A stretch of DNA of 64,000 nt from Acidimicrobiia bacterium (lineage in GTDB: Bacteria > Actinomycetota > Acidimicrobiia > Spongiisociales > ZC4RG35). Position numbers and translations under genes: made by a program. The first letter of the stretch is position 1, and every line of letters starts with the position of its first letter. The stretch spans positions 1 through 64,000 of the forward strand of contig JANQRA010000007.1 in assembly GCA_028284765.1 (NCBI GenBank). Direction: 5' to 3'. The notes beneath the pieces were generated by a model. The model worked only from the letters and a program-made list of their open reading frames with translations. It was not told where the DNA came from and ran no database searches. This document shows, one piece after another, positions 1 to 64,000 of the stretch.

Positions 1-111
1 CGCCTCGGCCAGGGTCACGCGCTGTTCGCCTGTGAAGTGGGCACCGGGGCTTGATGTTGCGCGCAAAGACGAATTGGCGGCTTCCAAGATGTCCGTGCGG
101 ATATCGACCAT
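1..111 (-). CDS. Partial CDS, possible alkylhydroperoxidase-like protein (N-terminus)
   Basis: The reading frame starts at an ATG (complement 109-111) and stays open for 37 codons to the left edge, so only the N-terminus is visible. It begins MVDIRTDILEAAN and contains PGAHFTGEQRVTLAEA. This resembles the start of carboxymuconolactone decarboxylase/peroxidase-related proteins, but 37 residues are too few for a firm call. It is divergent from arsC, with a small inverted repeat between the two starts. Confidence 0.45.
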   Translation of the reverse strand, partial: MVDIRTDILEAANSSLRATSSPGAHFTGEQRVTLAEA

Positions 112-125
112 TTACCGGACGGTAA
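112..125. promoter_or_regulatory. Inverted repeat in the divergent promoter region upstream of arsC
   Basis: TTACC-GGAC-GGTAA is a perfect 5-bp-arm inverted repeat. It lies directly upstream of the minus-strand start codon and 25 bp before arsC. Its place between two divergent genes suggests an operator, but the arms are short and no regulator gene is adjacent. Confidence 0.3.
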
Positions 126-149
126 CGATCAGACGCTACCTTCGCGGCC

Positions 150-554
150 ATGGCGAACCTCCTCTTCCTTTGCGTCCACAACGCTGGTCGTTCGCAGATG
201 GCCGCAGGGTTTGCCCGTCATCTCTCGGACGAGAACGTGACCGTCTACTCGGGGGGCTCCGATCCGGCCGACGCCGTCAACCCAGCTGCGGTCGACGTCA
301 TGAACGAGGTCGGGATCGATATCGAATCGTCAACACCTATTCGGTGGACCGACGCCGACATCGAGATGGCGGACGTGATTGTCACCATGGGATGCGGTGA
401 TGATTGTCCCTTTGTTCCAGGCAGGAGGTACCTGGACTGGCCACTTGATGATCCCGCTGGCCGGCCAATCGAAGAGGTGCGCGTGATCAGGGACGACATC
501 CGACAGAGGGTGGAAGATCTCTTCATAGAGATGGGCTGGTCGACATCGTCGTGA
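150..554 (+). CDS. arsC: Arsenate reductase, low-molecular-weight phosphatase fold
   Basis: This 134-residue protein has the LMW-phosphatase P-loop near its N-terminus: Cys8-x5-Arg14-Ser (LCVHNAGRSQMA). Downstream it has a Cys pair in MGCGDDCP and the DWPLDDP segment that carries the general-acid Asp. The fold and the double-Cys region match arsenate reductases that reduce As(V) to As(III) in the cytosol. In actinobacteria these are often mycothiol-linked; which thiol is used cannot be read here. No arsenite exporter or ArsR lies next to it. A short spacer separates it from the copper/oxidase operon. Confidence 0.85.
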   Translation: MANLLFLCVHNAGRSQMAAGFARHLSDENVTVYSGGSDPADAVNPAAVDVMNEVGIDIESSTPIRWTDADIEMADVIVTMGCGDDCPFVPGRRYLDWPLDDPAGRPIEEVRVIRDDIRQRVEDLFIEMGWSTSS

Positions 555-603
555 ACCAGACGGTGATTTGTAGGTAGCTCCCAGGTCAGGCGACCATTGG
601 CGG

Positions 604-1188
604 GTGAGACGAGCCGCCCTGCTTCTTGCCCTTGTAGTGCTGCTGGCCGCGTGTGGCGGAGCCTTGGCGACTGACGAGCTACAGGGTGTTGTTGTCGACC
701 CGCCTCAGCCGAAACCCAGCTTCACATTGACGGACACCTCGGGTGACCCATATGACTTTGCTTTGGCAACCGAGGGCAAGGCCGCCCTGTTGTACTTCGG
801 CTATCTCAACTGTCCCGACATATGCCCCGTCCATCTCGCTCAGATCGCTGAGGTCTTTGACCAAGTACCCGATGTGGCTCGCAACACCGAGGTCGTCTTT
901 GTCTCAGTGGACCCTCAACGGGATACTCCAGACGCCATTCGTGAGTATCTCGACAAATTCGACTCGAGCTTCGTAGGACTGACAGGGACCCTCGAGGAGT
1001 TGAAAGCTGCACAGGAAGCGGCCGGAGTGCCACTTGCCCAGTACGTCGGTGACGGCGAGGACTACACGGTGGATCACGCCGGATGGGTGATCGCGTTTGC
1101 ACCCGACGGCTTGAATCATGCCATCTACCCGTTTGGCGTCAGGCAGAGCGCCTGGCTCAATGATCTTCAGATCATCGCAACCCAATAG
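604..1188 (+). CDS. SCO1/SenC/PrrC copper chaperone lipoprotein
   Basis: This is a 194-residue thioredoxin-fold protein with a GTG start. It has an N-terminal lipoprotein signal with lipobox LLAAC (Cys17). The SCO copper site is complete: Cys70-PDI-Cys74 and the distant His158 (TVDHAG). SCO proteins deliver copper to the CuA site of cytochrome c oxidase outside the membrane. The next genes encode a second copper chaperone, a cytochrome c and a CtaG-like assembly protein, which supports that role. Confidence 0.92.
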   Translation: MRRAALLLALVVLLAACGGALATDELQGVVVDPPQPKPSFTLTDTSGDPYDFALATEGKAALLYFGYLNCPDICPVHLAQIAEVFDQVPDVARNTEVVFVSVDPQRDTPDAIREYLDKFDSSFVGLTGTLEELKAAQEAAGVPLAQYVGDGEDYTVDHAGWVIAFAPDGLNHAIYPFGVRQSAWLNDLQIIATQ

Positions 1189-1198
1189 GAGACGACAC

Positions 1199-1633
1199 AT
1201 GAAAAAGCCAACTCTGATCCTTCTCGTTGCCTTGGTGGCCGCGTCCTGTGGCAACGGGTCAGCCGGTGTGGAGTTGAGCGATGCTCGAGTCTCGGAGCCT
1301 GCCGGTCCCAATGCCGCTATGTACTTCAAAGCCACTTCTGACGAAGGAGATCGACTGCTCTCAGCCAGCACAGAAGAGGCAGCGGCGGTGGAACTGCATG
1401 AGACTCAGATGACAGATGGAGTGATGTCGATGACTTCAGTCGATTCACTAGAGGTCCCAGCGGGTGGAGAGTTGGTCCTGGAGCCTGGCGGATTTCACCT
1501 GATGCTGATCGACGCCGAGCCCTTCGCCGAGGGATCCGAGATCGAGGTGACCCTGGTATGGGAGAACGCTGGAGAGCAGACCTATTCGGTCGAGGTCGTA
1601 GCCCCGGGCGACACCATGGAGCATGACCACTAG
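1199..1633 (+). CDS. PCuAC-type periplasmic copper chaperone lipoprotein
   Basis: The 144-residue protein starts at ATG 1199 behind an AGGAGA ribosome site; the longer upstream frame overlaps the SCO gene and is not needed. It has a lipoprotein signal (VAASC, Cys17). The PCuAC copper-binding signature is exact: His67-x10-Met78-x21-His100-x-Met102. PCuAC proteins pass Cu(I) to SCO or directly to cytochrome oxidase. Its 3' end overlaps the next gene by 11 bp. Confidence 0.92.
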   Translation: MKKPTLILLVALVAASCGNGSAGVELSDARVSEPAGPNAAMYFKATSDEGDRLLSASTEEAAAVELHETQMTDGVMSMTSVDSLEVPAGGELVLEPGGFHLMLIDAEPFAEGSEIEVTLVWENAGEQTYSVEVVAPGDTMEHDH

Positions 1634-1964
1634 AGCCCTGCTGATCGCATGCCTCCTTGCGATTGTGGCGTGCTCTGACACGCCCGAAAGCGAAGGGGCT
1701 GCCTTGGCGGTTGACGTCGGATGCGTTGCGTGTCACATGGAAACCGACACCGATATTGCGCCTACCTTGAACGGGATCTTCGGAAAGACGGTCGCACTCG
1801 AGGACGGCACGACTGCGACAGTGGACGATGCCTACGTGCGTCGGTCGATTGTCGAACCACAGGCTCAGATCGTGGCTGGCTACGAGGGATCGCGAATGCC
1901 TGTCTTCATTCTCACTGAAGAAGAGATCGGCTTGCTCGTCGACTACATCCGGGGTCTCGGATGA
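1623..1964 (+). CDS. Small c-type cytochrome, lipoprotein
   Basis: This 113-residue protein has a lipoprotein signal (AIVAC, Cys17), one haem-binding motif CVACH (Cys34, Cys37, His38) and a likely axial Met92 in SRMPVF. The SIVEPQAQIVAGY segment resembles the cytochrome c domain fused to some oxidase CoxB subunits. It probably carries electrons at the outer membrane face to the terminal oxidase. It starts inside the PCuAC gene and overlaps ctaG by 4 bp. Confidence 0.88.
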   Translation: MTTRALLIACLLAIVACSDTPESEGAALAVDVGCVACHMETDTDIAPTLNGIFGKTVALEDGTTATVDDAYVRRSIVEPQAQIVAGYEGSRMPVFILTEEEIGLLVDYIRGLG

Positions 1965-2761
1965 TTTCCTTCTGGTGTACTGCGCTGACCCGTCCCTGGA
2001 CGTGGGAGTGGATTGCCTATCCAGGGATCTGGCTGGCAACGATCCTTCCGATAGTTGCCTATTTGGTGTCGGTTCGTCGCTACCCCGCCAAGGTTGACTG
2101 GGGGAAGGCAGCCCAGTTCATCGGAGGATGGTTGGTGTTTTGGGCCGCGTCAGACTGGCCGCTCGGCACATTGGGGGCCGGCTACATGGCCTCAGCTCAC
2201 ATGGCTCAGTTTCTCTTGTACACCTTGCTGGCGGCGCCACTCATCCTTCTCGGGACGCCCGAGTGGATGGCGAACAGAATCACCAAGCGTCTTCGGATTC
2301 GGAACGCCGTTGTCTGGCTCGGCAACTCTTTGGTTGGTTCAGCCCTTCTCTACAACGTGATCCTGTTGGCAACACATGCGCCTGGTTCGGTCCAGGCGCT
2401 TCGGACATCGCAGTTCGGGTCGTTCTTCATGGATGCGGCTTGGATGATCGCCGGATTCATCCTGTGGATGCCGATTGTGGCGCCGATCAAAGAGGCCCGA
2501 ACCCGTTCCGCGGCCGCTCGGATGATCTACTTGTTCGTCGCGGCGAGCATCGTCTCCGTGATCCCCGCGAGCTTCTTGACCTTCACCAACATTCCGATCT
2601 ACGGGATTTATGAGCTTGCCCCGCGCGTTACCTCCTTCACAGCGGTGGAGGATCAGCAGCTTGCTGGCATCATCATGAAGATCGCCACGATTCCAATCAT
2701 CTGGAGCACAATCGCCGTCATATGGTTCCGATGGACGGCACAGGAGGTCAGGACGGCGTGA
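1961..2761 (+). CDS. ctaG: Cytochrome c oxidase assembly protein, CtaG (caa3) family
   Basis: This 266-residue integral membrane protein has about seven hydrophobic segments. The pattern DWPLGTLGAGYMASAHMAQ followed by APLILLGTPEW is typical of caa3-type CtaG proteins, which help insert copper into the oxidase. The start overlaps the cytochrome stop by 4 bp (ATGA) and the stop overlaps the lgt start, so translation is probably coupled. The oxidase subunits themselves are not in this window. Confidence 0.85.
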   Translation: MISFWCTALTRPWTWEWIAYPGIWLATILPIVAYLVSVRRYPAKVDWGKAAQFIGGWLVFWAASDWPLGTLGAGYMASAHMAQFLLYTLLAAPLILLGTPEWMANRITKRLRIRNAVVWLGNSLVGSALLYNVILLATHAPGSVQALRTSQFGSFFMDAAWMIAGFILWMPIVAPIKEARTRSAAARMIYLFVAASIVSVIPASFLTFTNIPIYGIYELAPRVTSFTAVEDQQLAGIIMKIATIPIIWSTIAVIWFRWTAQEVRTA

Positions 2762-3579
2762 TGTATTCGATCCTGGCCTCGATCCCATCCCCGCCGTCGA
2801 GCGATTTCCACATCGGACCCGTCCGTGTGACCTACTACGGGGTTCTCATCATGACCGGGGTCGTGGTTGCCTGGCTTGTTGTCAGGAAACGGTTTGTGGC
2901 CCGTGGTGGTGACGCCGAACTGGCGGAGCGAATTGTCATTCGTATGGTCGGCTTCGGCTTCCTGGGAGCCCGACTCGCCTACGTATCGACTCACCTTTCC
3001 CGTTTCGAAGGCGAGTGGTGGAAGGTGATCGCGATATGGGAAGGGGGTCTTGCCCTATTCGGGGGCCTTACCGCCGGTGCCATCGCCCTCTGGTACTACG
3101 CCCGGAAATGGGATGCCTCACTCCCGGACTTCCTGGACTCGGCGGCGCCTGCAGTCCCGTTTGCCCAGGCGATCGGTCGATGGGGCAACTACTTCAACCA
3201 GGAGTTGTTCGGCACGCCTACAGATTTGCCTTGGGGTCTCGAGATCGAACCGTCCCGGCGACCGCCCGAATACGCAGAGTTCGAGACCTTTCATCCCACC
3301 TTCCTATACGAGTCTCTTTGGAACGTCGGACTGGGTTTCTTCATCATCTGGCTGGGCAAACGCTATCCGGAGATGAGGGGTCGCCTGATCGGTGTCTATT
3401 TCCTCGGCTACGGCTTCATGCGGTTCCTCACGGAGCTGATCAGGACCGACACCGACTTCAGGCTCCTGGGCCTATCCCGGAATGGCTGGGTATCGATCGG
3501 TGTGATGATTCTCGGAGCGGTCATCATCTGGTGGAAACGTGTGAAGGTCGAGGAGAAGACCTACGCCCTGACTTCCTGA
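2761..3579 (+). CDS. lgt: Prolipoprotein diacylglyceryl transferase
   Basis: The ATG at 2761 shares its A with the ctaG stop (TGATG), giving 272 residues. A longer in-frame start would lie inside ctaG. The Lgt signature GRWGNYFNQE is at residues 139-148, in a protein with about seven membrane segments. Lgt attaches diacylglycerol to the lipobox Cys of prolipoproteins at the cytoplasmic membrane. The classical His-Gly-Gly-Leu segment reads WEGGLALFGG here, with Glu in place of His. Many lipoproteins in the window would be substrates. Confidence 0.93.
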   Translation: MYSILASIPSPPSSDFHIGPVRVTYYGVLIMTGVVVAWLVVRKRFVARGGDAELAERIVIRMVGFGFLGARLAYVSTHLSRFEGEWWKVIAIWEGGLALFGGLTAGAIALWYYARKWDASLPDFLDSAAPAVPFAQAIGRWGNYFNQELFGTPTDLPWGLEIEPSRRPPEYAEFETFHPTFLYESLWNVGLGFFIIWLGKRYPEMRGRLIGVYFLGYGFMRFLTELIRTDTDFRLLGLSRNGWVSIGVMILGAVIIWWKRVKVEEKTYALTS

Positions 3580-3636
3580 CGGGAACCGTCTCCTCTCGAC
3601 TGCCCGTCTAAGCGCCAACCCTGGAAGGAGGGTTGG

Positions 3637-4938
3637 ATGAGATCAGTCAAGAAGGTTCTCGCTTTTTGCGTTGCGATGCTGCTGATACTTGGTGCCTGCT
3701 CGGCCCAGGAGTCGTCAGAAGATGGTGCAGTCGCTCTCGCAGGTGATAGCGGTGGCCCCGCGACCACAGTTGCCGATTCCGGCTCCGAAGAGGAGCGTGC
3801 TGAGGAGACGGAGTCAACCGCCGGCGAGGCATCTCTGGGTGATGGCGGGGTCGAACCGGTAGCTCTACCCATCGATTTCGGCCGTGACATCATCTTCACC
3901 GCCGACTTGGTCGTGGCCGTCAGCGACGTTGGGCTGGCAGGGACCGAAGCCACGCGCACCGTCCAGTCACTTGGTGGCTTCCTGTTCGGTCAGCGGACGT
4001 CTGGCGGGCCCGATCCCACGAGCGAATTGACGTTCAAGATCGCACCGGAGCGATTCCAGACGGCTCTCGACGAGCTTGGCTCGATCGGCGAGATCCGAAC
4101 TCAATCGGTCAACGCTTCTGACGTGACCGAGAGAATTGTTGATTTGGAAAGCCGGATTGCCACCTCGACCGCGAGCGTGGAGAGGCTGAGGGTACTGCTC
4201 GGCGAGGCAACCGACATCAAGTCGATCGTCGAGTTGGAGTCAGAACTCGTCGCCAGAGAAACCGAGTTGGAGACACTGCGCGGAAGCCTGCGCACTCTGG
4301 AGGACCAGGTCGCTCTGGCCACGATTGTCCTGTCCCTCACGGAAGCTGAGGCGAACCCGGGCTTGGCTGTCGCAATGACCGCTTACCCGGGCCATGACGA
4401 CGGCGTAGCGTGTCCCGGTTCGTCGAGTCTGGAAGTGGAAACCGGGTCTCCAGCGACAGTTTGCTACGAAGTCGTCAACGTCGGTGACACGTGGCTGGCC
4501 GGTTTCCAGATGCGCGATCCGGTCTTGGACGTGGAGTTGAAGGACCTCATCGTCGTGTTCGGCGACCCAAGCGCTGCTCTCGAGCCCGGCGATTCGATTT
4601 GGCTGGCAGCACAGGTGAGTCCTGAGCGGGACCTGCGGACCAAATCGACCTTCACGGCGCAGGCGGTGAACGAAGATGGGCAACCGCTCTCCGAACGAAG
4701 TGTGTCTCAAACCGAGAGCTTCTTCGTCGATGCCGTCGAGGTCGAAGGGATAGCTTCCTTCAGCGACGGGCTGGCTGCGAGTTGGGAGTTGCTAGTGAGG
4801 CTCGGGCAGGTGCTAGTGCTGGCCCTCGGGGCAGTGCTGCCATTCATCTGGATCCCGATCGGGGTTGCTTGGTTGTTCAGATACCGCCGGGGACCGAGCG
4901 TAGGCGCTCGAATGGAGGCTGACGGAACACGTTTGTAA
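3637..4938 (+). CDS. DUF4349 lipoprotein with C-terminal membrane anchor
   Basis: The start is fixed by a strong GGAAGGAGGG site just upstream. The 433-residue product has a lipoprotein signal (LILGAC) and an acidic Ser/Thr-rich linker to about residue 80. A DUF4349 region follows, including a coiled coil around residues 165-235 rich in Glu/Leu (ELESELVARETELETL). A beta-rich CARDB-like insert follows, then a C-terminal TM near residue 395. Proteins of this type are surface exposed and of unknown role. It is the first gene after lgt. Confidence 0.8.
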   Translation: MRSVKKVLAFCVAMLLILGACSAQESSEDGAVALAGDSGGPATTVADSGSEEERAEETESTAGEASLGDGGVEPVALPIDFGRDIIFTADLVVAVSDVGLAGTEATRTVQSLGGFLFGQRTSGGPDPTSELTFKIAPERFQTALDELGSIGEIRTQSVNASDVTERIVDLESRIATSTASVERLRVLLGEATDIKSIVELESELVARETELETLRGSLRTLEDQVALATIVLSLTEAEANPGLAVAMTAYPGHDDGVACPGSSSLEVETGSPATVCYEVVNVGDTWLAGFQMRDPVLDVELKDLIVVFGDPSAALEPGDSIWLAAQVSPERDLRTKSTFTAQAVNEDGQPLSERSVSQTESFFVDAVEVEGIASFSDGLAASWELLVRLGQVLVLALGAVLPFIWIPIGVAWLFRYRRGPSVGARMEADGTRL

Positions 4939-5020
4939 AGGAACGACGGCCAAGAGGCTTCGAAGACCGCCTCGGCAGTCCGATGGCGAATAGTCCGGTT
5001 TGCATCGTGACACTTGAAAG

Positions 5021-5038
5021 ACACTGATGCGTCAGTGT
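5021..5038 (+). promoter_or_regulatory. Perfect inverted repeat just before the histidine-kinase-like gene
   Basis: ACACTGA-TGCG-TCAGTGT has perfect 7-bp arms and a 4-nt loop, and ends 7 bp before the GTG start at 5046. It could be an operator or an mRNA hairpin that limits ribosome access. No Shine-Dalgarno sequence is visible between the repeat and the start. Confidence 0.4.
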
Positions 5039-5045
5039 TGAGCTA

Positions 5046-6170
5046 GTGGATGCAGGAGCCGCGCGAGCAGGAACTACCGGCGGGTCCCTTAGCTTCTGGG
5101 TGGTGGAGGCGAAGTGGGCCCGTCTCGCACTTGTTGTGGCCTCCGTTGTGTATGTCGGAGCACTGTTGGTGCTCGCCTCACGCGGGGAGCCGGTCGTCCT
5201 CATGCTTATGGCTGTGCCCATCCTTGTGGCCGGAGCTTGGTTCGGCCTGAAAGTCACGGTGTGGGTCATTCTGGCACTACTTGTCACCTCAGCTCTCGTC
5301 CTTGAGGTGTTCGGAAGCGGTGTCGGCGAGACGCTTTCGGACCAGCAGATACTCCCAATTCTCATGTTGGTAGTCGTCGGAGTTGTCTTAGGTCGACTGC
5401 ACGACGTGTCCGTCGCCCTGGCTAAAGAGGTTCAGCGCTCGAGACTCGCCGAGCGCGATCTGCGAGCCGCTGAGGCCCGCCTCGAGGGACATCTAGATGC
5501 CAAGGACGAACTGATCGCCACGGTTGGCAACGAGCTACGCACACCGCTCAACGCCGTCCTCGGCTTTGCTGATCTCTTACGTGTCGGGTCCGATGGAACG
5601 ATCTCCGAAGCAGAGCGGGAAGAGATGGTCCAATTCATAGCGAAAGAGGCGTTCGACCTGACGGGGGTCATCGATGATCTCCTCATCGCGGCGCGTCTCG
5701 AGGCAGATCGGCTCGAGACCAACCGAGTTCCTACGTCGTTACGTTCGCAAGTCGCTCAGGTCCTGGAGGGTTGGGACAACGAGGACCGGCCCGGTATCGA
5801 GGTCGTCGGGGACGATGTCAGAGCAATCGCCGACCCTGCCGGCGTGCGGCAGATCCTCCGGAACCTGATCACCAACGCGGTTCGACATGGCGGATCACAA
5901 ATCACGGTGACGACCGGGTCGGACGCCCAGCTGTGCTTCGTTGAGGTCTCCGACAATGGGGTTGGTCTCCCGATGAGCGAATGGGAGCACATCTTCGAGC
6001 CCTACTACCGAGTTGAGGCAGGCGGCGCACCAACAAATGGCAGTGGCCTTGGGCTGACGGTATCGCGTGGACTGGCAGAAAAGATGGATGGGACCCTCAC
6101 GTACAGATACGACGGCCAAAAGAGCCGTTTTCGGCTGGCGCTTCCACCGTTCGTTACGACTGGCGGCTGA
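5046..6170 (+). CDS. Membrane sensor histidine-kinase-like protein with Asn in place of the H-box His
   Basis: This 374-residue protein has a GTG start, three or four N-terminal TM segments (about residues 25-120), a short coiled coil, then HisKA-like and HATPase_c domains. The ATP-binding boxes look intact: N-box ILRNLITNAVRHGG, G1 DNGVGL and G2 GSGLGLTVSR. The H-box reads VGNELRTPL, so residue 162 is Asn (codon AAC at 5529-5531) where the phospho-accepting His is expected. No response regulator is adjacent. It may be a pseudokinase or may signal without its own His. Confidence 0.85.
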   Translation: MDAGAARAGTTGGSLSFWVVEAKWARLALVVASVVYVGALLVLASRGEPVVLMLMAVPILVAGAWFGLKVTVWVILALLVTSALVLEVFGSGVGETLSDQQILPILMLVVVGVVLGRLHDVSVALAKEVQRSRLAERDLRAAEARLEGHLDAKDELIATVGNELRTPLNAVLGFADLLRVGSDGTISEAEREEMVQFIAKEAFDLTGVIDDLLIAARLEADRLETNRVPTSLRSQVAQVLEGWDNEDRPGIEVVGDDVRAIADPAGVRQILRNLITNAVRHGGSQITVTTGSDAQLCFVEVSDNGVGLPMSEWEHIFEPYYRVEAGGAPTNGSGLGLTVSRGLAEKMDGTLTYRYDGQKSRFRLALPPFVTTGG

Positions 6171-6181
6171 ACTGGCTAGGG

Positions 6182-6898
6182 CTAGAGACTGACCAGCAGA
6201 CGGATCGTGTAGCCCGCCATCACACCCCAGAAGAGGTAGGTGTAGCCACGTTCGCCGATTGCGTAGTTGATACGTCGACCGCCGAACGTGGCTACGAACA
6301 TGAGAGGCACTGCCAGGAGAGCGATCACCAAGCTCTCGCCGGTCAGCAGGTCGGCCTCGGCGAATACTGCCGCTTTGGTGAGGTCGCCCGCCAGAGATGC
6401 CATCGAGGCTGCTCCGACGAAGTAGGCGCGTTCGAGCTCCAGTTGGCGGATGGCCATTCCCTTGAGTGGCCCTGACGTCCCTGAGAAACCTGAGGTGGCA
6501 CCAGATCCCAAGGCGAGGATCGGAGCTCCAACGCGCCGAAGCCTGTTCAGGTCGAGTCGTTCGGCGATGAGAGCGAAGACGAAGCTGATGATGACGGCGA
6601 CGGTCACCAAGTTCTCGGGGGCTTCCACGAGCAACCGGGCGCCGATCCAGGCTCCGACGGCGACCAGGACGATGATCACCAGCGCCTGTCTGATCGGCAG
6701 AGTCTTCCGGTAGGCGAAGACCTTCACCAGGTTGTTCAGGCCCAGCAACAAGGCGGCCAGCGCAACACCTTCTTTGGTTCCCAGAGCGAGGGCCAGCGTT
6801 GGTACGAGGATCAGCGAACCACCGAGTCCGGCTGAGGCCGAAACAGTGAAGGCGGCCGCGACCGCGATCAACGTTGCGACTACGACCCACGGCTCCAA
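6182..6898 (-). CDS. TauE/SafE-family permease (sulfite/sulfonate exporter type)
   Basis: This 238-residue protein has about seven or eight TM helices and the family layout of two repeated halves: GLGGSLILVPTLALALG near the N-terminus and GATSGFSGTSGPLKG near residue 140. TauE/SafE proteins move sulfite, sulfoacetate or other small anions; the substrate cannot be inferred. It ends just beyond the kinase-like gene (convergent) and follows the BNR-repeat gene by 10 bp on the same strand. Confidence 0.85.
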   Translation of the reverse strand: MEPWVVVATLIAVAAAFTVSASAGLGGSLILVPTLALALGTKEGVALAALLLGLNNLVKVFAYRKTLPIRQALVIIVLVAVGAWIGARLLVEAPENLVTVAVIISFVFALIAERLDLNRLRRVGAPILALGSGATSGFSGTSGPLKGMAIRQLELERAYFVGAASMASLAGDLTKAAVFAEADLLTGESLVIALLAVPLMFVATFGGRRINYAIGERGYTYLFWGVMAGYTIRLLVSL

Positions 6899-6908
6899 GG
6901 AGCGTTCC

Positions 6909-9900
6909 TTAGATGGTGATCGCGGGCAGCTCTGCTGCCTTCATCTTCTCGTTGAAGCTGTCGAGTTCCGGTCCCAGCAGTCCGTCGAGAGCCTCGAGCT
7001 GCTGGTCGATCTCGGATGAGTACTGCTCGGCCACGGCAATAGCTTGCGTTGTGGGTCGTGAGTCGGCACTGGAGATGATGCTGATCACGGAAGACAGCTT
7101 CTCATTGAGTCGCGCCCGTTCGTTGAGGCCGAAGGTGTCGGAGTGATCACCCGGCACGATCAACTCCGCCTCGACTTCATCCAACTTCTCCATCAGGGAA
7201 GTGGCCGAATCAGACTCGGTTGAACCGATGTCGGGTCGATCTCGCCACGCCTGAAGCTGAGAACGCACGGAGCGGAGTTTGTTGACGCCTTCGTGAGCCT
7301 CAGAGATCTTGTCCCGAATAGCGAGGAGCGCCTCCAGCTGTTGTTCGAGCGCCTCCTGAGTCACTTCGGAGCGGGGGTCGTTGACCACTTCGAATTCCGC
7401 TGACTCGGCGTGTTCGCCCACCGTGAGTCGCACCTGATAGGTGCCCGGAGCGACCATCGGGCCGACGTTCGCCTCCCCGGCGAGCTTGTTGCCCGGCACC
7501 CGGGTTGATCCGTCGTAGCGAAGATCCCAGACGAACCTGTTGACGCCTGGGTTGACCGTTATCCACGGACCCGGAGACGCACCCTTTTTGTCGTCGCTGA
7601 GATCGTCGTAGCCCTCCGGCTTGGTGCCGAACGCTCGAATCAACGACCCGCCAGCATCGAGAATCTCGAGTTGGACCTCACCGGGTTCCTTGGCCAGGTG
7701 GTAGTAAATCATGGCTCCGGCTGGTGCGGACTCCCCAGCGTCGACGAACTCCCGCTTCACCTGGCCGGTTTCGTCGAGTGACGCCTCGAAGGTGGCCGTC
7801 TTACCAAGCGAAACCCAGTAGTCCTTGCCCTCGGTGGTGATCCACTGCCAGAAGAGATCGGGGAGAACTCGCCAGGCGGCCCTCGGTTGGAACAACGTTG
7901 GCTCGTCGTCTCCCGTCAAGATCTGACGCAGAGGGGTGAGGTCGTCCATGATCCAGAACGATCTTCCGTGGGTGCCCAACACCAGGTCAGATCCCTTGAC
8001 TTCAATGTCGTAGATCGGAGTCACTGGGAGGTTCGAATCCCAGTGGGTCCAGGTCGCGCCATCGTCGTGTGAGACATACAGACCCGTTTCGGTCCCGACG
8101 TAGAGGAGCCCCTCAACTTCGGGGTCACATCTGATCACCCGCACAAAGTCGTCTTCGGGGATGCCGCTACCGGTGATGTCTTCCCATGTCTCGCCGTAGT
8201 CGTTCGTCCGGTACAGATACGGCCGGTAGTCGTCGAGCTTGTACTTCGTGGCAGCGACGTAAACCGTTCCGGCTGCGTGAGGCGATGGCTCGACGGTCCT
8301 GATGAATGCCCAATCCGGCACATCGGGGGGAGTGACGTTGTTCCACGTTTCGCCTCCGTCTCGGGTCATATGGACGAGTCCGTCATCGGATCCGGCCCAC
8401 ATCACTCCGGGTTCGAGTGAGCACTCGCGAAGGGTCGCGACAGTGCAGTAATGCTCAGCGCCGCTGGTGTCCTTCGTAATCGGTCCTCCAGAAGCCTGCA
8501 GCTTCTCGGGGTCGTTCCTCGACAGATCAGGACTGATCGCTTCCCAGCTGAGGCCCTCATCGGTCGTCCTGAAGACCACGTTGCCGGCTGTATAGAGAAC
8601 ACCGCTGTCATGGGGTGAGAACAGGATTGGGAAAGTCCAAGGAAATCGATACTTGAGCGCACCTGGGCCGATACCGCCATGAGCTTCGGGGTAGACGTTG
8701 ACCAGTTGGATCTGTCCGCTGCGATGGTTGTAACGCTGCAACGCGCCGCCACCACCGGGGGAACTTCCTACGGCCCCAACGAACACGATGTTGTGGTCGT
8801 CTGGGTGAACTGCGACAAATCCGCTTTCTCCTGAACCGGCCGCGTAGCAATCTGCCCAAGTGATGGCACCGTCGTTGGCCCCGCTCGGGACAGCGATGCT
8901 CGAGTTGTCCTGTTGGGTCCCGTAGACGTGATAGAAGGGCTCGCGATTGTCAGTGGTGACCGTGTAGAACTGGGCGGTCAACTGGTTGTAGATCGTTGAC
9001 CACGAGTCGCCGGCGTTGAATGACACATTGGCCCCGCCGTCGTTGGCTTGCACCATTCGTTGGTTGTCGTTGGGATCGATCCAGAGGTCATGGTTGTCGC
9101 CATGGGGTGTCCCGATGCGGTCGAAGGTGCGACCACCGTCGTGCGATCGCCACATCATGAGGTTGTTCACGTAGACCGTGTCTGCGTCCTGGGTGTCGGC
9201 AAAAACGTGCATGTAATACCAGGGCCGGAAACGGAGCTTGGTCTCCTCGTTGACCAGCGACCAGGACTCCCCGAAGTCATCGGACCGATAGAGACCCGGT
9301 CCTTTTGAGGCTTCGATCAGTGCCCAAACGCGACCTGACTTGACCGGGGAGGCTGTGACACCGATCTTGCCGATGATCGCGTCCTGCGGCAGTCCCTTGT
9401 TACGGGTGATATCGACCCACGTGTCGCCACCGTCGGTCGACTTCCAGAGACCGCTATCGGGACCGCCAGAGCTGAGCTCCCAGAAGTTCCGGTGTGTTTC
9501 CCAGATCGAGGCGTAGATCACCTCGGGATGGCGGGGATCGAAGGAGATGTCGACGGCGCCGGCACCGTCCGACTTGTGGAGTACATGCTCCCAGGTGTCA
9601 CCACCGTCCGTCGACTTGAAAATGCCTCGCTGCTCGTTGGTGCCGAAGGCGTGTCCTAAAGCAGCGACGAACACGATGTCCGGGTTCTTGGGGTGGATTC
9701 TGATCTCGCCGATGTGCCGGGTGTCGGATAGACCCTTGTGCACCCACGTTTGACCGCCGTCACCGGATCGGTAGATGCCGTCGCCATGGCTGACGTCGAT
9801 CCGGATGGTGCTCTCGCCCATCCCGGCGTAGATCACGTTGGGGTCAGATTCGGAGACTGCGAGGGCTCCGACCGAGGATGTTGCGAGGTAGCCATCGCTG

Positions 9901-10097
9901 ATGTTGTGCCAAGTGGTCCCGGCGTCTTCGGTCTTCCAAATCCCTCCGGCCACGGCACCGAAATAGAAGGTCGCCTTCTCCGTTGGGTGGGCAGCGACCG
10001 CCACCGACCGCCCGCCGCGCGGTGGGCCGATGCAGCGGAACTGCATGGCGTTCATAAGGCTCTGGGCAACCGGACTGTCGAGCGTTCTCCCGCTCAC
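6909..10097 (-). CDS. Large BNR/VPS10-type beta-propeller repeat protein
   Basis: The preferred start is the GTG at complement 10095-10097, preceded by AGAGGTGG, giving 1062 residues; an upstream TTG would add 11. The first 750 or so residues hold many BNR/Asp-box repeats (GGIWKTEDAGTTW, GIFKSTDGGDTW, GLWKSTDGGDTW and similar), as in sortilin-like/exo-sialidase-fold propellers. The C-terminal third has a beta-sandwich-like part and then a helical region. No signal peptide is visible, unusual for this family. No sialidase catalytic set was identified, so enzymatic activity is not claimed. Confidence 0.85.
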   Translation of the reverse strand: MSGRTLDSPVAQSLMNAMQFRCIGPPRGGRSVAVAAHPTEKATFYFGAVAGGIWKTEDAGTTWHNISDGYLATSSVGALAVSESDPNVIYAGMGESTIRIDVSHGDGIYRSGDGGQTWVHKGLSDTRHIGEIRIHPKNPDIVFVAALGHAFGTNEQRGIFKSTDGGDTWEHVLHKSDGAGAVDISFDPRHPEVIYASIWETHRNFWELSSGGPDSGLWKSTDGGDTWVDITRNKGLPQDAIIGKIGVTASPVKSGRVWALIEASKGPGLYRSDDFGESWSLVNEETKLRFRPWYYMHVFADTQDADTVYVNNLMMWRSHDGGRTFDRIGTPHGDNHDLWIDPNDNQRMVQANDGGANVSFNAGDSWSTIYNQLTAQFYTVTTDNREPFYHVYGTQQDNSSIAVPSGANDGAITWADCYAAGSGESGFVAVHPDDHNIVFVGAVGSSPGGGGALQRYNHRSGQIQLVNVYPEAHGGIGPGALKYRFPWTFPILFSPHDSGVLYTAGNVVFRTTDEGLSWEAISPDLSRNDPEKLQASGGPITKDTSGAEHYCTVATLRECSLEPGVMWAGSDDGLVHMTRDGGETWNNVTPPDVPDWAFIRTVEPSPHAAGTVYVAATKYKLDDYRPYLYRTNDYGETWEDITGSGIPEDDFVRVIRCDPEVEGLLYVGTETGLYVSHDDGATWTHWDSNLPVTPIYDIEVKGSDLVLGTHGRSFWIMDDLTPLRQILTGDDEPTLFQPRAAWRVLPDLFWQWITTEGKDYWVSLGKTATFEASLDETGQVKREFVDAGESAPAGAMIYYHLAKEPGEVQLEILDAGGSLIRAFGTKPEGYDDLSDDKKGASPGPWITVNPGVNRFVWDLRYDGSTRVPGNKLAGEANVGPMVAPGTYQVRLTVGEHAESAEFEVVNDPRSEVTQEALEQQLEALLAIRDKISEAHEGVNKLRSVRSQLQAWRDRPDIGSTESDSATSLMEKLDEVEAELIVPGDHSDTFGLNERARLNEKLSSVISIISSADSRPTTQAIAVAEQYSSEIDQQLEALDGLLGPELDSFNEKMKAAELPAITI

Positions 10098-10164
10098 TAA
10101 GGACCACCTCTCGTTGTGAAGACCCGGCAAACCTAGCCGGTCGAAAGGGAGGCTGCGTAAGGGG

Positions 10165-11172
10165 CTATTGACAGGACGGGTGTGTCGCTAGCCACTCAAC
10201 GGCTGCATCGACGCTGTCAGCCGGCGTCGTGGTTTGGGTGTCCGGAAAGATCGGGAATCCACCCTGGGTGGAGTTGCCGAGACGGTCGGTGGGAACACCC
10301 GTGCCCAAAGCGATCACCGCACCGTCTGACAGCTCGAACGCCTCCCCCCAGAGCCCAAATCCAGCACTTGGTTGGCCGAACGACTGCACGTCGTCTTGTC
10401 CGCGGAAGGCGATAGCGACAATCTCACCGGGTGGACCTGTGAGTGAACCGATGATCACAGCGATCGGCTTTCCACCGTCAGGTACTTGTGTCAGTTGGTT
10501 GGAGCCGACTATCTCGCCAGCTATCAGGACCGTGTCCCCGGTGTTCTCGAGTTCGTCGAAGCGGTCTTCGATACCTGCGAATCCACCGACGACGCCACGG
10601 TCGAGGAGCGGCGCCACCCCAGCCAGGACGGCCTCGGGCAGACCAAACCTCGTCACTCCGAGGTCGAGGATCCACCCGCAAACGTCAGGCTCTAGGTTCG
10701 AAATCTGTGACGCAAGGTCGGCGGAGAAGGCGTCTGCCTCCGGCGACAAATCGCCAATGAACTGCCCGGTGGCCACGTATGCGAGGTTCCCCTCCCGACG
10801 TTCCACCACTGGATCCTCGATATCAGGTGGAGTCGCCTCGAACGTGAGGACTTCGGACGGTGTCACGAAGGCTGCCCTCTCATCTCCGAGCAGTCTCAGG
10901 CCGAGCTCGATGGCGAGGTAGGTCTCTTCTTCGACAAGGGCACCTTCAGCTTCGGCTCGGACGGCCTCTTCGATCTCGTCCCAGTCGGCCACCGGGCTCC
11001 AGAGCGAATTCTCTCTCATGATCGTTAGGGCTTCGTCGAGGTATTCGTCGGCGAATGTGGATGTCCTGAGGGTGGTGGTGACCTCGACGGCTTCGGTGGT
11101 GGTCGTGGTCGACGAACCGGTGCAGGCCGCAACCACCAAGGCGAGGACTGCCAGACGCGCTGTGGTGGGCAC
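10165..11172 (-). CDS. S41-peptidase-like lipoprotein, probably without the catalytic Ser
   Basis: The real N-terminus is a GTG at complement 11170-11172, giving 335 residues with a lipoprotein signal (LVVAAC) and a Thr-rich linker. The core matches the tail-specific protease fold: GNLAYVATGQF, GWILDLGVTRFG and QSFGQPSAGFG. The segment where active S41 enzymes carry Ser reads TGPPGE (about residues 245-250), with no Ser. It may be an inactive, binding-only homologue. The frame remains open far upstream, but that part is antisense to the enoyl-CoA hydratase. Confidence 0.7.
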   Translation of the reverse strand: MPTTARLAVLALVVAACTGSSTTTTTEAVEVTTTLRTSTFADEYLDEALTIMRENSLWSPVADWDEIEEAVRAEAEGALVEEETYLAIELGLRLLGDERAAFVTPSEVLTFEATPPDIEDPVVERREGNLAYVATGQFIGDLSPEADAFSADLASQISNLEPDVCGWILDLGVTRFGLPEAVLAGVAPLLDRGVVGGFAGIEDRFDELENTGDTVLIAGEIVGSNQLTQVPDGGKPIAVIIGSLTGPPGEIVAIAFRGQDDVQSFGQPSAGFGLWGEAFELSDGAVIALGTGVPTDRLGNSTQGGFPIFPDTQTTTPADSVDAAVEWLATHPSCQ

Positions 11173-11208
11173 AAGCAGATGATAAAAGGTGGTCAGTACT
11201 GTCTTCGC

Positions 11209-11976
11209 ATGGAACTCTCCACAATTCGAGCCGGTGCCGATGGTCATGTCGGGTACATCGTTCTCAACCGCCCAAACCGTCTCAACGCCATAACCGTGCA
11301 AATGCTCGACGACCTGATTGCTGCGGCCCGGTGGTTCGACGAACAGCTCGATGTCCGTGTCGTCACGGTGGAGGGCGAGGGGCGTGCCTTCTGCGCTGGC
11401 TATGACATCGATGCGTTCACTCAGATGTCCGAAGAAGCGGTTGAACTGAGAGTTCAGGCGGCCAAGGGTGGTGCGATGGCAGACGCGCTCGAATCGATGC
11501 GAGCGGTGACCGTGGCCAAGTTGGACGGCTGGGTGGTTGGAGGAGGTGTTGTGATTGCGTCGGCCTGCGACCTGCGTGTTGCCTCCAACGCCACTCGATT
11601 CAAGATCCCCGAGGTCCAACTCGGAATCGCCCTCAACTGGGGCGGCATCCCGCGTTTGATACGCGAGATTGGTCCTGCTCTCACCCGAGAGTTGGTGATG
11701 ACCTGTCGTGAGTTCTCGCCTGAGGAGGCCCGCAATGTCGGCTTCCTGAATCGAGTTGTCGCGCCGGAGGATCTCGATGCTGCCGTTGAAGAGTTGGCCG
11801 AAACCTTGGTATCGATGCCCGCCGTCCCGGTACTCGCAACCAAAGATCAGGTGAATGCGGTCACTCGCGCCATGTCTGCGCGCGTTGGTCACTACATGGA
11901 CGGTGATGGGATGGTCGCCACGATGTCGTCCAAGGAATACAAGGAAGCCTTCGAGGAGTATCGAAAGACCCTCTGA
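11209..11976 (+). CDS. Enoyl-CoA hydratase/isomerase family protein
   Basis: This 255-residue crotonase-fold protein starts at ATG 11209; an in-frame ATG at 11179 would overlap the divergent lipoprotein promoter. Both oxyanion-hole segments are present: GRAFCAGYDIDAF and the Gly-rich DGWVVGGGVVIASACDL. The LNRPNRLNAI motif at the N-terminus is typical. It acts on acyl-CoA thioesters in the cytosol, with exact substrate unknown. The nearest other beta-oxidation-type gene, a thiolase, is about 28 kb away. Confidence 0.88.
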   Translation: MELSTIRAGADGHVGYIVLNRPNRLNAITVQMLDDLIAAARWFDEQLDVRVVTVEGEGRAFCAGYDIDAFTQMSEEAVELRVQAAKGGAMADALESMRAVTVAKLDGWVVGGGVVIASACDLRVASNATRFKIPEVQLGIALNWGGIPRLIREIGPALTRELVMTCREFSPEEARNVGFLNRVVAPEDLDAAVEELAETLVSMPAVPVLATKDQVNAVTRAMSARVGHYMDGDGMVATMSSKEYKEAFEEYRKTL

Positions 11977-11995
11977 GATCAGGCGCGGCGGGACG

Positions 11996-12436
11996 TCACT
12001 CGCCCTGACCCCCTGAAGCGCGACTCGGCACCTCCTGGAGCACAAAGGTGTTGCCGTCGGGATCGGAGAACCTCGCCATCGAAGCGAAATCGCCACGATT
12101 CGGATCGACGCCAGGAGCGATTCCGTCGTTAGTGAAGTGATGGATCTCGCCGATTTCAGCGCCCCGATCTGTCAGCTCATTCCAAGCAGCCTGAATGTCG
12201 GCCACCACGATGTAGGTCTCGCGGTAGGAGCCCGGAGTGGCGTCGGAGATTCCCTCACCGAACACGATTGAGCACCCAGATCCGGGTGGAGTGAACTGCA
12301 CGAAGCGGCCTCCACCGGGCAATGCAAAGTCGCCGTCCATTGGGAATCCGAGCTTTTCGCCGTAGAACTCGATCGAGCGGTCGACGTCAGCCACCGGAAC
12401 CAGGACCACCTCGACTAGATACTTGATGTCAGACAT
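11996..12436 (-). CDS. VOC (glyoxalase/bleomycin-resistance) family protein
   Basis: This 146-residue protein shows two beta-alpha-beta-beta-beta half-modules. The first contains VADVDRSIEFYGEKLGFP, and the C-terminal half ends with FSDPDGNTFVLQE, the usual metal-ligand strand. VOC proteins include glyoxalases, dioxygenases and antibiotic-binding proteins, and the sequence does not say which this is. It is a single gene convergent with the enoyl-CoA hydratase. Confidence 0.85.
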   Translation of the reverse strand: MSDIKYLVEVVLVPVADVDRSIEFYGEKLGFPMDGDFALPGGGRFVQFTPPGSGCSIVFGEGISDATPGSYRETYIVVADIQAAWNELTDRGAEIGEIHHFTNDGIAPGVDPNRGDFASMARFSDPDGNTFVLQEVPSRASGGQGE

Positions 12437-12466
12437 AGGGAGAGGATACGCGCTGCTCGAATGAGC

Positions 12467-12811
12467 TCAGTTTGCGATCTCCTCTAGCCGAAGCTCGACA
12501 AGCCTTCGGATCAGCCGAGAGTCTGGTGGTGTATCAGGCGGAAACCTCAGTGTGCCTTTCGAGTGGCCGCAGCCCTCGAGCAACTCCGGCTTCACCTGTC
12601 CGAGAACCTGCCCCGAGTGGGGGAAGTAGGAGCAGTGTTTCTTCGAGTATGCGAATCCGGCCACGGGTCTGCCATCAACGATGAAAGCCGGGACGCCGTA
12701 GGACATCCCTTGTTCCGCATCGGGGAGTATTACCGCTAGCTGTTGCCGCAACTGCAGGAGTGTTGACCGATGTGGCTCGGGCGCCTCTGCCAGGTAGTCG
12801 TCAGGAGTCAT
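12467..12811 (-). CDS. DUF1801 (YdhG/YdeI-like) protein
   Basis: This 114-residue protein has the DUF1801 pattern: LQQLRQ-like helix, MSYGVPAF, VAGFAYSKKHCSYFP and GTLRFPPDTP. Members have a cystatin-like fold and some are described as iron chaperone-like, but function is generally unproven. It starts at ATG complement 12809-12811 and is a monocistronic gene between a VOC gene and a small hypothetical gene on the same strand. Confidence 0.85.
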   Translation of the reverse strand: MTPDDYLAEAPEPHRSTLLQLRQQLAVILPDAEQGMSYGVPAFIVDGRPVAGFAYSKKHCSYFPHSGQVLGQVKPELLEGCGHSKGTLRFPPDTPPDSRLIRRLVELRLEEIAN

Positions 12812-12865
12812 GACCTAAGCGCCAAACCAACCGGAGTATTGGTGCCGCAGGGCTCCGGCGCCGAC

Positions 12866-13174
12866 TCATGCATCCTCGGCTGTCTCATCATGGCGAGCGT
12901 CTTGATCCGTCGGCGCGTCAAGCGGTAGGGGAACCAAACGCGAAGGGCGCTCGCCTTCCTCAAGGCGTCCAGCGAGGATCTCACGCCTTTCCCATTCGCG
13001 TAGCGCCTCGAGATAGCGGTCGGCCGGGACCAAGGTCCTGTCCGGAAGCCGCATCAGATGGGTTCTGGCTGGGTCGCCAGCGTGATCGTTGCGATGCCAT
13101 TCACGTCTGATGGGATCCTTCGCCCAAGGATGGGCGATTGCGTCTTCCAGAGAATCTGTGTGGTCTTCATTCAC
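12866..13174 (-). CDS. Small hypothetical protein
   Basis: This 102-residue charged, soluble product starts at a GTG. It is rich in Arg, Asp and Glu with a long helix around RYLEALREWERREILAGRLEEGE. I do not recognise a family. Frame length, consistent codon use and absence of a competing frame support a real gene. Its start lies about 90 bp from the ArsR operator at 13261, so the operator could also affect it. Confidence 0.55.
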   Translation of the reverse strand: MNEDHTDSLEDAIAHPWAKDPIRREWHRNDHAGDPARTHLMRLPDRTLVPADRYLEALREWERREILAGRLEEGERPSRLVPLPLDAPTDQDARHDETAEDA

Positions 13175-13260
13175 GGTGCATGCAGCTTCTGGTGGTGAGT
13201 TAGAGGTTAATGATTGTTCCTTCTCCCGAGGTTTGACCCCTTTCTGTCGTCGGTCTCGAG

Positions 13261-13303
13261 AGATGACATATTCCTTGACAGGAATATGTCATCTCGGTAC
13301 GTT
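13261..13303 (+). promoter_or_regulatory. ArsR operator-promoter with the -35 box in the palindrome loop
   Basis: A perfect 14-bp inverted repeat (13261-13274 and 13281-13294, core GACATATTCC/GGAATATGTC) has the 6-bp spacer TTGACA, an ideal -35 element. A -10 candidate TACGTT lies 17 bp downstream at 13298-13303. Transcription would begin near 13310, right at the GTG start of the ArsR-type gene at 13311. A dimer on this site would block the -35 directly, so autorepression is the natural reading. Confidence 0.75.
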
Positions 13304-13310
13304 GTCGCAA

Positions 13311-13622
13311 GTGGACTCTCAGACCTTCGCTGCGGTCGGACAACCCAACCGACTCCAGATCGTGGAACTTCTTCGCAAAGGCCCACTATCGGTGGGAGAG
13401 ATCGTCGAGAAGCTTGCCCTGCGCCAGCCACAGGTTTCGAAGCATCTGAAGGTTTTGGACGAAGCGGGGATCGTTAGTTGGACGCCACTGGCGAGACGTC
13501 GCGTGTATCGCCTCGAAGCCAAACCCTTCGAACAGATCAACGGCTGGGCGGAGTCTTTCGAGATGCTTTGGGAGGCTCGTCTCGACAGCCTGGGCACATA
13601 TTTGGGTGAGGGTGAGTCGTGA
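13311..13622 (+). CDS. ArsR-family winged-helix regulator
   Basis: The chosen GTG at 13311 gives 103 residues and is consistent with the promoter just upstream; a longer frame would run through the operator. The HTH is clear: LSVGEIVEKL-ALRQPQVSKHLKVL, followed by the wing RRRVYRLEAKPF. No metal-binding Cys motif is present. It overlaps the SRPBCC gene by 4 bp (GTGA), a very common ArsR-SRPBCC pairing, and probably represses its own operon. Confidence 0.9.
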   Translation: MDSQTFAAVGQPNRLQIVELLRKGPLSVGEIVEKLALRQPQVSKHLKVLDEAGIVSWTPLARRRVYRLEAKPFEQINGWAESFEMLWEARLDSLGTYLGEGES

Positions 13623-14119
13623 TCAATCGGCTGCTCAAGAGGAGGGATCTGAGCTTTGAACGCTCCTACAAAGCCTCTACCAGCGATGTTTGGAGGGCCT
13701 GGACCGATCCTGAGGCATTGCGTGAGTGGTGGGGTCCCGAGAACACATCCATTCCCGAATGTGAGCTCGACCTCAAGGTCGGGGGGAGGTTCCACATCGT
13801 GATGGAAGCGGGTTCGGGGATGGGCAAGTACGAAGGCACTCGATGGCCAATGATCGGGACGTTCTCAGCGGTAGAGGAGAACTCGCGCCTCGTTTACGAC
13901 GCTCGATCGTGGACTGAAGGCGAGGAAGAGACTTCAAGCATCGAACATACGAACTCGCTCAGTTTGGTTGAGCAACCCGATGGCCTGACGAAAGTGATGT
14001 TGACCATCTCGATCACCAAGATCGGGCCCGAAGCCAAGCTTGCAGCCTTCGGAATGAAGTGGGGCTACAAGCAGTATCTCGAGAAACTCGAAGGGCACCT
14101 GGTTGGTGACGAATCCTGA
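13619..14119 (+). CDS. SRPBCC/AHSA1-like domain protein
   Basis: This 166-residue START-like protein has the AHSA1 pattern: FERSYKASTSDVWRAWTDPEALREWWGP at the N-terminus, then GGRFHIVM. The C-terminal helix has KWGYKQYLEKLEGHL. The fold forms a hydrophobic ligand cavity; ligand and role are unknown. Translation is probably coupled to the upstream ArsR-type regulator through the GTGA overlap. Confidence 0.9.
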   Translation: MINRLLKRRDLSFERSYKASTSDVWRAWTDPEALREWWGPENTSIPECELDLKVGGRFHIVMEAGSGMGKYEGTRWPMIGTFSAVEENSRLVYDARSWTEGEEETSSIEHTNSLSLVEQPDGLTKVMLTISITKIGPEAKLAAFGMKWGYKQYLEKLEGHLVGDES

Positions 14120-14261
14120 GGTTGACGAGGTGATCGATTGCCCCAAGATGTGGTCGGACGGTAAGCCTTGATCCACCGACCTTCGCTTCGCAGCGCTCCT
14201 GAGGTCGTGCATTCGCAGTCGCGAGCGCAGCGGGGTCGGCGCTAGCGGACGATCTGGTGTG

Positions 14262-15176
14262 TCATCGTTCGGGTCGATGGAGTTCCAGAGACTCGCCCCA
14301 GACGTTTAAGCGAGCAGCGTTCCAATCCTCCGCTTGGCGTTCCTCGATAGCAAAGACGAAACCGTCCTCTTGATGATGAGCGATGCTGTGGCCGTCCCGA
14401 GTGTCTTCCACGGTCCAGTCGGCATCTCGCATCATCTCGAAGGCGACCCGCGAATCCTCGGCCAGAAGATGGACAACACCGATTTCGGACTCGCCGGACA
14501 CCCAGGGATGGCCGAATCGACGTTCGTACTCAGATGGCCTGATCCATCGGAACCGGTGTAGTCCGAGGTCGAACCCTGCTTCACGGACTGACTCAGAGAC
14601 TCCGTTCGTGCCAAATGTGGCGGCCCAATCGCGGCAACGTTGAGTTGGCTCTTCGCTGACCAGTGTCACGCCTCCAAGTCCAAAGACCGTGTTGGGGGCC
14701 ACCTGCATGAATCGTCTCATGGCTGGGTTGGGGTAGTAGGACGTGAGGACGAAGCAGTCGGCGCCCTCGAGGCCGGGGACCGGCATCTCGCAGAAGTCCG
14801 GTGGATCGGTCGCGGGGGTGGTGGCGAGTCGAAGCATGTCAGGAGCCGGAAGGTCCACGCCACGAGCAGACCATCGATCGTGTAGTGCAACTGTGTCGTC
14901 GCTGTAGAAGCCAAGGCCGTATGGTCGCCATCGCTCGGAGGCCCGCCTGAGCGCATCCGGTGCCTCCGCCTCGAATCGAGCTGAGTCGTCTACGCAAAGG
15001 AGCTCCAGGTATTCAGGCCAAAGATTGATGAACCCGTTCCTCAGCCCGGGCTCCCATTCGGCGATGTGATCTGACACGAGGAAGCCGGCTTTCTGGTACC
15101 GATCCAACGCCGTTTCGACTCTCCTTACGTTCGCGAACGTCAGTACATGGTCGAGACGCAGACTTGGTGTCGCCAT
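14262..15176 (-). CDS. VOC-superfamily (glyoxalase-like domain) protein
   Basis: The start is the ATG at complement 15174-15176, 9 bp after GGAGGA, giving 304 residues; an upstream ATG adds 8. LRLDHVLTFANVRRVETALDRYQKAGF and YLELLCVDD near the N-terminus match the large glyoxalase-like (two-module VOC) family. The second module around residues 160-215 contains FGLGGVTLVSEEP. Substrate is unknown. It is a single gene, divergent from the siderophore-type importer. Confidence 0.75.
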   Translation of the reverse strand: MATPSLRLDHVLTFANVRRVETALDRYQKAGFLVSDHIAEWEPGLRNGFINLWPEYLELLCVDDSARFEAEAPDALRRASERWRPYGLGFYSDDTVALHDRWSARGVDLPAPDMLRLATTPATDPPDFCEMPVPGLEGADCFVLTSYYPNPAMRRFMQVAPNTVFGLGGVTLVSEEPTQRCRDWAATFGTNGVSESVREAGFDLGLHRFRWIRPSEYERRFGHPWVSGESEIGVVHLLAEDSRVAFEMMRDADWTVEDTRDGHSIAHHQEDGFVFAIEERQAEDWNAARLNVWGESLELHRPER

Positions 15177-15291
15177 CGCTATGAGTCCTCCGCGGCCCAT
15201 TCTCTTGAGTGAGCGGGCACCGATGTCATGGGAAGCAAGCCGGGCCTACAGCCGGCGAGTCCTCGATGTGAACGCTCCCATTTCTTAGTCC

Positions 15292-15319
15292 TATAGTCTG
15301 AGAACAATAACAGTTCTCA
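15292..15319 (+). promoter_or_regulatory. Promoter and inverted-repeat operator of the Fe-siderophore importer
   Basis: A -10-like TATAGT (15292-15297) is followed by TGAGAAC-N7-GTTCTCA (15299-15319), a perfect 7-bp-arm inverted repeat. The repeat would overlap the transcription start, about 22 bp before the importer start codon. A metal-responsive repressor site is plausible given the downstream genes. The repeat does not match the classic DtxR/IdeR box, so the regulator is open. Confidence 0.5.
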
Positions 15320-15341
15320 TTCTTGTCCTGGGAGGGACACC

Positions 15342-16340
15342 ATGCGAAAACAGTTGAAGCGATCGGTGCCTTTGGCCTTGGTTGTGTCGTTGGTCGTCGC
15401 AGCTTGCGGCGGCGATGCGACCCAAGAGACCACTACGACGGTGACAGGACCCGTGGTGGTGGAGTCATGTGGCATCGACTGGACCTACGAGCAGCCACCG
15501 GAGCGGGCTTTGGCGCTCGATACCAACGCACTCGAAGTCATGTTCGAACTCGGTCTCGAGGACCGGGTCGTTGGGTACTTCGGCAGTCCCGACAACATGG
15601 GCGGGCGCTTTGCTGGCATGGCTGAAGCTGCGGGTATCGAGCACCTCGGTGCCTCCTTCCCGTTCCCGTCGTTGGAGGCAGTGCTCGCGTCGGATCCGGA
15701 CTTTGTCTTCTCATATGGCTACAACCCTGAGGCAGGATTCACAGCAGAGGCGATGTTGGAGGCTGGGATCGGCAACTACGCATTTGAAGACTCGTGCAGC
15801 GGGTTCGATGGAACGACCACGATCGATTCGCTCTATCAGAACATCCGGGACGTCGGCACCATCTTCGACGTCGAAGAGCAGGCTGAGTCTGTAGTCGCTG
15901 GATACGAGGAGCGGCTCGATGTTGTTGCCGAGATGGTGCCTGATGGTGAGGAGCCACCGAAAATGTTCCTTCTCGACTTCGGGGAGGACTCGATATTCAC
16001 GGCTGCCGCCGGGGCGATACCCACCGACCTCTTTGCCCGCGCGGGCGGTGTGAACGTGTTTGGCGACACAACGGGAGACGATGGTCTGGGTGGGACCGCC
16101 TGGATGTATGCCACGTTTGAGCAGATTGTGGAACGTGACCCGGAGGTGATCGTGCTTGTCGACTACGGATTTGGCGGTCCTGAGGAACGGCAAGCGTTTG
16201 CCGAGGACCATCCGGCGTTGTCGGGTGTCACTGGGGTGGCCGAAGGAAACTACGTCGTCGTGAAGTTCCCGCAGATCGTTCCGTCGCCTGAAAACATCGA
16301 CACGATTGAGCTGTTGGCGGAGGCCCTCTGGGGCGAGTGA
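15342..16340 (+). CDS. ABC transporter substrate-binding lipoprotein, FecB/FhuD type
   Basis: This 332-residue protein has a strong GGGAGGG ribosome site and a lipoprotein signal ending LVVAAC, then a Thr-rich linker. The class III binding-protein fold shows in the Rossmann-like first lobe (ERALALDTNALEVMFELGLEDRVVGYFG), SLEAVLASDPDFVFSYGYN, and the FARAGGVNVFGDTTG segment of the second lobe. It binds a Fe(III)-siderophore, haem or cobalamin-like ligand outside the membrane. The next two genes encode permease and ATPase. Confidence 0.9.
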   Translation: MRKQLKRSVPLALVVSLVVAACGGDATQETTTTVTGPVVVESCGIDWTYEQPPERALALDTNALEVMFELGLEDRVVGYFGSPDNMGGRFAGMAEAAGIEHLGASFPFPSLEAVLASDPDFVFSYGYNPEAGFTAEAMLEAGIGNYAFEDSCSGFDGTTTIDSLYQNIRDVGTIFDVEEQAESVVAGYEERLDVVAEMVPDGEEPPKMFLLDFGEDSIFTAAAGAIPTDLFARAGGVNVFGDTTGDDGLGGTAWMYATFEQIVERDPEVIVLVDYGFGGPEERQAFAEDHPALSGVTGVAEGNYVVVKFPQIVPSPENIDTIELLAEALWGE

Positions 16341-17416
16341 CCGACCCGACCGTCGAAGCAAAGACATGGTCGGCCGATGAACGGCGGCGGCTCCCTTTCG
16401 GTTTTGTGCTGGCGGGCTTGGGATTTGGGGTCGTTCTATCCGTAGTGGTTGCGGTGGCCATCGGGACCGCCGACATCGCCCCGTCCGATGCCTGGCGAAT
16501 CGCCCTCAATCAGCTGTTCGGAGTAGGTGATCCGAGTTGGTCGGGAGCACAAGAGCGGATCGTGTGGGACATTCGCCTCCCACGCGCTCTCCTCGCTGTG
16601 CTCGTCGGCTCCTCGCTCGCCGTGTCCGGGACAGCACTGCAGGCGATGGTGCGAAACCCCATGGCGGATCCAACCATCCTGGGTGGTACGTCGGGGGCAG
16701 GTGTGGGAGCGGTCCTGGTGCTCGTCCTCGGCATCAGGATTGGTGGACAATCGGCTTTGTCTTTGGCTGCATTTGCGGGGTGCCTCTTCGGGTTCGGGCT
16801 CTCGTTTCTGTTAGCTAGATCCAATCGGCGGCTCAGTCCTCTTAGGCTTGTTCTCGCAGGGATCGCAGTGAGTTACCTGTTGTCCGCCGTGACCAACATG
16901 GTCATCTTCATGTCCGGCAACGACAACGCGCTGAACTCTGTTCTGTTCTGGATGTTGGGGGGACTCGGCCGGGCGCGTTGGGACAACCTCCTTATCCCGA
17001 CTGTCGTGCTTGTCGTGGCCGGAGCGACGCTGATCGGCATGGCGCGTCCAATAAATGCTCTCCTGTTTGGAGACGAGACCGCGGCCAGCCTCGGGATGCC
17101 GCCGGATGCTCTGCGACGTAGGTTGCTCGTCATCGTTGCGGCTCTAACCGGCGTCTCAGTCGCCATCGCAGGTGGTGTCGGCTTCGTAGGGCTTGTGGTG
17201 CCCCATGCCGCCAGAATTCTCACGGGTGCTGACAACCGAAGGGTGCTCCCGTTGGCAGCGGTCATCGGGGCGCTATTCCTCTTGTGGGCAGACGTACTTG
17301 CTCGGACTCTCATCGCTCCGGGCGAGTTGCCGATCGGGGTGATCACGGCCCTCGTCGGCGCCCCTGTCTTCGCCTTTCTCTTGAGGTCCAGCCTTCAGCG
17401 GAAAGAGGCGGGTTGA
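16337..17416 (+). CDS. FecCD-family ABC permease
   Basis: This 359-residue protein has a GTG start overlapping the binding protein by 4 bp and about ten TM helices. Family motifs are clear: RLPRALLAVLVGSSLAVSGTALQAMVRNPMADPTILGGTSGAG and, near the C-terminus, GGVGFVGLVVPHAAR with the DVLARTLIAPGELPIGVITALVGAPVF tail. It forms the homodimeric membrane channel of a type II importer for siderophores, haem or cobalamin. Only one FecCD gene is present. Confidence 0.93.
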   Translation: MTDPTVEAKTWSADERRRLPFGFVLAGLGFGVVLSVVVAVAIGTADIAPSDAWRIALNQLFGVGDPSWSGAQERIVWDIRLPRALLAVLVGSSLAVSGTALQAMVRNPMADPTILGGTSGAGVGAVLVLVLGIRIGGQSALSLAAFAGCLFGFGLSFLLARSNRRLSPLRLVLAGIAVSYLLSAVTNMVIFMSGNDNALNSVLFWMLGGLGRARWDNLLIPTVVLVVAGATLIGMARPINALLFGDETAASLGMPPDALRRRLLVIVAALTGVSVAIAGGVGFVGLVVPHAARILTGADNRRVLPLAAVIGALFLLWADVLARTLIAPGELPIGVITALVGAPVFAFLLRSSLQRKEAG

Positions 17417-17417
17417 G

Positions 17418-18212
17418 GTGAGACTCGACGTCCAGGGGGTGACGATCCCAGTCAGCGCCGTCTTCGCCTGCCGTGACATCACGTTTGAGGTTCCAGCGGG
17501 AGGTGTGCTCGGGATTGTCGGGCCCAACGGCAGCGGCAAGAGCACGCTCTTGAGGTCTATCTACCGGGTACTCGCCCCGTCCGATGGGACTGTCGCGAGC
17601 GATGGACGAGATATATGGGACATGGATCCTCGGGAACTTGCGCGAGAGCTGGCCGTGGTGGTGCAGGAGCCAGAAGCCGAGTTCGATTTCACGGTGACAG
17701 AAGTTGTGATGATGGGCCGTGCACCCCATAAATCCGCATTCGGTCGGAACACTGCCGAAGACGCCGTGTACATCCGGGATGCGCTCGATCGAGTGGGCAT
17801 GACAGGGGCCGAACGCCGGACTTTCGCAACCCTGTCCGGGGGAGAGAAACAGAGGGTGCTGATCGCCCGATCGCTGGCCCAGCAAGCCCGGGCACTAGTG
17901 CTCGACGAGCCGACCAACCATCTCGATCTCCGCTACCAACTCGAGATACTCGATCTCATTCGCAGCCTCGGAGTCACTGCGATTATGGCGGTGCACGACA
18001 TCAACCTGGCCGCGCGTTACTGCGACGCGATTCTGCTCATGGCTGATGGGGAGGTGTGTGGAGTCGGGCCACCCGAGGAAGTGTTGACTGCGTCGCTAGT
18101 CGCAGACGTCTTCGAGGTAACGGTGAAGACCGCACAACTGCCCGACGGTCGAGTGGTCCTCTACTTCGAGAGGCCGAATAGCCAGGGGCAGGCACCAAGA
18201 ACCATCGCCTAG
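17418..18212 (+). CDS. ABC transporter ATPase, FecE/BtuD type
   Basis: This 264-residue ATPase has a GTG start 1 bp after the permease stop. Walker A is GPNGSGKST, the signature is LSGGEKQRV and Walker B is ALVLDEPTNHLDL, followed by the HDINLAARYCD switch His. It powers uptake through the FecCD permease. The three genes form one compact operon behind the inverted repeat at 15299. Confidence 0.93.
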   Translation: MRLDVQGVTIPVSAVFACRDITFEVPAGGVLGIVGPNGSGKSTLLRSIYRVLAPSDGTVASDGRDIWDMDPRELARELAVVVQEPEAEFDFTVTEVVMMGRAPHKSAFGRNTAEDAVYIRDALDRVGMTGAERRTFATLSGGEKQRVLIARSLAQQARALVLDEPTNHLDLRYQLEILDLIRSLGVTAIMAVHDINLAARYCDAILLMADGEVCGVGPPEEVLTASLVADVFEVTVKTAQLPDGRVVLYFERPNSQGQAPRTIA

Positions 18213-18244
18213 TCATCCTGCCGTGAAAGGGTCGCCTAGCGACG

Positions 18245-18724
18245 CTACGTCTGGAGTTGGCGAGCCCGCCAGACGAAGCCGAGTCCGGGCTCGTCCCCTT
18301 GTTCGGTGCCTGTGACCTCGAAGCCCTCGCGCTGGTAGAAGGCGCCGGCGCGCTCGTTGGCGATGATGTGCTCCGTCAGCAACCTCGGAGTCTCCGGTGG
18401 CAGCAAGTCGATCAGACCATCCACAAGCATGACTCCAATTCCCTGGGAACGCCTGTCCGGTGAGATGTAGAGCTTCCACATCACGGGCTCCTCGTCCCAT
18501 TCGCCAAGGTGTGCCACGCCCACCAGCTCCTCACCATCTATGGCGACGAGCACTTGCCCTGCTTCGATGTCTGGGTCGAGTGCCGACCCCCACCATGTGT
18601 CGAGGAGGTCTTGGGCGTATGCCGGTCCAGCCACAGGGTCGTAGGTGTCGTGCACAGCCACGTCGGCAAGCTGATCTATGGCCGGGCGGTCTGCGAGGGT
18701 TGCAGCGCGAATCGTGATGTCCAT
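18245..18724 (-). CDS. GNAT-family N-acetyltransferase
   Basis: This 159-residue protein has a GNAT fold. The acetyl-CoA pyrophosphate loop is RRSQGIGVMLVDGLI, preceded by the WKLYISPDRR strand, and the C-terminal strand region is AGAFYQREGFEVTG. The acceptor substrate is unknown. It is convergent with the importer operon and divergent from the Rieske operon. A small palindrome AATGAG-C-CTCATT lies at 18748-18760, 23 bp before its start. Confidence 0.88.
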   Translation of the reverse strand: MDITIRAATLADRPAIDQLADVAVHDTYDPVAGPAYAQDLLDTWWGSALDPDIEAGQVLVAIDGEELVGVAHLGEWDEEPVMWKLYISPDRRSQGIGVMLVDGLIDLLPPETPRLLTEHIIANERAGAFYQREGFEVTGTEQGDEPGLGFVWRARQLQT

Positions 18725-18854
18725 GATCCGACCCTACTCGGATTGAGAATGAGCCTCATTGGCGGCAACGAGGAGGAGTGCTCTCATCGATTCGGCCTAG
18801 CGGCTGACCACGAGGACTTACATCGAAGCCGGGCTCTTCTGGCTAATCTGAGTT

Positions 18855-18879
18855 CTTATCTCTACACTGTAGAGATAAG
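18855..18879. promoter_or_regulatory. TetR-type operator of the Rieske oxygenase operon
   Basis: CTTATCTCTACA-C-TGTAGAGATAAG is a perfect inverted repeat with 12-bp arms and a single central base. It lies 30 bp before the first small gene of an operon whose second gene is a TetR regulator. Length and symmetry are typical of a TetR dimer operator, so autoregulation of the operon is likely. Confidence 0.75.
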
Positions 18880-18909
18880 ATTCAATCAACGAAAGGTGAG
18901 TGATTTCTC

Positions 18910-19068
18910 ATGACTTGGACACGTTGGATCATCGGGACTGTCGTCTGGGCAGCCGTAGCCGTTTTGGCCGTAGCTTTCATTTGGGGGCCAGATCCCGTTT
19001 CGCTAGTGCTCACGGCACTGATTTCGATCGCGCTGAGCTGGTTCGTTGGCAACGGCTTCCGCGGCTGA
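18910..19068 (+). CDS. Small two-TM membrane protein at the head of the Rieske operon
   Basis: The ATG at 18910 follows AAGGTGAG at 9 bp spacing and encodes 52 residues ending at TGA 19066. Two hydrophobic stretches (IIGTVVWAAVAVLAVAF and VSLVLTALISIAL) suggest two membrane helices with a short WGPDP turn. It is 14 bp upstream of the tetR start, directly behind the operator. No family is recognised. Confidence 0.65.
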   Translation: MTWTRWIIGTVVWAAVAVLAVAFIWGPDPVSLVLTALISIALSWFVGNGFRG

Positions 19069-19082
19069 GGATTCTTGCGTCG

Positions 19083-19712
19083 ATGGCTGAGTCAACTCTC
19101 CGACCGGTTGGAAGACCGGCGTCGGTGAGCAGGGCCGAGATCGTGGCCAAAGCGGAAGCTCTCGTGAGGTCGGAAGGATTCGATGCGCTATCGATGAGAA
19201 GACTTGGCCGGGAGTTGGGCGTCGACCCGATGGTCCCGTACCGGATCTTCCCGTCGAAGGACAAGCTTCTCGATGCCGTATACGACAACGTCGTTTCCCG
19301 AGCCGAACCGGGGGCGAGCGGAGACCCCATCACCGATGTGATTGCCGGGTATCGGAATTTCTGGAGGGATCTGATTGAGAATCCGGGACTGATACCGCTG
19401 ACGACACCGAGAATGCTTGCCACCAAAGCTGCCATGGCACCGTTCGAGTGGGTGATGGAGAGGTTGGTAGCGGCTGGTCTCGATGTCGAAGCTGCCCTCC
19501 TTTGGTACACCACTCTGCTCAGCTACACCCTGGGGGCCGCATCCATTCATCCCGACGTTCAGCAACGAGCCAAGCGAGTGGACCTAGGCCAGCTGGATCC
19601 ACGCCTGTACCCGACGGTGAGCGACCTGGCAGGAAAGGCTGACCACGACCGGCTGTACCGGGAAGGGCTGATTGCCATGGAACGCCAGATCAGAGAGGCA
19701 GTTGCGGCATGA
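19083..19712 (+). CDS. TetR-family transcriptional regulator
   Basis: This 209-residue protein starts at ATG 19083. The N-terminal HTH is typical: SRAEIVAKAEALVRSEGFDALSMRRLGRELGVDPMVPYRIFPSKDKLLDAVYD. The C-terminal ligand domain is alpha-helical. It sits inside the operon it probably controls, between the small membrane protein and the Rieske oxygenase, and overlaps the latter by 4 bp. The likely binding site is the 25-bp palindrome at 18855. Confidence 0.92.
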   Translation: MAESTLRPVGRPASVSRAEIVAKAEALVRSEGFDALSMRRLGRELGVDPMVPYRIFPSKDKLLDAVYDNVVSRAEPGASGDPITDVIAGYRNFWRDLIENPGLIPLTTPRMLATKAAMAPFEWVMERLVAAGLDVEAALLWYTTLLSYTLGAASIHPDVQQRAKRVDLGQLDPRLYPTVSDLAGKADHDRLYREGLIAMERQIREAVAA

Positions 19713-20857
19713 GCAATCCGATGGAGACAGCCTTTGGAAAGACGCCCTTGCTACCGGCCGAGGCCTACACCAGTCAAGACTGGTTCGATCGTGAGCAACG
19801 CGACCTGTTCTCAACGGTATGGCAGTTCGCGGGGTTCGAAAAAGATGTGTCGGAGCCCGGCGACTACTTCACGGTCCAGGTCGGGTTGCATCCGGTCTTC
19901 GTCGTCCGTGGGGATGACCACCGCTTGCGAGCCTTCCACAACATCTGCCGCCACCGAGGCACGCAACTCCTCCGAGCGACCGGTCAATCGAGCACGGGCA
20001 TCGTATGCCCGTATCACAACTGGACTTACTCGATCAATGGCGAACTGATCTCTGTGCCACAACGCGAGGTCTTCGCGTCTGTGGACCTCGACGCTGTTGG
20101 ACTCCATCGGGCCTCTGTTGAGACTTGGAAAGGCATGGTCTTTGTCCACTCCGATCCGGAGCCGGAGAGTGGACTGATGACGTGGTTGGCGTCCTTTCCC
20201 GACCACTTCGGTCCTCATGAGCCCGCCAACCTGGTTGAGGTCGACCCGATCATTCACGAATGGAAGGCGAACTGGAAGATCGTCGTCGAGAACTACATCG
20301 ACGGCTACCACCTCTTCCACCTGCACGCGGCGACGTTGGATATGTACGACCATGCGCGTGCGGAGTCCGGATTTCGAGGACCTCACTTCGCTTTCTACGA
20401 GCCACCGGTCGACGATATGCGTTCTTGGCTGGCCTCCAACCGGTCGTACATCCTCGACGACGTCGGGGAGAAGGATTGGGGGGCCTTTGTCCATATGCTC
20501 TTCCCCGCCACGGGCCTTACCGGTCTTGAGATGTCCTTCTCAGTGTTCCAGATCATTCCGCTGGGTCCCGCGCTGACGAGGATCCACATTCGCAATCTGA
20601 CCAACGAGAAGAACAGGTCGGCAGCTCGTTGGGAGGCAGGATTGTCGAGGCTCGGAGGCTGGTTCAGCAAGAGCCAGGGGGCCGATGATCCTCTCGCATC
20701 GGGCGACTTCATGGAGGAGGACCGGTATGCATGTGAGCAGCAGCAGCGCGCCATGCAGTCGCCGCTATTCGGCGTTGGAGCAACTTCAGACGGCTATGAG
20801 GACGGTGTGCTCGGCTTTCAACGAAACGTCGCCAAACATCTTGGTGAGGAAGTGTGA
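19709..20857 (+). CDS. Rieske non-haem iron oxygenase, large subunit
   Basis: This 382-residue protein has an N-terminal Rieske [2Fe-2S] domain with Cys80-x-His82 and Cys100-x2-His103. The catalytic domain has the mononuclear iron motif Asp198-x2-His201-x4-His206 within ENYIDGYHLFHLHA. Such enzymes hydroxylate aromatic rings or demethylate substrates such as quaternary amines, using electrons from a reductase. The reductase gene follows with a 4-bp overlap. The substrate cannot be read from sequence. Confidence 0.93.
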   Translation: MSNPMETAFGKTPLLPAEAYTSQDWFDREQRDLFSTVWQFAGFEKDVSEPGDYFTVQVGLHPVFVVRGDDHRLRAFHNICRHRGTQLLRATGQSSTGIVCPYHNWTYSINGELISVPQREVFASVDLDAVGLHRASVETWKGMVFVHSDPEPESGLMTWLASFPDHFGPHEPANLVEVDPIIHEWKANWKIVVENYIDGYHLFHLHAATLDMYDHARAESGFRGPHFAFYEPPVDDMRSWLASNRSYILDDVGEKDWGAFVHMLFPATGLTGLEMSFSVFQIIPLGPALTRIHIRNLTNEKNRSAARWEAGLSRLGGWFSKSQGADDPLASGDFMEEDRYACEQQQRAMQSPLFGVGATSDGYEDGVLGFQRNVAKHLGEEV

Positions 20858-21906
20858 GCCGTGCTTTTCGACTTCGAGTCGCAGACCTAAGGCGTGAGAC
20901 CACGGAGGCCGTGTCGGTTGTCTTCGATGTCCCGGATGCGCTAGCGAGCACATTTCGCGGGGTAGAGGGTCAGCATCTCGTCCTCCGCCTGGACATCGAT
21001 GGCCGGGAGGTCCGTCGGCCATACTCAATGTCTTCAAGTCCCTCCATCGGCGGTCCACTCACGATAACGGTCAAGTCGATGCCCGACGGAGTCGCATCGG
21101 TCTACATCAACAATCATCTGCGGGTCGGTGATGAGGTCTCCGTTGAACCCCCAGCGGGCAACTTTGTTCTTCGGGCCAACCGCGATGGCTACCGGACTTA
21201 CTACCTGTTCGCTGGAGGCTCTGGTGTCACGCCGATCATGAGCCACCTAAGAGCGATACTTCATTCTGAGCCTCGCTCTCACGTGCGTATGGCCTACGCC
21301 AATAGAGAGTCGAAGTCGATCATTTTCAACGAAGAGCTCGGGGAAATGGAGAGTGATGGCCGCTTCCGTCTCGTCCACTACCTGAGTGGATCCAGGGCGC
21401 GCTCGTGGGGTGGCTCCGATGTGCGTCGTCGCAGGCTCGACAAAGAAGAGATTCGACACTTTCTGGCTGATCATCCGCCCGTGTCTCAGGACTGCCGGTA
21501 CCTGATCTGCGGGCCTCCCGGTCTGATGGAGGCAGTCGAAGGTGCGCTACTCGATTTGGGAGTGCCGCACTCAGATGTCCTGCTCGAGCGGTTCACACCT
21601 CCGCCAGCGAAACGCTCAGACCATGTCTTCGATGGAGCGTCGGTTCTGGTGGATGTCGCCGGGTCGTCAACCAGTGCCGTGATCAAGGCCGGAGACACGA
21701 TGCTTCGACCGCTTATCGCACAAGGTGCCGATATCCCCTTCGCCTGTGAGTCGGGAATCTGCGGTACGTGTATGGCGAAGCTGGTCACTGGGGAGGTGCA
21801 CATGCCGATCACCTTTGCGCTTAGCGAAGCTCAGAAGTCGGCCAATCAGATCCTGTTGTGCCAGGCACAACCCACCACCGAGTTCGTGGAAGCAACCACT
21901 ACCTAG
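20854..21906 (+). CDS. Ferredoxin-NAD(P)H reductase with C-terminal [2Fe-2S] domain
   Basis: This 350-residue partner of the oxygenase starts with GTG. It has an FAD-binding barrel (RRPYSMSSSP), a NAD(P)-binding region (LFAGGSGVTPIMSHLRAIL, YLICGPPGLMEAVEGAL) and a plant-type ferredoxin domain with Cys298, Cys303, Cys306 and Cys336 (CESGICGTC). The order FAD-NAD-Fer2 is that of PaaE/VanB-like class IA reductases. It passes electrons from NAD(P)H to the Rieske centre of the preceding protein. Confidence 0.93.
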   Translation: MSRAFRLRVADLRRETTEAVSVVFDVPDALASTFRGVEGQHLVLRLDIDGREVRRPYSMSSSPSIGGPLTITVKSMPDGVASVYINNHLRVGDEVSVEPPAGNFVLRANRDGYRTYYLFAGGSGVTPIMSHLRAILHSEPRSHVRMAYANRESKSIIFNEELGEMESDGRFRLVHYLSGSRARSWGGSDVRRRRLDKEEIRHFLADHPPVSQDCRYLICGPPGLMEAVEGALLDLGVPHSDVLLERFTPPPAKRSDHVFDGASVLVDVAGSSTSAVIKAGDTMLRPLIAQGADIPFACESGICGTCMAKLVTGEVHMPITFALSEAQKSANQILLCQAQPTTEFVEATTT

Positions 21907-21915
21907 GAGCACCAG

Positions 21916-22179
21916 ATGATTCATGACAGCGGAACTGCCAGGACGGAGCGCAAGAGATTCCCCGCCCTCGAGGTGATGGTGATTGCTGGACTGTGGGTCG
22001 GTATAGCGCTCGGGCAGATCTGGGTGTTTGGCGTGTTGTTCGTCTTCTGGGCCGTTAGGGACATCATCTCTCGTCGGACGTCCCTGATAGGTGACGTGGC
22101 CCTCCGTGATCATCCAATTCTGTTCTGGGTTATCGCGGCATCTTGGCTGGTGTTCGGGGTCTTGTCCTTCTGGGCTTGA
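21916..22179 (+). CDS. Small membrane protein at the end of the Rieske operon
   Basis: This 87-residue protein follows the reductase by 9 bp with AGGAGCACC before the ATG. It has a polar N-terminus, a long hydrophobic stretch (VMVIAGLWVGIALGQIWVFG), a basic loop DIISRRT, and a second stretch (ILFWVIAASWLVFGVLSFW). The pattern predicts two to three helices and recalls PspC-like or SdpI-like small membrane proteins, without a firm match. Confidence 0.65.
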   Translation: MIHDSGTARTERKRFPALEVMVIAGLWVGIALGQIWVFGVLFVFWAVRDIISRRTSLIGDVALRDHPILFWVIAASWLVFGVLSFWA

Positions 22180-22201
22180 AGCCGACCCGAGTCGCCTCTG
22201 A

Positions 22202-23407
22202 TCAGCGGTCTGGGACAAACGAAGGTAGGGATAGCCTGATCTCCAAGCCGCCCTCGGTCCTCGGACTGGCGGTCACTTCACCTCCGTGCGCCTGCGCGAT
22301 GCTCCGAACGATTGCCAGCCCGAGGCCAACGCCTCTGGGGGCTCTGGTGTTTGTTCTCGTGGAGCGATAGAACCTCTCGAACAGACGCTCGGCCTCATCT
22401 GCAGCGATGTGCGTGCCCGAGTTGGAGACATTGAGCCACGTCCGGTCACCATCGGAGCCGGTGGCAATCTCTACCCATCCGTCCTCGTCGTTGTGGACGA
22501 TGGCGTTCTGGACGATGTTGCCGATCATCTGGGCCAGAAGGGCTGGATCACCCTTCACCGGAGCCGCGGCGAGTCGAGTTGAGACCTCGATGCCCCGCTC
22601 GTTCGCTGCTGCTGAGAAGAGCTCGACTTCGCCCTCTACCAGCTGACTCAGGTCGGCTTCGAGGCGGTCGAGGATCACTTCTGATCCGGCAAGCTGCAGG
22701 AGCCGGTTGATCACGAGCTCGGACCGGTCGACGGCTTCCTGGAGTGCCGCGACGCTTGCAGCTTGTTCCTCGGCTGTCAGGGAGCTGTCTGTGAGATTGA
22801 CATCGAGTTCGGTCTTCATGACAGCCAGTGGTGTTCGCAGTTCGTGAGAAGCATTGGATATGAAGTCGTCTTGGGCATGAAACGCCGCCTCCAGGCGCTC
22901 GAGCATCCCGTCAAAAGTGTCGGCAAGATCCTTGAGCTCGTCGTGAGGGCCACTGAGAGATATGCGTTCACTCAGGTTGGATTCCGAAATGCGCTTCGCG
23001 GCCGCGGTAATAGCACTCACCGGTCGCAGCATCCTGCCCGATGACCAGAAGCCAAAAAGAGCCGCAATCACGGTCAACACCGCCAGCGAAGCAAGAGAGA
23101 AGTTGAACAGATCCTCTATGCCTCGGCTGGGGTCCTCGACTTCGACCTGCTCGAGCAACTCCACATAGGGAACGCCGTTGATCGTCGTCGCCTTCTCCAC
23201 CTCACCTATCGGATCGTCACCCGTCAGCTGTTCTTCTGAGAGCCCAGCCGCGCGACCCAGTTCGATCGTGACGTCATTGTCGACCCAGAGCGACCACACC
23301 AGGATCGCCGTCGTGAGGGTAAGAAGGAGGAGGCCACCCAGGAAGAAGAAGCCGCCATGCCAGAAGGTGAGACGGTTGCGAATCGTCCGCCGTGGCCACC
23401 ATCTCAC
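22202..23407 (-). CDS. Sensor histidine kinase
   Basis: This 401-residue kinase has two TM helices (about 16-40 and 102-122) flanking a short extracytoplasmic domain, then HAMP, a HisKA domain with His188 (SNASHELRTPLAV) and a HATPase_c domain (N-box MIGNIVQNAIVHN, G2 GVGLGLAIVR). It overlaps the upstream response regulator by 4 bp, so the two are a coupled pair. The neighbouring MacAB-like exporter on the same strand makes control of efflux by this pair plausible. Confidence 0.95.
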   Translation of the reverse strand: MRWWPRRTIRNRLTFWHGGFFFLGGLLLLTLTTAILVWSLWVDNDVTIELGRAAGLSEEQLTGDDPIGEVEKATTINGVPYVELLEQVEVEDPSRGIEDLFNFSLASLAVLTVIAALFGFWSSGRMLRPVSAITAAAKRISESNLSERISLSGPHDELKDLADTFDGMLERLEAAFHAQDDFISNASHELRTPLAVMKTELDVNLTDSSLTAEEQAASVAALQEAVDRSELVINRLLQLAGSEVILDRLEADLSQLVEGEVELFSAAANERGIEVSTRLAAAPVKGDPALLAQMIGNIVQNAIVHNDEDGWVEIATGSDGDRTWLNVSNSGTHIAADEAERLFERFYRSTRTNTRAPRGVGLGLAIVRSIAQAHGGEVTASPRTEGGLEIRLSLPSFVPDR

Positions 23408-24057
23408 ATTCGATATCCCACGCCGGTGACTGTCTCGATAACCGGAGGATCGCCCAGCTTCCGCCTCAGGGTCATGACCGTGACCCGGACCACATTCGTG
23501 AACGGGTCGATGTTCTCGTCCCAGACTTTCTCGAGTATCTCCTCAGAGCTGACCGTCGCCCCGTCGGCTCGGAGCAACACCTCAAGAACACCGAACTCCT
23601 TCCTGGTGAGGGAAAGCTCGGTTCCGTTGCGAGAGACTGCGCGCCGCTGGGGGTCGAGCTCGATTCCGTTGTGTTCGAGGATTGCGGCAGCCGGCGCTGC
23701 GGACCGACGCATCAACGCGTGAATGCGAGCGACCAACTCAGAGAAGTCGAACGGTTTTGAGAGGTAGTCATCAGCACCCAGATTGAGACCGTGGACCCGT
23801 TCGTCGATCGAGCGAGCGGCGGTCAGCATGAGGATTCGGGCCTCGTTCTCAGACTCAATGAGCTGCCGACACACATCATCTCCGTGGACCTTGGGGAGAT
23901 CGCGGTCGAGAAGGATGACGTCGTAGTCGTTCACGGTCGCCTTCTCGAGAGCCTCGGCGCCGTCGTAGGCGACGTCGACGGCCATTCCCTTGTTCTTCAG
24001 GCCCCTGGCGATGGTCACCGCCAGCCGGGCTTCATCTTCGGCAACCAGGATTCGCAT
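23404..24057 (-). CDS. OmpR/PhoB-family response regulator
   Basis: This 217-residue regulator has a receiver domain (acidic pocket VAEDEAR, phospho-acceptor Asp51 in ILLDRDLP, conserved Lys in YLSKPFDF). A winged-helix DNA-binding domain follows (LTRKEFGVLEVLLRADG, NVVRVTVMTLRRKLGDP, GVGYRM). It is translated just before the kinase and lies 2 bp after the MacB-like permease gene, so permease, adaptor, regulator and kinase may be one transcript. Confidence 0.95.
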   Translation of the reverse strand: MRILVAEDEARLAVTIARGLKNKGMAVDVAYDGAEALEKATVNDYDVILLDRDLPKVHGDDVCRQLIESENEARILMLTAARSIDERVHGLNLGADDYLSKPFDFSELVARIHALMRRSAAPAAAILEHNGIELDPQRRAVSRNGTELSLTRKEFGVLEVLLRADGATVSSEEILEKVWDENIDPFTNVVRVTVMTLRRKLGDPPVIETVTGVGYRM

Positions 24058-24059
24058 GG

Positions 24060-25244
24060 CTATTCGTACTGTAAGGCCACAGTTGGATCCACCGAGGCTG
24101 CCTTGAAAGCAGGCCCGATGCCGGCCACCGCTCCGATGATCGCCGCAGTCCCGAGTGCAAGGATGACTGCCCCGCTCGAGACGATCGGCTCAAGGTCGAG
24201 CCGGTTGGAGACAAAGGTGGCGAGACTGGCGCCAATCGCCAAACCGATCACACCGCCTATGACGCTGAGCACGACGGCTTCCGTGACGAACTGGCTCAGA
24301 ATGTCCCGCCGCTTCGCCCCGACGGCTCGGCGAATCCCTATTTCCCGAGTTCGCTCCATCACCGCGACGAGCATCACGTTGGCGATGCCGATTCCACCCA
24401 CCAGGAGGCTGATGCCGGCGATCGCTGTCACAAGTTGGCTCAATAGCGTCGTTGTCTCGTTGGCAGCATCGATGATCGAGTCGGCGCGAATGATCGTGAA
24501 GTCCGACTCTTCGCCATCAGCCAGTTCGTGTCGCGACCTCATCAGGTCGGTGACTTGATCACTGACCTGGCCAATTGAGCCGTCCCTGGTCGCCACTCTC
24601 AGATAAGACAGGTCCTCCTTGGGTTTGACCAATCGACCCTCGGCCGCACTCAAAGGGATGAGAATCGTCTGATCCGGTTCGACAAAGGTGACAGCCCCTG
24701 CTGGCTCGAGAACACCGATCACGGTGAACCTGTAGCCATCGAGAGCAATCTCCGTTCCAACCGCGTTCTCTGGCTTCAAGTCGAGGTCCTCGGCAGCTCT
24801 AGCGCCCAGGACGGCGACAGGGAGCCGGTACCCGTCGGTGAATTCGGTGAAGAAGGCGCCGGTCGCCAGATCAAACCTCTCGACCTCTTGAAGTGATGGA
24901 GTAGACGCAGTCACGGAGATGAACGAGGTTTCGCCCTGGTTCTGGGCCTGGACCGTCGTGGAGATCACAGGAGCCACGATGGTGTTCGGGAGGTCAGCAA
25001 TAGCCTCGGCGTCCGCACGCGTCAGCGGCTCACCTTCGACTCGGTCGTTCCCCTGGGCCAGGAGCAAAGAGTCAGCACCCAGGCCCGAGAACTGGTCGCC
25101 GACCCATTGCTGGGCCGCGTTTCCCAGAGAGACCAGCGATACCACCGAAGCGATTCCGATCACGATGGCCAGCACCGTCAATGCCGACCTTAAGAGAGAG
25201 GCTCGGAGTCGACTCAAACTCTGGCGAAGACTCTCGACAAGCAC
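24060..25244 (-). CDS. MacB-like ABC permease (FtsX family)
   Basis: This 394-residue protein starts with a GTG immediately after the adaptor stop codon. An N-terminal TM (SALTVLAIVIGIASVVSLVSLGNAAQQWV) is followed by a large extracytoplasmic MacB core domain. Three C-terminal TM helices carry the FtsX motif NVMLVAVMERTREIGIRRAVGAKRRDI. It has no ATPase domain; the matching ATPase is probably the divergent gene at 26410. Such systems export peptides, drugs or lipoproteins. Confidence 0.92.
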   Translation of the reverse strand: MLVESLRQSLSRLRASLLRSALTVLAIVIGIASVVSLVSLGNAAQQWVGDQFSGLGADSLLLAQGNDRVEGEPLTRADAEAIADLPNTIVAPVISTTVQAQNQGETSFISVTASTPSLQEVERFDLATGAFFTEFTDGYRLPVAVLGARAAEDLDLKPENAVGTEIALDGYRFTVIGVLEPAGAVTFVEPDQTILIPLSAAEGRLVKPKEDLSYLRVATRDGSIGQVSDQVTDLMRSRHELADGEESDFTIIRADSIIDAANETTTLLSQLVTAIAGISLLVGGIGIANVMLVAVMERTREIGIRRAVGAKRRDILSQFVTEAVVLSVIGGVIGLAIGASLATFVSNRLDLEPIVSSGAVILALGTAAIIGAVAGIGPAFKAASVDPTVALQYE

Positions 25245-26303
25245 CTACGCCTCCTTCTCGGCAACGACTACCAACTCACCTGCTGCGACGCCGGAGATGA
25301 TGACTGTCTCTGCCGGTGTGACTACTCCGACCTTGATGGTCCGGATCTCCACGTTGCCGTTGGCCAACACTCTCACACTGGGAGCGTTTACCGGTCCGCC
25401 GACTGCGCCAGTTGGCACGACCACAACGTCGCGATGTCGGGTGACGAGAATCTCTGCGTCGCCCCTCATCCCTTCACGCACCCCCTCCCCGAGGTCGCCG
25501 ATGCGTATCTCCACGAGGAAGTTCGAGGTCCCGTCGATCGGTTGGTCCTCGATCTGCGTCACGGTTCCGGACAGGTCTGAATCGGGAAGCCCGTCCAGTC
25601 TGAGAGACACGTCGAGTCCATTCCGAACGTCGGTGATGGCGCCTTGCTCAATACGAGCGACTGCCACGAGATCCCCTTTCTTGCGCATGTGGACGACCGG
25701 TGTTTCGAAGCTGACAACTCCGCCCACATCGACCAGCACCTCGTCAACGATGAAGTCAGAGGGCAGCCAGATGAAGGACGTCGGGTCAAACACCCCGGTC
25801 TGTTTGCGGTCTTCGTCCTTCTGCCACTTCTTGATCGCGTCGCGGAGATCCGAGTCGGCCTTGCCGTCGACCTCTCCGACCTCGTAGCCGGCGGCCACAA
25901 GGTTGTCTTCGAGTGTCCTGATGTCGTCTCCGTCGGAGGTTCTCGATGTGATCTCCCGGTAGAAGGGTGTGCCTCCGACAATGGCGAACACAGGTCGGCC
26001 GTCGATATCCATGAGATGCTCGAGTGCTTCAGGTGCCTCGTCCTTTTCGACCATTAGCTCCGTCACGACTCCAGAGGTGTGGATCACCGGAGTGGCGTCC
26101 TCAGCCGAGCGGTCCTCGATGGTGAAGGAGCCCGTGACGATCTCCTCGACGGTTTCGACAGTGGCTACTTTCGTCTCGAACCGATCCTCTGCCGATGGGG
26201 TGGTTTGGTCTCCGTCCTCCCAGGTGAAGAACAGGAGTAGGAGAGCGACTGCGGCTACGCCGCCGATGATCTTCCAGAGGCGACCGGATCTAGGTGACTT
26301 CAT
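25245..26303 (-). CDS. Membrane-fusion/adaptor protein of a MacAB-like exporter
   Basis: The ATG at complement 26301-26303 follows AAGGA, giving 352 residues; an upstream in-frame start would add 5. It has one N-terminal TM (IIGGVAAVALLLLFFTW) and a peptidoglycan-binding-like helical insert (RTLEDNLVAAGYEVGEVDG...RDAIKKWQKDE). HlyD-type barrel segments follow. The peptidoglycan-binding insert is common in actinobacterial adaptors. It precedes the permease with no gap and would link transporter and cell wall. Confidence 0.9.
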   Translation of the reverse strand: MKSPRSGRLWKIIGGVAAVALLLLFFTWEDGDQTTPSAEDRFETKVATVETVEEIVTGSFTIEDRSAEDATPVIHTSGVVTELMVEKDEAPEALEHLMDIDGRPVFAIVGGTPFYREITSRTSDGDDIRTLEDNLVAAGYEVGEVDGKADSDLRDAIKKWQKDEDRKQTGVFDPTSFIWLPSDFIVDEVLVDVGGVVSFETPVVHMRKKGDLVAVARIEQGAITDVRNGLDVSLRLDGLPDSDLSGTVTQIEDQPIDGTSNFLVEIRIGDLGEGVREGMRGDAEILVTRHRDVVVVPTGAVGGPVNAPSVRVLANGNVEIRTIKVGVVTPAETVIISGVAAGELVVVAEKEA

Positions 26304-26360
26304 TGTTCGTCCTTCCATATGTGGCAGCGCTCAAGGTATGGACGGGGGTCTACGCGGGGC

Positions 26361-26373
26361 GTAAGGGTCTTAC
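26361..26373. promoter_or_regulatory. Short palindrome between the divergent adaptor and ATPase genes
   Basis: GTAAG-GGT-CTTAC lies in the 106-bp gap between divergent efflux genes, followed by another related AAGCCTTAG at 26377. It is a candidate binding site for the neighbouring response regulator, controlling both sides of the exporter. The arms are only 5 bp, so this is tentative. Confidence 0.3.
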
Positions 26374-26409
26374 GAAAGCCTTAGACGACCGGACATAGGT
26401 TCGGCTCTC

Positions 26410-27150
26410 ATGAACACACCCAAGGGAACGTCCACGCTGGAACGGTCGAGAGGCCTCGCCGGAGAACCGATTGTCTCGATTGCTGGGATAACCAAGTCGT
26501 ATCAGACCGGTCCCGTTCTCCTGAAGGTGCTGCAGGGCGTCGATCTCAAAGTCACACCCGGAGAGTGGGTGGCAATCCTCGGACCGAGCGGATCCGGCAA
26601 GTCCACGCTGCTCAACATCCTCGGGCTACTCGACCGGCCAGACAGCGGTACCTACATCATCGATGGCACGTCAGTGACCGATCTCGACGACAACGAGAGA
26701 GCCGAGGCGAGGAACCGCGACATCGGCTTCATATTCCAGCGATTCAATCTGCTGCCTCGCACGTCGGCTCTCGAGAACGTGGCCACACCGCTTGTCTACC
26801 GGAGATTGCCCCGAAAGGAGAGGCTTGATAGGGCAGAGGCTGCCCTGGAGTCGGTGGGGCTGGCCGACCGCGTCTCGCACGACGCAAGCGAGCTGTCAGG
26901 TGGCCAGATTCAACGGGTGGCGATCGCGCGAGCGTTGGTCACCAACCCAAGCTTGCTGCTCGCGGACGAACCGACCGGCAACCTGGACGCCAAGTCGGGT
27001 GCGGAAATCATGGAGCTGTTCCACGAACTGCCGAGACAGGGCAGAACGATCATCATGATCACCCACGACCCTGACATCGCCTCAATGGCTCACCGACAAC
27101 TGAAGCTGGCCGATGGCCGACTCCAGCCCTACACCCGGCCGATCTCATAG
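26410..27150 (+). CDS. ABC transporter ATPase, MacB/LolD type
   Basis: This 246-residue ATPase has Walker A GPSGSGKST, Q-loop FIFQRFNLLPR, signature LSGGQIQRVAIARAL, Walker B LLLADEPTGNLD and switch His in MITHDPD. The family drives FtsX/MacB-type permeases, so it is the natural partner of the divergent permease at 24060. It also lies 16 bp upstream of a six-TM ABC membrane protein. Confidence 0.93.
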   Translation: MNTPKGTSTLERSRGLAGEPIVSIAGITKSYQTGPVLLKVLQGVDLKVTPGEWVAILGPSGSGKSTLLNILGLLDRPDSGTYIIDGTSVTDLDDNERAEARNRDIGFIFQRFNLLPRTSALENVATPLVYRRLPRKERLDRAEAALESVGLADRVSHDASELSGGQIQRVAIARALVTNPSLLLADEPTGNLDAKSGAEIMELFHELPRQGRTIIMITHDPDIASMAHRQLKLADGRLQPYTRPIS

Positions 27151-27166
27151 AACAGGGCGTGTATTG

Positions 27167-28030
27167 ATGGAAGCGACGCAAGCCATTTCGTTGTCGGGCC
27201 TGATTCGACGATTCCGCTGGAGAATCTCCTTGACCTTGATGCTGGTGGTGCTCGAGGCAGGCATCTCGCTCTTGTTCCCGCTGTTCATCGGCCTCTCGGT
27301 CAACGGGCTTCTAGAAGGGAGCTACCAAGGGGTCGTGCTGCTGGCGGTCCTGGGGCTAGCCGCCTTGGTTGTTGGCAGTGCTCGGCGCTTCTACGACACA
27401 CGTACCTATGCGGGAATCTACGAGAAGGTTGCTTCCGAGATGGTTGAACGGGAGCGACACCGGGGGGCAAGCGTCTCCAAGATCACGGCTCGATCGTCTC
27501 TAATGACTGAGTTTGTCGAGTTCCTTGAGAATTCAGTCCCTGAGATCGTGGGCTCCGTTGTTGGAGTGGTCGGGACACTGATCATTCTCTACGGCATCAA
27601 TCTCGGAGTCTTCGCCGCTTCGTTGGGTCTCCTCGTTCTGGTGATTGCCATCTATGTGGTCACAGGTGGTCGCAATTTGCGCCTCAACGCTGGCTACAAC
27701 GACGAGCTCGAACAGCAGGTGGACGCAATTGCGTCGGGCAAGCGGCACGGCATCAATGCTCACTACTCGCGATTGATGCGATGGAACATCCGGCTATCCG
27801 ATCTCGAGACACTGAACTACAGCGCGTTCTTCCTTGGCGTCGTCGCTCTGCTGTTCTACGCGCCGGTTGCCCTGGTTACCAACGGTGTCGAGGCCGGGTT
27901 CGTCATCGCAGCACTCATGTACGTGTTCCAATACATCGAAGGCCTCGTGGCCATGCCGCTCTATATGCAGCAGGTGATTCGGCTCAGAGAGATATCGAGC
28001 AGACTGAACGACCGTTCCGTCCCGATCTAG
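27167..28030 (+). CDS. ABC-type six-transmembrane protein without an ATPase domain
   Basis: The ATG at 27167 gives 287 residues; a TTG one codon upstream is possible. The product is a stand-alone exporter-like TM domain: six helices, with YEKVASEMVERERHR and the EFVEFLENSVPEIVGSVVGV segment. It resembles the 'ABC transporter six-transmembrane' family that lacks the nucleotide-binding half. It directly follows an ABC ATPase of a different subtype, and whether they interact is unknown. A tRNA-Ile gene lies beyond its stop on the other strand. Confidence 0.8.
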   Translation: MEATQAISLSGLIRRFRWRISLTLMLVVLEAGISLLFPLFIGLSVNGLLEGSYQGVVLLAVLGLAALVVGSARRFYDTRTYAGIYEKVASEMVERERHRGASVSKITARSSLMTEFVEFLENSVPEIVGSVVGVVGTLIILYGINLGVFAASLGLLVLVIAIYVVTGGRNLRLNAGYNDELEQQVDAIASGKRHGINAHYSRLMRWNIRLSDLETLNYSAFFLGVVALLFYAPVALVTNGVEAGFVIAALMYVFQYIEGLVAMPLYMQQVIRLREISSRLNDRSVPI

Positions 28031-28076
28031 AGCCCAGTTCCGATAGGGCGAGCGCATTCGATGCCATGAATACGAG

Positions 28077-28151
28077 TGGGCCCACGTGGACTTGAACCAC
28101 GGACCTCATCCTTATCAGGGATGCGCTCTAACCGGGCTGAGCTATGGGCCC
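28077..28151 (-). tRNA. tRNA-Ile (GAT)
   Basis: On the minus strand the 75-nt sequence folds as a cloverleaf. The acceptor is GGGCCCA paired with the 3' TGGGCCC side, the D-arm is GCTC-AGCCCGGTTA-GAGC, and the anticodon stem-loop CCCTGATAAGG carries GAT. The T-arm contains GGTTCAAGTCC. CCA is not encoded. It lies alone between two convergent protein genes. Confidence 0.95.
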
Positions 28152-28209
28152 TTGACTGGTAGCCAAGGCCGAGAATTGTATCCGGATGACGACGCGAGGC
28201 GAAAGTCGT

Positions 28210-29262
28210 CTAGGACTGGGAGGCCATCGATGGCGACTGCGCCGACTCGCCCAGTGGCCGGCGCAGCAATCGCCATATCGCCCACCCCACTCCGGTGGCC
28301 CCCAACAAGACCTGAGAGAAGACGTGCAGCTCGTTGATCGCAGAGAGAGTCGTCAACGAGTACCCGCTGACGAGTGCGTAGGCACCGGCCGCTCCCACTA
28401 CTCCTGGCAAGAGCGCCCATAGATCCGTCGCCCGAACTGAGCCGGCCAGAGCGGCAAAGAACCCAGGAGTTTCGGGCGAGGGCTTCCCGCTCCTTCGCAT
28501 TGCCCACAAAGCAACCGCAACGAGCGCCAGGTAGCGGACGGGCCCGTAGGGGACCGCAAAGAACCCGAGTGCAGCCCAAACCGCGGTGCCTCCCACGATC
28601 ACCCATGTGGACAACCTCGACGGGATCCAGCCGGTGGGCCAAAGTCGATCGAGAAGGAGGTGGGCTACACCCAAAGTGACACCCACGAGGAGGACTGTCA
28701 ACGCGTATTCGCCGGGCGTCGCCGGTCCTAGCCCGACCGGTGAGTCAATCGAGTCTGCATACGCCTCTGGCAGATACGCGAAGCTCGCCCACACTCCGAC
28801 ATAGATGCCGTACAAGGATGCGAGCACCGCAAGCCTCTTCGTTCGTCTCTCGATCAGCAGCTTCCGCACCAAGTAGAAGAGACCGACAAACGAGAGCATC
28901 CCGTGCCACCCGGCGAACATGGCCGGAAAGATCGGGTCTAGTGGCCCGGCTTCGTGGAGGACGTAAACGAGTACGCCTTCCACCGTCCATCCGAAGACCG
29001 CACCGGCAAGGATGACTTGGGGCAGTCCTTGGAACGCCACCCGGCCCAGCCCCCAGATCGCCAAGCCCAGCGCAGCCCCATAGAAGAGGGAGATGACAAC
29101 CGTTTCGGGGAATGCCGGCCCGAACCATTCAGGCGAATGGAACCAGTAGATGCGTTCGGAGTTGAGATGGACCACGAATCCAAGGACGGCCAGGAAGGCG
29201 AGGAAACCAACCGCCCTCGACAGTGGTCGGGGGCCCTCGCTTGTTTGGACTTGTGTACTCAC
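28210..29262 (-). CDS. Polytopic membrane protein of unknown function
   Basis: This 350-residue product has about nine or ten hydrophobic helices evenly spread, with aromatic-rich loops such as YWFHSPEWFGPAFP and GPLDPIFPAMFAGWHGM. The His/Trp-rich loop FAGWHGMLSF recalls membrane proteins of unknown function, but I do not recognise a family. It starts with ATG and stands alone downstream of a PPOX-family gene in divergent orientation. Confidence 0.75.
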   Translation of the reverse strand: MSTQVQTSEGPRPLSRAVGFLAFLAVLGFVVHLNSERIYWFHSPEWFGPAFPETVVISLFYGAALGLAIWGLGRVAFQGLPQVILAGAVFGWTVEGVLVYVLHEAGPLDPIFPAMFAGWHGMLSFVGLFYLVRKLLIERRTKRLAVLASLYGIYVGVWASFAYLPEAYADSIDSPVGLGPATPGEYALTVLLVGVTLGVAHLLLDRLWPTGWIPSRLSTWVIVGGTAVWAALGFFAVPYGPVRYLALVAVALWAMRRSGKPSPETPGFFAALAGSVRATDLWALLPGVVGAAGAYALVSGYSLTTLSAINELHVFSQVLLGATGVGWAIWRLLRRPLGESAQSPSMASQS

Positions 29263-29361
29263 GGTCCCAAGCCAATCGCCCTGCGGCCCTCATCACCAGT
29301 GTTGACCGTCATCCCGCTCCATGACTCGCGTCACATTGCGAAACGGTGCCAGACTTGGCAC

Positions 29362-29871
29362 ATGACTCCTCCAACCGTTGATCGCCCACAGATGCCGGAC
29401 GGATATGGCGTGCCCACGGAAGTCGATGGGCTGCTCGACTGGTCAGACGTCGTTGAGAGACTGGTTTCGTCCGATCAATACTGGATGGCCACAACCCGAC
29501 CCGACGGTCGGCCGCATGTGGTGCCGAGGTGGGGAGTCTGGTTGGACGATCGGTTGTACTACGACGGCTCACCACAGACGCTGCACGTCAAGAATCTCAC
29601 GCGAAATCCAGCGTGCTCATTGCACCTGGAGAGTGGGTGGGAAGTGGTGATCGTCGACGGTGAGTCGAACGCGGCAGTGGCGCCTGGACCGAACCTCGGC
29701 GGACGGATCGCCGAGGCGATGGGGGACAAGTACGGAGCAAAGGGTTATGCACCAGAGCCAGATGCTTGGGACGGCCCTGACACCGGGGGTCTACGGGTAT
29801 TCACACCACACAAGGCAATCGCGTGGTTCGACTTCCCGAAAGATGTGACCCGTTTCCACTTCGATTCATGA
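29362..29871 (+). CDS. PPOX/pyridoxamine 5'-phosphate oxidase-like flavin (F420/FMN) protein
   Basis: The ATG at 29362 gives 169 residues; a longer upstream frame lacks support. The split-barrel pattern is seen in VSSDQYWMATTRPDGRPHVVPRWGVWLDDRLYYDGSP and HVKNLTRNPACSLHLESGWEVVIVDG. Family members bind FMN or F420 and reduce or sense diverse substrates. Its C-terminus overlaps the next gene tail to tail by 6 bp. Confidence 0.82.
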   Translation: MTPPTVDRPQMPDGYGVPTEVDGLLDWSDVVERLVSSDQYWMATTRPDGRPHVVPRWGVWLDDRLYYDGSPQTLHVKNLTRNPACSLHLESGWEVVIVDGESNAAVAPGPNLGGRIAEAMGDKYGAKGYAPEPDAWDGPDTGGLRVFTPHKAIAWFDFPKDVTRFHFDS

Positions 29872-30348
29872 TCTGGGGTCGGGAGTGGAGATCCGCCCGG
29901 CGGCGGCGTGGGCGACTTCGAATGCGTCGACATACGCGTTCCACACCTGTTCCCGGCTGACTCCGCCCGATGCGAGAAACCGCACACCGAAGGAGCTCAT
30001 CCGACTTTGCGTGCCGTCCATGTTTGGAGCAACGCCATAGGCCGTATCGACGAGGGCGGTCCGGAGATCCTCCCTGAGGTCGGTCCATTCAAAGGCAAGG
30101 TCGATGTCAGCAGTCGGAATGGCGTCCTCGACATCGTTCGCTGCCAAATTGAGCTTGTCCACGACAATGCTCATCTGATCTGAGACAGTTTCTTCGTCTT
30201 CGTTGAGAACCGATGCCAGCTGGACGCCAATGACTATCACCCCAACCAGGGCAAACAACATCCCGGTTCGATACGAGTCCACTTCGCCTTGCCTCTGCCC
30301 ATAAGACGGTTCTGCGGCTCTCGCGGTTCCGTGTGACTCGGAGACCAA
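29866..30348 (-). CDS. Hypothetical protein with one membrane segment
   Basis: This 160-residue product has a hydrophilic N-terminus, one TM (about residues 29-46, MLFALVGVIVIGVQLASVL), and a helical acidic C-terminal domain. No family is recognised. It could be monotopic with the C-terminal part outside the cell. It is next to the DrrAB-type genes on the same strand, but separated by 56 bp from them. Confidence 0.55.
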   Translation of the reverse strand: MVSESHGTARAAEPSYGQRQGEVDSYRTGMLFALVGVIVIGVQLASVLNEDEETVSDQMSIVVDKLNLAANDVEDAIPTADIDLAFEWTDLREDLRTALVDTAYGVAPNMDGTQSRMSSFGVRFLASGGVSREQVWNAYVDAFEVAHAAAGRISTPDPRS

Positions 30349-30404
30349 CGTGCAATGACCGTTGCTGAACCACGGTCACTGCACTTTGGTCCGGAGGAGG
30401 ACTG

Positions 30405-31211
30405 TCAGCTGCGCGCCGCGACCTTCCGGTAGCGAGCGATGGCCAGGGGAGCGAAGACGGCGATGAGGACAACCATCCAAATCACGGTGTATAAAACCGG
30501 GTTTTGGAGTGGCCACGCAGTCGGCTCCGGAGTACCAGCCGGGATGTTCCCGAACAGCTCACGAGTGGCTTGTGCCACCGCTGACACCGGGTTCCACTCA
30601 GCGAACACGCGGAGCGCGGTCGGCATGGTGTCGGCTGGGACGAAGGTGTTTGCCAGGAAGGTGAGTGGGAACAGCACCATGATCGAAGCGTTGTTGACCG
30701 CTTCTGGTGCCGGAACCATCAGGCCGACGAGGGCCATCACCCAGGAGATGGAGTAGGCGAAGCCGAGTAGCAGGAGGAATCCCGCCGCCGCTTCGAAGAA
30801 GCTGGTGTTGATTCGCCATCCGACGAGCAGGCCGGCTCCCGCCATCACGGCGAGGGTCAGGACGTTGTAGACCACGTCGCTCGCAGTCCGCCCGAACACC
30901 ACAGCCGATCTCGACATCGGGAGGGATCGGAACCTGTCGATGATCCCCTTCTGCATATCTTCGGCCAACCCTGCTCCTGTGAACGTGGCTCCGAAGACGA
31001 CGTTCATCGCGAACACCCCAGCCACGAGAAACTCGCGGTAGCTGCCGCCGTCAATGTCGATTGCCCCGCCGAACACGTAGGCAAACATCACGATGAGGAT
31101 CACCGGTGTCACCAAGACCGAGATCAGAATCTCCGGAACTCGACGAACCTTGATCATGTTTCGCCGGGCAATGTTGAACCCATCGGCGAATGCGAGTCGA
31201 GTCCGGTTCAT
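30405..31211 (-). CDS. ABC-2 type permease, DrrB-like
   Basis: This 268-residue protein has six TM helices and the daunorubicin-resistance permease pattern: RRVPEILISVLVTPVILIVMFAYVFGGAI, EDMQKGIIDRFRSLPMSRSAVVFGR and FPLTFLANTFVPADTMP. It pairs with the upstream DrrA-like ATPase, sharing one base at the stop/start. Such systems export hydrophobic drugs or lipids. Both genes are read from the TetR-controlled promoter at 32248-32302. Confidence 0.92.
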   Translation of the reverse strand: MNRTRLAFADGFNIARRNMIKVRRVPEILISVLVTPVILIVMFAYVFGGAIDIDGGSYREFLVAGVFAMNVVFGATFTGAGLAEDMQKGIIDRFRSLPMSRSAVVFGRTASDVVYNVLTLAVMAGAGLLVGWRINTSFFEAAAGFLLLLGFAYSISWVMALVGLMVPAPEAVNNASIMVLFPLTFLANTFVPADTMPTALRVFAEWNPVSAVAQATRELFGNIPAGTPEPTAWPLQNPVLYTVIWMVVLIAVFAPLAIARYRKVAARS

Positions 31212-32167
31212 CAGCCCGCCTCCTTCAACTGGTGCGTCTCGGCTTCGGTCAACGAAAGGAACACCTCGTCGAGAGTCGGACGCCTCAGCCCCGCGTCGGA
31301 GAGGTCGATCCCGGCGTCGTCGATGTTCCGAAGGGCAATCGAGAGTGCTCTTGGGCCACCCGACACCGGCGCCGAAAGGACACGTCCTTCAACCACTACT
31401 TCACCGACGGCGACTGACGCCAGTATCCGCTCGGTTTTCTCTCTATCCAGTTCGCTGTCGATTCGGACCTCGATCCGATCGCCCCCGGTCTGCGTCTTCA
31501 GAGTTTCCGCAGTGCCTTGGGCGATCTTGCGACCGCTGTCGATGACAACGATTTCGTCGGCGAGTTGCTCCGCCTCCTCCATGTATTGGGTGGTCAGGAG
31601 CAAGGTCGTCCCATTGGCGACCAGCTCCCTGATGACGTCCCAGAGGTCGTTGCGGCTTCGTGGATCGAGTCCGGTCGTCGGTTCGTCGAGAAACAGGACC
31701 CTCGGTTTGGCGACTAGCGCTCCTGCCAGGTCGAGACGTCGTCTCATCCCACCCGAGTAGCCACCGACTGGCCGGCTGCCAGCCTCGGTGAGATGAAACC
31801 TCTCGAGCAACTCGTTGGCCCGGACTCGAGCGGCCTTGTTGCCGAGGTGATAGAGACGACCGATCAAGTCGAGATTCTCGAATCCTGTCAGATGCTCGTC
31901 GACAGCCGCATATTGCCCGGAGAGACCGATGATGCTTCGAACGCGTGAAGGCTCTTCGGCAACGTCGATCCCAGCAATGCTCACCGAGCCCGCGTCTGCG
32001 CGGAGGAGGGTGGTCATGATCGAGACGGCTGTCGTCTTCCCGGCTCCATTGGGTCCGAGAACCCCGAGTACCGAACCCTCCGCCACATCGAGGTCCAAAC
32101 CGGTCAAGGCGCGGACATCCCCGTAGCTCTTCTCGAGGCCCCGCACCGAGATCATCTGAAGAGCCAT
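31211..32167 (-). CDS. ABC transporter ATPase, DrrA-like
   Basis: This 318-residue ATPase has Walker A GPNGAGKTT, Q-loop SGQYAAVDEHLTG, signature YSGGMRRRLDLAGAL, Walker B VLFLDEPTTGLDPRS and switch TTQYMEEAEQLAD. A C-terminal DrrA regulatory extension of about 90 residues is present, and AVDEHLTG is typical of drug exporters. The ATG at 32167 has no good Shine-Dalgarno sequence. It lies inside a short upstream reading frame that does have one, suggesting coupled translation. Confidence 0.92.
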   Translation of the reverse strand: MALQMISVRGLEKSYGDVRALTGLDLDVAEGSVLGVLGPNGAGKTTAVSIMTTLLRADAGSVSIAGIDVAEEPSRVRSIIGLSGQYAAVDEHLTGFENLDLIGRLYHLGNKAARVRANELLERFHLTEAGSRPVGGYSGGMRRRLDLAGALVAKPRVLFLDEPTTGLDPRSRNDLWDVIRELVANGTTLLLTTQYMEEAEQLADEIVVIDSGRKIAQGTAETLKTQTGGDRIEVRIDSELDREKTERILASVAVGEVVVEGRVLSAPVSGGPRALSIALRNIDDAGIDLSDAGLRRPTLDEVFLSLTEAETHQLKEAG

Positions 32168-32229
32168 GCGGGTGGTGCCTTGACGAAGTCGTCGATGCGG
32201 GCGTTGCCCAGCGCCGTTGTGTAGTTCAT
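32152..32229 (-). CDS. 25-residue leader peptide overlapping the drrA-like start
   Basis: The ATG at complement 32227-32229 follows an excellent AAGGAG at 6 bp. It encodes 25 residues (MNYTTALGNARIDDFV, then KAPPAWLFR) and stops at complement 32152-32154, overlapping the first 16 bases of the ATPase gene in another frame. Since the ATPase start lacks its own ribosome site, ribosomes finishing this peptide could reinitiate there. Expression is inferred from sequence only. Confidence 0.5.
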   Translation of the reverse strand: MNYTTALGNARIDDFVKAPPAWLFR

Positions 32230-32247
32230 ATTCACTCCTTGATTACC

Positions 32248-32302
32248 ATACAGCGTAAGTTGTACGGCGTAAGGTATACAACATACAGCGTAAGGCTGTC
32301 AA
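32248..32302 (-). promoter_or_regulatory. TetR-controlled promoter of the DrrAB-type operon with three half-site repeats
   Basis: On the minus strand: -35 TTGACA (32297-32302), an 18-bp spacer containing CTTACGCTGTAT, and -10 TATACC (32273-32278), whose downstream edge runs into CTTACGCCGTAC. A third copy, CTTACGCTGTAT, is at 32248-32259. The three copies start at plus positions 32248, 32262 and 32283. The same motifs recur in the promoter of the dehydrogenase at 33188, with the TetR gene between the two. Confidence 0.75.
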
Positions 32303-32375
32303 GGGGAGAGTTGAACTGGAGCTGATTTCAGCCGAATATGGCGATATGAACCCCGGGTTTCGGGACAGGGCGGGG

Positions 32376-33080
32376 TTAGGTGGTAGGGAGGGCCTGGCGG
32401 CGCGCTTCGAGGCCGTCGAGGATGATGTCGAGAGCGAATCGGAACTCGGTTTCGTCATCGCACCAGCCGACCGTGTCTTCCGGATCGTCGTGTTGGATCA
32501 CTTCCATCATGCCCACGATGTAAGGGAGATGCTCGATGAGCTCCTCAAGGTCTTGCTCGACCTCTTGTTCTTGTCCTGGCTCCGGCTCGAAGAGTTCCTG
32601 GCTGAAGCCGAGTGCGCGGCTGCCCAGGGCATGCATCGCGTGGTGGCCAAGGTCGTAGTCGAATCCACCTTCGATCATCACACCGAGAAGTCCGTGCATG
32701 TAGAACATGACGGTGGGAGCGATGATCGTTCGGCTCTCGATCACCTCAGGAGCCCATTTGTGACGCATGATCACAGCCCGTGCCCCAAGGATCCGTCGAC
32801 GGATCTCTGCCTGCCAGTCATCGACCTTCTCCGGGACTTCGAATCCGCCAATCTCTTCACCGATCTCGGCAACGATGGCGTCGACCACTCCGTCGAAGAT
32901 GGCCTCCTTGTTGGCGACGTGGTAGTAGAGCGACATGGCTTCGACACCGAGGTGTTCGGCCAGCCCGCGCATGGTCAAGGCTTCGATGCCACCTTCATCG
33001 GCGACTTCAATCGCGGCGGCGAGTACCCGCTCTCGACTGAGCGGCTCGCGTTTCGGTTGTGACTTCGTCTTGGTGACCAT
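32376..33080 (-). CDS. TetR-family regulator of the DrrAB/dehydrogenase locus
   Basis: The ATG at complement 33078-33080 gives 234 residues; an upstream start would place the N-terminus across the operator region. The HTH is typical (LSRERVLAAAIEVADEGGIEALTMRGLAEHLGVEAMSLYYHVANKEAIFDGVVD) and the C-terminal domain is of the tetracycline-repressor type. Its own start is preceded by a related half-site GTACAAGGTAAG (33102-33113). It likely represses the flanking exporter and dehydrogenase, with a hydrophobic ligand as inducer (inference). Confidence 0.9.
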   Translation of the reverse strand: MVTKTKSQPKREPLSRERVLAAAIEVADEGGIEALTMRGLAEHLGVEAMSLYYHVANKEAIFDGVVDAIVAEIGEEIGGFEVPEKVDDWQAEIRRRILGARAVIMRHKWAPEVIESRTIIAPTVMFYMHGLLGVMIEGGFDYDLGHHAMHALGSRALGFSQELFEPEPGQEQEVEQDLEELIEHLPYIVGMMEVIQHDDPEDTVGWCDDETEFRFALDIILDGLEARRQALPTT

Positions 33081-33130
33081 GTCGTCTCGTTGATTGTAAC
33101 CGTACAAGGTAAGTGAAGATTCCCCAGCCC

Positions 33131-33169
33131 TTGACATTCTTACGCTGTATGGTCTACCTTACGCAGTAC
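33131..33169 (+). promoter_or_regulatory. TetR-controlled promoter of the medium-chain dehydrogenase
   Basis: The -35 TTGACA (33131-33136) is followed by CTTACGCTGTAT (33139-33150) in the spacer. A -10-like TACCTT (33155-33160) overlaps CTTACGCAGTAC (33158-33169). Order and wording nearly duplicate the promoter at 32248-32302 on the other strand. A repressor bound here would cover both promoter elements. Confidence 0.75.
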
Positions 33170-33187
33170 GAATCATCAAGGAGATAG

Positions 33188-34201
33188 ATGTTGGCCACTG
33201 AAACCGACACCAAGACAATGCGAGCTGTGACCCAGCCGGGATACGGGACACCGGATGTGCTCGAAATCAAAGATGTCCCGGTACCTGCCCTCGAACCGCA
33301 CCAGCTGTTGATCAAGGTTCACTCAACGTCGGTGAACGCTGCCGAGTGGCATCTCACTACCGGACTCCCGTACCTCGTGCGACCGACCATGGGATTCAAA
33401 GCGCCCAAGAAGTTGGTGGTTGGGGCGGACGTTGCCGGAGTGGTCGAAGCAGTCGGAGCGGAGGTCACAGAGTTTGAACCCGGAGACCGCGTCTTTGGCG
33501 AGGTGGGTGGTGGTACGTGGTCTGAATATGCGAGAGGCACCGAGAAGACTCTTGCCCACCTGGCAGACAGTGTCTCGTTCGAGCAAGCGGGCGCAATCGG
33601 TATCGCAGGGCTGACTGCTCTACAGGGTCTCGTCGACCATGGCGGACTGACCGCCGGAGACGACGTCCTGATCATCGGAGCGTCTGGAGGTGTCGGCACC
33701 TATGCAGTCCAGATCGCAAAAGCACTGGGCGCCAACGTGACGGCTGTCTGCAGCACCAGAAACGTCGAACAGACCAAGGGTCTCGGCGCCGACAAGATCA
33801 TCGACTACAAGTCTGAGTCCTACACCGACCTGGGCAATCGATTCGATCTCATCCTGGACAACGTGGGGATGGGCCCAGTCCTCAAGACGAAGAAGCTCCT
33901 CAAACCGGGTGGCAGATACGTATTTGTGAGTGGGCCCAAGCGCCCGATCCTCGGGCCTATTCCGAAGCTGCTGCGCTCCAAGGTCGCCTACATGTTCGGT
34001 GACAAGACGATGAAGTTCTTCGTCGCCGAGTCGAACCGGAAGGATCTCGAGACACTTGGCCGCTTGTTGGAATCCGGCGAAGTCCGTTCAGTCATTGAGA
34101 ATCGGTATGACCTCGATTCTGCGATTGAAGCCCTGGCCTATCTGGGTGAGGGGCACTCGCGCGGGAAGAACGTGATCAACGTCGTCACCTCATCCGCGTG
34201 A
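33188..34201 (+). CDS. Zinc-independent medium-chain dehydrogenase/quinone oxidoreductase family protein
   Basis: This 337-residue NAD(P)-dependent oxidoreductase has a strong AAGGAG site. The N-terminal GroES-like domain has VHSTSVNAAEWHLTTG and GADVAGVVEAVGAEVTEFEPGDRVFG; the Rossmann motif is IIGASGGVGTYAVQIAKALGA. The structural-zinc Cys cluster is absent, as in quinone oxidoreductases. Co-regulation with a drug-type exporter suggests a role in detoxification of a reactive hydrophobic compound, which is inference. Confidence 0.9.
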   Translation: MLATETDTKTMRAVTQPGYGTPDVLEIKDVPVPALEPHQLLIKVHSTSVNAAEWHLTTGLPYLVRPTMGFKAPKKLVVGADVAGVVEAVGAEVTEFEPGDRVFGEVGGGTWSEYARGTEKTLAHLADSVSFEQAGAIGIAGLTALQGLVDHGGLTAGDDVLIIGASGGVGTYAVQIAKALGANVTAVCSTRNVEQTKGLGADKIIDYKSESYTDLGNRFDLILDNVGMGPVLKTKKLLKPGGRYVFVSGPKRPILGPIPKLLRSKVAYMFGDKTMKFFVAESNRKDLETLGRLLESGEVRSVIENRYDLDSAIEALAYLGEGHSRGKNVINVVTSSA

Positions 34202-35002
34202 TTCGTTGACCGAGTCTCTCCACTCCAGCCAAGCCGGCAGTCCGTCCAGGGAGTAATCCGGACCGTTGGTCCCGTACGTGAACTGAGTGAAGCCCCGAGC
34301 CAAGTAGTCGTCGGCGTGATCCGCGAGTACCCGTGCATGGTCGTTCGGCTCGAGACCAAGCGACCATTCGACGTCATGCGGGTCGCGACCGATCTCAGCA
34401 CACCATTTGTGGAGAGCCTCCACGGCCGGTGTCAGGTCTTCAGGCTTCCCCGGGAAGAGTGCATGCCAGGTGGTTGCGTGCTGAGCAACCAGGCGCATGG
34501 TCTTTCTGGGTCCGGTGCCACCGATGACAATTGGGATTTCACGGGTGGGTGCGGGGTTGAGTTCCTGCCACCGAGCGCGGATTCTCGGAAGCGATCTGCC
34601 CAGGTCGTCCAGCCGTGAACCGGCTGTACCGAACTCGTACCCATACTCGTCGTAGTCCCTCTGGAACCAACCAGATCCGATCCCGAAAACGAGCCGGCCA
34701 CCCGACATGTGATCGACTGTTCTTGCCATGTCTGCCAGGAGGTCCGGATTGCGGTACGAGTTGCACGTGACGAGACAGCCGATCTCGATGGTCGATGTCT
34801 GCTCGGCCCAGGCTCCCAACATCGTCCACGCCTCGAAGTGCTTGCCGTCGGCGTCCCCGTATAGCGGGTAGAAGTGGTCCCAGTTGTAGACGATGTCGGC
34901 ACCGAGCTCTTCGGCCCGAGTAACGGTTTGCCGAATGCTTGCGTATTCGGCGTGCTGGGGGTGGATCTGGACTGCGATGCGGACTGGGCGGTTCGTGGAC
35001 AT
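34190..35002 (-). CDS. LLM-class (luciferase-like, F420-dependent type) oxidoreductase
   Basis: This 270-residue TIM-barrel protein has the N-terminal strand VRIAVQIHPQHAEY, YNWDHFYPL, the CNSYRNPDLLADMARTVDHMSGGRLVFGIGSGW segment and PIVIGGTGPRKTMRLVAQHA. These match actinobacterial F420-dependent LLM enzymes. Substrate is unknown. Its 3' end overlaps the dehydrogenase by 12 bp on the opposite strand. Confidence 0.9.
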   Translation of the reverse strand: MSTNRPVRIAVQIHPQHAEYASIRQTVTRAEELGADIVYNWDHFYPLYGDADGKHFEAWTMLGAWAEQTSTIEIGCLVTCNSYRNPDLLADMARTVDHMSGGRLVFGIGSGWFQRDYDEYGYEFGTAGSRLDDLGRSLPRIRARWQELNPAPTREIPIVIGGTGPRKTMRLVAQHATTWHALFPGKPEDLTPAVEALHKWCAEIGRDPHDVEWSLGLEPNDHARVLADHADDYLARGFTQFTYGTNGPDYSLDGLPAWLEWRDSVNESRG

Positions 35003-35081
35003 GGCAACGAACTTAGAACTTCAACTGCGGATGAAGTCAAGACCCGTGCGTGCGCCGGTGGAGATACGCGACAATTGGACG

Positions 35082-35291
35082 ATGGGTGTTGTGGATCATC
35101 CAGACCGGTGGGTCGTCGAATGGAGCGGCAGCTTTCTGAAGCGGGTCACTCTCCGCAATCCAACCACAGGACAGGTGGCGAGTGGCCGCAGCTGGAGCGA
35201 ATGGGACGACGCATTGCGCGACGCCGTCTTCGAAGTCGAACGGCAGGGAGATCTGGTGAGTGAGCTGGAAGAGTTCCTGGAAGGTCGCTGA
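35082..35291 (+). CDS. Small hypothetical soluble protein
   Basis: The ATG at 35082 encodes 69 residues with sequence such as HPDRWVVEWSGSFLKRVTLRNP and a C-terminal acidic helix DAVFEVERQGDLVSELEEF. No ribosome site is evident, so it may be leaderless or start slightly upstream. No family is recognised. The stop abuts the end of the convergent stress-type gene. Confidence 0.5.
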   Translation: MGVVDHPDRWVVEWSGSFLKRVTLRNPTTGQVASGRSWSEWDDALRDAVFEVERQGDLVSELEEFLEGR

Positions 35292-35882
35292 TCACTCGAG
35301 GTGAGTGCGAAGGTGTTTGCCCCGTTGGTTGAGCAGCGCCACATCTTCCGCTCCCGACTCCTGGAGCAAGACCGCAAGGTCGTCAGCACCGGTTGTGCCA
35401 AGCTCGATAGTCAGTACAAAACCCTCGTTTTCTACGACATCTCTCACTTGGGTCTCGGTGGTCCGGACCTTTGTGGCGTCGTTGTCTGACGCGCCGAGAA
35501 GTGCCCCAATGACCCCACCGGCTACGGCGCCTCCCACGGCTCCGGCGCCGATTGCCGCGAGAGCTACCGGAAGGCTGATGGTCCCGAAGAGATTCGTCAC
35601 ACCTTGGGTGAACACCGCGACGCCGGCCATGGCCAAGAAGATGAACGTTGCCCCGGCGATTGCTCCTCCAATCACTCCACCGAGTGCTCCCCGGCGCGCT
35701 TCGGTGAGGGGATCGTCGAAGTGATCTACGTAGCGAACTACCTCGATGTCTTCGATCTTGCGCACTGTCCGCTCCCGCATGTTGAGCGAGACAGAATCTG
35801 CGGAGATTCCGGCGTCGTTGAGCCGCTCCAGCACGTCGGCGGAGCTCCTCTGCTCATCAAAGACAGCGATCAGAGCTGACAT
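35292..35882 (-). CDS. General-stress-type (YflT/DUF1269-like) protein with Gly-rich membrane segment
   Basis: This 196-residue protein begins with MSALIAVFDEQRSSADVLERLNDAGISADSV, the regulatory-type fold typical of YflT-like stress proteins. A Gly/Ala-rich hydrophobic middle of two helices follows (RGALGGVIGGAIAGATFIFLAMAG and AIGAGAVGGAVAGGVIGALLG), then a second alpha/beta module. Such proteins are often stress induced; function is unknown. Confidence 0.75.
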   Translation of the reverse strand: MSALIAVFDEQRSSADVLERLNDAGISADSVSLNMRERTVRKIEDIEVVRYVDHFDDPLTEARRGALGGVIGGAIAGATFIFLAMAGVAVFTQGVTNLFGTISLPVALAAIGAGAVGGAVAGGVIGALLGASDNDATKVRTTETQVRDVVENEGFVLTIELGTTGADDLAVLLQESGAEDVALLNQRGKHLRTHLE

Positions 35883-35958
35883 AGATCAGTTATCGGCGGA
35901 TCTGCCAACAGAGTTCAGTCATTGCTGTCAGGTGGCTGGATGTGGTCGCCGCCTCTTC

Positions 35959-36306
35959 CTACTTCGGCGGAAGTGTCTCCGTGTATGCGCGACTACGAGA
36001 GAGCCACTGGCCCAAGACCTCAGGCTGATCGAGCAGCGTGTCCGGAACCTCGAGGTGTTCTTTGATGTTGGCCCCGTAGTTCTTGAATTGGATCGCGTCG
36101 TATTCGGCGATGAAGGCTTCTTGATCCTCCTTGGAGAGCCGGATGCCCATTCGCCCGTCTTTGGTCAGAGAGCTGTACATGTATCCGTTGGTCGACGTGA
36201 AGGGCAGTTTCTTGGCGCCCTTCAACTCGATGTCGGGTTGGGAGTCGATCGCCTCCCGGTAGCGCTCGATGAGCTCCTCGGGTACGCGATCAGGTGTTGG
36301 CGTCAT
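35959..36306 (-). CDS. Small TfoX/DUF1801-like soluble protein
   Basis: The ATG at complement 36304-36306 gives 115 residues; the longer frame runs antisense to nothing useful and overlaps the NTF2-like gene. It contains KGAKKLPFTSTNGYMYSSLTKDGRMGIRLSKEDQEAF, resembling TfoX N-terminal domain or MmcQ/YjbR-like small proteins. It overlaps the upstream NTF2-like gene by 17 bp on the same strand and is probably co-transcribed. Confidence 0.7.
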   Translation of the reverse strand: MTPTPDRVPEELIERYREAIDSQPDIELKGAKKLPFTSTNGYMYSSLTKDGRMGIRLSKEDQEAFIAEYDAIQFKNYGANIKEHLEVPDTLLDQPEVLGQWLSRSRAYTETLPPK

Positions 36307-36661
36307 CTGGATTTCCAAACTCGAGGAATGGTGCCGGATCGTAGATGACCCTGCTTTTGGCGATCTTGCCCGCGTCGACCCAGAACCATTGCGTGAAGAA
36401 CACTGGACCCGTGGGCAGGGCAAACGTGGTGAGGACCGCGACGGCTGAGTCGTTCTCGGCGATTTCGATCCGATCGATGGGGGCACCACCGGGATCGAGC
36501 GAGTCGAGTGCTGCGATCAATTCGTCAGCGGATTGAACCGCCATGAGCGGGTCGTGGTAGTCGAGATCGTCGGACAGGAGTTCGCGGGCTCTTGGGAGGC
36601 TGTCCCGTCCTTCGGCCAGTGCGTCGAGGTAGCTGACTACGAGTTGGGTGTTTGATGACAT
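36290..36661 (-). CDS. NTF2-like/SnoaL-type small protein
   Basis: The chosen ATG at complement 36659-36661 gives 123 residues starting MSSNTQLVVSYLDALAEG. The cone-shaped NTF2/SnoaL pattern follows: DDLDYHDPLMAVQSADELIAAL, a beta sheet with AVLTTFALPTGPVFFTQWFWVDAGKIAKSRVIYDPAPF. Members act as small-molecule isomerases or binding proteins; function here is unknown. It is co-directional and overlapping with the TfoX-like gene. Confidence 0.8.
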   Translation of the reverse strand: MSSNTQLVVSYLDALAEGRDSLPRARELLSDDLDYHDPLMAVQSADELIAALDSLDPGGAPIDRIEIAENDSAVAVLTTFALPTGPVFFTQWFWVDAGKIAKSRVIYDPAPFLEFGNPDDANT

Positions 36662-36719
36662 GAGGCCAAAGTAAGGACCGCAAAGTGTTCTTCGCTTCAC
36701 AGATCTTGCGGAATGCTGA

Positions 36720-37601
36720 TCATGGAGTGAGTTTCACGATCGGGATACAGCAATCGACATCCCATCGGTCCCAGCCGATTTCGTCGGGTCGTCTTCGGAA
36801 CCGTTTCAGCGCCGGCAAGTTCGCTGGCTCGTATCCAGAGCTCGGTAGCCATTCCAGGTAGAGGTAGTCCCATGTCTGTGCGATTTGGATCATCGGTCCG
36901 TCACTGTGGACCTCAACCGAGCGCATCGGTGGCATGGCGACCGTGTCGATCGACGATGAGTCCAACTCATTTGGGGTGACGAAACCCAAATCGAATGTGA
37001 CCTCAGCCATCTCGGTTGCGTCGTAGCTATCCCAGCTCATGCCTATCAACTCGGCGCCCGCCCAGTCGAATCCGACTGCCGATAGCTCAGAGGTAAGGGC
37101 TCGATAGCCGTCCGCGAGCGACGTGCCTCGCCACGGATCGGTCACACGTTTGTAGGCAACGCGAGCCGCGTGGTGATTTCGGATGGCCAATTCCGGAGTC
37201 CCATCGAGTTCTCCGAATCGACCTGGTCCGTGCATGGCCGGTGGTGGCTCGATCTCGGTATCGGCGAGACGGTGAACTCGGTCCCAAGAGCTTGGCGGAA
37301 TTCCATAGGCGGCCTTGAAGACTCTCGTGAAATCGGAATGAGAGCTGAAGCCGCTGGCGACAGCGATCGAAGCTAAGGACTTCGACGGGGAGCTCTTCAT
37401 CAGATAGATGGCACGTTCCAGTCGGGCACGTCGCACGAAACCACCGACCGTTTCGCCCGTCGTCGCACTGAAGATCCGATGGAAGTGAAAGGGCGAGAAG
37501 TGTGCGATGTCGGCTAGTTCGGCCAGGGACAGCTCCCGAGTGGGGTTGGCCCTGACGTAGTTCACGACGGCCTGTACCCGTTCGCCGTATTGGTCAGCCA
37601 T
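36720..37601 (-). CDS. AraC-family regulator with GyrI-like effector domain
   Basis: This 293-residue protein has two AraC-type HTH motifs at the N-terminus (LSLAELADIAHFSPFHFHRIFSATTGETVGGFVRRARLERA, and SLASIAVASGFSSHSDFTRVFKAAYGIPPSSW). A GyrI-like C-terminal domain starts near residue 135 (ELAIRNHHAARVAYKRVTDPW). This N-terminal-HTH layout is that of SoxS/Rob-like regulators, where GyrI domains bind hydrophobic cations. Its target may be the adjacent NTF2-like/TfoX-like pair. Confidence 0.92.
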   Translation of the reverse strand: MADQYGERVQAVVNYVRANPTRELSLAELADIAHFSPFHFHRIFSATTGETVGGFVRRARLERAIYLMKSSPSKSLASIAVASGFSSHSDFTRVFKAAYGIPPSSWDRVHRLADTEIEPPPAMHGPGRFGELDGTPELAIRNHHAARVAYKRVTDPWRGTSLADGYRALTSELSAVGFDWAGAELIGMSWDSYDATEMAEVTFDLGFVTPNELDSSSIDTVAMPPMRSVEVHSDGPMIQIAQTWDYLYLEWLPSSGYEPANLPALKRFRRRPDEIGWDRWDVDCCIPIVKLTP

Positions 37602-37643
37602 CGACCTGAAGATAGGCAGCGTGGCCTCGCAGGAGGGCTGCTG

Positions 37644-39278
37644 TCAGGAGGGCGAGCTCTCTTTCAAACTCTTCTTGAGATCTGCAGGCCACTCTTCCGG
37701 CCGATCAGCCGGAACTGTTCGGATCGGGTTCTCAGGATCGGATTCGAGAAGGTCTTCCCACGTGGTTTCCAGAACACTCGCCGCTGCCACGACACCCGAG
37801 AACAGTGATCCGATCACCCCGTGGGCGATCGTGCTGTCGCCACACAGCCATAGGCCATCGACATCAGTCGTGACCTGCTGTGCGAACGGACCGACGTTGA
37901 AGAGGGCTTTCTCGATTCCGTACATGCTCCCCCTGGTACCCGCCACGTAGTGGTTGTTCGTTAGTGGAGTCCCCAACTCGGCCAAGTCGATCCGGTCTCT
38001 CAGGCCGGGAACAGCGAGTTCGACCGTGGTGAGAATGCGCTCGACGAGACGCTGCTTCTCTGTGTCATACGCCGACGGCCGCTGCTCTGTCTCAGTGCCT
38101 TCCCATCGTGAGAACCAATCCCAAGGGGCCGGGATGAATGCCTCGAGTGTGTGGCGGTTGTCTGTCCGTATCGCGGTTGGATCTTTGAGGCTCGCGACCG
38201 TCAGGAACAAGTACGGAAACGGTCCTGGCCCTGCGAGCACATCCGGGGCGTAGGCCTTTCCGACGTTCGGATCGGAGAGATGAACGACGTTGCCGGAGTC
38301 GAGGCCGTATTCGCGAGCATCGAATGATCCGGCCATGAAGAGGCTCAAACACGATGAAGACCATCGTTTCCGCGCGAGTCGATTTCGTCGCCGCCGGCTC
38401 ACGTGCGACTTGTCGAGGAGGTGGTTGAACGTGACCCCCGGATCCGCATTGCTGATCACAGTGCTCGCTCGGACCCTTTTTCCATCGGCCATCTCAACAC
38501 CGGTCACTCGCGTCCCATCCGTGACGATGCGCCTCACTCTGGCTCTCACGCGAAGCTCGCCCCCTGCAGAGCGAAGGCCAGAGGTGAGTGCCAAAGCGAT
38601 TGCCCGTCCACCACCCAGTGGATACCAGCCGCCGTCGAAGTAGTGGCCGGTGACAGCGGCGTGCACCACGAAGGGCACCCGGTCCGGCGCCAAGGCGTAG
38701 TAGGCGTGCTGGGCGGAGAGCGCGGCCCGCGCGTGCTCATCGTTCACATCCCGTTTGAGGTGAGCGTTCAGCGGAGCGACGCCCTGTGCGGCACGTACGG
38801 GGGATCGGCTGAGTCGTCTCCAGAGGTCTGTTCTGTCGGCGGCGTGTCGAAACTCACCTGCGGTCTTCCGGACTTCCGCGCATCTTTCTAGGAACCGTCG
38901 AATTCCCACTGCGTCTCCCGCGAACTCATCGGCAAAGCGATCCTTCAGGTCTTCGAGGCCTTTGGGAAAGCGGATCTCTCGATCACCGATCGTGACGCGG
39001 TCGTACCCATCGGGGTTCATCTCGGAGAAAACCAATCGACCGCCGATGCCTAGACCCTCCAGGATCAAACGGGAGAAGCCTCCGGGCCCGAGTTCGCCGA
39101 TGTAGTGGACGCCGGTATCGAATCGGTGCCCTTCGATTGTGAAGCTGTGGAGCCAGCCACCCGGACGATCGTGCTGCTCGACAACCAATACCTGCTGTCC
39201 GGCACGGGCCAGCGAAAGGGCGGCGCCAAGTCCGCCAGCGCCGGACCCGATTACGACTGCGTCGTATTCGGTCTCCAT
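37644..39278 (-). CDS. CrtI/retinol-saturase-like FAD-dependent oxidoreductase
   Basis: This 544-residue flavoprotein has the N-terminal dinucleotide fold VVIGSGAGGLGAALSLARAGQQVLVVEQHDRPGGW and a CrtI-family second half (GGWYPLGGGRAIALALTSGLRSAGGELRVRARV). The C-terminal FAD motif is GLWLCGDSTIAHGVIGSLFSGVVAA. It is closer to retinol saturase/carotene isomerase-like enzymes than to phytoene desaturase by the GSMYGIEKALF segment. No carotenoid synthesis genes are adjacent. Confidence 0.88.
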   Translation of the reverse strand: METEYDAVVIGSGAGGLGAALSLARAGQQVLVVEQHDRPGGWLHSFTIEGHRFDTGVHYIGELGPGGFSRLILEGLGIGGRLVFSEMNPDGYDRVTIGDREIRFPKGLEDLKDRFADEFAGDAVGIRRFLERCAEVRKTAGEFRHAADRTDLWRRLSRSPVRAAQGVAPLNAHLKRDVNDEHARAALSAQHAYYALAPDRVPFVVHAAVTGHYFDGGWYPLGGGRAIALALTSGLRSAGGELRVRARVRRIVTDGTRVTGVEMADGKRVRASTVISNADPGVTFNHLLDKSHVSRRRRNRLARKRWSSSCLSLFMAGSFDAREYGLDSGNVVHLSDPNVGKAYAPDVLAGPGPFPYLFLTVASLKDPTAIRTDNRHTLEAFIPAPWDWFSRWEGTETEQRPSAYDTEKQRLVERILTTVELAVPGLRDRIDLAELGTPLTNNHYVAGTRGSMYGIEKALFNVGPFAQQVTTDVDGLWLCGDSTIAHGVIGSLFSGVVAAASVLETTWEDLLESDPENPIRTVPADRPEEWPADLKKSLKESSPS

Positions 39279-39366
39279 GGGGCTTCGACCATACCTACCG
39301 CGATTCAGGGAATCAGAGAGGCGCGATCTCGCAGAATCGAAGGTTCCCTGCGAGAATGTGGGATGC

Positions 39367-39439
39367 GGGGACGTAGCTCAGCTGGAAGAGCACCGGCTTT
39401 GCAAGCCGGGGGTCGTGGGTTCGAGTCCCATCGTCTCCA
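39367..39439 (+). tRNA. tRNA-Ala (TGC)
   Basis: This is a 73-nt cloverleaf. The acceptor GGGGACG pairs with CGTCTCC and includes the G3-T70 wobble that identifies tRNA-Ala. The anticodon loop CTTTGCAAG carries TGC, and the T-arm contains GGTTCGAGTCC. CCA is not encoded. It stands between the CrtI-like gene and a small gene on the minus strand. Confidence 0.97.
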
Positions 39440-39446
39440 CCGTCCG

Positions 39447-39491
39447 AGCGTGTGCAACCGAACACCGTATGCCTGTGAGCCTGCACACGCT
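39447..39491. terminator. Hairpin after tRNA-Ala
   Basis: AGCGTGTGCA (39447-39456) and TGCACACGCT (39482-39491) are perfect 10-bp arms separated by 25 nt. The structure starts 8 nt after the tRNA and ends just beyond the stop of the convergent small gene. It could serve as a transcription end point for both. No clear T-run follows. Confidence 0.4.
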
Positions 39492-39497
39492 TGAGGG

Positions 39498-39785
39498 TCA
39501 GAGCGGGGGAATCAGGCTCCGGTCGGCTGGCGGTCCGTCTTCGGGGTCCGGAATATCGTCCGGATTGGGGTCAGTGAACATCTCTTGTAGCTGTCCCAGT
39601 CGGTCGCCGAGCTCGTGATGGGCTGCCTCTAGAACTTCAACCGCTTCAGTCAGGTCTGATGGAACGATCTCGAGCGCCGATTCGATCTGAGCGCGTCGGG
39701 CTCTGACTGCGACGATCTCTCGTGATATGGCTGTCGCTTCGCTGAGCTCCTCGATCTCAGTGGTGCGTGAATGCTTGCCGGCCAT
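39498..39785 (-). CDS. Small coiled-coil hypothetical protein
   Basis: This 95-residue acidic product is largely helical (SREIVAVRARRAQIESALEIV, then VEVLEAAHHELGDRLGQLQEMF) with a Pro/Asp-rich tail DPNPDDIPDPEDGPP. It starts at ATG complement 39783-39785 after AAAGGAC. No family is recognised. It is divergent from the thiolase gene. Confidence 0.6.
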   Translation of the reverse strand: MAGKHSRTTEIEELSEATAISREIVAVRARRAQIESALEIVPSDLTEAVEVLEAAHHELGDRLGQLQEMFTDPNPDDIPDPEDGPPADRSLIPPL

Positions 39786-39894
39786 CGGGTAGTCCTTTCG
39801 TCTCGATCAATGATATTCACTCCAAACCGCGGACCTCCCAACGCGGAATTCGGGCCGTGGCGGTACCGTTCCCACCACTGAGAGACTTAGGAGA

Positions 39895-41076
39895 ATGATG
39901 AGAAGCGCAGTAATCGTCGATGCCGTGAGAACACCCGTCGGTCGTCGCAACGGCATGTTCAAGGACATTCACCCCGTCGACCTGGCGTCGATCCCCCTCC
40001 AGGCACTGGTCGAGCGAAACGATCTCGACCCCGAGACCATTGACGACGTGATCATGGGCAACGTCTCCCAAACCGGAGAACAGGCATACAACGTCGGACG
40101 AAACGCAGCACTTGCCGCCGGATTCCCGGAGTCGGTCCCCGGAGTCACCATCGACCGCCAGTGCGGTTCGAGTCAGCAGTCGGCACACTTTGCTGCGCAA
40201 GCAGTCATGGCAGGAGTTCAGGACATAGTCGTCGCCGCCGGCGTCGAGAACATGACCCGCGTGCCGATGGGTATCACTGCTCAGCAGGGTCCCGGTCTGC
40301 CGTTCGGGGCTCGCATGCTGGAGCGCTACGCAAACGGCCTCGTACCCCAGGGCATCTCCGCTGAGATGATCGCCGAGAAGTGGGCGATCTCCCGCGAGGA
40401 GCTCGACGAGCTTTCTCTCGAGTCGCACCGACGGGCCGGACAAGCCACCGAAGAGGGCCGGTTCGAGGGTCAGATTGTGCCGGTTGAAGTCACCCGCGAA
40501 GGCGGCGAGACCGAGACCGTCACCCGAGATGAGGGCATCCGCTGGGATACCTCCCTCGAGAAGCTTGGATCCCTGCAGCCAGCCTTCAAGGCCGACGGCA
40601 AGATCACTGCGGGCAACTCCTCACAGATATCAGACGGCGCCGCGGCTGTCCTCATCATGGGCGAGGACAAGGCAGAAGAGCTTGGACTGCAGCCCAAAGC
40701 CCGCATCCACACTATGTCGATGGCGGGCGTGGACCCGGTGATCATGCTCACCGGTCCCATCCCTGCAACTAGCAAGGCCCTGGACCGCTCAGGTCTGTCG
40801 ATCGATGACATCGATCTCTTCGAGGTCAACGAGGCATTCGCCGCTGTGACGGTCGCCTGGCGGATGGAACATGGCGGGACCGACCCGATGTCTCTCTGGG
40901 ACCGCACCAACGTGAACGGCGGGGCCATCGCTCTCGGTCATCCCTTGGGTGCTTCTGGAGCGCGTCTGTTGACCACTTTGGTCTGGGAGCTCGAGCGGAC
41001 CGGCGGTCGATACGGTTTGCAAACGATGTGTGAGGGCGGCGGCATGGCCAACGCCACAATCATCGAAAGGCTCTAA
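39895..41076 (+). CDS. Thiolase (acetyl-CoA C-acetyltransferase family)
   Basis: This 393-residue thiolase has the nucleophile Cys90 in IDRQCGSSQQS, the NEAF motif (LFEVNEAFAAVTVAW), the GHPLGASGA His motif and C-terminal CEGGGMANA with the second catalytic Cys. Two ATG codons in tandem could both start it. It either condenses acetyl-CoA or cleaves 3-ketoacyl-CoA in fatty-acid oxidation; sequence alone does not separate these. A small zinc-ribbon membrane gene follows within 6 bp. Confidence 0.93.
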   Translation: MMRSAVIVDAVRTPVGRRNGMFKDIHPVDLASIPLQALVERNDLDPETIDDVIMGNVSQTGEQAYNVGRNAALAAGFPESVPGVTIDRQCGSSQQSAHFAAQAVMAGVQDIVVAAGVENMTRVPMGITAQQGPGLPFGARMLERYANGLVPQGISAEMIAEKWAISREELDELSLESHRRAGQATEEGRFEGQIVPVEVTREGGETETVTRDEGIRWDTSLEKLGSLQPAFKADGKITAGNSSQISDGAAAVLIMGEDKAEELGLQPKARIHTMSMAGVDPVIMLTGPIPATSKALDRSGLSIDDIDLFEVNEAFAAVTVAWRMEHGGTDPMSLWDRTNVNGGAIALGHPLGASGARLLTTLVWELERTGGRYGLQTMCEGGGMANATIIERL

Positions 41077-41081
41077 CGGCT

Positions 41082-41339
41082 CTGTTTTCTGCAACCTGGA
41101 TCGACGTTCTGTTCGCGCTCGCGATCGGTCTGCTCATATGGTGGGTTTCGGTCGCCCTGATTCGCATGCTGTCGACGCCTCCACCCGAAGTCGACCCGGA
41201 CGACATCGTGAGTGTGGACCAGGACTACAAGTGCACGGTCTGCGGGGCCGAGCTAACGCTCAGAGCAGTTAACCCGGCCGAAGACAAACCCCCGAAACAC
41301 TGTCGCGAGGAGATGGTTCCCGTCTGGCGTCCCGCATAA
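41082..41339 (+). CDS. Small membrane protein with C-terminal zinc ribbon, probable CTG start
   Basis: A continuous frame encodes a TM (DVLFALAIGLLIWWVSVALI), a Pro/Asp linker, and a Cys-rich domain (KCTVCGAELTL, PPKHCREEMVPVW) ending at TAA 41337. The first ATG, 41166, would remove the TM. The only plausible upstream start in frame is CTG 41082, 11 bp after AAAGG, giving 85 residues. The product may be a membrane-tethered metal-binding protein. Translation could be coupled to the thiolase. Confidence 0.6.
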   Translation: MFSATWIDVLFALAIGLLIWWVSVALIRMLSTPPPEVDPDDIVSVDQDYKCTVCGAELTLRAVNPAEDKPPKHCREEMVPVWRPA

Positions 41340-41357
41340 CTACAAGCGTGTAGTTTT
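41338..41357 (+). terminator. Intrinsic-type terminator after the thiolase operon
   Basis: AACTACA-AGCG-TGTAGTT is a perfect 7-bp stem with a 4-nt loop followed by TT. It begins inside the stop codon of the zinc-ribbon gene. The stem is AT-rich for this genome and the T-run is short, so termination may be modest. Confidence 0.5.
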
Positions 41358-41444
41358 CAACCGGGTTATCAACAGGTTGTGCACAAATTACAGCTGTGTA
41401 ACTCGGATTTCCTCACCGTCTGAACCGACTAGGGTCGCCGCCGG

Positions 41445-41684
41445 ATGCCAGAGTCGAAACGCCGCAAGCCGAAGAACCGTCCCCAATCGCAAAAAGCGAT
41501 AGAGGCGGCGGCCAAGGCAAAGGACCCCAGTCCCACCTGGTACGTCGCTGTGATGGCTGGTCTGATGGTTGTTGGTGTCCTGTTGGTGCTCGCCCGGTTC
41601 ATCTTTCAGTGGGAGCAATTCACGCTTCTCATCGGGCTTGGTGCGATCGCGGCCGGCTTCCTGATGACGACCAACTACCGCTGA
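41445..41684 (+). CDS. crgA: CrgA-like cell-division membrane protein
   Basis: This 79-residue protein has a basic N-terminus (MPESKRRKPKNRPQSQ), SPTWYVAVMAGLMVVGVLLVLARF as the first TM and LLIGLGAIAAGFLMTTNYR as the second. These are the CrgA features. CrgA helps recruit divisome and septal peptidoglycan proteins in actinobacteria. In many of them it is encoded next to the pknB cluster, as here (convergent, 70 bp away). Confidence 0.88.
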   Translation: MPESKRRKPKNRPQSQKAIEAAAKAKDPSPTWYVAVMAGLMVVGVLLVLARFIFQWEQFTLLIGLGAIAAGFLMTTNYR

Positions 41685-41754
41685 CGCTGCCTTTCTGCGC
41701 ATTCTCTCGGCGGGTAGACCCATATATGGGACCCACTACCTGAGGTTTGATTTC

Positions 41755-43710
41755 CTAAGGCGGGGGTGCCGTCGTTGAAGTGGTTGGAGGCAGGGTGGTT
41801 GTCGTGGTCGTCGGCGGTGGGATGAACTCACCGAGCGTCACCGTCACGGTGTCACCTTCGTCGACCGTGGTTCCTTCTCCCGGAACCTGATTCACAACTA
41901 CTCCGTCCTGACCGGGGTCGGCGACAGGCTGGGTGGCGTTCGACACACGGAGATTGAGTCCGATATCCGCCAGCGCTGCAGCAGCTTCGGACTCGGTCAG
42001 ACCGCTCAGGTCGGGGACCTCGACCGGCGCCGGCCCGAGTGAGACGACGATCAGGACAACGTCTCCGGAGAACGCGGTTTCGCCCGCCTCGGGGTCCTGA
42101 CGGATTACATCGCCCCTCGTGACCTCAGTGGAGAACTCCTCATTGACGGTGACCCGGAGACCGAGGTTGGTCAGCTCCGCCGTGGCGTCGCGCTCAGTCA
42201 TGCCTTCCACGTCTGGGACTTCGACCTCCTCGGGACCCGACGAAACGATGAGATTCACCGGTACCGCCGAACCGATCTCGACTCCTGCAACAGGATTCGA
42301 TTCGATGACCACACCTGACTCAAAGTCGGCATCGGGCCGTTCGGTCACGGTGCCAACAGTCAGGCCTGCATCTTCGATTTCTTGACGGGCTTCGGACTCC
42401 GTCAGGCCCACCACTGCAGGCACCGCTATTCGCTCGTCCCCGGTGGAGACAAACACCTCGATGGTGTCGCCGACTTGGACTTCGGCATCGGCGGCGGGAT
42501 TGGTCCTGATGACTTCGTTCTGCTCGAACTCGTTGCTGGTTTCGAATTGCGCGACCACAACAAAGCCTTCGTTCTCGAGAATGGTGCGGGCGGAGTCGAA
42601 CTGTTGGCCCGTGAGGTCCGGGACGGTCAGGATGTCATCGTCTCCATCGCCGCCATTCGCGAGGTTCCACATGACAAAGAAGAGAATTCCGAGGGTCACC
42701 AACAAGGCAAACGCAGTGAGGATGAACGGCAGTTGGCTTCTCGGCTCCTCTTCGATGGTCCGATAGATCTCATCTGGCGGTGCTGTCACCGGAGGAACCG
42801 CGGTTGTCATCACACGGGTCGCACCTTCTGGCTCGCCACCGTTTGCAACCGGCACCGGAGCGACAGGAGGTGGAACCACCACGTTGTCTCCTTGGAGCAC
42901 CGAAAGCAGATCGGTCCGCATCTCCTCGGCGGACTGGTAGCGGGCGTTCGGGTCTTTCCGAAGCGCCTTCATGACCACCGAGTTGAGTGACTCGGGGACG
43001 TCGGGATTTATCGAATGCGGAGCAGGAGGCTCAGCGGACACATGCTGAAACGCAACGGCCATCGGGGAGTCGCCCATAAACGGCGGTCGTCCTGTGAGCA
43101 TCTCGTAAAGAACGACACCCAGGGCATACACATCGCTTCGGGCGTCGGCAGTCGCCCCTTGGGCCTGCTCAGGGCTGAAGTAGGTGGCCGTCCCGATGAC
43201 AGCGCCGGTGCGAGTGAGCTCTTGGCTGTCATCCCAGGCGCGTGCGATCCCGAAGTCGGTGACTTTCACGGTGCCGTCTTTGGCCAGCAACACGTTGCCC
43301 GGCTTCACATCTCGGTGGACGAGTCCGGCAGCGTGGGCGACTGAAAGGGCTGCTGCGGTCTCGGCTGCGATTTCGGTGGCACGACGCGGAAGAAGTGCGC
43401 CCTCTGACTTCAGGACCTCGCGGAGGGAGCGGCCTTCGACGATCTCCATGACGATGAAGTAGGTGCCGCCCGACTGACCCCAGTCGTAGATCCCGACGAT
43501 GTTGGGATGGGTGAGGTTGGCCGCAGCCTGAGCCTCACGTCGGAACCGCTTGACGAAGGCTTCGTCAGATGAGAACTGTGAATGGAGAACCTTGATCGCG
43601 ACAGACCGGTTCAGCTCAGTGTCGCGGCCTTCATAGACGTCAGCCATCCCGCCCCTCGCGATGTGGGACGTGATCTCATAACGGTCGTTGAGAATGGAAG
43701 GGGTTTCCAT
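41755..43710 (-). CDS. pknB: PASTA-domain Ser/Thr protein kinase
   Basis: This 651-residue kinase has a Hanks-type domain at residues 11-275: ATP-loop GGMADV, Lys40 in VAIKVL, catalytic HRDVKPGNVLL, DFGIA, and activation loop TRTGAVIGTATYFSPEQAQG with Thr sites. One TM lies near residues 330-350. Four extracellular PASTA repeats follow, each with a VPDL/VPAV-type start, then a Thr/Pro tail. PASTA repeats sense peptidoglycan fragments or lipid II. It is the last gene of the operon, 37 bp after pbpA. Confidence 0.97.
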   Translation of the reverse strand: METPSILNDRYEITSHIARGGMADVYEGRDTELNRSVAIKVLHSQFSSDEAFVKRFRREAQAAANLTHPNIVGIYDWGQSGGTYFIVMEIVEGRSLREVLKSEGALLPRRATEIAAETAAALSVAHAAGLVHRDVKPGNVLLAKDGTVKVTDFGIARAWDDSQELTRTGAVIGTATYFSPEQAQGATADARSDVYALGVVLYEMLTGRPPFMGDSPMAVAFQHVSAEPPAPHSINPDVPESLNSVVMKALRKDPNARYQSAEEMRTDLLSVLQGDNVVVPPPVAPVPVANGGEPEGATRVMTTAVPPVTAPPDEIYRTIEEEPRSQLPFILTAFALLVTLGILFFVMWNLANGGDGDDDILTVPDLTGQQFDSARTILENEGFVVVAQFETSNEFEQNEVIRTNPAADAEVQVGDTIEVFVSTGDERIAVPAVVGLTESEARQEIEDAGLTVGTVTERPDADFESGVVIESNPVAGVEIGSAVPVNLIVSSGPEEVEVPDVEGMTERDATAELTNLGLRVTVNEEFSTEVTRGDVIRQDPEAGETAFSGDVVLIVVSLGPAPVEVPDLSGLTESEAAAALADIGLNLRVSNATQPVADPGQDGVVVNQVPGEGTTVDEGDTVTVTLGEFIPPPTTTTTTLPPTTSTTAPPP

Positions 43711-43747
43711 GGGGAATCAAGAAAGTCTAGGTAGTGGCCGTTTCAAG

Positions 43748-45205
43748 TCACGATCCAATGGCGAGCCAGGTCTGGATCAATTCCGATGCGATCGGCGCTG
43801 CGACAGAGCCACCGGACGCCGATTCCCCTGAAACCTCGCTGCCTTCGATGAATACAGCGATGGCAATCGTCGGGTTGTCCACTGGGGCGAATCCAATGAA
43901 CCACGGGTTGGAGAAGCCTCCGGTCCCGGTTGCAGTTCCGGTCTTGCCGGCCACCCTGACACCGGGCACTGCCGCCTGGCGCCCAGTTCCTTCGGTGACG
44001 ACTCGTTCCATCATCTGGGTGAGGGTGAGAGCCGTTTCCGACGACATGGCTCGACCAAGATCCGAGCCCGTGTTCTCTTCGACGGCGATCCCGTCGGCAT
44101 CCAACACCCGTCGGACCACAAAGGGATTCACGGCGACACCGTCATTTGCTACTGCTGCGGCAACCATCGCCATATGCAACGGCGTCGCTCGCACATCGCG
44201 TTCCCCGATTCCGCTCTGACCTAGTGCTGCAGGGTCTGCTGCCAGTTGTTCGGTGTTCCAAACGGCCTGGGGGATCGTCCACTCGAACGGTATGTCCTGG
44301 TTGAAGCCCAGCGCCTCAGCGGTGATCCCAACGTCCACTGCGCCAAGTTGGATTGTGAGGTCGGCAAAGACGGTGTTGCAGCTCCTCACGTAGGCCTGGA
44401 GGAGCGTGGCCGAGTCCCCGTCGTTACACACACGTCCGTTTGCGTTCTCGATGGTGGCCTCCGAGCCAGGGAGTCGGAAGGCCACTGGATCGTTAAAGGT
44501 GGTCCCCGGGTTGGCGAAGCCGGTGTCCAGAGATGCAGCCGCGACGACCGTCTTGAACGTGGAGCCTGGGGCGTAGATCTCGCGTGTGGCCCGGTCGCGC
44601 AGGGGTTGTTCGGAGTCAACCAGCAGACTTTCCCAGTTGGCAGCTGCCTCGTTCGTCAAGAGTGATGCGGGGTCGAATCCCGGTGTTGATACTGCGGCCA
44701 GGACAGCGCCGGTTGCCGGATCGAGAGCCACAACCGCACCTCGGTTATCACCGAGTGCTTCATACGCGGCGCGCTGGAGCTCGGGGAAGGCGGTGATTTC
44801 CAGGTTCTTGGGTCTGAGGTCGGCGCCAAGAAGGGCTGCGACCAGGTCGCTGATTGTCAGATCGCGGCGGGAACGAAGGTCGGAGTTGTAAGCGGCCTCC
44901 AGCCCGGTGGTCCCGACGAGGAACGATGAGTACCCGACGAGATGGGCGAAGGTCTCTCCCTCCGGATACTCCCTCAGGAACGAACGAGCGTCGTTTGGGT
45001 CTTCGACCGACCGGGCAAGGACAGTGCCATCCGCGGCAACGATGAATCCCCGTTCTTTGCCTCGTTCCGAAAGGGCCGGCCTCGGATTCCGGGGGTCGGC
45101 GCGTAGCTCGTCGGCGCGAACCACCTGGTACCAGGTGACCCCGGCAAGAAGGAGACCCAGGCACACGAAGACACCGATCGCGACGCGCCTTATTGGGCCA
45201 TTCAT
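43748..45205 (-). CDS. pbpA: Class B penicillin-binding protein PbpA (transpeptidase)
   Basis: This 485-residue transpeptidase has one N-terminal TM, a dimerisation domain, and the full active-site set: Ser215-Thr-Phe-Lys218, Ser275-Cys-Asn277 and Lys421-Thr-Gly. It cross-links peptidoglycan outside the membrane, working with the RodA/FtsW-type glycosyltransferase encoded just upstream (4-bp overlap). The pairing with pknB and pstP is that of mycobacteria and streptomycetes. Confidence 0.96.
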   Translation of the reverse strand: MNGPIRRVAIGVFVCLGLLLAGVTWYQVVRADELRADPRNPRPALSERGKERGFIVAADGTVLARSVEDPNDARSFLREYPEGETFAHLVGYSSFLVGTTGLEAAYNSDLRSRRDLTISDLVAALLGADLRPKNLEITAFPELQRAAYEALGDNRGAVVALDPATGAVLAAVSTPGFDPASLLTNEAAANWESLLVDSEQPLRDRATREIYAPGSTFKTVVAAASLDTGFANPGTTFNDPVAFRLPGSEATIENANGRVCNDGDSATLLQAYVRSCNTVFADLTIQLGAVDVGITAEALGFNQDIPFEWTIPQAVWNTEQLAADPAALGQSGIGERDVRATPLHMAMVAAAVANDGVAVNPFVVRRVLDADGIAVEENTGSDLGRAMSSETALTLTQMMERVVTEGTGRQAAVPGVRVAGKTGTATGTGGFSNPWFIGFAPVDNPTIAIAVFIEGSEVSGESASGGSVAAPIASELIQTWLAIGS

Positions 45206-46497
45206 CGCGCTTCCTCGTGGCTGATGCGGAGGAGAAGAGCAACCAACACCATGTTGCCAACGAGGGCCGAGCCCCCGTACGACATGAACGGCAAGGTGAT
45301 GCCGGTGAGAGGCACGATTCGCAGCACACCGCCGACGATCAGGAAGACCTGGACCGCCAATATGAAAGTGAGCCCGGCTGCGAGCAGCTTGCGGAACGGT
45401 TCCCGACTACGGAAGGAGATACCGAGCCCGACCGCGATCAACAGGCCGTATAGGGCGATGATGGCGACGGTCCCGGCGAACCCGAGCTCCTCACCGACGG
45501 CGGCGAAGATGAAGTCGGTGCTGGCGTTGGGTATCAGGTCGGGCCGGCCTAATCCTGGGCCCGATCCGGCAAGGCTTCCAGTCCCCAGCGCGAATAGCCC
45601 CTGGACGATTTGGAATCCTTCATCCTCATAGTGCTGGAAAGGTTCCAGCCAGGCTGTCATTCGCCTTTGCACGTGGTCGAACATGACGGCTGCAGCAGCA
45701 GCCCCGGTGATGGTCATCACCCCGCCTGCGACGAGATAGCCGGTGGCCCCGGTGGCTGCGTAGAGCAGCAGGACGAACCCGGCGAACACCAGCAACGATG
45801 CCCCCAGGTCTCGCTGCCAGACCAGGATCACCAGGCTGCCAGCCCACGCCATTACCAGTGGGATCAGCTGGCGAGGTTCAGGAATACGGATTGGCCCGAA
45901 GCGACGGTGTGCTTCGCGGAGGGCTCGTTGGTGGTCGGCGAGGTAGGCGGCGAAGAAGATGACGATTCCGAGCTTGGCCAGCTCCGCTGGCTGGAACTGA
46001 ATACGGGTGAACCCCACGTCGAACACGACCCACAAGCGGGACCCGTTGACTTCGAGTCCTTTGAGGGGGAACGCCCAGTCGCTGGGCAGGTTTGGCAGGA
46101 GAAGGAGCCCGATGGACACCAGAAGAATCACGTTGCGATATCTGCGGAGGGCCGAAGTTCCCCTCTTGGTGAGTAGCCACAGGGTCAGCACCCCTATCCC
46201 TGACGCAATGAGCATCCACCACCGTTGAAGCCCGGCTCGTTCGGTGTCGAGGCGGTAGATCTCGAAGAATCCGAGACCGACGAGGGCCACCACAATTGGG
46301 ATCAGTAGGGGCGTTGCTCTCGGTGCGAAGGTCTGGACAGCGGCGAAGAAGCCTCCGAAGCTAACGATGAAGACCAGGAACGTGAGGCCGACCTGAACGT
46401 CCAGGCCTCCACCCCAGGCGAAGTTCACAAGGGCGACTGCGAATGCTGCGAGTAGGGAAGCCGCGACGATCGTTGCGGCCTCGAGTCGTCGACTCAC
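45202..46497 (-). CDS. rodA: RodA/FtsW-family peptidoglycan glycosyltransferase
   Basis: This 431-residue SEDS protein has a GTG start and ten or so TM helices. Family motifs are LQRWWMLIASGIGVL, FQPAELAKLGIVIFFAAYLADH, WQRDLGASLLVFAGFVLLLY and the C-terminal GITLPFMSYGGSALVGNM. It polymerises lipid II into glycan strands at the membrane. The partner transpeptidase PbpA is encoded next with a 4-bp overlap, and the phosphatase pstP just upstream. Confidence 0.96.
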   Translation of the reverse strand: MSRRLEAATIVAASLLAAFAVALVNFAWGGGLDVQVGLTFLVFIVSFGGFFAAVQTFAPRATPLLIPIVVALVGLGFFEIYRLDTERAGLQRWWMLIASGIGVLTLWLLTKRGTSALRRYRNVILLVSIGLLLLPNLPSDWAFPLKGLEVNGSRLWVVFDVGFTRIQFQPAELAKLGIVIFFAAYLADHQRALREAHRRFGPIRIPEPRQLIPLVMAWAGSLVILVWQRDLGASLLVFAGFVLLLYAATGATGYLVAGGVMTITGAAAAAVMFDHVQRRMTAWLEPFQHYEDEGFQIVQGLFALGTGSLAGSGPGLGRPDLIPNASTDFIFAAVGEELGFAGTVAIIALYGLLIAVGLGISFRSREPFRKLLAAGLTFILAVQVFLIVGGVLRIVPLTGITLPFMSYGGSALVGNMVLVALLLRISHEEAR

Positions 46498-46500
46498 GGT

Positions 46501-47208
46501 TCAGTCGACTACGTGGACGACGATGACGGTGATGTTGTCGACCCCGCCCGCGGCGTTCGCCTTTTCGATGAGAGCCCAGACTGCTTCTTCGGGTGTGCCA
46601 TCTGAGAGGATCTCGGCGATCTCGTCGTCAGGGACCATCTCGGTGAGTCCGTCAGAGCAGATCAGGATCTTGTCGCCGACCTCGAAGTCGATGGGAATCT
46701 CGTCCACATTGACGAAACGAGTGAGGCCCAGGGTGCGGGTGAGCATGTGTCGATGGGGGTGGACCGCGGCCTCCTCAGGGCTGAGCTGTCCGATAGCCAC
46801 ATATTCAGCGGCGACTGTGTGATCACTCGTCAGCTGAAGAAACTGACCCGCCTCATTCATGATGTATGCGCGGCTGTCACCGACGTGGCCGAACACACCG
46901 CGATCGCCATCGATGACCAGGAGAGTCATGGTGGTCCCCATGCCTTCGAGCGAGGGTTCGCGTGCCACTTCTTCCCGTATCGCTCGATTGCCGGCTGCAA
47001 CCCGGTCGCCGGGACTCAAGTCGGCAGAAGCTGAGGCGTTGATTGCGATACGGGATGCCACCTCACCTGCGACATGGCCACCCATGCCGTCGGCGACTAC
47101 CAGGACGGCGGAATCTTCGGTTTCGCCGCTCGACGTGGGAAAGACCGCGTCTTCGTTTTGCTCACGAACCATGCCTTTGTGGCTGCCGGTAGCCCAGATG
47201 TACCTCAT
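46501..47208 (-). CDS. pstP: PP2C-family Ser/Thr phosphatase
   Basis: This 235-residue PPM phosphatase has the metal-binding motifs MVREQNEDAV, VVADGMGGHVAGE, FGHVGDSRAY, LICSDGLTEMV and GGVDNITVIVV. No TM or extracellular tail follows, so it is shorter than mycobacterial PstP and probably cytosolic. It reverses PknB phosphorylation. It overlaps fhaB by 4 bp. Confidence 0.95.
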   Translation of the reverse strand: MRYIWATGSHKGMVREQNEDAVFPTSSGETEDSAVLVVADGMGGHVAGEVASRIAINASASADLSPGDRVAAGNRAIREEVAREPSLEGMGTTMTLLVIDGDRGVFGHVGDSRAYIMNEAGQFLQLTSDHTVAAEYVAIGQLSPEEAAVHPHRHMLTRTLGLTRFVNVDEIPIDFEVGDKILICSDGLTEMVPDDEIAEILSDGTPEEAVWALIEKANAAGGVDNITVIVVHVVD

Positions 47209-47615
47209 CGGACCTCCATCACGGTCTTGCCGACTTGCACGGTGTCTCCGCGACGTAGCGGAGCCGGCGCTGAGATGCGGCGCCCGTTGACATAAGTCCC
47301 ATTGGTACTGCCCAGATCGTGGAGCATCAACCCGTTCTCCTGTGCCACGAGTCGCAGATGGAAGTCGGAAGCGTAGGGGTCGTCGAGGACATAGTCTGCC
47401 TCGTCCGACCTCCCGAGGACGGTCACGTCGCTGACCTTGAGCTCGTCGCCCTGCTGATTCTCGGACTTCACGAAGAGCAATCGACTGCCCTTCTTCCGTT
47501 CCTGACGTACGGAGATTCCGAGATGCGTACCGATGGCGCGAGCGACTTGCCAGACGAACAGGTAGACGAGACCGAGGAAGATCAACCGGAGAAGGGCAAG
47601 GATGATGTCGGGCAT
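47205..47615 (-). CDS. fhaB: FHA-domain protein FhaB (FipA-type)
   Basis: This 136-residue protein has an N-terminal TM (LRLIFLGLVYLFVWQVARAI) and a C-terminal FHA domain with LGRSDEADYVLDDPYASDFHLRL and GSTNGTYVNGRRI. The FHA domain binds phospho-Thr on PknB targets. In mycobacteria FhaB links phosphorylation to division and wall synthesis. It overlaps fhaA by one base. A 52-bp piece of it (47259-47310) is repeated at 60058-60109. Confidence 0.95.
   Translation of the reverse strand: MPDIILALLRLIFLGLVYLFVWQVARAIGTHLGISVRQERKKGSRLLFVKSENQQGDELKVSDVTVLGRSDEADYVLDDPYASDFHLRLVAQENGLMLHDLGSTNGTYVNGRRISAPAPLRRGDTVQVGKTVMEVR
47259..47310 (-). repeat. fhaB segment with a second copy at 60058-60109
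   Basis: This is the parent copy of a 52-bp direct repeat lying within the FHA coding region (about residues 102-119 of FhaB). The second copy differs at one position (47266 G versus 60065 T) and sits 18 bp after a tRNA-Ser gene. Similarity decays just outside both ends. Confidence 0.8.
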
Positions 47616-48265
47616 CAGGCGAGGGTGATCCGGTAGTCGTTGTCGGCGAAGGTCAGCATTGATCCGCTGTTGAACGTCACCGGTTCTGTGGTCAGGCGCT
47701 GGCCGTCGACGAGAGTGCCGTTGGCGGACTCGAGATCACGGACCCAGACGTTCCCCTGCTGGCGATAGACGACCGCATGCATTCGGGACACGTTGTCTTG
47801 CATCAGCCGAACGTCAGCTTCCTCAGACCTTCCAATCAGTGTGCGGATTCGATCAAGCTCGAGTGTTTCACTGCCGGTAGTCAGCTTCGCCCAAGTCTCA
47901 CCAGGTCCGGGGACAACTTCCACATGGCATTGGACAGCTCCAGGAGTCGCGTCTTCGCTACTGCTGATGTCGACCTGGATGGGTCCGGCAATTCGGAGAC
48001 CCTCCTCGACGACGTAGGCGTTGAGTTCGTCGCTCAGAGCTGTTCGTAGTTCTGATGGGTCCATGGTCAGGTCGCGTGGGTGGAGAGCGATGGCGAAGTG
48101 ATTGGCGGTTGCGGTGCCTGATGGGTGCTCGAACCGAGCGAAGTCGGCCTCGCGTGCAAGTTTGCCCGCCAGTTCAGCCGGGTGCAGCCGTCCGGAGAAG
48201 ATCCGACCAGCCACGCCTTCGATGAGTTTCTCGAGACGTCGTTCGAGGCTTCTTGCCACGCTCAC
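47615..48265 (-). CDS. fhaA: FHA-domain protein FhaA (DUF3662-FHA)
   Basis: The frame is open upstream into the tRNA-Leu gene, so a start inside is needed. GTG at complement 48263-48265 gives 216 residues beginning MSVARSLERRLEKLIEGV; GTG 48259 is an alternative. The N-terminal DUF3662 domain (ARIFSGRLHPAELAGKL-type) precedes a C-terminal FHA domain (LIGRSEEADVRLMQDNVSRMHAVV, LESANGTLVDGQ). FhaA binds phosphorylated MviN/PknB substrates in mycobacteria. It heads the operon. Confidence 0.92.
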   Translation of the reverse strand: MSVARSLERRLEKLIEGVAGRIFSGRLHPAELAGKLAREADFARFEHPSGTATANHFAIALHPRDLTMDPSELRTALSDELNAYVVEEGLRIAGPIQVDISSSEDATPGAVQCHVEVVPGPGETWAKLTTGSETLELDRIRTLIGRSEEADVRLMQDNVSRMHAVVYRQQGNVWVRDLESANGTLVDGQRLTTEPVTFNSGSMLTFADNDYRITLA

Positions 48266-48341
48266 GTCGGAGAGGTTAGAGAGGGTGGGGGATTTCGGAC
48301 TACCGGAACCCTGGGGTCGACGGTTACGATTTCGCTTCTCC

Positions 48342-48418
<77 letters not shown>

Positions 48419-48428
<10 letters not shown>

Positions 48429-48450
48429 AAGGGGACTGTTTTGTAACCCT
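48419..48450 (+). repeat. Direct repeat, copy 1 (tRNA-Leu 3' end and flank)
   Basis: These 32 bp begin in the last bases of tRNA-Leu (GCCCACCA) and run to GTAACCCT. Copy 2 at 49086-49117 matches at 29 of 32 positions. The last 12 bp (48439-48450) also occur inverted at 49065-49076. The pair encloses a single unknown gene, as attachment-site repeats enclose an inserted element. Confidence 0.7.
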
Positions 48451-48464
48451 GGGAGACTGGGCGC

Positions 48465-49016
48465 GTGCGCTCGACCGTTCTACATGAGTCAATCGACGAG
48501 TCAGACCTCGTGTTCTCCTTTCCCATCAAGGCGCGTGAAGCCGCTACTTCCGTAGTCTCTCGTCTTCCCCATGCAGAAACTCACCCGGTCGGCCGAATAC
48601 CGATTCAGCTCGCGGGTGAGAGTCTTTTCCTGCCGTATCGGATCTACAACGAACCGATCGACGAACCATCGGATCGTATTCTCAGAACGATCCATCACTG
48701 CCTGTATTCATGCCATCACGACGGACATGTCAGGGAGGCTTCGATCGCACGGGCAATATCTATCAGCGAGACCCTGGTCGTCCCTTTTGTGATCCTCTTG
48801 CTCAGCGGATACCCGATCGAGATTCACAAGCGAATTGCGCTTAGCTTGGCGAATTCCAGTCTGCGTGATGAAGCCTTCAACAGGTTTTCGGCGAACAACC
48901 CGGAATTCATGGCCCTTGCTCACTCGCGAGCGTTGTCCTACCACGCCGTCTACTACCGGAGCCTGGCGAGGAACGACTACCCGGCTCTGCGCCTCCTCGA
49001 GAGCTGGTCGCCGTAG
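48465..49016 (+). CDS. Hypothetical protein between the tRNA-Leu repeats
   Basis: The GTG at 48465, with GGGAG about 9 bp upstream, gives 183 residues. The product is mostly soluble, with a hydrophobic stretch (SETLVVPFVILLLSGYPI) and a His/Cys-rich piece IHHCLYSCHHDGH that could bind metal. It is unlike any family I know. It is the only gene between the two direct repeats and may be cargo of a small insertion. Confidence 0.55.
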   Translation: MRSTVLHESIDESDLVFSFPIKAREAATSVVSRLPHAETHPVGRIPIQLAGESLFLPYRIYNEPIDEPSDRILRTIHHCLYSCHHDGHVREASIARAISISETLVVPFVILLLSGYPIEIHKRIALSLANSSLRDEAFNRFSANNPEFMALAHSRALSYHAVYYRSLARNDYPALRLLESWSP

Positions 49017-49085
49017 GCACGCACCTCCGATGTCAAGCTGGGTTGCCGTCCCAACCGAGCTCAAGGGTTACAAAAGTGTGTCGTT

Positions 49086-49117
49086 TCGCCCACGAGAGGG
49101 GACTGTTCTGTAACCCT
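49086..49117 (+). repeat. Direct repeat, copy 2
   Basis: These 32 bp match the tRNA-Leu 3' end and flank at 48419-48450 with three differences (48427, 48429 and 48441 side). Immediately before it, AGGGTTACAAAA (49065-49076) is the exact reverse complement of the last 12 bp of copy 1. No tRNA remnant other than the GCCCAC end is present. Confidence 0.7.
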
Positions 49118-49217
49118 CCCTGCGGGGAGAGGTCACATGCACTTCCGATTTCGCTGCCAAGGCGAAACCCCCGGGGCTAGTAGAGGCGTGAGCGCTACTT
49201 ACTCGTAGGGTTGACGT

Positions 49218-49634
49218 ATGGCCCAGTTCAGGAGAAGGCAGCAGCCCGAGGCGATCACCGTCATTGACTGCGGCGGTGATGGCAAGGCCATTGAGGTAAA
49301 GGGTGAGGCCACCTATCAGAAGGCCCTTGAACGCATCGCTGGGCCGAAGACTGCGGAAGGTGGTGCACCTGATGTGGTGGCCTACCTGGAGCCTGACCCT
49401 TCCAATCCGTATGACTCCAACGCAGTCAAAGTGTTCGTGACTGGTCTTCTGGTCGGCTACATCAATCGTGATGACGCTGAATGGGTGCAGAAGACGTGCC
49501 TCGATATTCAGTGTGAGGAAGGCGGCAAGTTGGTGGCCATGAAAGGGCAGCTAGTTGGTGGGTGGGATAGAGGCGGGGGCGATGAGGGGAGTTGGGGCAT
49601 ATGGCTTTGGTATGACCCTGACCTTTTCCAGTAG
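49218..49634 (+). CDS. HIRAN-domain protein
   Basis: This 138-residue protein contains the HIRAN core: VKGEATYQKALERIAG, VVAYLEPDPSNPYDSNAVKVFVTGLLVGYINRDDAEWVQ. HIRAN domains bind DNA ends or recognise damaged or stalled-fork DNA and often lie in phages and mobile elements. Here it stands alone with no helicase or nuclease part. Its position just after the tRNA-Leu repeat supports an accessory origin. Confidence 0.82.
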   Translation: MAQFRRRQQPEAITVIDCGGDGKAIEVKGEATYQKALERIAGPKTAEGGAPDVVAYLEPDPSNPYDSNAVKVFVTGLLVGYINRDDAEWVQKTCLDIQCEEGGKLVAMKGQLVGGWDRGGGDEGSWGIWLWYDPDLFQ

Positions 49635-49724
49635 GAAGTGACATGGTGTCCGACATGAAGCTGCAGGGGATGGCCATGCACACATCACGGCAGCAGTGCA
49701 TCCGGCTTCTCAAGACTCTTATGC

Positions 49725-49973
49725 ATGCGTCCTGAAAATCGCCACGGCAGGCTTCACCTTGGTGCTCGGGGATGCGCCTTGGCTGAGGCGGCAAGCTTCG
49801 ACAAGCTCATCGCCGTTGGCCTTTGTGCGGCATCACTGGTGGCCGGTCTCTTAGGCCTACGGCTGTCAGCTGATGGGTTGAGGCTCCGTGATGGTGACTA
49901 TCGGCCCTTGTTGCCACACCTGGTTAGGGCTAGGAATGACACTGTGTCTGCCGAAGGAGCACCATGGGTGTGA
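49725..49973 (+). CDS. Possible small membrane protein, low support
   Basis: This frame encodes up to 82 residues. The part from a TTG at 49779 contains one hydrophobic helix (LIAVGLCAASLVAGLLGLRL) after a short amphipathic start. It ends overlapping the GlsB-like gene by 10 bp. The N-terminal portion from ATG 49725 looks non-coding. Otherwise the 329-bp stretch 49635-49963 shows nothing else I can assign. Confidence 0.25.
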   Translation: MRPENRHGRLHLGARGCALAEAASFDKLIAVGLCAASLVAGLLGLRLSADGLRLRDGDYRPLLPHLVRARNDTVSAEGAPWV

Positions 49974-50254
49974 TTGTGGGTCTGATTCTGTTCCTGCCCA
50001 TTGCAGCCATTACAGGCGGTGTGGCTGGAGCAATCGTGGGTGGTGGCCGAGAGGATCGCCCGATCTGGCAGAACGCAGTAATCGGCATTGTCGGATGGAT
50101 GGTTGCCTGGGGCATCATCGAAGCGGCCACTGGCAACGGTTTTGAGGAAGTGACCCTTGGCTCTGCACTGCTTGCGCTCCTGGGATCAGCTCTCTTCATC
50201 CTTCTAGATGAGTGGTGGGAGCGACGTAAAGACTCGGCATCCGTATCGGGTTGA
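49964..50254 (+). CDS. GlsB/YeaQ/YmgE-like small membrane protein
   Basis: This 96-residue protein has AAGGAG before its ATG and three TM helices with Gly-rich character (VIVGLILFLPIAAITGGVAGAIVGGG, NAVIGIVGWMVAWGIIEA, TLGSALLALLGSALFILL). The layout matches transglycosylase-associated/GlsB-type stress membrane proteins, whose function is not established. It lies in the accessory patch downstream of tRNA-Leu. Confidence 0.7.
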   Translation: MGVIVGLILFLPIAAITGGVAGAIVGGGREDRPIWQNAVIGIVGWMVAWGIIEAATGNGFEEVTLGSALLALLGSALFILLDEWWERRKDSASVSG

Positions 50255-50314
50255 ACTGTCAACACAGAAGGCGCCAGCATCTTTCCGCAGAGGTACCGAA
50301 TATCGTGACCAGCA

Positions 50315-50794
50315 ATGGGAAACACACGATTGGAAGGTCAGGGATCGCCCACCGGTCTGAAGCGTTGGTTCCTTCGCGCCCCCATCGGCCTCTACAGGGC
50401 TCGGCTCGGATTCTTGTTTGGCAATCGGTTCCTGATGCTCGAGCACGTCGGAAGGAAGTCAGGCCAGACACGACGGACAGTCCTCGAAGTGGTGGTGAAC
50501 CGACCTGATGCCGTATTCGTTGCGGCAGGTTGGGGCGCCAAGGCTCAATGGTTCGCCAATCTGAAAGCCAATCCTCAAGCCCGCTATCACCTCGGTTCGA
50601 AGGTGTACGACACAGACGCTGTTGTGGTGGACCAAGAGGAGGCAGCTCGACTGATGGCGGAGTACGCGGATAGTCATCCCAAAGCCTTGGACCGATTGTC
50701 CAAGTTCATACTCGACGATCCACCCGACACACCAAAGGCACAGGCAGAAGCAGTGGCGGCCGTGGTTCCCTTGGTGAAGCTTCCCAAGGGATAG
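50315..50794 (+). CDS. Ddn-like deazaflavin(F420)-dependent nitroreductase family protein
   Basis: This 159-residue protein shows the split-barrel Ddn pattern: GLYRARLGFLFGNRFLMLEHVGRKSGQTRRTVLEVV and FVAAGWGAKAQWFANLKANPQARYHLG. These match actinobacterial F420-dependent quinone/nitro reductases. The N-terminus is short, with residues 12-26 forming the membrane-near helix of the family. The natural substrate is unknown. Confidence 0.88.
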   Translation: MGNTRLEGQGSPTGLKRWFLRAPIGLYRARLGFLFGNRFLMLEHVGRKSGQTRRTVLEVVVNRPDAVFVAAGWGAKAQWFANLKANPQARYHLGSKVYDTDAVVVDQEEAARLMAEYADSHPKALDRLSKFILDDPPDTPKAQAEAVAAVVPLVKLPKG

Positions 50795-50831
50795 AGGGGC
50801 TGCTCGGCTCAATCCCGATACGGGTTCGCCT

Positions 50832-51794
50832 CTAAGAGGTTGATCCCCACTTCAGAACGCGCATCGCTCTCAGTGTGATCCACCGGCTTGGCTGACCTTC
50901 AGGGTCATCGACGTCGAAATGGATCGCACCTGGCCACACTTTCTCCCGCTTCCACCGACCGTCGCTGCCCTTGCGATTCTCCACAAGGTCGAGAGCGCGT
51001 TCGACACGTTGGTCAGGCCGGCGAGTAGTCCTCAAGTGGTCCAGGCCACGCAAAACGTCGTAGTGCCACCAGTTCGGAAACGAGAAACGGGCCCATGCTT
51101 CGTTGATCAGCTCTCCGTTGGAGAGACGGAGCATCAATTGACGCTCGAGTAGGTATTCCTCGCCTCTCTCAATGGCTTCGTCGAGATCGCTGGCCTTTTC
51201 GCTGCGTTCTCGAAAGGCGGCCAGACCCTCGATCACCGCGATCGTCGTATCAAACGAGCCGCGTTTCGAGCCGTTCTCCTGTTCGCAGTTCCAGCCGCCG
51301 TCTTCCATCTGCTCTCCGAGCAGGCGGTCGACAATTGATGTGACATCAACGCCGAAGTAGGAACCGTTGGCCACGGTCTGACCGTTGACACACGGTTCGA
51401 CTTCCCCTTCGAAGAACGGCTCACCGGCGTACTCCCAACTGGCGTTGTCTTTGACGAGCGCCACTGCCTGGAGCACGTCCGACGATTCAGGGTCAACGCC
51501 GAACCAACGCAACTGGGAAAGCGCCCAGGTCGTTGCTGTCCACGGTTGCCCGAGCAGTCTTCCATCCGGGCCGCGCTCGAGATTCGAGGTATCTGACGGG
51601 AAGTAGGCGCCATTGGCCCAGTAGCCGTCGGGGTCCTGGAGTTCGAGGAGCCGGGCTCCCCAGCCCTCCGTAGCCACACGTCGGCGCTCGGCGGCGACCT
51701 CCTCGGCAGCCGAACCCTCGAGGTGTTGCATGACCTGCCATCTGATCGCAGGGTCGGAGTCGAGCAGCCAGGTGAGAGCGTCCATGTGCGCCAT
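50832..51794 (-). CDS. Squalene-cyclase/prenyltransferase-like alpha-toroid protein
   Basis: This 320-residue protein is built of helical hairpin repeats with aromatic motifs typical of the alpha/alpha toroid: LQDPDGYWANGAYF, EQMEDGGWNCEQENGSKRGSFDTTIAVIEGL, and GSDGRWKREKVWPGAIHFD. It lacks a recognisable DxDD cyclase motif, and is about half the length of squalene-hopene cyclase. It may be a degradative or binding homologue. It lies 18 bp beyond the divergent TetR's stop on the same strand. Confidence 0.72.
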   Translation of the reverse strand: MAHMDALTWLLDSDPAIRWQVMQHLEGSAAEEVAAERRRVATEGWGARLLELQDPDGYWANGAYFPSDTSNLERGPDGRLLGQPWTATTWALSQLRWFGVDPESSDVLQAVALVKDNASWEYAGEPFFEGEVEPCVNGQTVANGSYFGVDVTSIVDRLLGEQMEDGGWNCEQENGSKRGSFDTTIAVIEGLAAFRERSEKASDLDEAIERGEEYLLERQLMLRLSNGELINEAWARFSFPNWWHYDVLRGLDHLRTTRRPDQRVERALDLVENRKGSDGRWKREKVWPGAIHFDVDDPEGQPSRWITLRAMRVLKWGSTS

Positions 51795-51812
51795 TCTCGC
51801 GCCTTGGATTCG

Positions 51813-52400
51813 TCAGGAGCTTGCGCCAACGAGTCTTCGGAACAGTTCTTTCACATCCGAGATTGCCTTCTCCTGGTCGCTGTGGTGAAAGCAGGGGCCT
51901 ATGTAGCCGTGGAGCAGGAAGTGGATCAGGACGTCGAGGTCCAACTCCTTGAGATCGAACTCCCCGGCTTCGACTCCGCCCTCGACTATTCGTCCCAGAA
52001 GGTCGCGAGCGCCCGCCATGGGTTCTTCTGCATTCGAAGGGATCTCATGGAAGACGGCGTGATACAAGCCATGGTTGTCCAGCTCGAAACGCATCCAGTG
52101 CTCGGCGACTGCGTCCAGCTTCTGAGCCCAGCTGAGTTCGTTGCTATCAGCGACCTCCGCGGGGTGTTCAAGCATTTGATTCCAGATGTCGGCTTGCAGG
52201 CCCGCCAGCAGCTCGTCGCGTGATCGGAAGTGGAGGTAGATCGAGCCTTTGGCGACGCCCGCTACTTCCGCGACCCGGGCAATCGACGTGTCGCCAAGTC
52301 CTTCCTCGAGAGCGAGCTTTGTCGCTGCATCGAGTATCTGCCGTCTTCTGACATCTGCCGGCTGATAGCGGCCTTCGCTTTTGGAGGTTTCGGTGGGCAT
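51813..52400 (-). CDS. TetR-family regulator
   Basis: The ATG at complement 52398-52400 gives 195 residues; longer starts would run into the operator. The HTH is clear (RRRQILDAATKLALEEGLGDTSIARVAEVAGVAKGSIYLHFRSRDELLAGLQAD). The C-terminal domain is alpha-helical with a His/Asp-rich end. It is divergent from the methyltransferase operon and shares the 52433-52449 operator region, so it probably represses both. Confidence 0.92.
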   Translation of the reverse strand: MPTETSKSEGRYQPADVRRRQILDAATKLALEEGLGDTSIARVAEVAGVAKGSIYLHFRSRDELLAGLQADIWNQMLEHPAEVADSNELSWAQKLDAVAEHWMRFELDNHGLYHAVFHEIPSNAEEPMAGARDLLGRIVEGGVEAGEFDLKELDLDVLIHFLLHGYIGPCFHHSDQEKAISDVKELFRRLVGASS

Positions 52401-52422
52401 TTCGATGTGGAGGTTAACGCGC

Positions 52423-52451
52423 TTGACAAGCGAATGACCAGTGGTCATTAT
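52423..52451 (+). promoter_or_regulatory. Promoter and TetR operator of the methyltransferase operon
   Basis: The -35 TTGACA (52423-52428) and -10 CATTAT (52446-52451) are 17 bp apart. The spacer holds AATGACCA-G-TGGTCATT (52433-52449), a perfect 8-bp-arm palindrome. Two further AGTGACC repeats follow at 52452 and 52465. A TetR dimer here would block the rightward promoter toward 52516. Confidence 0.75.
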
Positions 52452-52515
52452 AGTGACCATCAGTCAGTGACCGATAGTCAGTCGACTGGTTTATCCATAT
52501 ACGAGAGGTTCGGAA

Positions 52516-52797
52516 GTGAATACTTCAACTAGTCCAACAGCACAGGAGCTGGTCAAGTCGATCGTCGATGTGCTTGACGAGATCCGAGATACGAACGGCC
52601 TGCCTGTCGCCACGAGAGAGAGCTGTGCACACTCGGTACGAGCAATCCACGAGAGCGTGCATGGGTTGTCGCTCTGGCTACGCGAGCTTCTGGAGTGGGC
52701 ACCGCTGGCTCCTGAAACGAGGGGACGCGCAGTTCGACTTGCACGGGAGCTGCATGAGGCCGATCAGAACTTCCATCCCGCACTCGAGGTCGCCTGA
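52516..52797 (+). CDS. Small helical protein heading the methyltransferase operon
   Basis: The GTG at 52516 follows GAGAGG. The 93-residue product is soluble and almost wholly helical (AQELVKSIVDVLDEIRDTNGL, HSVRAIHESVHGLSLWLREL, GRAVRLARELHEADQNFH). No family is recognised. It is first in a run of four or five co-directional genes, 2 bp before the methyltransferase. Confidence 0.65.
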   Translation: MNTSTSPTAQELVKSIVDVLDEIRDTNGLPVATRESCAHSVRAIHESVHGLSLWLRELLEWAPLAPETRGRAVRLARELHEADQNFHPALEVA

Positions 52798-52799
52798 AT

Positions 52800-53393
52800 A
52801 TGCGTCCTTCACAAATCGGAAAGGCTCTGGGACACCTGTGGTCTTCCAGTGTCAACAGCGATGCCGTGGCTCAACTCGGCTTGGAGCCCGGCGAAACTGT
52901 CCTTGATATCGGTGCCGGGTTCGGCCCATCGGCTTTGGAAGCTGCCGCCGCAGTTGGTCCCGCAGGCTCGGTTGTTGCGGTCGACCCGTCCCGAGTAATG
53001 CGACTCGTGCTGGCTGTGAGACGAACTCTCGTCGGCAACGCCCGACAGATCACAGTATTGAAAGGGTCAGGTGAAGACGTCCCGCTACCTGATCGGTCCG
53101 TCGACGCAGCGATTTCCATGAACGTCATGCATCATCTGGACAACTTGAAGCTCACGGCGGCAGAGCTGTACAGGGTGATGCATCCTGGTGGGAGGGTCCT
53201 CCTCATTGACGAGGACTTCGGCCATGAGGACCACAGCTTCCACGCCGATCACGGCTCGGGTCCGCACTTCATCGATCCAGCCGACATGGTTTCAGCTCTG
53301 GAGGCGGCCGGGTTCGTGGATGCTGGCGAGAGTCATGAAGACGTGGGAGGCGAGATCTCATTTGTCATCCGCGCCAGAAAGGGGACGGAGTGA
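52800..53393 (+). CDS. Class I SAM-dependent methyltransferase
   Basis: This 197-residue Rossmann-type enzyme has motif I VLDIGAGFGPSALEAA, the acidic VVAVDPSRV after beta-2, GEDVPLPDRSVDAAISMNVMHHL and the GGRVLLIDEDFG strand. The family transfers methyl from S-adenosylmethionine to small molecules or proteins; acceptor unknown. It overlaps the next gene by 4 bp. Confidence 0.92.
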   Translation: MRPSQIGKALGHLWSSSVNSDAVAQLGLEPGETVLDIGAGFGPSALEAAAAVGPAGSVVAVDPSRVMRLVLAVRRTLVGNARQITVLKGSGEDVPLPDRSVDAAISMNVMHHLDNLKLTAAELYRVMHPGGRVLLIDEDFGHEDHSFHADHGSGPHFIDPADMVSALEAAGFVDAGESHEDVGGEISFVIRARKGTE

Positions 53394-54013
53394 ATCCTTC
53401 GACTCGCACGCTGTGGGATCTGCAGGAGCGCCATCCCGGCGACCGGAAGCGACTCTTCACCGCGGTTCGGCAAGCCATAGGTGGAGAAGCCGCGCTCTAT
53501 CCGGGGTCGTTCGTCGATGTCGCCGCCTCTTTCGCCTACCCGGCTGTCACCTACGTCGACATTGACAAGCGGACCCCACGGTTCTTCGACGACCGGGAGG
53601 GAGTTGGCGAGATCATCACTGCTGAAGGTGGCCGAGATGACGCCAGTTTCACATTCATCCACGGTGACTACACGACCCCGTTGCAGTTGGATGACGAGTC
53701 CTTCGATGTCCTCATTTCTCTGTATGCAGGCTTGGTGTCCGATCACTGCACCAGATACCTGAAGGTAGGAGGCCACCTGCTCGCCAATCCGAGCCACGGT
53801 GACGTCGCCTTGGCGACGACCGACGATCGATATCAGCTCGCGGCGGTAGTCAAAGCCAAGACGGGTGGATACTCGGTGGATTCAGGTTCACTGGATGAGT
53901 ACCTGGTTCCGAAGAAGGGACCTGCACCGGAGGCTGATGCCATCAGGGTCAATCAGAGGGGTGTCGGCTACACAAAGTCGGCCTTTGCCTACTTGTTTCG
54001 TCGGGTGAGTTGA
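53390..54013 (+). CDS. Methyltransferase-like protein with degenerate SAM motif
   Basis: This 207-residue GTG-started protein has the class I methyltransferase layout: SFVDVAASFAYPAVTYVDIDKR, FTFIHGDYTTPLQL, FDVLISLYAGLVSDHCTRYLKVGGHLLAN. The Gly-rich SAM loop is replaced by VAASFAYP, although the acidic residue after beta-2 (YVDID) is kept. It may not bind SAM normally and might act with the preceding active enzyme. It overlaps both neighbours (GTGA and TTGA). Confidence 0.72.
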   Translation: MNPSTRTLWDLQERHPGDRKRLFTAVRQAIGGEAALYPGSFVDVAASFAYPAVTYVDIDKRTPRFFDDREGVGEIITAEGGRDDASFTFIHGDYTTPLQLDDESFDVLISLYAGLVSDHCTRYLKVGGHLLANPSHGDVALATTDDRYQLAAVVKAKTGGYSVDSGSLDEYLVPKKGPAPEADAIRVNQRGVGYTKSAFAYLFRRVS

Positions 54014-54726
54014 CCCGACCCGCTCGGTCTGTGACCTACCTTGTGCGGGTGAGCCACATCGGGACGTTGCGCGAGAAGCCGCTCCACGCCTCAGTCAAGG
54101 CCTGGTACTCCGAACCAGGTGACCTCATCGAGCACCCGGTCGACAGATACGTCATCGACATCGTTCGTGGCGACCTTTTGATCGAGGTGCAGACTGGCGG
54201 GTTCTCCTCGATGAAGGCGAAGCTGGCATCACTTCTCGACGGCGGACATCGGGTGCGGATTGTCCATCCGATAGCAAGCGAGAAGTGGATCGTTCGATGT
54301 GATGATGACGGGACGATCCTCGACCGGAGGAAGTCACCGAAGCGAGGCGATGTCCTCGATGTCTTCTCGGAACTCGTCGCGTTTCCGCAAGTCCTCAACG
54401 ATCCCCTCGTGGAACTCGAGGTTCTGATGGTCAAAGTCGACGAGATGAGGGTGCACCAGCCGGGAAAGGCCTGGCGACGACGGGGGTGGGTGGTGGCTGA
54501 GCGTCATTTGCTGGAGGTCGACTCGGCGCAACGAATCGACGATCCCCTCTCGATGCTCCCCTCGGAGTTGCCCAGCCAGTTCACTACGAGGGACCTGGCT
54601 GAGGCGACGGTAAGACCCATGCGATCTGCCCAGCAGATGGTCTATTGCCTGCGTGAGTCCGGCAGTCTCGAAACGGTTGGGAAGGTCGGCAACAGCCTGC
54701 TCTATCGGTCTCCGCACTGCTCATAG
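54010..54726 (+). CDS. Uncharacterised family with PD-(D/E)XK-like motif
   Basis: The chosen TTG at 54010 overlaps the upstream stop and gives 238 residues; GTG at 54049 (MSHIGTLREKPL) is an equally good start. The N-terminal half contains Asp-VRGDLLIE-x-Gln followed by SSMKAKL, a D...ExQ...K pattern like a restriction-nuclease fold. The middle holds KSPKRGDVLDVFSELVAFP and the C-terminus looks like a winged helix (FTTRDLAEATVRP, AQQMVYCLRESGSLETVGKVGNSLLY). Activity is inferred, not shown. Confidence 0.65.
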   Translation: MTRPARSVTYLVRVSHIGTLREKPLHASVKAWYSEPGDLIEHPVDRYVIDIVRGDLLIEVQTGGFSSMKAKLASLLDGGHRVRIVHPIASEKWIVRCDDDGTILDRRKSPKRGDVLDVFSELVAFPQVLNDPLVELEVLMVKVDEMRVHQPGKAWRRRGWVVAERHLLEVDSAQRIDDPLSMLPSELPSQFTTRDLAEATVRPMRSAQQMVYCLRESGSLETVGKVGNSLLYRSPHCS

Positions 54727-54756
54727 CGACGTCTGACCTGCGAAAATTGATGGCTC

Positions 54757-55755
54757 GTGTTCGATCCACCAGCTCCACCGCGACGAAGAGCGATAATCCG
54801 AGTCGGAATCCCGGCCATCCTCGTGGTCGGCCTTGTGGTCGCGTTCGTGGTTGCCGAGGCAGGTGAGGAGACACAGGCCGAGATCGAATACCTGAACGAG
54901 ATACGAACCCACGCCGCCGAACTATCCCGAAGTGGGTCCTCCCTCGGCCAGTTGTTCGCTGATCTGCGCGAGGTTGGGCGCGACGAGTTCACCACTGTTC
55001 TCGGCGGTCTCAGCTCCGACCTGGAAGCGGCCGAGGTCTTTGTTGCGGAGGAGCCACCGACTGAGGCGCTGGTTCCGGTCTGGTCCTTGTATCGGCAAGC
55101 CATCACTGCATGGGACAAAGGTGTGGAGGATCTCGAGACGGCGGTCCTGCGGGGAGCCGATGACCCTGAGGACGCCCTCGCCATCAACATGGTCGCTGAC
55201 GCCCTCGCCGAGATTCGGGCCGGTGACGCACTGTTTCTGGATCTGAAGGCAGAGTTCGAGCGAGCAGAGGTGCCCGAGCCGATCTCGCCCTTGCTCAGCG
55301 TGAGGCTCAGCCCGGCTGACGGTGGGCTGGCTTCACTAGCCGTTGGATACGTCAACGCTGCCAGATCGTCAACGAACAATCTCGGGCTACGTCCTGGTCT
55401 CAAAGTGTCGACGATCACGACCAACCCACTCTGGCAGTTGAGTGTCGCCGGCCAAGCAGTCGTTCCAGCCACCGAAGAAGTTGTATTCAGCGTGGTCGTG
55501 ACTAACTCCGGGAACGTGGCGTCTGGCATCGAAACGCTCGAGCTGTCGATGACCGATGGTGGCGGTGATCCGTTCCGGACCAATGCTGAGGTGCCGAGTC
55601 TCGATCCAAACGGTCAGACGACTGTTTCTTTCCCGGCCATTGCCGTCGTGCCTGACACTCTCTACGAGGTCTCAGTCGGGCTTGTCGTGGTCAATCCGGA
55701 TGCAGATCTCACCGACAATGCTTTGACCGTCCAATTCACCGTGAACCCGGCGTGA
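54757..55755 (+). CDS. Membrane-anchored extracellular protein with CARDB-like domain
   Basis: This 332-residue GTG-started protein has one N-terminal TM (IRVGIPAILVVGLVVAFVVAEAG), a helical region from 35 to 170 and a C-terminal beta-sandwich from about 205 (SVVVTNSGNVASGIETLELSMTDGGG, VVNPDADLTDNALTVQFTV). It resembles CARDB-type adhesive domains. It sits between the methyltransferase operon and serS. Role unknown, probably outside the cell. Confidence 0.7.
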   Translation: MFDPPAPPRRRAIIRVGIPAILVVGLVVAFVVAEAGEETQAEIEYLNEIRTHAAELSRSGSSLGQLFADLREVGRDEFTTVLGGLSSDLEAAEVFVAEEPPTEALVPVWSLYRQAITAWDKGVEDLETAVLRGADDPEDALAINMVADALAEIRAGDALFLDLKAEFERAEVPEPISPLLSVRLSPADGGLASLAVGYVNAARSSTNNLGLRPGLKVSTITTNPLWQLSVAGQAVVPATEEVVFSVVVTNSGNVASGIETLELSMTDGGGDPFRTNAEVPSLDPNGQTTVSFPAIAVVPDTLYEVSVGLVVVNPDADLTDNALTVQFTVNPA

Positions 55756-55779
55756 CCCGCTTGTACCATCGCTCGACCC

Positions 55780-57027
55780 ATGCTTGATCCGAGGATCCTC
55801 CGAGACAGACCCGAAGCCGTGCGCGACTCGCTGCAGCGACGTGGCGTTGATATCGACCTCGACGGTCTGATCGCCCTCGATGCCCGTCATCGGTCCACCC
55901 TCACCGAAGCCGAGTCGTTGCGAGCTCAACAGAAGGACGCTGGGAAGGAGATCGCTTCGTTGGAGGGTGACGCCAAGGCCAAGGCGATCGAGGAGGTATC
56001 GGGCCTGGCCACCGCCGTCAAGGAGAAGACCTCCCAGGCAGACGATCTCGCAAGTGAGTTCCGCAATCGATGGTTGGAGGTTCCGAACCTCGTAGATCCG
56101 ACGGCCGCCGATGGTTTCACCGACGAGGACAACGTCGAAGTGAAGCGGGTTGGCGACGCTCTCGGTGAGGGGACCGACCACGCGAATCTTGGCTCCAGCC
56201 TCGACATCATCGATACCGAGCGCGCTGCCAAGGTTTCGGGGAGCCGTTTCGGCTATCTCAAGGGCAAGGGAGCGATGCTGGAGCTGTCTTTGGTGCGTTG
56301 GGCCATGGACCATCTCTCGGAAGCCGGATTCACTCCGATGATTCCTCCGGTCCTGGTCAGGGAGCATGCACTGGAAGGCACCGGATTCTTCCCGGAGGCC
56401 CGGGAGCAGGTTTATGAGATCGAAAGGGACGAGCTGTTCCTGGTCGGGACCTCTGAGGTTCCGTTGGCCGCCTATCACGGCGACGAGATCCTCGACTCAG
56501 TGGACTTGCCGCTGCGATACGCAGGCTTCTCGACATGCTTCCGACGTGAGGCAGGCACCTACGGGAAGGACACCGCCGGAATCTTCCGCGTCCATCAATT
56601 CGACAAGGTCGAGATGTTCGTATTCACCACACCTGACGAGTCTCAGGATGAACACGATCGACTCCTCGAAGTCGAGGAGTCCCTGGTGCGTCAGTTGGAG
56701 TTGCCCTACCGGGTGGTCAACGTGGCCGCCGGCGACCTCGGAGCCAGCGCCGCCAAGAAGTACGACATCGAGGCCTGGTTCCCCGGTGAGCAGGCCTTCC
56801 GGGAGATCACTTCGTGCTCCAACACGACGGACTATCAGGCACGCCGTCTCAAGGTTCGGTACCGAGCCGATGGAGGGAACGTCCTGGCACACACTCTCAA
56901 CGGCACCGCGTGTGCCGTGGGAAGAACGATCCTTGCCATTCTCGAGAATCACCAACAGGTGGACGGGTCGGTCGTGATCCCCGAGGCTCTCCGCAGCTAC
57001 ACCGGGTTCGACGCAATCGAGCCGTGA
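55780..57027 (+). CDS. serS: Serine-tRNA ligase
   Basis: This 415-residue class II synthetase has an N-terminal coiled-coil arm (residues about 25-105, including RAQQKDAGKEIASLEG), motif 2 TCFRREAGTYGKDTAGIFRVHQF and motif 3 NGTACAVGRTILAILEN. It charges tRNA-Ser in the cytosol; two tRNA-Ser genes lie 3 kb downstream. It overlaps the methyltransferase gene by 4 bp (GTGA). Confidence 0.98.
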   Translation: MLDPRILRDRPEAVRDSLQRRGVDIDLDGLIALDARHRSTLTEAESLRAQQKDAGKEIASLEGDAKAKAIEEVSGLATAVKEKTSQADDLASEFRNRWLEVPNLVDPTAADGFTDEDNVEVKRVGDALGEGTDHANLGSSLDIIDTERAAKVSGSRFGYLKGKGAMLELSLVRWAMDHLSEAGFTPMIPPVLVREHALEGTGFFPEAREQVYEIERDELFLVGTSEVPLAAYHGDEILDSVDLPLRYAGFSTCFRREAGTYGKDTAGIFRVHQFDKVEMFVFTTPDESQDEHDRLLEVEESLVRQLELPYRVVNVAAGDLGASAAKKYDIEAWFPGEQAFREITSCSNTTDYQARRLKVRYRADGGNVLAHTLNGTACAVGRTILAILENHQQVDGSVVIPEALRSYTGFDAIEP

Positions 57028-57686
57028 GCGAAGCCTCTGATCCGATATTTGCCCGGATCGCCAAACGATACGACCGGATCAACCGGATCCTCTCGATGGG
57101 TCAGGAACGTCGCTGGCGCTCCCGGGGAGTTGACATGCTCTCGGCGGGCAGCGTGCTCGACCTCGGATGTGGCACCGGAGACACTGACTTTGGGGGACGG
57201 TCGGTCATCGGGCTCGATCCGGTAGTGGAGATGGTGGCGCTCAGCGCGGTACCGGCCCGTGTTGTGGCCGTTGGCGAGGCGATCCCTGTGGCAGATGAGT
57301 CGGTCGATGGTGTGTTCAGTGCCTTCGTCTTCCGGAATCTCACGTCCGTGGACGAGACACTCCAGGAGATCGAACGGGTCCTCAAACCAGGGAAGGCGGC
57401 GGTCGTGGTTGACCTGGCACGTCCCGTCAATCGGTTGCTGCGGCTGCTCCATCGGCTGGGCACAGCTGTCGTGCTTCCTCTCGTGGGGCTGCTGTTCGCC
57501 GGTGCGCCGAAGGAGTACTGGTATCTCCACAAGAGTCTCGACTCGTTGCCGCCGCCCGAGGAAATGTACGAAGGCCGCGACCTCGCACTTGAACAGGTCT
57601 GGCGATCGGGATTGTTCGGGTTCGTATACGGCGTGCGGCTTCGCAAGGACCCCCAGAGGCTTGCCGTCGACCCCGAGGCCGCCTGA
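57024..57686 (+). CDS. UbiE/COQ5-type (demethylmenaquinone) methyltransferase
   Basis: The GTG at 57024 overlaps the serS stop and gives 220 residues. Motifs fit UbiE/MenG: PIFARIAKRYDRINRILSMGQERRWR, VLDLGCGTGDTDFGG and FVFRNLTSVDETLQEIERVLKPGKAAVVVDLARP. Such enzymes methylate demethylmenaquinone or demethylubiquinone at the membrane. Actinobacteria use menaquinone, so menaquinone is likely. No other men genes are in the window. Confidence 0.8.
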   Translation: MSEASDPIFARIAKRYDRINRILSMGQERRWRSRGVDMLSAGSVLDLGCGTGDTDFGGRSVIGLDPVVEMVALSAVPARVVAVGEAIPVADESVDGVFSAFVFRNLTSVDETLQEIERVLKPGKAAVVVDLARPVNRLLRLLHRLGTAVVLPLVGLLFAGAPKEYWYLHKSLDSLPPPEEMYEGRDLALEQVWRSGLFGFVYGVRLRKDPQRLAVDPEAA

Positions 57687-57750
57687 AGCGTTGATCGTGA
57701 CCCCGCCGTCGAGGCACGGGAACGACGTCGACAACGGCCGAAGGCTCAAA

Positions 57751-57845
57751 CCAGGCACTCCTACAGCACCCGAGACAATCCACTTAGGGCTGCTTCCTTC
57801 CGGACCTGACCCGATTCGCGGTGTCCCGCCGCGCAGGACCCAATC
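57751..57845 (-). ncRNA. ffs: Signal recognition particle RNA (4.5S/small SRP type)
   Basis: The minus strand holds the universal SRP RNA domain IV loop at 57787-57812 (GGTCAGGTCCGGAAGGAAGC then AGCCC), flanked by a GC-rich hairpin typical of bacterial 4.5S RNA. Ends are estimated from possible stem pairing and could shift by 5-10 nt. It is in the 431-bp gap between the menG-type gene and the MFS gene. The remaining 57846-58117 has GC-rich inverted stretches but nothing else I can name. Confidence 0.93.
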
Positions 57846-58117
57846 GTCAACGCCCCGACACCGCAGCCGCGGGCTTGACGCCCCGCCGCATCGTGCTCCT
57901 CGGGCGGGGGGTTGAGCCCCGCATGAAGAGGGTTTCGGGAAGAGGGCACCCCTAGCGCCCCGCCTACACGATCAGACAGAAGGCTACCGACGCACGGTCA
58001 CCAACCCAACACCGCTCCCGATTCCGTTCTGTGTCCCGAATCTCACACATAGGTGGAGTATTCCGACACGAAAGGGGTGGAGAGGGCCGTTGAGCCTGTG
58101 TTAGCGTTCGCTATGTA

Positions 58118-59290
58118 ATGAGCAATCGGCGTTTTGGTGATAACTTCAACCGCCTCTTTGCGGCGGCGCTCCTCCAGGAGATGTCGTTCTCGCTGCTCAT
58201 CCACTTGCCGGGGTACTTGAGTGACTTGGGGGCTACCGAAGCGGTCATCGGAGTCCTCTACTCCGCCAGTGCAGTCATCTCCCTGGTGTTCCGACCTTGG
58301 CTCGGGCGCATCCTCGACCTCACCCACCGTCGGACCGTCCTACTGGTGGCGGCCGTCGTCAACGTCGGGATCGTTCTGTTGCTGGCAACCACGTCGGAGT
58401 GGGGCCCCTACCTCTGGGCGATCTTCCTCGTTCAACGAACTATTCAGATCGCGCTCTTCACCACGATGCTGACCTACGGCGCCGACTCGATTCCAATCGA
58501 GCGTCGGACTCAGGGCCTCGCCATCTTCGGCCTTACTGGATTGATCCCTCTGGGATTGGGTGGGTTCCTCGGAGACGTGATCATCGATCAGGGCGGATTC
58601 GATGCCTTGTTCTATGCGGCGGCGGCCGTCTCACTCGGTTCCTGGTTGATCGTGTGGAGCCTTCCGACACTTCCGGTCCGCGGGCGTCAGCCGCGTCGGT
58701 CCTTCTGGGCGGCGTTTGCTCAGAAGACGCTTCTTCCTTTGTGGTTTGTCTCTCTGCTGTTTGCCATCGGCATCGAGTCGCTTTTCACGTTCGTGAGGAC
58801 CTTCGTCGTCGAGCGAGACGTTGGGACCACCGGTCTCTTTCTCGGCGTCTACGGAACCGCGGCGGCCATCACTCGGATCATCGGGGGACGTCTGTACGAC
58901 AAGGTCCCACACCGACCGCTTCTCACCGGTGCTATTGCTGCATACGGAGTTGGCCTGGTCACGCTGGGTGCCGCCTTTTCGGTCCCGATGCTCGTTACCG
59001 CCGCAATCGTGACCGGCACCGCTCATGGCGCCGCCTTTCCCCTCATGTCAAGTGAGGTGGTCAACAGGGCCAGGGTCAGCGAGCGCGGATCTGCGATGGC
59101 AACTTTCACCTCGTTGTTCGATATCGCGCTGGTCGCAGGTGCCCCGATTGTGGGTCTGATGATCGAGGGGATCAGCTACTTCGTGGCATTCACCGTTGTG
59201 GGTCTGGCGATCGCCATTGGCGCGTTTGTCTATCGCATCTGGGATCAGCGCCTTGATCCGTCAACGCTTGTCGCCGAAGAAGTCCTCTAG
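58118..59290 (+). CDS. MFS transporter
   Basis: This 390-residue protein has twelve TM helices with the MFS motif A-like loop RPWLGRILDLTHRRTVLL between TM2 and TM3 and a second, weaker copy GGRLYDKVPHRPLL in the C-terminal half. It is of drug-exporter type by topology; substrate unknown. Its last 30 bp overlap the end of tadA on the opposite strand. Confidence 0.88.
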   Translation: MSNRRFGDNFNRLFAAALLQEMSFSLLIHLPGYLSDLGATEAVIGVLYSASAVISLVFRPWLGRILDLTHRRTVLLVAAVVNVGIVLLLATTSEWGPYLWAIFLVQRTIQIALFTTMLTYGADSIPIERRTQGLAIFGLTGLIPLGLGGFLGDVIIDQGGFDALFYAAAAVSLGSWLIVWSLPTLPVRGRQPRRSFWAAFAQKTLLPLWFVSLLFAIGIESLFTFVRTFVVERDVGTTGLFLGVYGTAAAITRIIGGRLYDKVPHRPLLTGAIAAYGVGLVTLGAAFSVPMLVTAAIVTGTAHGAAFPLMSSEVVNRARVSERGSAMATFTSLFDIALVAGAPIVGLMIEGISYFVAFTVVGLAIAIGAFVYRIWDQRLDPSTLVAEEVL

Positions 59291-59722
59291 AAGCGCTCGC
59301 GACTCTTCGGCCATCACACCTTCCACGAGGTCGATGTGGTGGTTCAGCCGCTTGTCCTGGGGGATGTTGTAGAGCGACCACGCCGCACCGGCCTTGAAAT
59401 CAGCGGCTCCGTAAACGATCCGATCGAGGCGGGCCCAGACTGCAGCTCCGGCACACATCGGACAGGGCTCCAGCGTGACATAGAGAGTGTGGCCGGTCAG
59501 GCGCCAATCACCGACCTCTCTTGCTCTTCGCGACAGAACGAGCATTTCGGCATGGGCCGTGGGGTCGCGAAGCTCCTCACGCCGGTTGCGGTCGGCGGCT
59601 ACGACTTCGCCCTTGCCGTCGACCAATACTGCGCCCACGGGTACGTCGCCCTCCTCAGCAGCCTCGGTGGCAAGGCTCAGCGCAAGCTCCATCGGCTGCT
59701 TTTTCGAAATGGGCTCAGTCAC
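59261..59722 (-). CDS. tadA: tRNA-specific adenosine deaminase
   Basis: This 153-residue zinc deaminase has the catalytic His57-Ala-Glu59 and Cys87-Pro-Met-Cys90 motif (EPCPMCAGA). Length and the FKAGAAWSLYNIPQD loop match TadA, which edits A34 to inosine in tRNA-Arg(ACG). It lies next to two tRNA-Ser genes. Its 3' end overlaps the MFS gene tail to tail by 30 bp. Confidence 0.95.
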   Translation of the reverse strand: MTEPISKKQPMELALSLATEAAEEGDVPVGAVLVDGKGEVVAADRNRREELRDPTAHAEMLVLSRRAREVGDWRLTGHTLYVTLEPCPMCAGAAVWARLDRIVYGAADFKAGAAWSLYNIPQDKRLNHHIDLVEGVMAEESRALLEDFFGDKR

Positions 59723-59787
59723 GGTCGGGCATTATCCTTCATCGCTCCCGTCAGGTCAGATGGGGCCTGTCCTGCGGACAGGATTCC

Positions 59788-59881
59788 GGAGGGATCGCAT
59801 AGTCTGGCCTAGTGCGCGGCACTGGAAATGCCGTTGGGGGTTTGCGCCCCCTCGAGGGTTCAAATCCCTCTCCCTCCGCCA
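59788..59881 (+). tRNA. tRNA-Ser (GGA)
   Basis: This is a class II tRNA. The acceptor is GGAGGGA/TCCCTCC with discriminator G (59878), the anticodon loop CTGGAAA carries GGA, the variable arm is long and Gly-rich, and the T-arm has GGTTCAAATCC. CCA (59879-59881) is encoded. It forms a pair with the tRNA-Ser(CGA) 67 bp downstream. Confidence 0.97.
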
Positions 59882-59948
59882 CAATCCGCAAACCCGGGGT
59901 TGATATCGCCGGATATGGCGGATATCGGATCAACTACAACTGAATCTT

Positions 59949-60039
59949 GGAGGGGTCGCATAGTCTGGTCTAGTGCGCGGCACTCGAAATGCCGTAGGGG
60001 GCTGACGTCTCCTCGTGGGTTCGAATCCCACCCCCTCCG
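59949..60039 (+). tRNA. tRNA-Ser (CGA)
   Basis: This is a 91-nt class II tRNA with acceptor GGAGGGG/CCCCTCC, discriminator G and anticodon loop CTCGAAA carrying CGA. Most of the body is near-identical to the preceding tRNA-Ser(GGA), including the TCGCATAGTCTGG D-arm. CCA is not fully encoded. An fhaB-like fragment starts 18 bp after its 3' end. Confidence 0.97.
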
Positions 60040-60057
60040 CCCCGAGCTTCCACGCAA

Positions 60058-60109
60058 CGGAGCCTGCGCTGAGATGCGGCGCCCGTTGACATAAGTCCCA
60101 TTGGTACTG
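60058..60109 (-). repeat. fhaB fragment copy downstream of tRNA-Ser
   Basis: This stretch repeats fhaB coding DNA (47259-47310) at 51 of 52 positions in the same orientation relative to the plus strand. A looser match extends about 8 bp further on the left. It is cut at both ends and not expressed as FhaB. It sits between tRNA-Ser(CGA) and a possible recombinase remnant. Confidence 0.8.
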
Positions 60110-60235
60110 GGCGTTCTGGATGTTCTGCACCTTGTCCCACGTGTCCTGTTCGATGATTGGTTCTACCTCAAACGCAAATGGGTTTCCGCCAGCGGCTGGG
60201 GTTTTCCGAGATGCGAAGGCATGTCCACGAAAGTG
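60110..60235 (-). pseudogene. Possible serine-recombinase remnant
   Basis: A minus-strand frame running from 60235 into the fhaB-like copy encodes GNPFAFEVEPIIEQDTWDKVQNIQNAQ. The pattern P-x-I-I-x6-W-x2-V-Q resembles the end of the recombinase domain of large serine recombinases. Only about 40 residues are involved and no catalytic domain is present. The rest of 60040-60569 (60236-60569 especially) contains no gene I can support. Confidence 0.3.
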
Positions 60236-60569
60236 TCATGGCTGTCACCCTCAATGCCCCAATGTGGCGGTCGTCATGTGGCTTTGGTCGCAGGTCAGTT
60301 CCTCGTGGTGCTGTTGAATCTCCAATGGTCTTCACATGCATTCGGGAGGTTTGGCATCCGTGTGCCTTGCAGGGCATTGATCAATCCAATGACTGACCAA
60401 CCCTGTTCTTCTAGTCTGCAAGTCTTATGGTAAGTGTGACGTCAGACTTCACACTGAGGTTGGGGCAATCATTACACCCTGGAGGCTATGCCGTTGTACC
60501 TGAGCGACTTTATCCCACCCGCAAGCCGGCATCGCTGGCTTCTCTGCTGCCCTCCGAGCTGCACAACGG

Positions 60570-62114
60570 ATGAGTGATTATCCGCCGTTCGGCCTCGCCA
60601 AAGGTGCGATCGACCACCCGGACCGGCTCGCCGTCTCGGACGACTTCGGCAGCTCGCTCACTTACCGTGAGCTAAACGCTCTGGCTAATCGGACGATTCG
60701 GGCTTTGAACAGCCACGGAGTCCAGGCCGGGGATGTCATCGCGCTTCTCCTGGAAAATCGGGTTGAGACAATCCTTCTTCACCAGGCCGCGTATCGCGGC
60801 GGATTCCTGTTCACGCCTCTGAACCCGAGGCTCAAGCCAATCGAACTCGAGTTCTTGCTGAGCGACTCGGGTGCCAAGGTCCTCTTTGCCGACTCTGCCT
60901 ATCTGGACCTTGCATGCGAAGTTGTGCCTGACGGTATCGAAGTTGTGGTCGTTGGAGGGAGCGTCGAAGTCAATGACCTCGATATCTTCATCGAAGACTC
61001 CAGTGACTCTGCAGTTGAACATCGCTTCGGGTCAGTCCTGTCCTACACGTCGGGGACGAGCGGAGTTCCCAAGGCGGTGATTCGCGACCGCACCCAGCCC
61101 TCACCCGAAGCCCTTGCGGCCTTTGTCGGCTTCGGAGAGCGACTCGGCTTCAATCCCAAACACGACAGGTTTCTGACGACCGCGCCGCTATATCACGGCG
61201 GCCCGCTCATCTCCGCGATCCATGTAATCAACCTCCAGGGTTCCATTTATCTCATGCGTCGCTTCGCCGCCGATGATGTTCTCGATCGGATCGAGCGGCT
61301 GGGAATCACCTCCGCTTACATGGTCCCCACCATGTATCACCGGCTCATCTCCTTGCCCGAGAAGCGAAAGGCGGAGGCGGACTTGAGCAGCCTGAACTCG
61401 GTTATGCACACAGGTGCTCCTTGCCCTGTCCATCTCAAACAAGCCATGATCGATTGGTTTGGCCCGATCCTCTACGATTGTTACGCCGCTACTGAGAGCT
61501 TCGGCACCTATACGGTTTGCACCAGTGAGCAGTGGTTGGCCCATCCCGGCACCGTCGGAAAACCCGAACACGGCGTGATAACGATTCGCGACCAAAACGA
61601 GGTTCCTCTGCCTACTGGCGAGATTGGGCTCATCTACGCTCGTACCCTTCCCGGCGTCGCTCCATTTCGTTATCGGGGAGACGAGGAGAAGACCGACAGG
61701 GCCTACTCGTCTCACGGCGACTACACAGTCGGCGACATGGGATACCTAGACGACGATGGCTTCTTGTTCCTCACCGGCAGAGCGAGCGACATGATTATCT
61801 CCGGCGGCGTCAATGTCTATCCGGCTGAAGTGGAGCAGGTGCTGATGCGCCATGAATCGGTCGGTGACGTAGCTGTCTTTGGGGTTCCCGACGACGAGTG
61901 GGGTGAGCGCGTGGTCGCAGTAGTCGAGTTAGCAGACGGAGTCGCCGGGGAAGACCAACTTGGAGCGAATCTCATCGCTTACTGCCGAGAGCAAATCGCC
62001 GCGTTCAAGTGCCCCAGAGAGGTTCGTGTCGTCCCCGAACTTGGTCGGGATCCGTCTGGCAAGATGCGGAAAGGACTGCTTCGCGACCGACTGTTCCACA
62101 GCGGCAGCGCCTGA
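60570..62114 (+). CDS. AMP-binding acyl-CoA synthetase/ligase
   Basis: This 514-residue adenylate-forming enzyme has the P-loop LSYTSGTSGVPKAV, the YAATESFGTY motif, the hinge DMGYLDDDGFLFLTGRASDMIISGGVNVYPAEVE and the catalytic Lys near the C-terminus (DPSGKMRKGLL). It activates a carboxylic acid to acyl-CoA through acyl-AMP in the cytosol. Substrate is unknown. The next gene is a MerR regulator on the same strand. Confidence 0.95.
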   Translation: MSDYPPFGLAKGAIDHPDRLAVSDDFGSSLTYRELNALANRTIRALNSHGVQAGDVIALLLENRVETILLHQAAYRGGFLFTPLNPRLKPIELEFLLSDSGAKVLFADSAYLDLACEVVPDGIEVVVVGGSVEVNDLDIFIEDSSDSAVEHRFGSVLSYTSGTSGVPKAVIRDRTQPSPEALAAFVGFGERLGFNPKHDRFLTTAPLYHGGPLISAIHVINLQGSIYLMRRFAADDVLDRIERLGITSAYMVPTMYHRLISLPEKRKAEADLSSLNSVMHTGAPCPVHLKQAMIDWFGPILYDCYAATESFGTYTVCTSEQWLAHPGTVGKPEHGVITIRDQNEVPLPTGEIGLIYARTLPGVAPFRYRGDEEKTDRAYSSHGDYTVGDMGYLDDDGFLFLTGRASDMIISGGVNVYPAEVEQVLMRHESVGDVAVFGVPDDEWGERVVAVVELADGVAGEDQLGANLIAYCREQIAAFKCPREVRVVPELGRDPSGKMRKGLLRDRLFHSGSA

Positions 62115-62316
62115 ACTTGGTCCGCCCGCCCAGATAAGGCGTCATCACCTACGAGGAGCGTTGCGTTCACCGCTCCGCTCTCAGCGGTTGCACAGCGGCT
62201 AGAACATGGGTCAACCGGAATCGAAATGCCACCAACGTGCATCCAACGGTGTTGGGAGATCGACTCTTCCTAAGGGTAGGATCTGGGTCGAGGCACGATG
62301 AAAGGTTAGGAAGCAC

Positions 62317-62976
62317 GTGGTAGCCAAGGATGTTGCGGGCCGCTTGCGAATGAAGGACCTCGTGGAAGCGACGGGGGTGCCAAGGTCCACGATCCATTAC
62401 TACGTCTCAGAGGAACTGATCCCAGCTCCAGAGCGGCCCAAACCCAATGTTGCTCTGTACGATCCGATTTCCGTCGACCTCATCCGCTACATAAGGGATG
62501 CGCAAAGACTTCATCGCTATCCGCTTGACTGGATCCGCACAAACGTGAAGCACATTCTGGCCGGTCTGCCTCCCGACGATCTGCTTCATCTGAATGAGCG
62601 AGTACTTGGACCAACGCGCCCTCTCGTTGACATCCAGGAGGCCAAGGAGCGGCTCGGTGACGCCGACGGGACACTTGAGCGTTTCGTGTCGCTCAACTTG
62701 GTTCACCCCACGTCCGATGGTGAGTTCGATGAGTTTGATATCAGAGTGGCTGAAGTTCTTCGCAGGGCTGAGGAAGCCGGTCTCCCGGCTGAGGCCTTCA
62801 CAGGTGTCGTGGACGCCCTCCGAGAAGTGGAAGCTCAGACAGCAGCGATAGCGACGGAGTACGTTGACAGCCCGATGCCGATGAGCTCGGAGCGAGCCAT
62901 GCTTCTCGTGGAAATCATGGGGCGACTTCACCCTTACCTACTACGTCGGTTCTTGGAGGAGAGGGAGACCCCTTGA
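62317..62976 (+). CDS. MerR-family transcriptional regulator
   Basis: This 219-residue protein has a GTG start with AGGAAG upstream. The N-terminal MerR HTH is RMKDLVEATGVPRSTIHYYVSEELIPAPERP-NVALYDPISVDLIRYIRDAQRLHRYPLDWI. The C-terminal domain is helical and ligand-type, without metal Cys. It may control the upstream ligase or the DUF1116 gene, but no site is evident. The 202-bp gap 62115-62316 otherwise shows nothing. Confidence 0.82.
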   Translation: MVAKDVAGRLRMKDLVEATGVPRSTIHYYVSEELIPAPERPKPNVALYDPISVDLIRYIRDAQRLHRYPLDWIRTNVKHILAGLPPDDLLHLNERVLGPTRPLVDIQEAKERLGDADGTLERFVSLNLVHPTSDGEFDEFDIRVAEVLRRAEEAGLPAEAFTGVVDALREVEAQTAAIATEYVDSPMPMSSERAMLLVEIMGRLHPYLLRRFLEERETP

Positions 62977-63021
62977 GCCAAGCCAGCTGACATCATGGTA
63001 GGGCGGCCCCATCAACGTAGG

Positions 63022-64000
63022 TCAGACCTTGTGATCTCGTTCCAGATCCAAGGCGGCTTGCTCAAATAACTCCATGGGGAAGCTGCCCAGATTGGCGCCC
63101 ACCCTTCCCGATCCAGGGATCTTGTCGGCATAACCAGCATTTACGTGTGGGGCAATGGCCGTGCGAGCAATCGCCTTCACCGAGATGCCCAGCGGTGATC
63201 CCAGGAAATCGTCTGCGGGAAGCTGGTATCTAGGGTGTTCGGTGACACAGATCTGGCGCATGCGATCCACCACGTCTTGGGACGCGGCGGCATTCACCCC
63301 GAGCACTTTGGCGAGAGACAGGGAGGCGGTCAGGCTTAGGGCTCCGAGACCGATCGTTTCCGTGATTCCCGAATCACCCATCAGGGGAGCGGCGTCGTCT
63401 TCGGTCTTGCCTTCGATCACCATCATGTTCTTCGGCACCGGGGCTGGCGCCAGATACCAGGTCTTGGGGGTTCCGCTCACTCTGATCCCGGCTTGAACGC
63501 CATTGCCGCAAAGGGCGGTCACGATGCCTGGAGGGCCTTCGGATTCGATCGTATCCGAAATCGCTTTGGCAGCTGCCATAGAGAGTGAGAGGAAGAAGTG
63601 GGGGTTTTCCCGCATGTACCCCAGCGTCGAAGACGAGTCCGCTCCGACCTCCACAAACGCGGGTGCCAGGTAGGCGATGAGACCCTCATTGGCTGCAACG
63701 AGGCGATTGTGCATCTCGTCGCCTCGGCGGAGGGCCTTTGCCTGTAGGGAAACGATGTCGATTGGAGGCATCCTGGCGAAGACACCTCCGAGCACATCGC
63801 TGAACTCAGAGGACAGCCATCGAACTCTGTCCAAGGTCTGAGAGTCGTAGTTGCCAAAGCTCAGCGCCCGGCCCAAACCCTCGACGACTGTTGCAAATGC
63901 CCGCCTTCCACCCTCGCGTTCGACGACAAGAACGGGGACGGTAGGTGAAACGACCCCGGCCAGGGCGCCAACGCCGCTAGCGTCTTGGCAGGAACAGAGG
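63022..64000 (-). CDS. DUF1116 (YlbE/FdrA-associated) protein, 5' end missing
   Basis: The frame is open through the right edge, so the start lies outside; about 326 residues remain. Beyond a TTG sometimes taken as the start, the frame continues with CQDASGVGALAGVVSP and VVEREGGRRAFATVVEGLG, typical of DUF1116. LDRVRWLSSEFSDVLGGVF and SGTPKTWYLAPAPV also fit. DUF1116 proteins are usually encoded with FdrA-like acyl-CoA synthetase and carbamate kinase genes. None of these is visible here, but they may lie to the right. Confidence 0.85.
   Translation of the reverse strand, partial: LCSCQDASGVGALAGVVSPTVPVLVVEREGGRRAFATVVEGLGRALSFGNYDSQTLDRVRWLSSEFSDVLGGVFARMPPIDIVSLQAKALRRGDEMHNRLVAANEGLIAYLAPAFVEVGADSSSTLGYMRENPHFFLSLSMAAAKAISDTIESEGPPGIVTALCGNGVQAGIRVSGTPKTWYLAPAPVPKNMMVIEGKTEDDAAPLMGDSGITETIGLGALSLTASLSLAKVLGVNAAASQDVVDRMRQICVTEHPRYQLPADDFLGSPLGISVKAIARTAIAPHVNAGYADKIPGSGRVGANLGSFPMELFEQAALDLERDHKV

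Follow-up and report, generated by a model that had tools for sequence, protein, structure and literature searches.

The two outward-facing promoters that flank a tetR-family gene in the 64,000-nucleotide stretch of Acidimicrobiia DNA analysed here (the window) belong to a regulon that is real, conserved and apparently undescribed, the type of circuit itself being well known. Judging from sequence, it is very probable that the targets form one regulon with this TetR-type protein as its repressor. A sequence-only reading had proposed such a regulon for a DrrAB-type exporter and an oxidoreductase, and the proposal is borne out by the same positioning of sites in relatives, by an operon at one related locus (L169), by a recurring gene layout and by unlinked reductase genes that carry the operator. 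More tentatively, as a possibility that stops short of being probable, this may be a new regulon for defence against quinones or electrophiles, conserved in the Acidimicrobiia and in several further lineages of actinobacteria. A single TetR_C_1 repressor, reading a promoter code of tandem CTTACnnnGTAnG sites, would there couple DrrAB and a DUF4389 membrane protein to reductases dependent on NAD(P)H and on F420H2, and paralogous regulators of MMPL exporters would read nearly the same code. A search of the open-access literature, with subscription papers outside its scope, gave no match for the operator sequence or for regulons of DrrAB with a reductase, of DUF4389 or of F420. For a regulator that occurs in many uncultured actinobacteria and in some that can be cultured, the analysis supplies an operator code and a set of targets that can be tested. 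It also places DUF4389 and some F420H2-dependent reductases in a regulatory context for the first time, and offers a way towards the natural toxin that is sensed.

An imperfect palindrome of 13 bp, CTTACnnnGTAnG, is the predicted operator; it is present three times before drrAB, twice before the reductase gene and once, as a complete copy, before tetR. On the minus strand, the exporter promoter has a -35 hexamer, TTGACA, at 32302-32297, which is conserved in relatives, and a candidate -10 read from the sequence, TATACC, at 32278-32273. Its operator 1 (32282..32294, core CTTACGCTGTA at 32294-32284) is followed at 21 bp by operator 2 (32261..32273, core CTTACGCCGTA at 32273-32263) and after a further 14 bp, the commonest spacing between sites 2 and 3 in relatives, by operator 3 (32247..32259, core CTTACGCTGTA at 32259-32249), the third copy that had been noticed in the exporter leader. 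On the plus strand, the reductase promoter has the -35 hexamer TTGACA at 33131-33136, with TTGAC equally spaced before operator 1 in most relatives, and a candidate -10, TACCTT, at 33155-33160; operator 1 (33139..33151, core CTTACGCTGTA at 33139-33149) lies between the two hexamers, and operator 2 (33158..33170, core CTTACGCAGTA at 33158-33168) overlaps the candidate -10 and the start region. The near identity of the two promoters, with their positions and their shared order of elements (TTGACA, then two sites), holds as first described: of 44 aligned columns, 38 are identical and 4 mismatched, and there is a single 2-bp gap; the local score is 57, whereas 2,000 dinucleotide shuffles averaged 15.0 and never exceeded 26. 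What had been taken for a related half-site before tetR is instead a complete operator, CTTACCTTGTACG, at 33113-33101 on the minus strand, a putative auto-regulatory site with counterparts of the same kind in 21 relatives. It sits just upstream of a candidate tetR -10, TACAAT, read from the sequence at 33093..33098 on the same strand, and TAGAAT- or TAAGAT-like hexamers occupy this position in many relatives. A generic sigma-70 scan called none of these promoters, because the -10 elements are weak. The 2.90 Mb genome contains 14 copies of the core CTTACNNNGTA (CTTACnnnGTA), against 48 of the reversed control, and 6 of the 14 fall within this 0.9 kb locus; given the other 8, the Poisson probability of 6 sites in 922 bp is about 4e-19, a post hoc figure for a motif that was picked here.

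The tetR-family gene (32376..33080, minus strand) encodes 234 aa from an ATG at 33080, a start set by alignment with relatives, which do not support the longer 253-aa open reading frame that over-extends through the operators. The product contains a TetR_N helix-turn-helix (PF00440, 40.5 bits, cut-off 24) and a TetR_C_1 ligand-binding domain (PF02909, 38.7 bits, cut-off 21), and the presence of a palindromic operator, conserved in relatives, both in the tetR promoter and in the divergent one agrees with membership of the TetR_C_1 branch of the TetR family. Its AlphaFold model (pLDDT 90.4) matches TetR, SimR, ActR and PamR2 in a fold search, all of them ligand-released repressors solved with antibiotics as ligands; assignment to the tetracycline repressor TetR equivalog itself was rejected (NCBIfam NF010319, 69.1 bits against a cut-off of 265). 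The divergent gene (33188..34201, plus strand) encodes a member of the MDR superfamily with ADH_N and ADH_zinc_N domains (PF08240, PF13602), of the zinc-free reductases within it: the only cysteine sits in a VCSTRN motif, so the usual cysteine zinc ligands are absent. By its domains and its nearest solved structures (a chloroplast quinone-oxidoreductase homologue, a ripening-induced protein, RTN4IP1 and quinone oxidoreductases) it would be an NAD(P)H reductase of the quinone/enone type; PIG3-type quinone oxidoreductase was considered and set aside (TIGR02824, 156.5 bits against 296.8). The final 12 bases of the reductase gene are shared with a convergent gene at 34190-35002 on the minus strand, which encodes an F420-dependent LLM oxidoreductase (TIGR03856); a 79% identical LLM gene lies downstream of drrAB, in the same direction, at the related locus L009.

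On the exporter side, the ATPase gene (31211..32167, minus strand, with its start probably the ATG at 32155) is of the drrA type (TIGR01188, 333 bits, cut-off 312.45), and its partner is an ABC-2 permease (30405..31211, minus strand; PF01061, 90 bits) that cannot be placed in the DrrB subfamily (TIGR01247, 59.9 bits against 223; TIGR00025 also below cut-off). Between the operators and drrA lies a 25-aa leader open reading frame, MNYTTALGNARIDDFVKAPPAWLFR (32152..32229, minus strand), which has a good ribosome-binding site (AAGGAG) and whose TGA stop codon overlaps the ATG at which drrA probably starts (ATGA). A similar leader, overlapping in the same way, is found in L009 and suggests translational coupling.

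A scan of public genomes yielded 28 relatives, mostly Acidimicrobiia but including Actinomadura, Phytoactinopolyspora, Agromyces, Actinocrispum, Plantactinospora and others, in which the sites recur beside tetR, before the MDR reductase gene and, where it is present, before drrAB. A motif search in relatives had been set in advance as the test of the proposal, and it came out in its favour: among 37 non-redundant loci with a regulator of at least 50% identity, CTTACNNNGTA was found within 1.2 kb in 36, with 131 sites against 1 for the reversed control, and the single locus that lacks sites starts at the end of a contig. In 26 of the 37 loci a reductase is adjacent, and drrA lies under operators in eight (the window, L008, L009, L012, L021, L027, L165 and L169), the commonest arrangement being a reductase with no exporter. 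The layout of the window, with tetR between the reductase gene and drrAB, is also seen in L008, L009, L027 and L158, the last with a regulator only 44% identical, and in L169 a single operator cluster precedes one operon made up of the reductase gene, drrA and drrB. The zinc-free MDR reductase is the core partner, and DrrAB is an accessory that sometimes shares an operon with it. In three genomes (G113, G180 and G221) tetR either has its self-site alone or lacks a target next to it, and an operator-bearing reductase gene lies on another contig (L151, L152 and L153). Since the single regulon is strongly supported, exporter and reductase would respond to a shared signal, as had been claimed; the further suggestion that one compound is reduced and then exported keeps a conditional form, most relatives having the reductase without drrAB.

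The promoter code is well preserved across these loci. Over 82 target sites, gathered by exact CTTACNNNGTA match so that only positions outside the core are informative, the consensus is CTTAC[G/A]N[C/T]GTA[C/T]GA, and 75 of them have the outer G in the right half; the self-sites before tetR in the 21 relatives read CTTAC[C/T]NNGTA, with C or T where the targets have G or A. A common target promoter, TTGACA-N2-site 1-(18/19 bp)-site 2-(14 bp)-site 3, serves reductase and drrA genes in many species, and spacings of 21, 23, 24 and 33 bp are also found. With site 1 thus between -35 and -10 and site 2 covering the candidate -10, the placement suggests that the regulator represses its targets. In Allosalinactinospora (L022, 4986-5400) a three-operator promoter is kept before an apparently truncated reductase remnant.

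The regulon extends beyond the window, which the earlier reading had missed. Paired operators also precede two unlinked genes of the source genome (G000), for a DUF4389 membrane protein and an F420H2-dependent reductase, and both kinds of target recur in relatives. The first pair is a set of tandem sites at G000:C6:9506-9531 (L039:5507-5532), 11 bp before the DUF4389 gene and in opposite orientation to it, the better site being inverted and the other degenerate. In G029, G032 and G009 a DUF4389 gene lies downstream of an operator-controlled reductase gene, in the same direction and in an operon, and in G185 (L162) one lies near a more distant regulator. The second pair, CATACGTTGTATG and CTTACAACGTACG, 23 bp apart, precedes the F420H2-dependent reductase gene (PF04075, TIGR00026) at G000:C22:22237 (L059:1738). 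Such reductases lie under operators in three genomes, this one, G008 (L107) and G113 (L151), and in the last the gene is followed by an MDR reductase gene; direct homologues in other genomes of the family were found to lack sites, and the target has therefore probably been recruited repeatedly and separately in different genomes. The remaining single CTTACNNNGTA sites of the source genome (one on C4, two on C5, one on C13 and two on C19) have no second site in their flanks and were discarded. Operator pairs in this genome are spaced by 14, 19, 21 and 23 bp, and a search of it for pairs spaced by 18 bp, with at most 3 mismatches, returned none.

The most likely mechanism is that a dimer of the TetR_C_1-type repressor binds CTTACnnnGTAnG at three promoters of the window, within the -35/-10 spacer and over the -10 and start region for the reductase gene and drrAB, and immediately before the -10 for tetR, and that when ligand is absent RNA polymerase would be blocked at these three and at the two unlinked promoters of the DUF4389 and F420H2-dependent reductase genes. 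Repression rather than activation is also indicated by the 107-bp gap between tetR and the reductase gene, as under the '200 bp rule' TetR-type regulators encoded less than 200 bp from a divergent gene usually repress that neighbour (PMC3511530). A small ligand would free the repressor, whereupon the reductases would inactivate the toxin and DrrAB would expel it, and newly made TetR would reset the switch. Because two unrelated reductase families and exporters are combined with ActR- and SimR-like folds, a toxin resembling a quinone, an enone or an aromatic polyketide is the likeliest ligand, and the quinone/enone assignment, drawn from gene content and fold, appears about evenly balanced between right and wrong.

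The chief alternative accepts the regulon and gives it a metabolic role, the reductase acting on, for example, an endogenous enone or a fatty-acid-derived metabolite and drrAB exporting the product or a lipid in place of a toxin. The best-scoring solved relatives of the exporter ATPase are ABCA-type lipid transporters, a reductase standing without any exporter is the prevailing arrangement, and substrates vary among MDR reductases of this type, as the names of the solved relatives indicate. It has also been suggested that many targets of the TetR family may be metabolic (PMC3511530). We consider this alternative rather unlikely, however, as two unrelated reductase families together with exporters (DrrAB, and MMPL with the paralogous regulators) fit a stress or toxin response better, and no biosynthetic gene cluster was seen to accompany the locus.

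It is very unlikely that the sites belong to some other DNA-binding protein, such as a paralogous TetR encoded elsewhere, and that this tetR is merely nearby. In favour of such a binder, distant paralogous tetR genes (33-38% identity) beside MMPL transporter genes have near-identical operator clusters (L101, L156, L159 and L164); recognition therefore overlaps within the family, and cross-talk between the paralogues is possible. Only one close regulator is encoded in the source genome, however (E<=1e-40), and the sites track the regulator across 296 genomes: the tandem operator is present in 20 of the 21 genomes of the class that have the regulator and in 18 of the 275 that do not (Fisher p ~1e-19, a statistic that ignores shared ancestry), and within the family of the source organism the counts are 10/12 against 1/22 (p = 5e-6). 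In several of the 18 a more distant regulator of this type is encoded (L158-L162, L164), and the rest are probably chance matches, as was judged for a tandem match without the regulator at G002:C2. The self-sites before tetR in relatives also argue for this regulator, as does the fact that recognition helix and operator change together. Helix VEAMSLYYHVANKE pairs with CTTACnnnGTAnG, the altered helix VKPM[A/S]VYYHVANKE of the Nonomuraea regulators with the altered operator GTACTTAGTAC, and the altered helix VEAMSLYKHVASKD (VEAMSLYKHV) of the L106 regulator with CTTACTAAGTAA. The Nonomuraea loci, L028 and L030, are distant relatives, and their different palindrome lies in the intergenic stretch that precedes the regulator. 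If a promoter fragment had recently been duplicated on the spot, 38 identical columns out of 44 inside the window could be accounted for, but such a duplication is highly improbable as the sole cause, since each promoter matches those of other species equally well or better (the reductase promoter scores 64 with L014 against 51 with the window's own drrA promoter, which in turn scores 60 with L012) and the architecture is kept over many genera.

Several known systems parallel the preferred reading, that of a TetR-type repressor controlling reductases and an exporter. Among the closest is ActR/actAB of Streptomyces coelicolor, in which a TetR_C_1-type repressor is divergent from an exporter gene; ActR, solved with the quinone antibiotic actinorhodin, is among the nearest solved structures by fold and sequence, although identity in the fold search is 21-23% and the actAB exporter is of the MFS type where DrrAB is found here. 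To our knowledge no reductase lies under the same operator in that system. SimR/simX and TetR/tetA share the fold, the domain make-up and a divergent exporter target, and are top fold matches, but the regulator described here scores 69 bits against the TetR equivalog cut-off of 265; the operators of both systems differ from this one, and we know of no multi-site promoter with a reductase in either. The DrrAB daunorubicin exporter of Streptomyces peucetius is matched by the ATPase, which passes the drrA subfamily model, and not by the permease, which falls below the drrB model. Its control differs as well, drrAB in S. peucetius being bound by DnrI according to a work cited as reference 47 in PMC7559539, whereas a TetR-type protein would exert control here. 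In its mode of action the proposed switch resembles MhqR of Staphylococcus aureus, which represses quinone-resistance genes from an inverted-repeat operator and is released by a quinone without a thiol mechanism (PMC6798810). MhqR belongs to the MarR family and has other target genes, and the present locus, with its TetR-family regulator, was accordingly not assigned to the MhqR/QsrR-type regulons.

Follow-up and report, generated by a model that had tools for sequence, protein, structure and literature searches.

A short stray copy of an internal fhaB segment beside tRNA-Ser in an acidimicrobial genome: probably a scar of illegitimate insertion at an island edge

How does a piece of a protein-coding gene come to lie, almost unchanged, in intergenic DNA next to a tRNA gene? 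The question is raised by a 64,000-nucleotide stretch at the start of a contig (JANQRA010000007.1, here C8) from an Acidimicrobiia bacterium, referred to below as the window. An earlier note, made from the sequence alone, had reported a 52-bp match to fhaB beside tRNA-Ser, 12.8 kb from the gene, and had suggested that it could be either the scar of a mobile element that used fhaB as its attachment site or the product of mis-repair. We examined the match itself, its direction and age, the site at which it lies, and the routes by which it may have arrived there.

A near-identical pair within one genome

Pairwise comparison within the window confirmed the match, with 51 of 52 bases identical between 60058-60109 (+) and the fhaB segment 47259-47310 (+), the two stretches lying in direct orientation with a spacing of 12,799 bp (∼12.8 kb). 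The position beside tRNA-Ser is likewise as claimed, tRNA-Ser(cga) ending at 60042, 15 bp before the copy. A BLAST alignment is longer (58 bp at 94.8% identity, 60052-60109 on the stray side), and the pair has an E-value of 1.2e-18 when the window is searched against itself and of 7.1e-20 in a search of the draft genome, far beyond a chance match. Outside the 58 bp, the left flanks agree at 8 of 40 positions and the right flanks at 14 of 40, which is chance level; together with the 51/52 identity, this indicates a patch rather than the remnant of a larger, decayed duplication.

Coordinates of the features discussed, in window numbering unless a contig is given
Feature	Position	Strand	Evidence
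Stray copy of internal fhaB segment	60058..60109, similarity reaching 60052	+	51/52 identity, two genomic places
Donor segment inside fhaB, codons 103-119, FHA motif STNGTYVNGRR	47259..47310	-	match to stray copy
fhaB, FHA-domain protein	47205..47615	-	PF00498, E 9.5e-20
tRNA-Ser(cga)	59948..60042	+	ARAGORN, Rfam
attL-like stretch: tRNA-Ser 3' end + 8 flanking bases	60018..60050	+	imperfect repeat at G000:C11:110387-110419, 30/33
Possible serine-recombinase fragment adjoining copy	60110..60229	-	PF07508, E 0.015, below cut-off
First island genes (AMP-binding enzyme, MerR regulator, AllG)	60570..64000		run to contig end, then on C11

Read by eye in the fhaB frame, the 52-bp piece translates as STNGTYVNGRRISAPAP, and the plus strand of the stray copy is antisense to the fhaB mRNA. 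The gene, which has fhaA and a PP2C phosphatase gene as neighbours, has its stop codon at 47205-47207; the similarity ends at 47253-47259, 45-51 bp short of it. A search for more copies of the 52 bp, as the earlier note had advised, placed fhaB-like sequence at exactly two sites in the draft genome, the gene and the stray copy, with no third copy found there and leftover matches limited to 15-29 bp (E > 0.7). An exact 33-base pattern from the copy had no match in viral_contigs, and no report of this fhaB copy was found in the open-licence literature among the matches listed.

Could the copy be a misjoin? The genome is a 23-contig draft, and the 15 named relatives nearest to it were assembled from metagenomes, which would favour an artefact. 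Against this, an exact 99-bp overlap between contig ends (C5:1-99 with the final 99 bp of C2) suggests graph assembly with k near 99, so that a 52-bp repeat should not confuse it, and each copy has flanks of its own, with one base setting the two apart; we regard a misjoin as very unlikely.

Short repeats of other kinds provide the background for this pair. An own-genome sample of 469,269 bases (∼16% of the genome) contained 17 pairs with a length of 30 bp or more and an identity of 90% or more, among which the fhaB pair is the longest outside tRNA ends, tandems, palindromes and contig overlaps. The other pairs above 50 bp comprise a tRNA-Cys pair (53 bp), a tRNA-Val pair (82 bp), a 69-bp tandem and the 99-bp contig-end overlap, and the two shorter sets of unclassified type are a 35-bp inverted pair at 97% identity (L093:751-785 and 14434-14468) and a 32-bp set (L077, L086 and L092). 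The relatives also have pairs away from annotated tRNAs, one of 51 bp at 90% and inverted (L065), another of 75 bp at 93% with its copies 186 bp apart (L070), so this genome is not alone in having them; tandem arrays were found in the relatives' loci L056 and L069.

Two side observations concern these repeats. The tRNA-Cys pair is an exact 53-bp duplication that includes the tRNA 3' end (L076:3901-3953 and 8675-8727, on contig C5), 4.7 kb apart; an ORF beside the tRNA ends, by eye, like a tyrosine integrase, and the locus probably represents the remains of an integrated element. Small palindrome-like intergenic repeats are dispersed through the genome (59889-59941 with 32309-32360; L093:19241-19278; L076:17430-17465), one copy lying between the window's two tRNA-Ser genes.

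Direction and age of the copying

The stray copy was found in none of the 33 other family genomes searched, which are drafts (59-98% complete), making its absence uncertain for any single one. Three of the 33 gave a weak match (84-87% over 30-37 bp), in each case within the fhaB match of that genome. In a base-by-base comparison counted from the stop codon, the fhaB genes of 12 named relatives are identical to the genome's own fhaB at 33-37 of the 52 bases; these 12 represent 12 of 18 loci (L056-L067, with the six more distant loci L068-L073 left out), and some appear to be genomes also present in the other genome set. At the sole mismatch of the pair, the copy has T where the genome's own fhaB has G; because the fhaB of all 12 relatives also has G, the change arose in the copy. 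The gene is the donor and the stray copy the derived side, the direction being from fhaB to the intergenic site.

Confinement of the copy to this genome, combined with its near-identity to the genome's own fhaB, indicates that the lineage copied its own gene recently; judged by these alignments, the copying postdates the divergence from the relatives compared. The earlier note's suggestion of a recent duplication is thereby borne out (51/52 to the genome's own fhaB vs 33-37/52 to those of relatives), while its alternative, selection, neither gained nor lost support. An identical sequence in all relatives with no mobile genes, one of the outcomes that it had named as refuting its observation, did not appear, the copy being found in none of the 33 family genomes.

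The insertion site and the attachment-site reading

The stray copy begins 16 nt past the end of tRNA-Ser(cga), with 9-15 unrelated bases between the tRNA and the similarity. The 3' end of this tRNA belongs to a 33-bp repeat pair whose members are ∼17.2 kb apart across the junction of contigs C8 and C11; the fhaB similarity opens directly past the window's member, at 60052, and the copy thus lies 1-7 bp beyond the repeat. Contigs C8 and C11 very probably adjoin, since a DUF1028 gene is divided between their ends (domain positions 1-125 at the right end of C8, 130-193 at that of C11); a search for overlapping sequence between these ends gave none. The attL/attR-like repeat seems to bound a roughly 17-kb catabolic island reaching from tRNA-Ser(cga) to tRNA-Ser(tga), with the copy at its left edge. 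Beyond the AMP-binding enzyme, MerR regulator and AllG, the island encodes a cysteine-dioxygenase-like ORF, an L-PSP endoribonuclease-type protein, a rhodanese, luciferase-like proteins, an M20 peptidase, a branched-chain-type ABC transporter and an alpha/beta hydrolase; relatives of AllG occur in two of the 33 other family genomes.

The order Ser(gga)-Ser(cga)-Ser(tga)-Ser(gct) is kept in all nine relatives whose tRNA regions were compared, as is an adjacent deaminase gene, which we take to be the one usually named tadA. The Ser(cga)-Ser(tga) spacer ranges from 41 bp to 6.7 kb in 11 relatives (these nine and two named ones); here, with Ser(tga) and Ser(gct) on C11, separate from the window's contig, it would be ∼18.5 kb if C8 and C11 adjoin. 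On this comparison the Ser(cga)/Ser(tga) junction is a variable insertion hotspot. In one relative (L041, G006:C87), 62 bp of the tRNA-Ser(tga) 3' end occur twice without a mismatch (1713-1774 and 3025-3086, 1.3 kb apart), as would suit an integration hotspot in the Ser cluster.

Immediately beyond the copy lies the stretch that the earlier note had taken for a possible recombinase remnant. Residues 8-37 of the 40 encoded there align to positions 69-98 of the 102 in PF07508, a weak match that scores 16 bits where the cut-off is 21.1. The frame had no match in PHROGs, among solved structures, or, in protein mode, among phages or plasmids; NCBIfam left it unmatched and gave one unrelated match (E 0.11) in another frame. 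Its 39-aa product had no relative in 137 other genomes of the order, and it would be a fragment at best. DNA searches of 59500-61000 against plasmids and of 60043-62120 against phages were also without a match.

Is the copy, then, an attachment scar, deposited next to tRNA-Ser by an element that integrates at fhaB and carried the 52 bp as an attP-like copy? Its position at the margin of an island, where the tRNA 3' end forms an att-like repeat, and its contact with the faint serine-recombinase fragment speak for this, as does the background of repeats: dispersed own-genome pairs above 50 bp other than the fhaB pair, leaving out the tandem and the contig overlap, involve tRNA ends, and duplications of att type are the commonest source of such near-identical pairs in the own-genome sample. 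The stretch between the two copies argues otherwise. It holds fhaA, tRNA-Leu, serS, the deaminase gene and two tRNA-Ser genes in the same order as in relatives, with serS and the deaminase gene present in all 14 relatives' loci searched and fhaA in 12 of them, and because core genes lie in it, the interval cannot be one element, even though ∼6.3 kb of it (48429-54756) is lineage-specific.

This lineage-specific stretch, missing at this place in relatives, runs from the end of tRNA-Leu (48428) to a gene starting at 54757 and encodes a TetR regulator, an F420-type reductase, a HIRAN-domain ORF and a methyltransferase; no integrase was found among the eight ORFs scanned in it. Four of five ORFs tested had no match in the relatives, and the fifth, the methyltransferase, was matched in five of 14 loci, probably by a paralogue, as all five matches lie beyond serS. 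The stretch represents a second variable, tRNA-linked site, ∼1 kb from fhaB. At its edge, a 32-bp repeat (48419-48450 and 49086-49117, 91%) covers the 3' end of tRNA-Leu and the sequence just downstream.

Further points weigh against an attachment scar. The repeat is internal to fhaB and ends before the stop codon, so the gene would not have been restored; a 51/52 match to the genome's own fhaB, set beside the values in the 12 relatives, would need a very close donor; and attachment sites of large serine recombinases share just a few bases. Inspection of the flanks for integrases, another step proposed by the earlier note, yielded none in the scanned ORFs and the one sub-threshold fragment; genome-wide, PF07508 gave nothing at E 0.1, and the five matches to PF00589 all lie on contigs other than C8 and C11. 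With core genes between the repeats, an intragenic piece and no linked integrase, we rejected fhaB as an attachment site as the main reading and consider it unlikely; by its sequence, the actual att-like repeat at the site is the tRNA-Ser 3' end.

Illegitimate insertion as the probable origin

The explanation that we favour, and consider probable, is a one-off, recent, non-homologous copying of a piece of the genome's own fhaB into the junction by tRNA-Ser(cga). A break or rearrangement would have occurred at the island-edge junction just 3' of the tRNA, and ∼52 bp of fhaB, from within the FHA domain, would have been inserted there as filler. The likely route would be illegitimate recombination, either by template switching or by end joining of the break around a fragment that was captured or copied from a template; we infer both this route and its timing relative to the island insertion. 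End joining is plausible, because the genome encodes Ku (E 6.9e-51) and three LigD-type polymerase (LigD Prim-Pol) domains. The junction also seems to carry other debris, in the form of the recombinase-like fragment.

A donor in the same genome and non-homologous flanks, both found here, are what characterizes a short intragenomic illegitimate insertion. To the left of the copy, donor and site match at four of six positions (P ∼0.04 under a simple composition model), in a present-day flank rather than the pre-insertion sequence; to the right there is no run of matches, and the present-day flanks show no clear microhomology. Of the origins proposed in the earlier note, mis-repair is the best remaining explanation, and a likely one.

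The placement of the copy invites two other readings. Read-through from tRNA-Ser(cga) could produce a 3' trailer in which 52 nt pair almost perfectly with the fhaB mRNA and dampen FhaB synthesis; the orientation fits, the copy starts close behind the tRNA, and a search of 59600-60700 gave no terminator-like site. The orientation has an even prior, however, the fold is unremarkable (z 0.13 and -0.32), and only tRNAs scored above the Rfam gathering score, an sX4 match at 59938-60119 being far below threshold (19.4 vs 70 bits). The copy was found in none of the 33 other family genomes, which leaves no relative in which the pairing could be compared. We hold the antisense trailer to be extremely improbable, and give equally little credence to its extension, in which the capture of fhaB would have created a newborn regulator that ties transcription of the tRNA to FhaB, an FHA-domain protein whose gene has a PP2C phosphatase gene next to it.

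Alternatively, cDNA of the fhaB mRNA, perhaps primed by tRNA-Ser, may have been joined to the chromosome; tRNA-primed cDNA would be expected to show this arrangement, with the antisense strand of fhaB behind a tRNA. The unrelated bases that part the tRNA from the copy count against this, and a reverse transcriptase domain (PF00078, RVT_1) was not found in the draft genome; we rate this as the least credible origin of all. The copy has the look of an ordinary, one-off scar rather than of a functional element.

Short illegitimate intragenomic insertions have reportedly been described in Acinetobacter baylyi by Harms et al. (in PNAS, in 2016) under the acronym SPDIR. These reportedly resemble the present case in placing a short own-genome segment at an unrelated site without long homology; here, by contrast, the organism belongs to another phylum and the mechanism is a proposed one. 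The copy also has a likeness to duplications of tRNA 3' ends at attachment sites, represented by the neighbouring 33-bp tRNA-Ser repeat, the 53-bp tRNA-Cys repeat and the 62-bp tRNA-Ser(tga) repeat of a relative, but differs from them in that the fhaB piece is protein-coding, intragenic and flanks no element. In PMC2884548, illegitimate recombination is estimated to have made 41-56% of microdiversity loci in the Escherichia coli alignments of that study; the segments described there are, like this one, short, at variable sites and unexplained by transposition or site-specific recombination, whereas that study compares strains of one species and the present case concerns one genome with an identified donor gene.

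The locus provides a clean, polarised case in which an uncultured actinobacterium with NHEJ proteins carries a short patch of its own gene at the edge of an island. A single case changes little; should such patches turn out to be common, they would illustrate the scattering of coding fragments into intergenic DNA by break repair.
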